A stretch of DNA of 20,065 nt from a virus. The translations under genes and the position numbers were made by a program. The DNA lies in IMG/VR virus record IMGVR_UViG_3300025645_000608, positions 1 through 20,065 of that record. One strand, 5' to 3'. Under the pieces are notes generated by a model, which had not been told where the DNA came from, did no database searches, and saw only the letters and a list, made by a program, of their open reading frames with translations. Shown in pieces: positions 1-20,065 of the stretch (positions are counted from its first letter, which is position 1; each line of letters opens with the position of its first letter).

Positions 1-1
1 T

Positions 2-772
2 AAAAAATCAGAAACAATAGTTAATGGAACAAATAATACAATTAATCAACAAGTTATTAATTCACTTACCGTTAATAACCCACTACCAGCTCTTGGTGGT
101 AAAGATGAACTTTCGGTAGAAGAACTTAGAAACCTAGTTAGATATAACTTCTCAGCACAAAATAGGGCAGTTACTATTGAGGATTATAAAAGTAGAATAT
201 CATTAATGCCAGGTGAGTTTGGTGTACCATTTAGAAATAATGTATTAGAAGAACAAAACAAAATATTAATTAGTATATTAACACTTAATGGTGATGGAAC
301 ACTTAGAACCTCATCAAATGAAACACTTAAGCAAAATATTTCAATATACTTATCTGATTATAGGATGATAAATGATTATATTGAAATCAATAATGGTAAA
401 ATTTATAATCTTGGTTTTGAGGTAGATTTATTAATCGATAAACAATTCTCTCAATCACAAGTAATATCCCAATCAATTACTGAAATAACATCCTTTTTCG
501 ATATCAATAAATGGGAAATGGGTCAAAACATCTATATAACACAATTAATAGAAATAATTAATAATGTTGCTGGTGTTTTAAATGTTGTTGATTTAAGAAT
601 ATTCAATAAAGTTGGTCAAGGACAATATTCTAGTAATGAAATTCCACAACCATATATTGATGAAGAAACTAGGCAAATTGATTTACTTAGTGAATATACA
701 ATATTTGGTGACCCAACTGGTATGTTTGAAATAAAAATACCTAGTAAAGATATTAAGGTTAGAGTTAAATAA
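2..772 (+). CDS. Baseplate wedge protein, J / T4 gp6-like (5'-partial)
   Basis: The reading frame is open from base 2 at the left edge, giving 256 visible residues, so the gene starts outside the window. The ATG at 206 is internal: conserved sequence lies upstream of it. Visible residues 33-62 carry a GGKDE..S.EELR segment followed by QNRAVTIEDY, the signature of the baseplate J family that includes T4 gp6 and P2 gpJ. The remainder, with a FDINKWEMGQ segment followed by an I..V.GV..V motif, fits the C-terminal part of that family. These proteins form the wedges of the contractile-tail baseplate and connect hub to fibre-bearing periphery. The frame ends in TAA, followed by a 49-base gap before the next gene. 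The family call is from memory of the motif; the phage versus injection-system origin cannot be settled from this piece alone. Confidence 0.82.
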   Translation, partial: KKSETIVNGTNNTINQQVINSLTVNNPLPALGGKDELSVEELRNLVRYNFSAQNRAVTIEDYKSRISLMPGEFGVPFRNNVLEEQNKILISILTLNGDGTLRTSSNETLKQNISIYLSDYRMINDYIEINNGKIYNLGFEVDLLIDKQFSQSQVISQSITEITSFFDINKWEMGQNIYITQLIEIINNVAGVLNVVDLRIFNKVGQGQYSSNEIPQPYIDEETRQIDLLSEYTIFGDPTGMFEIKIPSKDIKVRVK

Positions 773-795
773 TATATTCACTTTTTAAGTAATTA
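773..795 (+). promoter_or_regulatory. Shared intergenic element, copy 1 (possible promoter or transcript-end signal)
   Basis: Directly after the J-like stop codon lies ATATTCACTTTTTAAGTA followed by ATTA. Nearly the same string follows the stop at 19016, in the only other gap of similar size. It contains a weak 4-bp inverted repeat (ACTT-TTT-AAGT), too short for a confident terminator. It ends 26 bases before the next ATG. Role is inferred only from recurrence and position. Confidence 0.35.
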
Positions 796-821
796 GATTA
801 TATTAATAAAAAATATATATT

Positions 822-1169
822 ATGGGATGCAATAGTTGTAAAGGAAAAAACAGAATATTAGAAAACGGAAATATGTCGGATAGGGATTTAAACTTCTTAG
901 AAAAGGCAGGTATTATGTTTGGTAAAATAATAGGGTTTTTAATTGGTGGGGTAATTCTATCGATTATAGTCGTACCATTTTCATTATGGACATTATTTAA
1001 AATAGTATTTTTAGATGAATCGATAGATGTGGTTGGTATAATGTCTGGTATTGGTAATCTACTTACACCAAAAAACGATAATAATGACGGTTATGTTGAT
1101 ATTGATAAAATAGAAGATTTGGATGAATATGAATTAATGGGTGTTGATGATATAAAAAATAAAAAATAA
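822..1169 (+). CDS. Small membrane protein with N-terminal Cys pair
   Basis: This 115-residue protein is not a family I recognise. It begins MGCNSCKGK, with Cys3 and Cys6 spaced as a CxxC. Residues 33-64 form a long hydrophobic stretch rich in Ile, Leu, Val and Gly, broken by Pro52, enough for one long or two short membrane segments. The last 50 residues are acidic and end in a Lys-rich tail. There is no signal-peptide-like n-region before the hydrophobic stretch. The start is preceded by an A/T-only leader without Shine-Dalgarno. It ends four bases before the giant 1412-residue gene, which also contains a hydrophobic segment beside a Cys cluster, so the two may act together at a membrane. 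Known structural proteins of a baseplate rarely contain membrane segments, so a role in holding or delivering the neighbour is a guess. Confidence 0.7.
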   Translation: MGCNSCKGKNRILENGNMSDRDLNFLEKAGIMFGKIIGFLIGGVILSIIVVPFSLWTLFKIVFLDESIDVVGIMSGIGNLLTPKNDNNDGYVDIDKIEDLDEYELMGVDDIKNKK

Positions 1170-1173
1170 CTAC

Positions 1174-4100
1174 ATGTCTAATAACAATATAAGGATAAAA
1201 ACGAACCCAGATGGTACTAATAAAAATGTAAACCTTAGTATAAATCAAAAATTCGACTTTATTGAGATTCTTTCTTTAAAGATTTCTCAAAGGGATGTCT
1301 ATAGACGTTTTTCTTCTGATTATGGTGTTGTTATTGGTAGGGTAATAATTAATAATGGGTTTGGTGTTCCAAATGCTAAGGTTTCAATCTTTATACCAAT
1401 TGATGATGATGATAAGTTAGACCCAGAGATTCTTGGGTTATACCCATTTGAGGTTGTTACTGATAGAGATTCTGATGGTATCCCATATAATTTAATGTCT
1501 AAAAGCCCCAATGGTAAAGACGAATGTCATACAACCATTGGTACATTCCCAAATAAAAGGGAAATTCAAGACAATCCAGAAATAAACAAAATATATCGTA
1601 AATATTATAAGTTCACCACAACAACAAATGAGTCTGGTGACTATATGTTATTTGGTGTACCAATCGGCACTCACTTCTTACACGTTGATGCAGATATATC
1701 AGATATTGGTATAATATCACAAAGACCATACGACCTTATTTCACAAGGTGTAGATAAAAATAAATTCTATTCAGCTAGTAAGTTTAAAAATAGAGAACAA
1801 GATACAAATATTACCCAATTAAAAAGTGTGTCCCCAACCAGTGTTAATGTTGCACCATTTTGGGGTGACATAGATGGTGGTGAAATTGGAATCACAAGAA
1901 CCGATGTTGATTTAAAAACAACTATAATTCCTTCTGCAATATTCATGGGTTCAGTTATTACTGATGATGAAAAAGATAGTGTTAATAAGAATTGTAGACC
2001 AAGAAAAAAATTAGGTCGTGGTGATGAATTGGTAACTGGTGAAGGTACTATCGAAATGATTCGATATAATACCGATGGTAGTATATCTAGATTTGATGTA
2101 GAGGGTGGTAGAGTAATAGATGAAAATGGAGCTTGGGCATATCAAATACCAATGAATCTTGACCATAAAATTACGGCTGAGGATGGTACACTAATACCTT
2201 CTGATGACCCAACAAAAGGTCTTCCAACCAGAGCAAGGGTTAGGTTTAAAGTAGATATGGACAACACTGGTGATGATGGTAGACTTAGGACTAGAGCCAA
2301 ATACTTAGTACCACATAACCCAGATAGTGACGATGATTCAGATTATTCGTTTAATTCAACAACTAGAGATAAATACTTTAAAGATTTATTCTGGAATAAA
2401 ATATATACGGTTACAAATCATATAACAAGAACACAACCCAACAACAATGTTGAAAATAGGAATTTTGTTGGTATGAAAGATGTGGATGAGGGTGGACAAC
2501 ATAATCCTATTCCATTTAATAAAATGGATACAAAAACAAACCCACTTTTTATTATTATTTGTATCATAGTGACAATCATAATTGCGGTGGTATGTTTAAT
2601 TAACAGATATATTATAATTATTATTAATTTCATTTTCAGTATTCTTAATGCAATATTAAAGTTCATATGTAAAGCGGTTTTTGCTGTCGCCAAGTTCATA
2701 GCCAGTGTTGGTGGTATTTTCCTAAGTTCTAGTAAAAAGAAGAAACTTAGGAGAAGAGGTTGTATTGGGTGTTGTGAAAATGATTCATGTACTAGTTGTG
2801 ATTGTAATGCTATTATTGATTTACTCGGATATATAACCATTGGTTGTGAGGGTGAACAATACGCACCTTGTGGTAGAGCTGGTGATGAAGGACCTGGTAA
2901 TTGTGGTGGTAATAATGGTAATTGGGTTGCTGGACTTACTTGGTTAAGAACACAAAGAAGACTTAGTTATGAATCTCAAACAGAACCAACAGAAGAAGAA
3001 CCTGGTAATTTATGTAACCCACCAATAGCAGATGATGAAATAGTGGATTTCCACTATGAAAATGATTGTGATTGTCACGAAAAAACACTTTTAGGTGGTT
3101 TATTCGAAATTGATGATGCTGGTGTATTAGATTGTATATTATTAACAATAGCAGAACAATTAAATGTATTTAAATTTGATTTTTATAATGACTGGCTAAA
3201 CGGTACTCTTTATCATTTTTTACTTAAATATAAACGTAAAAAAGATGGTGATGATAAATTCTGTAATCATGATTTAGATTGGAGTAATGATATTGTTGAT
3301 AGTTGTATAGAGGCAAAACCACAAGACCAAAGTGCTGATTATACTTGGAGTGGTATTGGTGCTGGTAATGGTGTTGACAGTAGTGACTATGTTGGTATAC
3401 GTCAAGGTTATATTAAAAGGACAGAAAGTGGTGAATTATTTTATTCTGCACACGCAACTGGTGGTAGACCATATAGATTATTTGCTACTGATATAGTTAG
3501 TCTTGGTAGTGTATTTGATTGTGACTGGCAAGGTATTCCTAAGATATACCCATGGCTTATTGAAACCACATATAATATACCACCACTTATCGCTGAGTAT
3601 AACCCAATCCCAAGTTCAGATGGTACACATGTGGTTGAGGTTTCTGGTTTTGATACTGGTTTTTGTAATAAAGATATTACACCGCTTATTGGTCATATAA
3701 ATTGTCTTGGGTTACAAACTGGTGCAAAACAATGTAACAACATAAATAGACTTAGTGAATTTGGTATGGGATTAGATGAAAATAGAACTGGTGGTTTTGA
3801 AACTAGTGATGCTAATAATGCAATAACAAATACAGACGTTGAAAACCCATTTGTTAGGGGTGCATTTATTTATGCTAATAAGAAGGATGAATTTAATTTA
3901 GATACAATTCCATTAACATATATTGATGGACCACTTACAACAGATATTTGGCAATATAATGATGAAAATTATAGATTATTTAGAAACCCAACAATTGGGC
4001 AAATCATATGGCAATTTGATAATTCATTTTATTTCTATTTTGGATTAAATGCTGGTAAAACCGCACTTAATAAACTTATAACTAATTTTTTCCCACCTTG

Positions 4101-5412
4101 TGTGCCAGAGACAGAAAATGATTTTTATGTTATAGCAACAGATATTATAGAAGATGACCTTGGTTCATCACCAACTGGAAAGATATTTATAGATGTAGTT
4201 GGTGGGATTGGTCCTTTTACATATATGTGGGTAGGACCAGTGGTTAATGGTATACAATACCCAGTAGTTAATAATACAAAAGATATTATTGAATTATTTG
4301 TTGGAACATATATTGTAACAGTAACTGATTCAATTGGTAATGTTGCAGAGGGTACTTTTATAGTACCTGGACCACCGAGTGTTAACTGTGAAACCCAAGC
4401 AACACCAATAACATCAAATGGTGCTAATGATGGTGAAATACTGGTTAATATATTTAGTGGTATAGCTCCATTTGAAATTCAATTATGGGATAACACCACA
4501 AACACATTAATAAGTACAAATAATACATCCAATAATAATTGGTTATATACTGGTTTAGCAGCTTTAGAATATAGGGTTGTTGTAACAGATAATGGAAATC
4601 CAGCAACAAGTTGTGAAAGTATAATTACTGTAACACAACCAGCCGCATTAAATGTGTTTGTTACTGGTACATCGGTTACTTGTTTTGGTTCAACCAATGG
4701 TACTGCATTTGCTACTGTTAGTGGGGGTCAACCACCATATAATGTATTGTGGTCACCTGGTGGTGAAACAATATTAAGTTTGAATAATTTAAGTGGTGGT
4801 GAATATACTGCTAATATTACAGATAGTATTGGTCAACAAGGTTCTGATTCATATGTTGTTACTTCTCCAAGTCAAATTAATTATAATGTCACTGGTCTTA
4901 GAAATATAACTTGTTTAGGTGATAATGATGGTAGAATAGTAATTAATGGTATTAGTGGTGGTAACCCACCATATACAATTAGATTAGAAGGTGGTGTGGA
5001 CGATATTGATGTTATATTTAATGGTACATCTCATACATTTGATAATCTTACATATGGTGATGAAAATAATTCTAACACATATGTCTATACGATAGAAGAT
5101 GAAATAGGGTGTCAAATAACAGACACAATTAACATATATAAACCAGATGAAGCTGTGGGTGGTGTCATATTTTATAATGGTTCAACTATTGTGGCATCAC
5201 CAACTGGTGGTTTCTCAGATACATTAGATGAAGATGATAATATTATTGGTTCATATAGTTATATCTGGAAGAAAGACGGTGTTACACAAACTGGTGAAAC
5301 GAATCAAACGGTTAATTCACCATCACCTGGATTATGGTTATGTATAATTAGAGATTCTAATGGTACTGGTCAATTCTGTACACATACAACAAATACACAA
5401 ACAGTAACTTAA
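1174..5412 (+). CDS. Giant tail/baseplate protein: carboxypeptidase-regulatory-like domain, hydrophobic segment, SprB-like repeats
   Basis: The 1412-residue product shows three parts. Residues about 50-178 resemble a carboxypeptidase-regulatory-like beta domain: GRVIINNGFGVPNAKVSIFI, then after an insert TNESGDYMLFGVPIGTHFL. Residues 457-517 are very hydrophobic (two or three membrane-length segments), followed by a basic run at 521-528 and six Cys between 530 and 544. Residues about 984-1325 hold four SprB-like repeats, with hallmark TCFG..NG, GG.PPY..., L.GGEY and TDS.G elements and P-rich junctions near 1068, 1156, 1232 and 1324; a partial fifth may follow. SprB repeats are known from surface adhesins of gliding Flavobacteria. 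An adhesive tail or baseplate protein is the likeliest reading. It starts four bases after the previous gene and ends two bases before the next. Functions of the middle region (180-450 and 545-980) are not recognised. Confidence 0.75.
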   Translation: MSNNNIRIKTNPDGTNKNVNLSINQKFDFIEILSLKISQRDVYRRFSSDYGVVIGRVIINNGFGVPNAKVSIFIPIDDDDKLDPEILGLYPFEVVTDRDSDGIPYNLMSKSPNGKDECHTTIGTFPNKREIQDNPEINKIYRKYYKFTTTTNESGDYMLFGVPIGTHFLHVDADISDIGIISQRPYDLISQGVDKNKFYSASKFKNREQDTNITQLKSVSPTSVNVAPFWGDIDGGEIGITRTDVDLKTTIIPSAIFMGSVITDDEKDSVNKNCRPRKKLGRGDELVTGEGTIEMIRYNTDGSISRFDVEGGRVIDENGAWAYQIPMNLDHKITAEDGTLIPSDDPTKGLPTRARVRFKVDMDNTGDDGRLRTRAKYLVPHNPDSDDDSDYSFNSTTRDKYFKDLFWNKIYTVTNHITRTQPNNNVENRNFVGMKDVDEGGQHNPIPFNKMDTKTNPLFIIICIIVTIIIAVVCLINRYIIIIINFIFSILNAILKFICKAVFAVAKFIASVGGIFLSSSKKKKLRRRGCIGCCENDSCTSCDCNAIIDLLGYITIGCEGEQYAPCGRAGDEGPGNCGGNNGNWVAGLTWLRTQRRLSYESQTEPTEEEPGNLCNPPIADDEIVDFHYENDCDCHEKTLLGGLFEIDDAGVLDCILLTIAEQLNVFKFDFYNDWLNGTLYHFLLKYKRKKDGDDKFCNHDLDWSNDIVDSCIEAKPQDQSADYTWSGIGAGNGVDSSDYVGIRQGYIKRTESGELFYSAHATGGRPYRLFATDIVSLGSVFDCDWQGIPKIYPWLIETTYNIPPLIAEYNPIPSSDGTHVVEVSGFDTGFCNKDITPLIGHINCLGLQTGAKQCNNINRLSEFGMGLDENRTGGFETSDANNAITNTDVENPFVRGAFIYANKKDEFNLDTIPLTYIDGPLTTDIWQYNDENYRLFRNPTIGQIIWQFDNSFYFYFGLNAGKTALNKLITNFFPPCVPETENDFYVIATDIIEDDLGSSPTGKIFIDVVGGIGPFTYMWVGPVVNGIQYPVVNNTKDIIELFVGTYIVTVTDSIGNVAEGTFIVPGPPSVNCETQATPITSNGANDGEILVNIFSGIAPFEIQLWDNTTNTLISTNNTSNNNWLYTGLAALEYRVVVTDNGNPATSCESIITVTQPAALNVFVTGTSVTCFGSTNGTAFATVSGGQPPYNVLWSPGGETILSLNNLSGGEYTANITDSIGQQGSDSYVVTSPSQINYNVTGLRNITCLGDNDGRIVINGISGGNPPYTIRLEGGVDDIDVIFNGTSHTFDNLTYGDENNSNTYVYTIEDEIGCQITDTINIYKPDEAVGGVIFYNGSTIVASPTGGFSDTLDEDDNIIGSYSYIWKKDGVTQTGETNQTVNSPSPGLWLCIIRDSNGTGQFCTHTTNTQTVT
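2542..2724 (+). other. Membrane-length hydrophobic segment inside the 1412-residue protein
   Basis: Codons 457-517 encode an almost uninterrupted run of Ile, Val, Leu, Phe and Ala with only a few charged or polar positions (Asn476-Arg477 and scattered Lys). It is followed by a Lys/Arg cluster at 521-528, which would favour a cytoplasmic side if inserted in a membrane, and by Cys at 530, 533, 534, 539, 542 and 544. The segment is seen directly; membrane insertion is inferred. Confidence 0.65.
4123..5148 (+). repeat. Four SprB-like protein repeats
   Basis: Codons about 984-1325 of the 1412-residue gene encode four units of roughly 80-90 residues. Units three and four begin with TCFGSTNGT and TCLGDNDGR. 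All contain a G-(I/G)-x-P-(F/Y) turn, and three end with a TD-(S/N) or ED-E-I-G acidic turn before a Pro-containing junction. The units are divergent at the DNA level, so this is an old duplication and not a recent tandem array. Boundaries are approximate. Confidence 0.72.
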
Positions 5413-5414
5413 AT

Positions 5415-7157
5415 ATGAATAAAAAGGTAACACATAGATTAAAGGGGGTCAATTCTAAATTAGATATTAATGAAAATATTAATTTAAGGGTTGGGTTAAC
5501 TAGTGATGAAAAAGACTTACCACTTGGTGAAATTAATCATGTTGTAGATGTTGGTGATTTATTTAATAAAGAAAGACAAACAACTGGTACATATAGAATA
5601 ATATTCACATTAACCCCTTTATTTAGTAACGTTTTATATAATGCTAGGGGTAATACTGGTTTTGGACCCTTCGGTAATTCATTTATTCCAAAAAATGGAA
5701 ACGGTTTAGAGACGTTTAGCGACCCTTTATTTTTAGAAGACCCCTATGATAACGATTTTGTGGGAGAGATTGAATTAACCTATGAAGAAGCCGTACAGAG
5801 ACATTTAAAAGAGGTTGATGGATGGTTTGGGTTTTATGACCCAGATTTAACTAAGGTTGATGATTGTAAATTTTATGATTTAGAACCAACTAGGTCTAGA
5901 TTTAATTTAAACTCAAATATGAAAACTAATTGGAGTTATATGATTACATATCCAGATAGTAGTGATGACACACATGTGGTTGTGAATGGTGGTTTATTAA
6001 TCATCAATGCAGAAGCTGTAATAATTGGTAACGTACCAATGGTGGCTTTGGGTACATCGGTTAAACATGGACTTAAGAATGGTGATACTGTTGTACTTAG
6101 TAGTATGCCAGATGTTGATTATGAAGGTACGTTTATTGTTAAACGACTTGGTTTAGATAATGGTGATAATAAAGATAATTATTTTGTTATTGATGTAGAC
6201 CCAGATGATGTACCAACTGGTATATTATTCACAAATGGTAGGATGAGAAGAAGTGTTAGTGGGCAATTATCAGAATATTATATTAGGAAATTTAAATCGA
6301 TTTCAACATCTGAAATTAATCAAGAAATATATCCATTGGCTTATAGTAAAACAATATTTAATGATAGCCTTCAACAATTAGTTTTTAATAATGATATTGA
6401 TATATCTAACTTAACAGATAACTTGGGTAGACCACTATCAGAATTATATTTAACATTTATCAAAAAAAATAATTCTTTGATAGTGGGTGATAATATATTT
6501 GGTGTTGTTAAGTCTGGGTTTGATTTAGAATTTATACCTGGTAATTTAACTGAAGATGTGTCTAATGCTAGACGTATACATGATGGTACTACAAGTGACC
6601 CATTTACATCACAAACACCTTTAGAAATTAATATAATATCTAATACTGGGGTGTTTAATGGTGATGTTGTTGAGTATAATAAATTTGAGGTAAAAGAAAA
6701 AATACTATCAACGGTGTTACATAGATTTAACACATTAGGTAGGGAATCAACATATAATGGTGTTGCAGATAGTCCAAGAAGAGAGGGATATTTATATAAA
6801 CCATTCCATTTAATAAAAATACGAGATTTTTCATCTTATATAGAACAAGGTGATATTTCAACAGATGAAATACCTAGTTATGCTGAAGATTTAGGTGATG
6901 GTAGATGGTTATGGAGAGATTTATTAGATATTGGGACACCAAATAATGAAAATGAAGTATTAGATTACCCATTTACTAACGGAAACCATTACATCCACCA
7001 AAATCTATGTTTTGGAACACTTAGACAAGACCCATTTGGGGAATATGACCTATTTTATAATGGTATTAAGAGTGAAAGTGATTATTCACCTTCAGACCCA
7101 ATAGGTAATGGAATAACAGATAATTTTATAATAAAAAAATCGGGAAATGAATGTTAA
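5415..7157 (+). CDS. Unrecognised tail-associated protein with FCCH-like beta domain
   Basis: I do not recognise the 580-residue protein as a whole. It has few Cys, no signal peptide and no membrane segment, and is rich in beta-type and Asn/Asp/Gly turns as expected for a virion protein. Around residues 208-268 it has VKHGLKNGDTVVLSSMPDVD followed by a G-x-F-x-V strand and an F-x-I-D strand. This 'H-G-L-x-N-G-D-x-V' layout resembles the FCCH-like beta-barrel inserts seen in various phage tail proteins. The start ATG lies two bases after the preceding TAA in an A-rich context. Its last 11 bases overlap the next gene, which indicates co-translation. Its place between J-like and I-like genes supports a baseplate or tail role. 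Confidence 0.6.
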   Translation: MNKKVTHRLKGVNSKLDINENINLRVGLTSDEKDLPLGEINHVVDVGDLFNKERQTTGTYRIIFTLTPLFSNVLYNARGNTGFGPFGNSFIPKNGNGLETFSDPLFLEDPYDNDFVGEIELTYEEAVQRHLKEVDGWFGFYDPDLTKVDDCKFYDLEPTRSRFNLNSNMKTNWSYMITYPDSSDDTHVVVNGGLLIINAEAVIIGNVPMVALGTSVKHGLKNGDTVVLSSMPDVDYEGTFIVKRLGLDNGDNKDNYFVIDVDPDDVPTGILFTNGRMRRSVSGQLSEYYIRKFKSISTSEINQEIYPLAYSKTIFNDSLQQLVFNNDIDISNLTDNLGRPLSELYLTFIKKNNSLIVGDNIFGVVKSGFDLEFIPGNLTEDVSNARRIHDGTTSDPFTSQTPLEINIISNTGVFNGDVVEYNKFEVKEKILSTVLHRFNTLGRESTYNGVADSPRREGYLYKPFHLIKIRDFSSYIEQGDISTDEIPSYAEDLGDGRWLWRDLLDIGTPNNENEVLDYPFTNGNHYIHQNLCFGTLRQDPFGEYDLFYNGIKSESDYSPSDPIGNGITDNFIIKKSGNEC

Positions 7158-7992
7158 TTCGTATAAAATATTAAGACCAAACATATCTGGTAGTACTGCG
7201 ATATCTATTAATGTACCATTTAGTCAAACACCTTGGCTTGCTGGGCAAGAGGATATTATTAAGTCTAAATTTGTTGATGTTGAGGTTGCTAATAGTATCA
7301 CACCAGTTGTTGATTATGAAAAGGCTAAATTTGTACCTAAACAAACATTTAATACTGTCTCAGTAAATAATGTAATTTATAGTTTATTCTTTTTAGATAA
7401 CGGTGCCTATAACCCGAATAGTTATTGGTCTAGTATTGGTTTTATCCCAGATGATTTCAAATTTAAAAAAAATTCATTTGTTAAGTCTTTTCTTAGATTA
7501 GATTTTTATGATTCCGATATAACATCATCACAAAGGTTATTATTTTTTATCACCATATTTCCTAGGTTTTTAAACAATGATTATAACGAGGATGGGACAC
7601 CACCATTACCATCTAATTATGATATAAAATTCACACTTGGTGACACACGTAAAATTAGGGATGCAAATGGTGAGGGTTTTAATCTTTATCATTTTAAAGA
7701 TGAGGTATTACCAACAGTACCAAAAGAAATATTTATGAGGGCTAGTTTTCAAAACGCTAAGACTGGTATAACAACTAGATTCATGTCAAGTAATGACCCA
7801 AACATTAATATTGAAGATTTAATGAAGACAACTAATAATACCACATATTTGGTTAATAAACTACATACTAAGTATTTATTAACAAGAGAAGTTAATGGAT
7901 ATTATTATGATATTGTTAATGAATATTCAGATAATGTTGGAACGGGGCAAAATGATTTTGCTATTAGTCTATATGAAATAAGTACATCATAA
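7147..7992 (+). CDS. Unrecognised phage structural protein
   Basis: The 281-residue protein matches no family I know. It is soluble in appearance, rich in Phe, Tyr and Asn with alternating hydrophobic residues typical of beta structure (for example the segments near residues 75-90 and 113-135). It has no Cys and no recognisable catalytic motif. The chosen ATG overlaps the end of the preceding gene by 11 bases; the next in-frame Met is far downstream, so this start is favoured. Its own stop shares an A with the next start (TAATG), a tight coupling. A virion component of the same assembly as its neighbours is inferred from position only. Confidence 0.6.
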   Translation: MNVNSYKILRPNISGSTAISINVPFSQTPWLAGQEDIIKSKFVDVEVANSITPVVDYEKAKFVPKQTFNTVSVNNVIYSLFFLDNGAYNPNSYWSSIGFIPDDFKFKKNSFVKSFLRLDFYDSDITSSQRLLFFITIFPRFLNNDYNEDGTPPLPSNYDIKFTLGDTRKIRDANGEGFNLYHFKDEVLPTVPKEIFMRASFQNAKTGITTRFMSSNDPNINIEDLMKTTNNTTYLVNKLHTKYLLTREVNGYYYDIVNEYSDNVGTGQNDFAISLYEISTS

Positions 7993-8852
7993 TGGAGATA
8001 ATCAAAAGAAAAATAGTTTTAGATAACTATACTAGTAGAAAAGAAGATTCTTGGGGTCAAATGACCGCAACTACTTTCTGTATTAATGTTTTTATCACAC
8101 AAGATGGTGACGATATGGGGACGTTCTATGATTTTGATTTACCAGTTTATAATAATATAGTAAAATATCGCCCACTAACCAATAAATTAAATGACCTGGG
8201 TCTTAATTTTGAATTTATGAATGGTGGTGTATTCGAAACCAATATTTATAATTCGTTACCAAATACTAGACACCCAGATAGGGTACATAGTGATTATTTT
8301 GAAGATGGACATAGGGTGAGTGGATTAACAGAAGATAGGTTAGAAGCTGTTAAATCATACGATACTAATTTCACATATAAACCAGGTTTTGATATGAACA
8401 CTGAAGACTATGTGGATTATAATGGTTTTGTTATTAATGGTGTATCTAGAGTTATTAGTGATACCAATAATCAAAACCCAATAGATTACTCTGAAGATGT
8501 TGATGTTGATGACCAATTTTTTGGTTTACCAACTCAAGATACTGGTCTTATGTTAAGAACATATAAAGACACAATAAGAACCGTTGAAACTGATTTAGGG
8601 CTTAACGCTATCCCAGTTACTGAAATATACTTCAGAGGTCAAGGATTTAATGAAACCAATAGTATTTTAACCCCATTGTTTAAAATGGAATATTTATTTG
8701 GTATAACAAGTGCACCAGAAGTACAAAGTGATGTATTTATAGATAGGGGTAGAAATACAATCCTACAGAGTCACTTACAATTGGGGGATATAACCAACAT
8801 CAATGATTTAACCAATTACGGTAATGGATATTATAATATAATTAAAAACTAA
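7992..8852 (+). CDS. Unrecognised phage structural protein
   Basis: The 286-residue product is not recognised. The ATG at 7992 overlaps the previous stop as TAATG, fixing the start by translational coupling. The protein is acidic and Asn/Asp-rich, with one Cys near the N-terminus, no signal peptide and no membrane segment. The C-terminal third contains a compact, Gly- and aromatic-containing block (RGQGFNETNSILTPLFKMEY) followed by FIDRGRN, which looks like the best-conserved part and would be the place to start a homology search. It ends five bases before the next gene. Membership in the baseplate cassette between the J-like and I-like genes is the only functional clue. Confidence 0.6.
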   Translation: MEIIKRKIVLDNYTSRKEDSWGQMTATTFCINVFITQDGDDMGTFYDFDLPVYNNIVKYRPLTNKLNDLGLNFEFMNGGVFETNIYNSLPNTRHPDRVHSDYFEDGHRVSGLTEDRLEAVKSYDTNFTYKPGFDMNTEDYVDYNGFVINGVSRVISDTNNQNPIDYSEDVDVDDQFFGLPTQDTGLMLRTYKDTIRTVETDLGLNAIPVTEIYFRGQGFNETNSILTPLFKMEYLFGITSAPEVQSDVFIDRGRNTILQSHLQLGDITNINDLTNYGNGYYNIIKN

Positions 8853-8857
8853 AAAAT

Positions 8858-9820
8858 ATGGCAACTGGAACATACGGAACAATAAGACCAGCAGACATGT
8901 CACCATCTGATGTTGATATAACAGTGTTTTATTCTGAAAATAGAGAAACAACAAACACAACTGTGTTTAAATTAGATTCAAGTAATCTACAAGAAATAGA
9001 GAACCCAATCAATGCAACAACAACTGGTGGGGGTAATACTAGATTATCAATACCAGTACCAGTACCAGAAGGTTTTGAAATATTTGGTGGACTTTATAAA
9101 TTAAACCTACCAGTAGATTCCTTTAGTTCTAAGGGTATTTACTCAATAGTATTTAAACCAGTTGAAATAAGAACTAAGATAGTTGATTGTGGTGTTTTAT
9201 CTGCATTCCCAGATGTTAAGGGAATTGTTTTAGATGGGTCCGACCCAAATTTAAACACATTTGTAGATAAATTAGAGAATAATAATCTTATTGGTTATAG
9301 AATAGAATATTTAAATTCAAATAGGTCTGTTACAGATAGAAAACTACGTAACTTCTTTAAGATTGTTACATCAAATAATAGGTCTGAACCAATTAACCAA
9401 AATATAACTAACACAAGTCAAAAAGCCATTAGATATAGATTTAATGATAACTCTACATTAGTATTTTGTACAGTATCACCATCATCATCATCTAATGTAA
9501 CACCCAACGTATTACCATTCATTGGGTCACCTAATCAAGACATAATAATCACCAACACATTCTTCAGTCCATTTGTTCTTGAACTTGAATTAGTTGATTA
9601 TGATATTGAATCATTGGCTATCGGATTATTCGGTAATCAAACAAAAAGTCTTGAAGATGGAATTTATACGATATATAACTTTAATACAGATATTTATAAA
9701 CAATATAACATATATGAAATTAAGGATAGATTTACTGGTAAACCATTATTTGAAATCAAAGAAGATAAACTTAATAATATAGATTTTACCAAAGCATTTA
9801 ACAATATATCAAGCGTATAA
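8858..9820 (+). CDS. Unrecognised phage structural protein with PVPVP tract
   Basis: This 320-residue protein starts at an ATG in the frequent local context AAAATATG, five bases after the previous stop. The N-terminal 60 residues are Thr/Asn-rich. Residues 64-71 read SIPVPVPE, the first of several Pro-Val tracts in this region. It is followed by a beta-type domain (about 72-140) with a Val-Asp-Cys-Gly-Val element at 109-113 or close to it, and a second beta-rich half. No signal peptide, membrane segment or catalytic motif is visible. Its end is three bases before the large I-like gene, so it is likely co-expressed with it and may be a baseplate partner. The function is unknown. Confidence 0.6.
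   Translation: MATGTYGTIRPADMSPSDVDITVFYSENRETTNTTVFKLDSSNLQEIENPINATTTGGGNTRLSIPVPVPEGFEIFGGLYKLNLPVDSFSSKGIYSIVFKPVEIRTKIVDCGVLSAFPDVKGIVLDGSDPNLNTFVDKLENNNLIGYRIEYLNSNRSVTDRKLRNFFKIVTSNNRSEPINQNITNTSQKAIRYRFNDNSTLVFCTVSPSSSSNVTPNVLPFIGSPNQDIIITNTFFSPFVLELELVDYDIESLAIGLFGNQTKSLEDGIYTIYNFNTDIYKQYNIYEIKDRFTGKPLFEIKEDKLNNIDFTKAFNNISSV
9053..9067 (+). repeat. Pro-Val hexanucleotide tract (PVPVP), copy a
   Basis: The bases are two and a half copies of the hexamer CCAGTA, encoding PVPVP at residues 66-70 of the 320-residue protein. The same hexamer recurs in three other genes of this window. A six-base unit changes length without shifting frame. Confidence 0.6.
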
Positions 9821-9823
9821 AAT

Positions 9824-12658
9824 ATGGCTGCAACAACAACAACGAATACAACCACAACCACAACCAATACTACAACATCTGGAACAACCAGTAATTTAGT
9901 TAAGGTTATCGGGTACGCTAAAAGGGAATTTTTCGTTGATGGAATTGAATATAGAAATTTTACAGATGACCTAGTAGGTAACCAACAAACTGCTAGTAGT
10001 GATGGAAATGGTGATAGTGTTTTAACACTTGGAAACTTTGTTACTACAACCAATTTTGATGGTAGATTAACTAGATTATATAGTAGTAAGAAATATAGTG
10101 ACTTTCAAACACTTGATACACTTAACCTAACAATAGATAGAGCTAATAGTTTATTAGGTAACAACATTGTTACAACGATAAATATGGATAATACCGATTT
10201 ATGTAATTTTGCATTCTTTGGTTCTGCAACTGAATATATTAGGGTTAGCTTAGAAAATATAATAACAAATTGGCCAGCTTCTTTATATTTAACACCATTA
10301 AGAGATTTTGGTAATACAACGGTGGTCGGTCCTACAGTTATTCATTATAATTATAGTCCAACAACAAATGTTTCTGCCTTTTCGGTTGATACTAATTTTA
10401 TCAATAACAAATTTAATATGGTGTACCAAGAAAATGGTACAATCGTGGATACATTTAATGAAACAAATGATTTACGTAACTTCACAATTAATTATCTAAA
10501 TTATGTAATTGATTTTAGTGGTTCCACATACCCAATAATAAATTATACAGCACCAACTAGTGAAACTGATGATGTAATGTATATAGAGGTTCTTGGTGAA
10601 GCATTTCCTTTTACTGGTACTAGTTTAAACCTTACATACCATATAAGACCTAAAGATGAATTAGTTGAAGAATTCTTTAACTCATTAAATGGTTTTGAAA
10701 ATAACCTTTTAAATAGGCTTGTAATACCTAAATATACATCGGAATATAATTATAAAATTGAAGATGAAAATGGTGTGGTTATTAGTAGGAATAGAAAACT
10801 TACTTGGCCAATAACAGATGGTTATAATATTGATTTTGATACTAATGAGTATATTAATTTTGTAACACAGTTGGTTAATATTAGTAATAGTAAAGATGGT
10901 TTAGAAACCGACCTAATGGTTAGATTCTTAACATCGTCATCTATTTCAGATTTCGATTCAGTACCACAATGTGATGGTACACAAGAAGAAACATCTGGAC
11001 AAAAAATGAATAAGACCCTACATATTTATGGAAGGGAATTTGATGAAATTAAAAAATATATAGATGGTATATCATTTGCCAATGTGGTAACATATGATAA
11101 GAAGAATAATATCCCAGACCAGTTGGTTAAATACTTAGCCAGAACAATGGGTTGGGGGTTAGTTTCGTCTATTGTAGATAATGATTTGATATCATCTTAT
11201 TTAGTGCCACAATCCACAAGTTATGGTGGACAAAGTAGAGGGTTAACCCCACAAGAGGCAGATGTTGAAATGTGGAGAAGATTAATACTTAATTCTGCTT
11301 GGATTTGGAAATCTAAAGGAACTAGAAAAGCAATTGAGTTTTTCTTTAAATTTGTTGGTGCACCAGATGGGTTAATTGCTTTTAATGAATACATTTATAT
11401 TGTTGATGAACCAATAGATATGAATTTATTCTATTCAGTATTAGAAAACAATAATCTAGATAAAAATTTAGAATTATATAATATAGATGAAGACGGTTAT
11501 CCAACATTACCAAAAAACACTAGTGATATGTATTTCCAAAAGGGTGGACAATGGTATAGAGAAACTGGTGGTGAAAACACAACACAACATATATCAACTG
11601 GGAATAACCCACATATTGGTCCTTATGATTGTGGTGTTGAATATATTAACCAATTAAGAAATATAATACCTAACTTTAGACCATTTACAATAGCGACAAC
11701 TACAACAGAAACAACAGATGTTGACCTATTTGTAAATTACAATGCTGGAATATTTAATAATTATGCTGGTGATTTTTATGTTGATGTTACAGATTTAGAT
11801 GGATTCGATATTAGTGATGAAATAACAATAACAAATGAAGTTATAACAGACCCATGTCCAGAAGAAGATAAAACAAATTGTGGTTGCCCAGTACATATTA
11901 ATGATGAAGCAATTAAAATTAGTTTTAGTAGGGAAACACCAATAGTAAACACTTGTGATTATTCAAGTATAAATTATAATGAAGATGTTAATATGTGGAT
12001 ATTTGCATATACACTTTTTAGATTGGATGGTATCGCAATACCAGCCCCATCTCTAACAATATATGCACCAAGAGAATGTTGTAAACCATTACCTGGGTGG
12101 AGTTATTATTATGCACAATATGAATTATTAAATCCACCAACACTTGCAGAAACAGAAGCAAAATTATCGGAAGATATTTCAATACCAGTACCAGTTCCAA
12201 CTGTTGCTGTGTTTGACCCTAATCCATTAAATGATGGTTTAATATGTTGTAAATCTGAAGGTGTTGGAAATGATAGAGGAATAGAAGGTTGTGGTTGTAC
12301 AATATCTTGTCAATGGCAATTATTTGGAACAGACTTAAAAGATATGTATATTGATGGTGGTGTTAGTAAGTTAGTAGGTGTACCAGTACCAACAAATGAT
12401 ATATTTGTAAAATTTATTGACCCAGAAGGAAACCCTAGATTGGTTAATGAAGCAGATTCTTGTTTTTGTGTTACAAAATATACAACACCAGTTGTTATGT
12501 TAGACCCATATACAAATAAAACGGGATATGCTTGTAGAATAGATGGTACTCAAGCCCAACAAAACATTAATGTTGGGTATTTATTTGATATACATCAAAA
12601 TAGGGCAAAAGGAATAATAGATTGTGATGAAATTAACCCAATAATACAAAAAGTATAA
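9824..12658 (+). CDS. Baseplate protein with P2 gpI-like / phage tail protein domain and Cys-rich extension
   Basis: The 944-residue protein opens with a poly-Thr tract (residues 4-18). Residues about 397-520 contain the pattern of the phage tail domain related to P2 gpI: an amphipathic helix near 402-415, then IPDQLVKYLARTMGWGL at 430-446, then WRRLILNSAWIWKSKGT at 484-500 and a helical AIEFFFKFVGAP. In that family the core reads 'LP.LA..LGW ... R.L...A...W.KGT...I....'. The family is a baseplate wedge component. A Thr-rich linker at about 625-631 separates it from a Cys-rich C-terminal part (C686, C688, C752, C753, C808, C809, C823, C825, C829, C880, C882) that also holds two Pro-Val tracts at about 788 and 853. 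The region 30-390 is not recognised. The stop overlaps the next start as TAATG. The gpI-like call is from the motif only. Confidence 0.7.
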   Translation: MAATTTTNTTTTTTNTTTSGTTSNLVKVIGYAKREFFVDGIEYRNFTDDLVGNQQTASSDGNGDSVLTLGNFVTTTNFDGRLTRLYSSKKYSDFQTLDTLNLTIDRANSLLGNNIVTTINMDNTDLCNFAFFGSATEYIRVSLENIITNWPASLYLTPLRDFGNTTVVGPTVIHYNYSPTTNVSAFSVDTNFINNKFNMVYQENGTIVDTFNETNDLRNFTINYLNYVIDFSGSTYPIINYTAPTSETDDVMYIEVLGEAFPFTGTSLNLTYHIRPKDELVEEFFNSLNGFENNLLNRLVIPKYTSEYNYKIEDENGVVISRNRKLTWPITDGYNIDFDTNEYINFVTQLVNISNSKDGLETDLMVRFLTSSSISDFDSVPQCDGTQEETSGQKMNKTLHIYGREFDEIKKYIDGISFANVVTYDKKNNIPDQLVKYLARTMGWGLVSSIVDNDLISSYLVPQSTSYGGQSRGLTPQEADVEMWRRLILNSAWIWKSKGTRKAIEFFFKFVGAPDGLIAFNEYIYIVDEPIDMNLFYSVLENNNLDKNLELYNIDEDGYPTLPKNTSDMYFQKGGQWYRETGGENTTQHISTGNNPHIGPYDCGVEYINQLRNIIPNFRPFTIATTTTETTDVDLFVNYNAGIFNNYAGDFYVDVTDLDGFDISDEITITNEVITDPCPEEDKTNCGCPVHINDEAIKISFSRETPIVNTCDYSSINYNEDVNMWIFAYTLFRLDGIAIPAPSLTIYAPRECCKPLPGWSYYYAQYELLNPPTLAETEAKLSEDISIPVPVPTVAVFDPNPLNDGLICCKSEGVGNDRGIEGCGCTISCQWQLFGTDLKDMYIDGGVSKLVGVPVPTNDIFVKFIDPEGNPRLVNEADSCFCVTKYTTPVVMLDPYTNKTGYACRIDGTQAQQNINVGYLFDIHQNRAKGIIDCDEINPIIQKV
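9833..9877 (+). repeat. Poly-threonine tract at the N-terminus of the gpI-like protein
   Basis: Codons 4-18 are thirteen Thr and two Asn, built from ACA, ACC, ACG and ACT triplets, with the local pair ACAACC repeated three times. It resembles the tract at 20013-20057 in the fibre-like gene. Such tracts usually act as flexible, possibly glycosylated linkers and can change length in frame. Confidence 0.75.
12185..12199 (+). repeat. Pro-Val tract (PVPVP), copy b
   Basis: The bases encode PVPVP from residue 788 of the 944-residue protein, in the context SIPVPVPT, and use CCAGTA with one CCAGTT. A shorter VPVP follows at 12380-12391 in the same gene. Confidence 0.55.
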
Positions 12659-15600
12659 TGGCTGGAAATAGAATAAATATAGAATATGATACTTGTCAAA
12701 CTAGACAAGAATATACGGATGCGGGTTATTCAATAGTAGAAAATATTGATGGTACGGTATCTATCTATGATGCTAAGTTAAACCCAACAATTGGTCATGA
12801 AAATAGAGCTTGTTGTACTGCATTGGGATATAATTTCGATTCTATTAATCAAAAATGTAAATGGACACCTGGTGAAATACAATTAACTAATACTGAAGTT
12901 GAAAGAACCTCAGTACCAGTACCAGTACCAGAGGATTCTTTTAAAATAATACTAAACCCAGATGGTAGTTCTAGTACATTCTTTGGTGTTGATGATGATG
13001 AAACCGCTTCATTACTTATTTCATTTGATTACATGCTTAATTTTGATTGTAAAGAGATTTTAGGTGCTGTTGCAACGGCTAGGGTAGATGAAGAAAAAAA
13101 ACTCGCTACAACATCAACCTTGTATGACCAATGTGTTGAAGAAAGAAATACTAGCATTGCTAGATACCAATCATTAATTGATTTAGAATTAGGTTATGGT
13201 TTCCCATACATATTACAATGTGGTGATTCAAAATCTAAAGTTGAAATAATCAATGATGGATTAGTTATTTGGGAACAAATATTAGGAACTAACGTGTATA
13301 ACCAATGGTTAGCAAGTAGTGGTACTGATACAAATCTTTATGATTGTAAACAAGTAGAACAAATGTTAACTTGGCCATCTAAAGTACCAGTAGCTAAACA
13401 ACCAACATTCGTTGGATTATATGATAGGTTAGAATCTGAAAATAAAATAGCACAATATCAAAGTGAGATTGCAATTATTGAAAATGAAATAATAACCATA
13501 TGTGAACCATTAAAAATTCCAGCACCAATACCAGTACCAGTGCCAGTGCCAACTGGTGATTGTGTTAATTATGTTAGAATTTTCGAAGAATTAGAAGTTT
13601 ATTTTAATCTTGAAAGACTTAATACTACAACTGGTTTATTAGAAACATTATACCAAGAACCAATATTTGATATACCATTTAATTCGTTATCTGATTATAT
13701 TGTAGATAATTATGGTAAAACTGGTTTATTAATAAATGGTGAGAATGGTGATTGTAGTACGTTAAATACTGCTTTTGCTGAAGAACTATTAGTACAGTAT
13801 GGTATAAATCATGGATTGACTGTACCTGGTTTTGGTGACCCAAATCAAAGGTTAATAGACATAGATACAACTAATGAAATACCACAAGAAATTATCGATA
13901 TATTTAATGATTGGTTTAGAACTTGTTGGTTACGTTATGTTGTAAGAATTGATGATGATACACCATATGATAGTGGTGTTGGTAGACTTGTACAAGATTT
14001 ACCATCTGTATTAGATTTAATACGTAATAGGGAAATTAATATTTCTTTAACTATTAAGAATGATTGTATGGATTTTTCAGTACTTCTGGATAACATTAAA
14101 TTAGAAAAAGATGGTTCTATAGTGACAAATATTAATACTATTATATCTGAACCACCATCGTTTGATATTAAAAAGGTGTTAGATAATAAAAAATCTTGGT
14201 TAGCAAATGAAACTACTGAAAATAGAGAATTTGACCTACAATATAGGGTAACCGATTATAATATTAATCACCATAAACTGGTTATTAATTCTAAAGAAAT
14301 GGACTTAAATTTAAGCCCAGCTAGTGCTATTGAAACAGATGTATGTTGTTTCTCCAGGTCTAACCCATCAATATTTTATTTTGATTCTGAACTATGTGAG
14401 GTTAGTGGGGTAACTTACGACACCTCAACATCTGCTATTGAACCAATCGTAACTCAATATACCAGCTCTGGATATACATATCAAGGTGTAACGGATTGTC
14501 AATTAGAATTTACATTAGCAAACCAGTTACCAGTTGATACTGATATTTATGCAATATTTGATACAACAAGTATGAGTGTAACAGATGGTGAAGCAGCATC
14601 AGATGCACTTAATGAATGGTTTGATTCATATACAGCATCAACCCCTTCTCATGAAGGTAGTTTATATATCATACCACATGGTACTGAAGAATGGATTGAT
14701 TATGCAAACAGACTTTACACTGGTGCAATGCCAGTTAGTACGGGTCCTTGGACTGGTATTACTCAAGCACCACCTCTTTTAAATACTGGTGGATGGGTAG
14801 CACCCACAAATTTAGTTGTGTTAGCATTTGTTGATGAATCCAACCCAGGTTATCACTCATCAAAGACCTCAGATGGGTTTAATGTTGTTGTACAACCAAC
14901 GGCTTCATATCTTAGTAATCTTGACACATTTACTGGTACAACACACCCTTCATTTACATACTTTAAAGGTGTTGTTTACCCAATAGTTAAAAATATATTA
15001 ACTCATGGTGGTGCTTTGGTGTTACAAACTATGGCAGCAATTGAAGCTAGACTATTAACCGCACCAGAAATTGTTGCAACAAATACAACTGTAGATGTAT
15101 CATTACTTCTAACAGAAAATGCATATATTGGATTACCAGCGATGAAAGATTATGGTTGGAAAGGTGTTTATGATAAAACTAGTCCAGCATCCGAGGTGTT
15201 TAATTCTGAATCTTTTGGTGAAGAATTAGATGTATTATTATTAGGTGATGTGGATTTAACAACTGTATTAGTTACACCACCAGTAGCAGATGGAAATATT
15301 AATCTACAATCAGTTGGTTGTTTTAATATTAACTCTTGTGTTAATAGTAATGGTGCGTATGATACATCAGATGAAGCTATACAATCAACAATAACTGAAT
15401 ATATAGCATCTGGTTATGTATACCAAGGTATTGTAGATTGTCAATTACAATTTCAAAAAGCAGATGAATTACCATTAGATGCAGACATATATGCTGTATA
15501 TGATACAACAAGTATGAGTGTAACAGATGGTACTGATGCATCAGCAGCTTTAACTAGTTGGTTTGGTGATTACCAAACTGCACACCCAGATTATACGGGT

Positions 15601-16881
15601 AGTTTATATATTATCCCACATAGGGATGAACGTTGGTTATTGTATGCAGAAAGAATACGTCTTGGTATTATGGATGTAACTGCTGTAGATGGTTGGGAAC
15701 TTATTGGTGTTATCCCACCCGCTTTCAATACTGGTTTATGGGTACCACCTAACAATTTGGTTTTATTATCATTTTGTGATGAATCTTGTGCACCTAACTG
15801 GTCATGGAGTACTGATTTTAATTATCACTCTTGTGATATTTCAGATGGTTTTGGTGCTGGAGTAAAACCAGGTGATGAGGCACAACCAACAAGTTACTAT
15901 ATAACAGATTATAATGTTTTTACTGGTTCAACATATCCTAATTATGATTTCTTTAGAGGTATATCTTACCCAATTCCAGAAATTGGAGAATCATTAGGAC
16001 ATGGTGAGGCATTGGTATTACAAACTTTGGCTGCAATAGAGGGTACTGCTCTTACACAAGCAGAGATAGACGCAACAAATACACTAGCAGATGTGTCACC
16101 ACTTTTAAGTGATAACCCATATAGTGGAATGACGGCTTTAAAAGAATATGATTGGTATGGAGTTTATGATAAAACAACTCCAGCATCTGCTGTATTTAGT
16201 TCTGAATCTTTTAATTCAGAACTGAATGAATTAATACTAGGTGTTACTGATGGTGAAGTAATACTTGTTGATGCACCAGGTGTTGATGATAATGTTACTT
16301 GTGTTGATTTTACAGAAAAATTAAGTACAGAATTAATAGATGTTAAGAATAGGAAAACAATACAAAGTTACCCAACTCTTAAATCTTTATACGAAAGATA
16401 TCTTAATAGGTCAACAGAATATTCAGATAATCAATCATCTCAATTTAATTACACAAATACAGATGTCTTTGGACAAACAATTGGTAATTACTGGGTAGAT
16501 TTAATTGAACAAGTAGTACCAAGTACAACACTTTGGAAATCAACATATGAATATAAGAATACTATTTATGACCAACAAAAATTTAGGTATAAAAAGAATA
16601 CAACGTATTTCTGTACCTCTAATGTTGACCCATTATTGATTGCATCACAAACGGGTGTTACGGTTACAACAACAACACTTACACGAACTAATCCAAATCA
16701 AAAAACAATAGATACAAGTACCACATCAAGTTGTGATGGTGTTTGGATTAAGAATTATGATATTGGTTCTGAATTTATGGGTACAATAGAAATAACTGGT
16801 AATAATAGAGAAAATGAAAAAACAATATATAACCAATCAAGTAAAACAATAAGTGAGGATTATTATTATGATAATCTTTAA
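12658..16881 (+). CDS. Giant baseplate/adhesion protein with two tandem vWA-like domains
   Basis: The 1407-residue protein starts at an ATG sharing its A with the preceding TAA. The N-terminal part has a Cys module (C52, C53, C67 around FDS) and two Pro-Val tracts (residues 86-91 and 288-298). A second CC...FDS...C module (C563, C564, C580) leads into two tandem copies of an about 310-residue domain, 587-900 and 901-1207. Each begins YDTS..AI...Y..SGY.YQG, then DIYA(I/V)(F/Y)DTTSMSVTDG, a helix, GSLYIIPH, and later an LxF-x-DES strand. The beta-strand plus DTTSMS (D635, D949) resembles a von Willebrand A metal-site motif but lacks one residue of the usual DxSxS spacing. After 1207 comes a distinct C-terminal domain with IGNYWVDLIEQVVPSTTLW and DQQKFRYK, a block that looks conserved. 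vWA domains commonly mediate protein-protein or surface adhesion; that role here is inferred. Confidence 0.65.
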   Translation: MAGNRINIEYDTCQTRQEYTDAGYSIVENIDGTVSIYDAKLNPTIGHENRACCTALGYNFDSINQKCKWTPGEIQLTNTEVERTSVPVPVPEDSFKIILNPDGSSSTFFGVDDDETASLLISFDYMLNFDCKEILGAVATARVDEEKKLATTSTLYDQCVEERNTSIARYQSLIDLELGYGFPYILQCGDSKSKVEIINDGLVIWEQILGTNVYNQWLASSGTDTNLYDCKQVEQMLTWPSKVPVAKQPTFVGLYDRLESENKIAQYQSEIAIIENEIITICEPLKIPAPIPVPVPVPTGDCVNYVRIFEELEVYFNLERLNTTTGLLETLYQEPIFDIPFNSLSDYIVDNYGKTGLLINGENGDCSTLNTAFAEELLVQYGINHGLTVPGFGDPNQRLIDIDTTNEIPQEIIDIFNDWFRTCWLRYVVRIDDDTPYDSGVGRLVQDLPSVLDLIRNREINISLTIKNDCMDFSVLLDNIKLEKDGSIVTNINTIISEPPSFDIKKVLDNKKSWLANETTENREFDLQYRVTDYNINHHKLVINSKEMDLNLSPASAIETDVCCFSRSNPSIFYFDSELCEVSGVTYDTSTSAIEPIVTQYTSSGYTYQGVTDCQLEFTLANQLPVDTDIYAIFDTTSMSVTDGEAASDALNEWFDSYTASTPSHEGSLYIIPHGTEEWIDYANRLYTGAMPVSTGPWTGITQAPPLLNTGGWVAPTNLVVLAFVDESNPGYHSSKTSDGFNVVVQPTASYLSNLDTFTGTTHPSFTYFKGVVYPIVKNILTHGGALVLQTMAAIEARLLTAPEIVATNTTVDVSLLLTENAYIGLPAMKDYGWKGVYDKTSPASEVFNSESFGEELDVLLLGDVDLTTVLVTPPVADGNINLQSVGCFNINSCVNSNGAYDTSDEAIQSTITEYIASGYVYQGIVDCQLQFQKADELPLDADIYAVYDTTSMSVTDGTDASAALTSWFGDYQTAHPDYTGSLYIIPHRDERWLLYAERIRLGIMDVTAVDGWELIGVIPPAFNTGLWVPPNNLVLLSFCDESCAPNWSWSTDFNYHSCDISDGFGAGVKPGDEAQPTSYYITDYNVFTGSTYPNYDFFRGISYPIPEIGESLGHGEALVLQTLAAIEGTALTQAEIDATNTLADVSPLLSDNPYSGMTALKEYDWYGVYDKTTPASAVFSSESFNSELNELILGVTDGEVILVDAPGVDDNVTCVDFTEKLSTELIDVKNRKTIQSYPTLKSLYERYLNRSTEYSDNQSSQFNYTNTDVFGQTIGNYWVDLIEQVVPSTTLWKSTYEYKNTIYDQQKFRYKKNTTYFCTSNVDPLLIASQTGVTVTTTTLTRTNPNQKTIDTSTTSSCDGVWIKNYDIGSEFMGTIEITGNNRENEKTIYNQSSKTISEDYYYDNL
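12913..12930 (+). repeat. Pro-Val tract (VPVPVP), copy c
   Basis: Three exact GTACCA hexamers encode VPVPVP at residues 86-91 of the 1407-residue protein, in the context S-VPVPVP-ED. The context resembles SIPVPVPEG in the 320-residue protein. Confidence 0.6.
13519..13551 (+). repeat. Longest Pro-x tract (PAPIPVPVPVP), copy d
   Basis: Eleven codons alternate Pro with Ala, Ile or Val at residues 288-298. The third-position changes (GTA to GTG) show it has begun to diverge as DNA while keeping the protein pattern, which suggests selection on the amino acids. It follows a predicted helical stretch and precedes a Cys. Confidence 0.6.
14416..16278 (+). repeat. Tandem duplication of vWA-like domain (two units of about 314 codons)
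   Basis: Unit A covers 14416-15357 and unit B 15358-16278. The conserved motifs sit exactly 942 bases (314 codons) apart. The proteins clearly align over most of the length, but DNA identity is patchy, with one perfect 31-base match (14559-14589 and 15501-15531) over the DTTSMS motif. Unit B has gained Cys residues absent from unit A, near 1040-1060. Confidence 0.82.
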
Positions 16882-16899
16882 AAATAGATATTTATAGAT

Positions 16900-17148
16900 A
16901 TGCCATTATTAATTAGAAATATAAACGGAAAAGTATTAGATGACCTAACTACTCGCATAACACACCTTGCGAATGTTACTGGTTCATTTGGTTATGGAAC
17001 ATGGTTTATGGTTGGTAATGTAGAAGCTTTCAACCAAGACTTTAGAAAGGTATTATCAACTGAGGTGTTAAAAACAAATACCAAACAAGGTTTAATAATA
17101 AATAATAATATAGAATTTAAAGAATTCAATATAGAAAATGTGTGTTAA
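16900..17148 (+). CDS. Small unrecognised protein between vWA-like and fibre-like genes
   Basis: An 82-residue protein that I do not recognise. It has no membrane segment or signal peptide; the middle is Gly- and aromatic-rich (FGYGTWFMVG at about 30-39), and the C-terminus ends in Cys. An 18-base A/T-only spacer precedes the ATG. Its TAA overlaps the next ATG as TAATG, which makes it part of the same translated string and supports it being a real gene. It could be a small baseplate or fibre-attachment factor or a chaperone for the neighbour, but nothing in the sequence decides this. Confidence 0.6.
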   Translation: MPLLIRNINGKVLDDLTTRITHLANVTGSFGYGTWFMVGNVEAFNQDFRKVLSTEVLKTNTKQGLIINNNIEFKEFNIENVC

Positions 17149-19016
17149 TGAGTTATCAAGACCCAATATATAATCAAAATAGTAGTTTTCTTAAAAATGA
17201 AACTATCCCAGTAACTAGGACTAGCTCAGATTTGTGTATCTTTGAAAGCCCTACCTATTCAATGGTTGGTGCTGATAAGGTTGACTTTAGTGGTGTAACA
17301 TCAACCAGTTGTGATATTTCCACACCTATTAATGGATTAACATTTGATGAAATTTATACTGCTACAACAGAGTGTTATATAAACGAGGGTTATGGTGGTC
17401 CTTGTATGAGTGCAGTTACTTGGAACGTTCAAGTATATGAGGATGATGCGTTAGTAGTTAATGAAGGTTTCTACCAATCTGTAAGTGGTGAATCAATCAC
17501 TATTAGTGAATGGGCTGAAGCTGTTGAAAAAATGATGTACTATTTAGATTATAATTATACACTTACTGGTACTACACTTGAGATACAACAAGTGTTTGGT
17601 GTTAATAATATTAAAATAAACCTTATGACAGATATTGATTCATCTACTTGTATTTCTGTCTCATCAACCCCAGATACTTGTGGTCCAACCAATACGTTAT
17701 TTTGTGATATGTATTTTACTGGTTTAACCAATAATGACCAGAATGTATATGAAATAGAAGATGAATCAACAATAGGTTTAGAATTTATGTTTACAGATTT
17801 AGATGCCACATCTATTGCAAATACCAATACTAGATTTAAGTATGAAATATATAAATATAATCACACAACAAAAATATTTTTAGAACCAGCAGTCCATCAA
17901 TCATCATCAATTAGTTTGAATGGTGTTACGGGTCTTACAGATACAGTATCAGTAAGTTCACTTAGTATTGATGGTGACTATATTGTTAAGGGGTACTATG
18001 AGTTTGATAATTGTACTGAATTTGGTAAATTATTAGACTTAAGTTATAGTACAATAGAAACTAAGTTAAGCACAAACTATGGTATATATGATGAAGTATC
18101 TGATTACTATTTTGTGGCGTTTAAATCTAGTGATATACCATTATTTATAGCTGGAAATCCTCTTGTTGAGTCATTTGGTAATCTTAAGGTTGTTAGTGCT
18201 TTATTAGATGGTACAACCAACACATTTACTTTACCAAATAATCAAGGTAATATTGGAATATCACTAAATGGTTTAGCATTGGCTAATACATTAGATTATG
18301 TGATATTAACACCAGTTGAAGGTTCTAACATTCTTAAACTAAGTGGTGATACTTTTAGTGGTGATGTATTAACATATATTTATACCAATACTAATACTGC
18401 TAATAACATTACTATTGAGGTTATCGAAGTTGATACACCAACGGTTAGTGGTGCAACAGATGGTGAGGGTACTAATTTAGTATATTATAATACTGGAACA
18501 ACAATGTTTGAATTATTTACTAAATATACACCAGTTAATAATAATGATATAATGGTGACTATTAATGGTGTTACATTAGCAAATAAAATTGATTATTATT
18601 CTTCAATATCTAACCCAAAAAGAATTATTTTAACGGGTAATGTGTTTCTAAATGATATTATTAATATTTATTATAATACAAGTATTGATGTTTCTGGAGA
18701 AATATTTAAAGATTCGGTTGAGATAAATTGGTCTATAGAAAATCAACCACAAAATGGTAGTGGTGAGTTTATAGTTGAACTTAGTACAGATAATACATTT
18801 AGTAATATTGTTAACTCTGTCACCACCAATTATATTAAGGGTGTTTCTAATTATAAGGTAATACTTGGATTAGTAGGTTCATTTGGTGATGTTTTATATT
18901 ATAGGGTTAGAAATGTCAAGAAGTATATAAATATTAACGGTTTTCCTATCATTAGTGAGAAGAACTCAGAAATAATAGAAATAACAATGCAAACTAATAT
19001 AAGTAATTCGTACTAA
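17148..19016 (+). CDS. Fibre-like structural protein with repeated beta modules and FN3-like C-terminus
   Basis: I place the start at the ATG at 17148, in the TAATG overlap with the previous stop, giving 622 residues beginning MSYQDP. A GTG two codons upstream (17142) would add two residues but is a weaker start. Residues about 358-415 and 452-510 are two related modules: an F-(T/E)-L strand, then ISLNGLALANTLDYVIL and VTINGVTLANKIDYYS, then an I-x-L-(S/T)-G-(D/N) strand and a D-(V/I)-x-x-(I/Y) strand. This 'NG..L....DY' layout is common in phage tail-fibre and baseplate accessory proteins. Residues about 520-612 look like an FN3-type domain (DSVEINWSIEN, then a YYRVRN strand). The N-terminal 340 residues, with several Cys, are unrecognised. 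A host-contact or fibre-network protein is inferred. Confidence 0.65.
   Translation: MSYQDPIYNQNSSFLKNETIPVTRTSSDLCIFESPTYSMVGADKVDFSGVTSTSCDISTPINGLTFDEIYTATTECYINEGYGGPCMSAVTWNVQVYEDDALVVNEGFYQSVSGESITISEWAEAVEKMMYYLDYNYTLTGTTLEIQQVFGVNNIKINLMTDIDSSTCISVSSTPDTCGPTNTLFCDMYFTGLTNNDQNVYEIEDESTIGLEFMFTDLDATSIANTNTRFKYEIYKYNHTTKIFLEPAVHQSSSISLNGVTGLTDTVSVSSLSIDGDYIVKGYYEFDNCTEFGKLLDLSYSTIETKLSTNYGIYDEVSDYYFVAFKSSDIPLFIAGNPLVESFGNLKVVSALLDGTTNTFTLPNNQGNIGISLNGLALANTLDYVILTPVEGSNILKLSGDTFSGDVLTYIYTNTNTANNITIEVIEVDTPTVSGATDGEGTNLVYYNTGTTMFELFTKYTPVNNNDIMVTINGVTLANKIDYYSSISNPKRIILTGNVFLNDIINIYYNTSIDVSGEIFKDSVEINWSIENQPQNGSGEFIVELSTDNTFSNIVNSVTTNYIKGVSNYKVILGLVGSFGDVLYYRVRNVKKYININGFPIISEKNSEIIEITMQTNISNSY
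18219..18677 (+). repeat. Two tandem NG-x-x-L...DY beta modules
   Basis: Unit 1 is about 18219-18392 and unit 2 about 18501-18677 in the 622-residue protein, separated by a Thr/Gly-rich linker. They share the LNG(L/V)xLAN(T/K)(L/I)DY core and the following strands, but are diverged in DNA. Confidence 0.6.
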
Positions 19017-19038
19017 AATATTTACTTTTTAGTATTTA
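19017..19038 (+). promoter_or_regulatory. Shared intergenic element, copy 2 (possible promoter or transcript-end signal)
   Basis: The string ATATTTACTTTTTAGTATTTA directly follows the stop at 19016. It matches the element at 773-795 apart from two substitutions and one missing A. It forms a weak TACT-TTTT-AGTA hairpin and ends 32 bases before the next ATG. Whether it starts or ends transcripts cannot be told from sequence. Confidence 0.35.
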
Positions 19039-19070
19039 TTATTAAATAAGAATAATAGAAATTTTAAAAT

Positions 19071-20065
19071 ATGAGTTATATAATTAACAATTCAGATGCT
19101 TTTATCAACATTAAGTTGACAGAAAGTGGTAGACAAAAGTTAGCACAAGGGCAATTAAATTTTGCATCTTGGGCTATTGGTGATTCTGAGATAAATTATG
19201 ATAGGGAATTACTATCACAAATAAATTCGACAGATGTATCATTATCTGGGTCTAGTAGAATTCAAAAACCAGTAGACAGACAACCAAATATTAAACATTT
19301 TGTATCATCAACAAGTACTAATGTTAATGGTTTAAACGCTCTTACAACAGCACAAGTTAATACGATTAAAGCGGTTGTGAGTAATTGTGCAGAAGATAGA
19401 GGGTTCTTCAGTAAAACTGGTACAACCTTTACAACACAAAGTGGTTCAACTTATATAAAATCAAGTGGTATCGTAGCTCCAACCAAATTTAATGGTGGAA
19501 CTACATTAGTATTACCATTGGGATATTCATATTCAATAAATGATTTCATTCTAATTAAATTAGCCAATGATACAATTGGTACACAAACAGATTATCAAAA
19601 TGCAATACCAGTACCACACTTATGGTATAAAATTCAATCAAGTGGTACAACATCAAACCCAAGTGATACAATAACATTAGATAGACCATTACCTAATCTA
19701 GCAGATACGGTTGGAACATCACAATATATAATATATCATGGTGGTGAAGTTTATACTGATTTTGGTTTTGATGAAACAACCCCATATTGGAATTCTAATA
19801 CACTTGCATTCCAAGGATGTTGTGATGTATCAGTATCAGATGTTCCAGTTTGGAATATGAATAATGTATGGTGTGAAAACTTGGCTGGTATGACTGGTAC
19901 AAGTATTTCAGATACAGTTACCTTACCAAATGAAAGTTTTGAGAAGTTCGGTTCTAATGATTATCAAGGGCAACAGTTACCATATTTTGGGTTATGTGGT
20001 TTACAAGATAGTACAACGACTACAACGACTACAACGACTACAACTAATACGACTACAAAGTTAGC
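19071..20065 (+). CDS. Tail-fibre-like protein, N-terminal part (3'-partial)
   Basis: The frame opens at the ATG at 19071 (context AAAATATG) and stays open to the right edge, giving 331 residues. The first 45 residues read MSYIINNSDAFINIKLTESG, then R-Q-K-L-A-Q-G, then an aromatic strand and AIGDSEI. This 'T.xG...LA.G.....xxGD' pattern resembles the N-terminal baseplate-attachment domain of phage tail-collar fibres such as P2 gpH. The middle is beta-type and holds one AIPVPH motif (residues 178-183). The visible end is a poly-Thr tract from residue 315. A 54-base gap with the shared element precedes it, so it may begin its own transcript. The receptor-binding end lies outside the window. Confidence 0.65.
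   Translation, partial: MSYIINNSDAFINIKLTESGRQKLAQGQLNFASWAIGDSEINYDRELLSQINSTDVSLSGSSRIQKPVDRQPNIKHFVSSTSTNVNGLNALTTAQVNTIKAVVSNCAEDRGFFSKTGTTFTTQSGSTYIKSSGIVAPTKFNGGTTLVLPLGYSYSINDFILIKLANDTIGTQTDYQNAIPVPHLWYKIQSSGTTSNPSDTITLDRPLPNLADTVGTSQYIIYHGGEVYTDFGFDETTPYWNSNTLAFQGCCDVSVSDVPVWNMNNVWCENLAGMTGTSISDTVTLPNESFEKFGSNDYQGQQLPYFGLCGLQDSTTTTTTTTTTTNTTTKL
20013..20057 (+). repeat. Poly-threonine tandem repeat in fibre-like gene
   Basis: Three exact copies of the nine-base unit ACAACGACT (20013-20039) are followed by degenerate Thr/Asn codons, encoding eleven Thr, one Asn and three more Thr. It is the most regular DNA tandem repeat in the window and continues the Thr/Asn style of the tract at 9833-9877. 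Confidence 0.85.

Follow-up and report, generated by a model that had tools for sequence, protein, structure and literature searches.

Host attachment by large phages of Bacteroidota is poorly understood. Ig-like domains of several classes have been described on phage structural proteins, namely Big_1/Big_2, I-set and FN3, with Hoc as an example (classes of Fraser et al., taken from the summary in PMC9022992). Bacteroidota gut phages gain the ability to bind epithelium from their Ig-like proteins (PMC13370021), and the adsorption of some Flavobacteria phages requires host gliding proteins (PMC13288928; PMC7345892). SprB repeats (Pfam PF13573) are a feature of gliding adhesins and of the Aureispira grappling hook protein GhpA. 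A search of the literature for phage-borne SprB repeats returned a single match, which concerned toxins.

The window analysed here, a stretch of 20,065 nucleotides of the IMG/VR virus record IMGVR_UViG_3300025645_000608, contains an open reading frame (1174-5412, + strand) that starts with ATG, is intact throughout and encodes 1412 aa. On balance, we favour reading its product as a baseplate-peripheral structural protein of a large T4-superfamily myophage of likely Bacteroidota, combining a core, a flexible SprB-type accessory adhesin and a proposed membrane-active helix that acts with a small protein. The features are as follows.

2..772, + strand: gp6-type baseplate wedge protein, C-terminal part, truncated by the window start
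822..1169, + strand: small membrane protein of 115 aa with an MGCNSCK... N-terminus, a hydrophobic stretch (hydropathy 2.55) and an acidic C-terminus
1174..4101, + strand: conserved core, residues 1-976 (52% mean identity across the family)
1324..1692, + strand: CarboxypepD_reg-like (prealbumin-like) region, residues ~51-173 (Pfam PF13620 in homologues)
2542..2718, + strand: 59-residue hydrophobic helix, residues 457-515, with invariant N477 and N485 (AF2, family alignment)
2740..2892, + strand: Cys-rich stretch, residues ~523-573, after the hydrophobic helix (sequence and family alignment)
4171..4368, + strand: SprB-type unit 1, residues 1000-1065 (unit HMM 1e-12)
4399..4641, + strand: SprB-type unit 2, residues 1076-1156 (unit HMM 4e-09)
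4666..4869, + strand: SprB-type unit 3, residues 1165-1232, with the best Pfam stretch at 1166-1197 (unit HMM 3e-17)
4903..5145, + strand: SprB-type unit 4, residues 1244-1324 (unit HMM 1e-12)
5185..5394, + strand: weak fifth Ig-like unit, residues 1338-1407 (unit HMM 3e-04; predicted beta-sandwich)
5415..12658, + strand: conserved operon genes orf580, orf281, orf286, orf320 and a gpI/gp7-like 944-aa protein (shared gene order)

The 1412-aa gene lies inside a virion structural operon. The upstream ORF 2-772 matches the profiles phrog_6 (2.8e-12) and phrog_219 (4.3e-08), and its tblastn match is the baseplate wedge protein of Flavobacterium phage immuto, in agreement with the baseplate location given in an earlier note on this DNA. 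Downstream, the 944-aa protein is assigned as gpI-like through the motif KSKGTRKAIEFFF, common to immuto and Mel-JY01 proteins. The genes run gp6, small TM gene, 1412-aa gene, orf580, orf281, orf286, orf320, gpI-like and orf1407, an order that almost every relative keeps as far as its contig reaches. This family comprises 232 IMG/VR relatives with near-invariant gene order, on contigs of up to 380 kb. A promoter and terminator scan gave results near chance level.

The terminase of one relative has its best matches in LR756508, Microcystis phage Mel-JY01, Flavobacterium phage immuto and T4-like cyanophages, and the source is probably an uncultured large T4-superfamily myophage with a baseplate operon running from gp6 to gpI. 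Indirect evidence places its host most likely in the Bacteroidota, as had been proposed. Shine-Dalgarno sequences are missing at all 11 window genes and occur at 5 of 74 core genes, against 3.9 expected by shuffling, and leaders are A-rich; this combination is the Bacteroidota pattern. In addition, a neighbouring ORF matches Cellulophaga phages, and SprB was found in 11 of 61 sampled genomes of the phylum of genome G002, compared with none of 14 controls. Relatives also occur within bins labelled Prochlorococcus, Mycoplasmatota and Clostridiales, which we take to be phage contigs that were binned, or sorted, together with those cells. Prophage or cellular homologues were considered for eight loci from a GTDB scan and rejected, since tail genes at every locus inspected past the gene itself mark these as phage contigs in bins.

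The core was modelled with AF2 (pLDDT 74, pTM 0.70) and resembles A0A8S5LA66 in BFVD (Foldseek E 3.3e-73, TM 0.69, 30% identity). Against the PDB, its fold gave only weak pilin-, CNA-B- and prealbumin-like matches (query TM <= 0.11), and an NCBIfam search gave no match. Attachment of the core to the wedge is argued from gene order, because the core profile had zero sequence matches among solved structures. Near the N-terminus, the earlier note had described a regulatory-like domain. The underlying GRV...ESGDYMLFGVP element lies at residues 55-163, and 29 of 30 homologues match CarboxypepD_reg (PF13620) at E<=0.1 (best 6.3e-07). The window protein itself falls below the Pfam cut-off (15.8 bits vs 32.3; E 0.018-0.037, half of the profile covered) and has an insertion of ~70 residues in this region. 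Given the homologue matches, residues ~51-173 are likely a divergent CarboxypepD_reg domain, split by the insertion.

The SprB-type repeats claimed for the C-terminal part are borne out by the Pfam profile, which matches the whole protein in four stretches (E 1e-22, 79.9 bits vs a cut-off of 28). An HMM built from 165 SprB units from outside the phage family (151 from Bacteroidota genome or bin loci and 14 from huge phage LR756502) picks up five units in the 1412-aa protein, the fifth weak, and has zero matches in the remaining window proteins. Four motif-bearing units had been described; the units were found, but the TC/GG-PPY/TD motif is complete only in unit 3 (TCFGSTNG, GGQPPY, TDSIG) and unit 4 (TCLGDNDG, GGNPPY, EDEIG). 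Units 1 and 2 are degenerate, lacking TC and reading GGIGPFTY and SGIAPFEI. Structure prediction, which had been suggested as a check, yields beta-sandwiches with a pLDDT of 92.5 (AF2). The top PDB matches of the chain model (Foldseek) are fragments of GhpA (E ~5e-13, prob 1.00), with a TM of just 0.24-0.39 across the multi-domain chain, and the T5 tail tip is likewise among its structure matches.

Export by the type IX secretion system (T9SS) was considered and rejected, as a Pfam search found no C-terminal sorting domain in the window protein. CHU_C was found in none of eight relative contigs. Por_Secre_tail matches in two relatives proved to be internal Ig-like resemblances, one of them below the cut-off. 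The N-terminus, MSNNNIRIKTNPDG, is hydrophilic, and no signal peptide is apparent (judged by eye).

How did the chain come to be part of this protein? The proposal that a segment of a host SprB adhesin was captured recently, giving the phage a mimic for binding the adhesin's ligands or for docking on the machinery of gliding, starts from genuine SprB units with a GhpA-like fold and from the dependence of some Flavobacteria phages on gliding proteins. That published link, however, concerns host proteins as receptors rather than phage copies, and the window protein has no T9SS signal. Recent capture was rejected by nearest-neighbour and distance tests, and there is only a slim chance that the proposal as a whole is correct. 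The best match of each repeat is the repeat at the corresponding position in another phage in 42/43 cases for unit 1, 28/30 for unit 2, 39/43 for unit 3 and 16/18 for unit 4, and this pattern persists for most of units 1-4 when phages of core identity >55% are left out. Repeat distances also track core distances (Mantel r 0.46-0.82; 0/999 permutations). Because the repeats pair with their positional counterparts in other phages and not with hosts, the chain was already present in the ancestor of this clade; with the congruence of distances, this puts any capture before the origin of a clade in which core identity has fallen to ~41%. Synonymous divergence (dS) is equal between core and tail, which argues against chain swapping between close relatives. 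By these comparisons, the SprB chain is an old C-terminal accessory inherited vertically with the core.

The Ig chain is separable from the core, which exists alone in two relatives (L060 and L083), where the protein stops just past YFYFGL...FF, a motif of the core, and the following gene directly adjoins. SprB occurs in the tails of 42/43 representatives, and rumen relatives have different tails in its place. The tail-less forms, and a mean identity of 52% in the core vs 27% in the tail, would suit a chain serving as a structural spacer or clamp in the baseplate, with the essential function in the core and hydrophobic helix. Unlike a clamp, however, the tails vary widely in length, domain number and domain type, and their dN/dS exceeds the core value 1.6- to 4.4-fold in every listed pair except one with almost no synonymous change, so this role seems quite improbable. 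Alternatively, the chain could serve mainly to tether the particle to its surroundings, such as polysaccharide in the environment, mucus or further surfaces, and not to the host cell, along the lines of the bacteriophage adherence to mucus model. Epithelial binding by gut phage Ig-like proteins, a Hoc-like match (phrog_2973, 5e-08) and the differing rumen tails fit such niche binding, but SprB units occur in host surface adhesins, the baseplate faces the host, and the SprB-tailed relatives were not traceable to mucosal sources in this analysis. We regard this alternative as unlikely.

A hydrophobic helix in the core and an adjoining gene for a small membrane protein had been overlooked in the earlier note. 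The helix (AF2 pLDDT mostly 77-91) is present in 44/44 representatives, with hydropathy up to 3.66, and N477 and N485 are invariant alignment columns. A hydrophobic ORF lies immediately 5' of the core gene in 78/82 loci, 68 of which begin MGC. Helix and small TM gene are jointly missing from the distant relatives L083, L084 and L085. A hydrophobic helix of this length is unexpected in a protein assembled in the cytoplasm, an oddity that counts against the favoured reading. The helix and its membrane-protein neighbour might point to a non-virion membrane protein of the infected cell (a baseplate-assembly platform or a superinfection-related factor) that sits in the tail operon by chance. Its strict placement within the baseplate operon speaks against this, as do the minimal homologues L083 and L084, which are without any hydrophobic stretch, so that the core can do without a membrane; we give this possibility very little credence. 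As a doubtful suggestion, the baseplate component may combine an adhesive SprB-type spike with a helix bundle that is lined with Asn and inserts into membranes. Helices of several subunits and the small M(G/S)CxCK protein would then enter the host envelope on contraction, anchoring the baseplate or forming a DNA passage.

In the favoured reading of a baseplate-peripheral protein, the core (residues 1 to ~975) would fix the protein to the baseplate periphery, and the five SprB-type Ig-like domains would project outwards as a flexible accessory adhesin. To our knowledge, SprB repeats have no established ligand; the chain may speed reversible adsorption through weak, repeated binding to polysaccharide on or around the host surface. 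It would pass down with the core, its protein sequence evolving faster, and could be lost. The helix with its invariant Asn and the upstream small membrane protein may form oligomers and enter a membrane, which could be the envelope of the host at infection or, while the baseplate is being assembled, the membrane of the producing cell. This would make for a baseplate family of wide occurrence whose adhesin is removable, evolves fast and is built of a domain type native to the host phylum. Given a cultured relative, the adhesion and membrane ideas become directly testable through the natural relatives with other tails or none and through the pairing of helix and small protein.

Compared with SprB gliding adhesins and GhpA, the phage protein is alike in repeat profile and predicted beta-sandwich, but it lacks a T9SS sorting domain or signal-like N-terminus and has just ~five units, fused to a baseplate-operon protein. 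Huge phage LR756502 also encodes SprB repeats, in a 1670-aa SprB/PKD/CHU_C protein; this differs in its T9SS type-B signal, signal-peptide-like start and missing baseplate core, and whole-protein homology was rejected because the match runs via the SprB repeats only, in a different, secreted-type protein. A0A8S5LA66, an uncharacterized protein of Myoviridae sp. ctPuP5, shares the core fold, the core alone having been compared. Like Ig-decorated phage structural proteins, the protein bears accessory, separable C-terminal Ig-like domains on a structural-operon protein. It differs from them in that its units are SprB-type, outside the three superfamilies of the published summary (PMC9022992), its core has a long hydrophobic helix, and its Ig chain is read in frame, without a frameshift. 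The protein would belong to the already known class of Ig-decorated phage structural proteins, with the SprB-type decoration as a new form.

The window is a complete linear IMG/VR record of 20,065 bases and is probably a fragment. Its 1412-residue protein contains SprB repeats, as an earlier note had claimed, with a Pfam E-value of 1e-22 and a score of 79.9 bits, well over the cut-off of 28. An HMM made from units outside this protein family (151 from Bacteroidota genome or bin loci and 14 from the huge phage LR756502) places five units in the tail and matches no other protein of the window.

1174-5412, + strand: ORF of the window protein, 1412 aa
Residues 1000-1065: SprB unit 1 (SprB-unit HMM)
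Residues 1076-1156: SprB unit 2 (SprB-unit HMM)
Residues 1165-1232: SprB unit 3 (SprB-unit HMM)
Residues 1244-1324: SprB unit 4 (SprB-unit HMM)
Residues 1338-1407: SprB unit 5, weak (SprB-unit HMM)

Only units 3 and 4 carry the complete form of the repeat motif previously assigned to four units. An AlphaFold2 model from an alignment of 43 tails is almost purely beta, with a mean pLDDT of 92.5. In the PDB it is closest to the Aureispira grappling-hook protein GhpA, one fragment of which matches at E 4.5e-13; several further GhpA fragments are found among the following matches, and the T5 tail tip also appears.

An IMG/VR scan identified 232 relatives on contigs of up to 380 kb, and the loci of 76 were fetched. 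Across 44 representative full-length proteins, mean identity is 52% in the core (residues 1 to ~975) and 27% in the tail. The tail is a module. For example, the protein of locus L060 ends at residue 954, directly after YFYFGLSPGKTALDKMNNTFFATCKTKI, with the next gene overlapping its stop by four bases, and that of L083 terminates at the same motif. Tails of rumen-labelled relatives span 352 (L079), 1422 (L081) and 834 (L082) residues; Pfam SprB finds no match in L079 and L082, and the L081 protein contains at most one weak unit. In pairs of close relatives, core and tail have similar dS, and tail dN/dS is 1.6 to 4.4 times that of the core; the exception is one pair in which synonymous changes are almost absent. 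As many pairs have members in common, this is a trend and not a count of independent events.

Units were compared all-against-all, 148 from phages and 151 from hosts. For units 1-4, respectively, 42/43, 28/30, 39/43 and 16/18 copies pair best with the unit that holds the same position in another phage; for the weak unit 5 the figure is 8/14. Excluding phages above 55% core identity, the values for units 1-4 are 41/43, 22/30, 25/43 and 12/18. Unit distances also correlate with core distances (Mantel r 0.74, 0.82, 0.54, 0.80 and 0.46 for units 1-5). Together, these sequence comparisons place the chain in the common ancestor of the clade. Once core identity falls below 45%, the best match is often a host unit. 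Capture from a host may have preceded the common ancestor.

The proposed N-terminal CarboxypepD_reg domain is likely present, judged by its homologues: 29 of 30, each scanned singly, match at E<=0.1 (best 6.3e-07), whereas the window protein itself scores under the Pfam cut-off with half of the profile covered. This weak score is probably due to the ~70 residues that part its two strand regions (51-75 and 147-173).

The core has one structural relative in BFVD, an uncharacterized Myoviridae sp. ctPuP5 protein (E 3.3e-73, TM 0.69). Residues 457-515 form a hydrophobic stretch in 44/44 representatives (hydropathy 2.3-3.7), modelled as a single helix with invariant N477 and N485. Asparagine within hydrophobic helices promotes oligomerisation, which may also apply here.

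A hydrophobic ORF lies immediately upstream of the core gene in 78/82 loci; 68 begin MGC and most others MSC or MSGC. Among the four loci lacking a match, L079 does carry a short MACACK ORF that contains a hydrophobic stretch but fell outside the search filter. L083, L084 and L085 have no small hydrophobic ORF upstream of the core gene, and their core proteins also lack the hydrophobic stretch (maximum 0.68-1.07). Helix and small protein therefore occur together, although the absences amount to about two independent contrasts, because L085 is partial and shares its organisation, beside a sheath gene, with L084.

822-1169: small membrane protein that begins M(G/S)CxCK, has an acidic C-terminus and matches no PHROG; its gene precedes the core gene wherever the latter encodes the helix
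L084 9953-12139 and L085 4294-6045: short core homologues without helix or SprB tail, in divergent orientation beside a sheath-like gene and not after gp6

The order gp6-type wedge, small hydrophobic ORF, window-protein gene, orf580, orf281, orf286, orf320, gpI-like gene and orf1407 is kept in nearly every locus of sufficient length. PHROGs identify the gp6-type protein, as do tblastn matches in Flavobacterium phage immuto and Microcystis phage Mel-JY01, and orf1407 matches Cellulophaga phages phi4:1 and phi17:2. A 274-kb relative has a terminase nearest to those of LR756508, Mel-JY01, immuto and T4-like cyanophages (~28-31% identity). Gene order and these matches indicate an uncultured clade of large T4-superfamily myophages. 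The 1407-aa ORF (window 12658-16881; phrog_37948, 2.9e-122) contains two similar copies of a ~300-residue domain with 41% identity to a Cellulophaga phage structural protein.

Shine-Dalgarno-like elements precede 0/11 window genes and the core gene in 5/74 loci, where shuffling the leaders predicts 3.9; core-gene leaders are A-rich. This combination is the Bacteroidota pattern. Strong SprB matches occur in 11/61 sampled genomes of the phylum of a Bacteroidota bin (G002) and in 0/14 control genomes. Because bin labels of relatives are mixed, a Bacteroidota host is at most probable. One relative (L080, QCKH01000004.1) sits on a contig of 84 kb in a Prochlorococcus single-cell genome; this may be contamination or may hint at a wider host range. 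Elsewhere, LR756502, a 642-kb huge phage with a terminase, encodes a candidate adhesin that may be exported through the host type IX system. The protein begins with a signal-peptide-like sequence and carries 13 SprB repeats (6e-95), a PKD domain and a T9SS signal of the CHU_C type (5e-14).

12271-17283 of L089 (LR756502.1 502108-533358): 1670-aa SprB/PKD/CHU_C protein
LR756502.1 418085-418297 and 597571-597774: two further CHU_C-matching ORFs

For virion location, binding, ligand and membrane insertion, we infer the following: by gene order, the core would sit in the baseplate, the Ig chain would project and weakly bind surface polysaccharide, and the helix and small protein would work in a membrane. 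Published work on other families places Ig-like domains on five classes of phage structural proteins, where they can often be dispensed with and are presumed to help adsorption (PMC9022992); it also shows that gut-phage Ig-like proteins give epithelial binding (PMC13370021) and that some Flavobacteria phages require gliding-motility proteins for adsorption (PMC13288928, PMC7345892). The SprB chain is a true, well-defined feature and ordinary in principle, resembling other Ig domains on phage structural proteins. However, its Ig type falls outside all three superfamilies named in PMC9022992, and the baseplate-operon family that carries it is conserved, uncharacterised and equipped with a hydrophobic helix that is so far unexplained.
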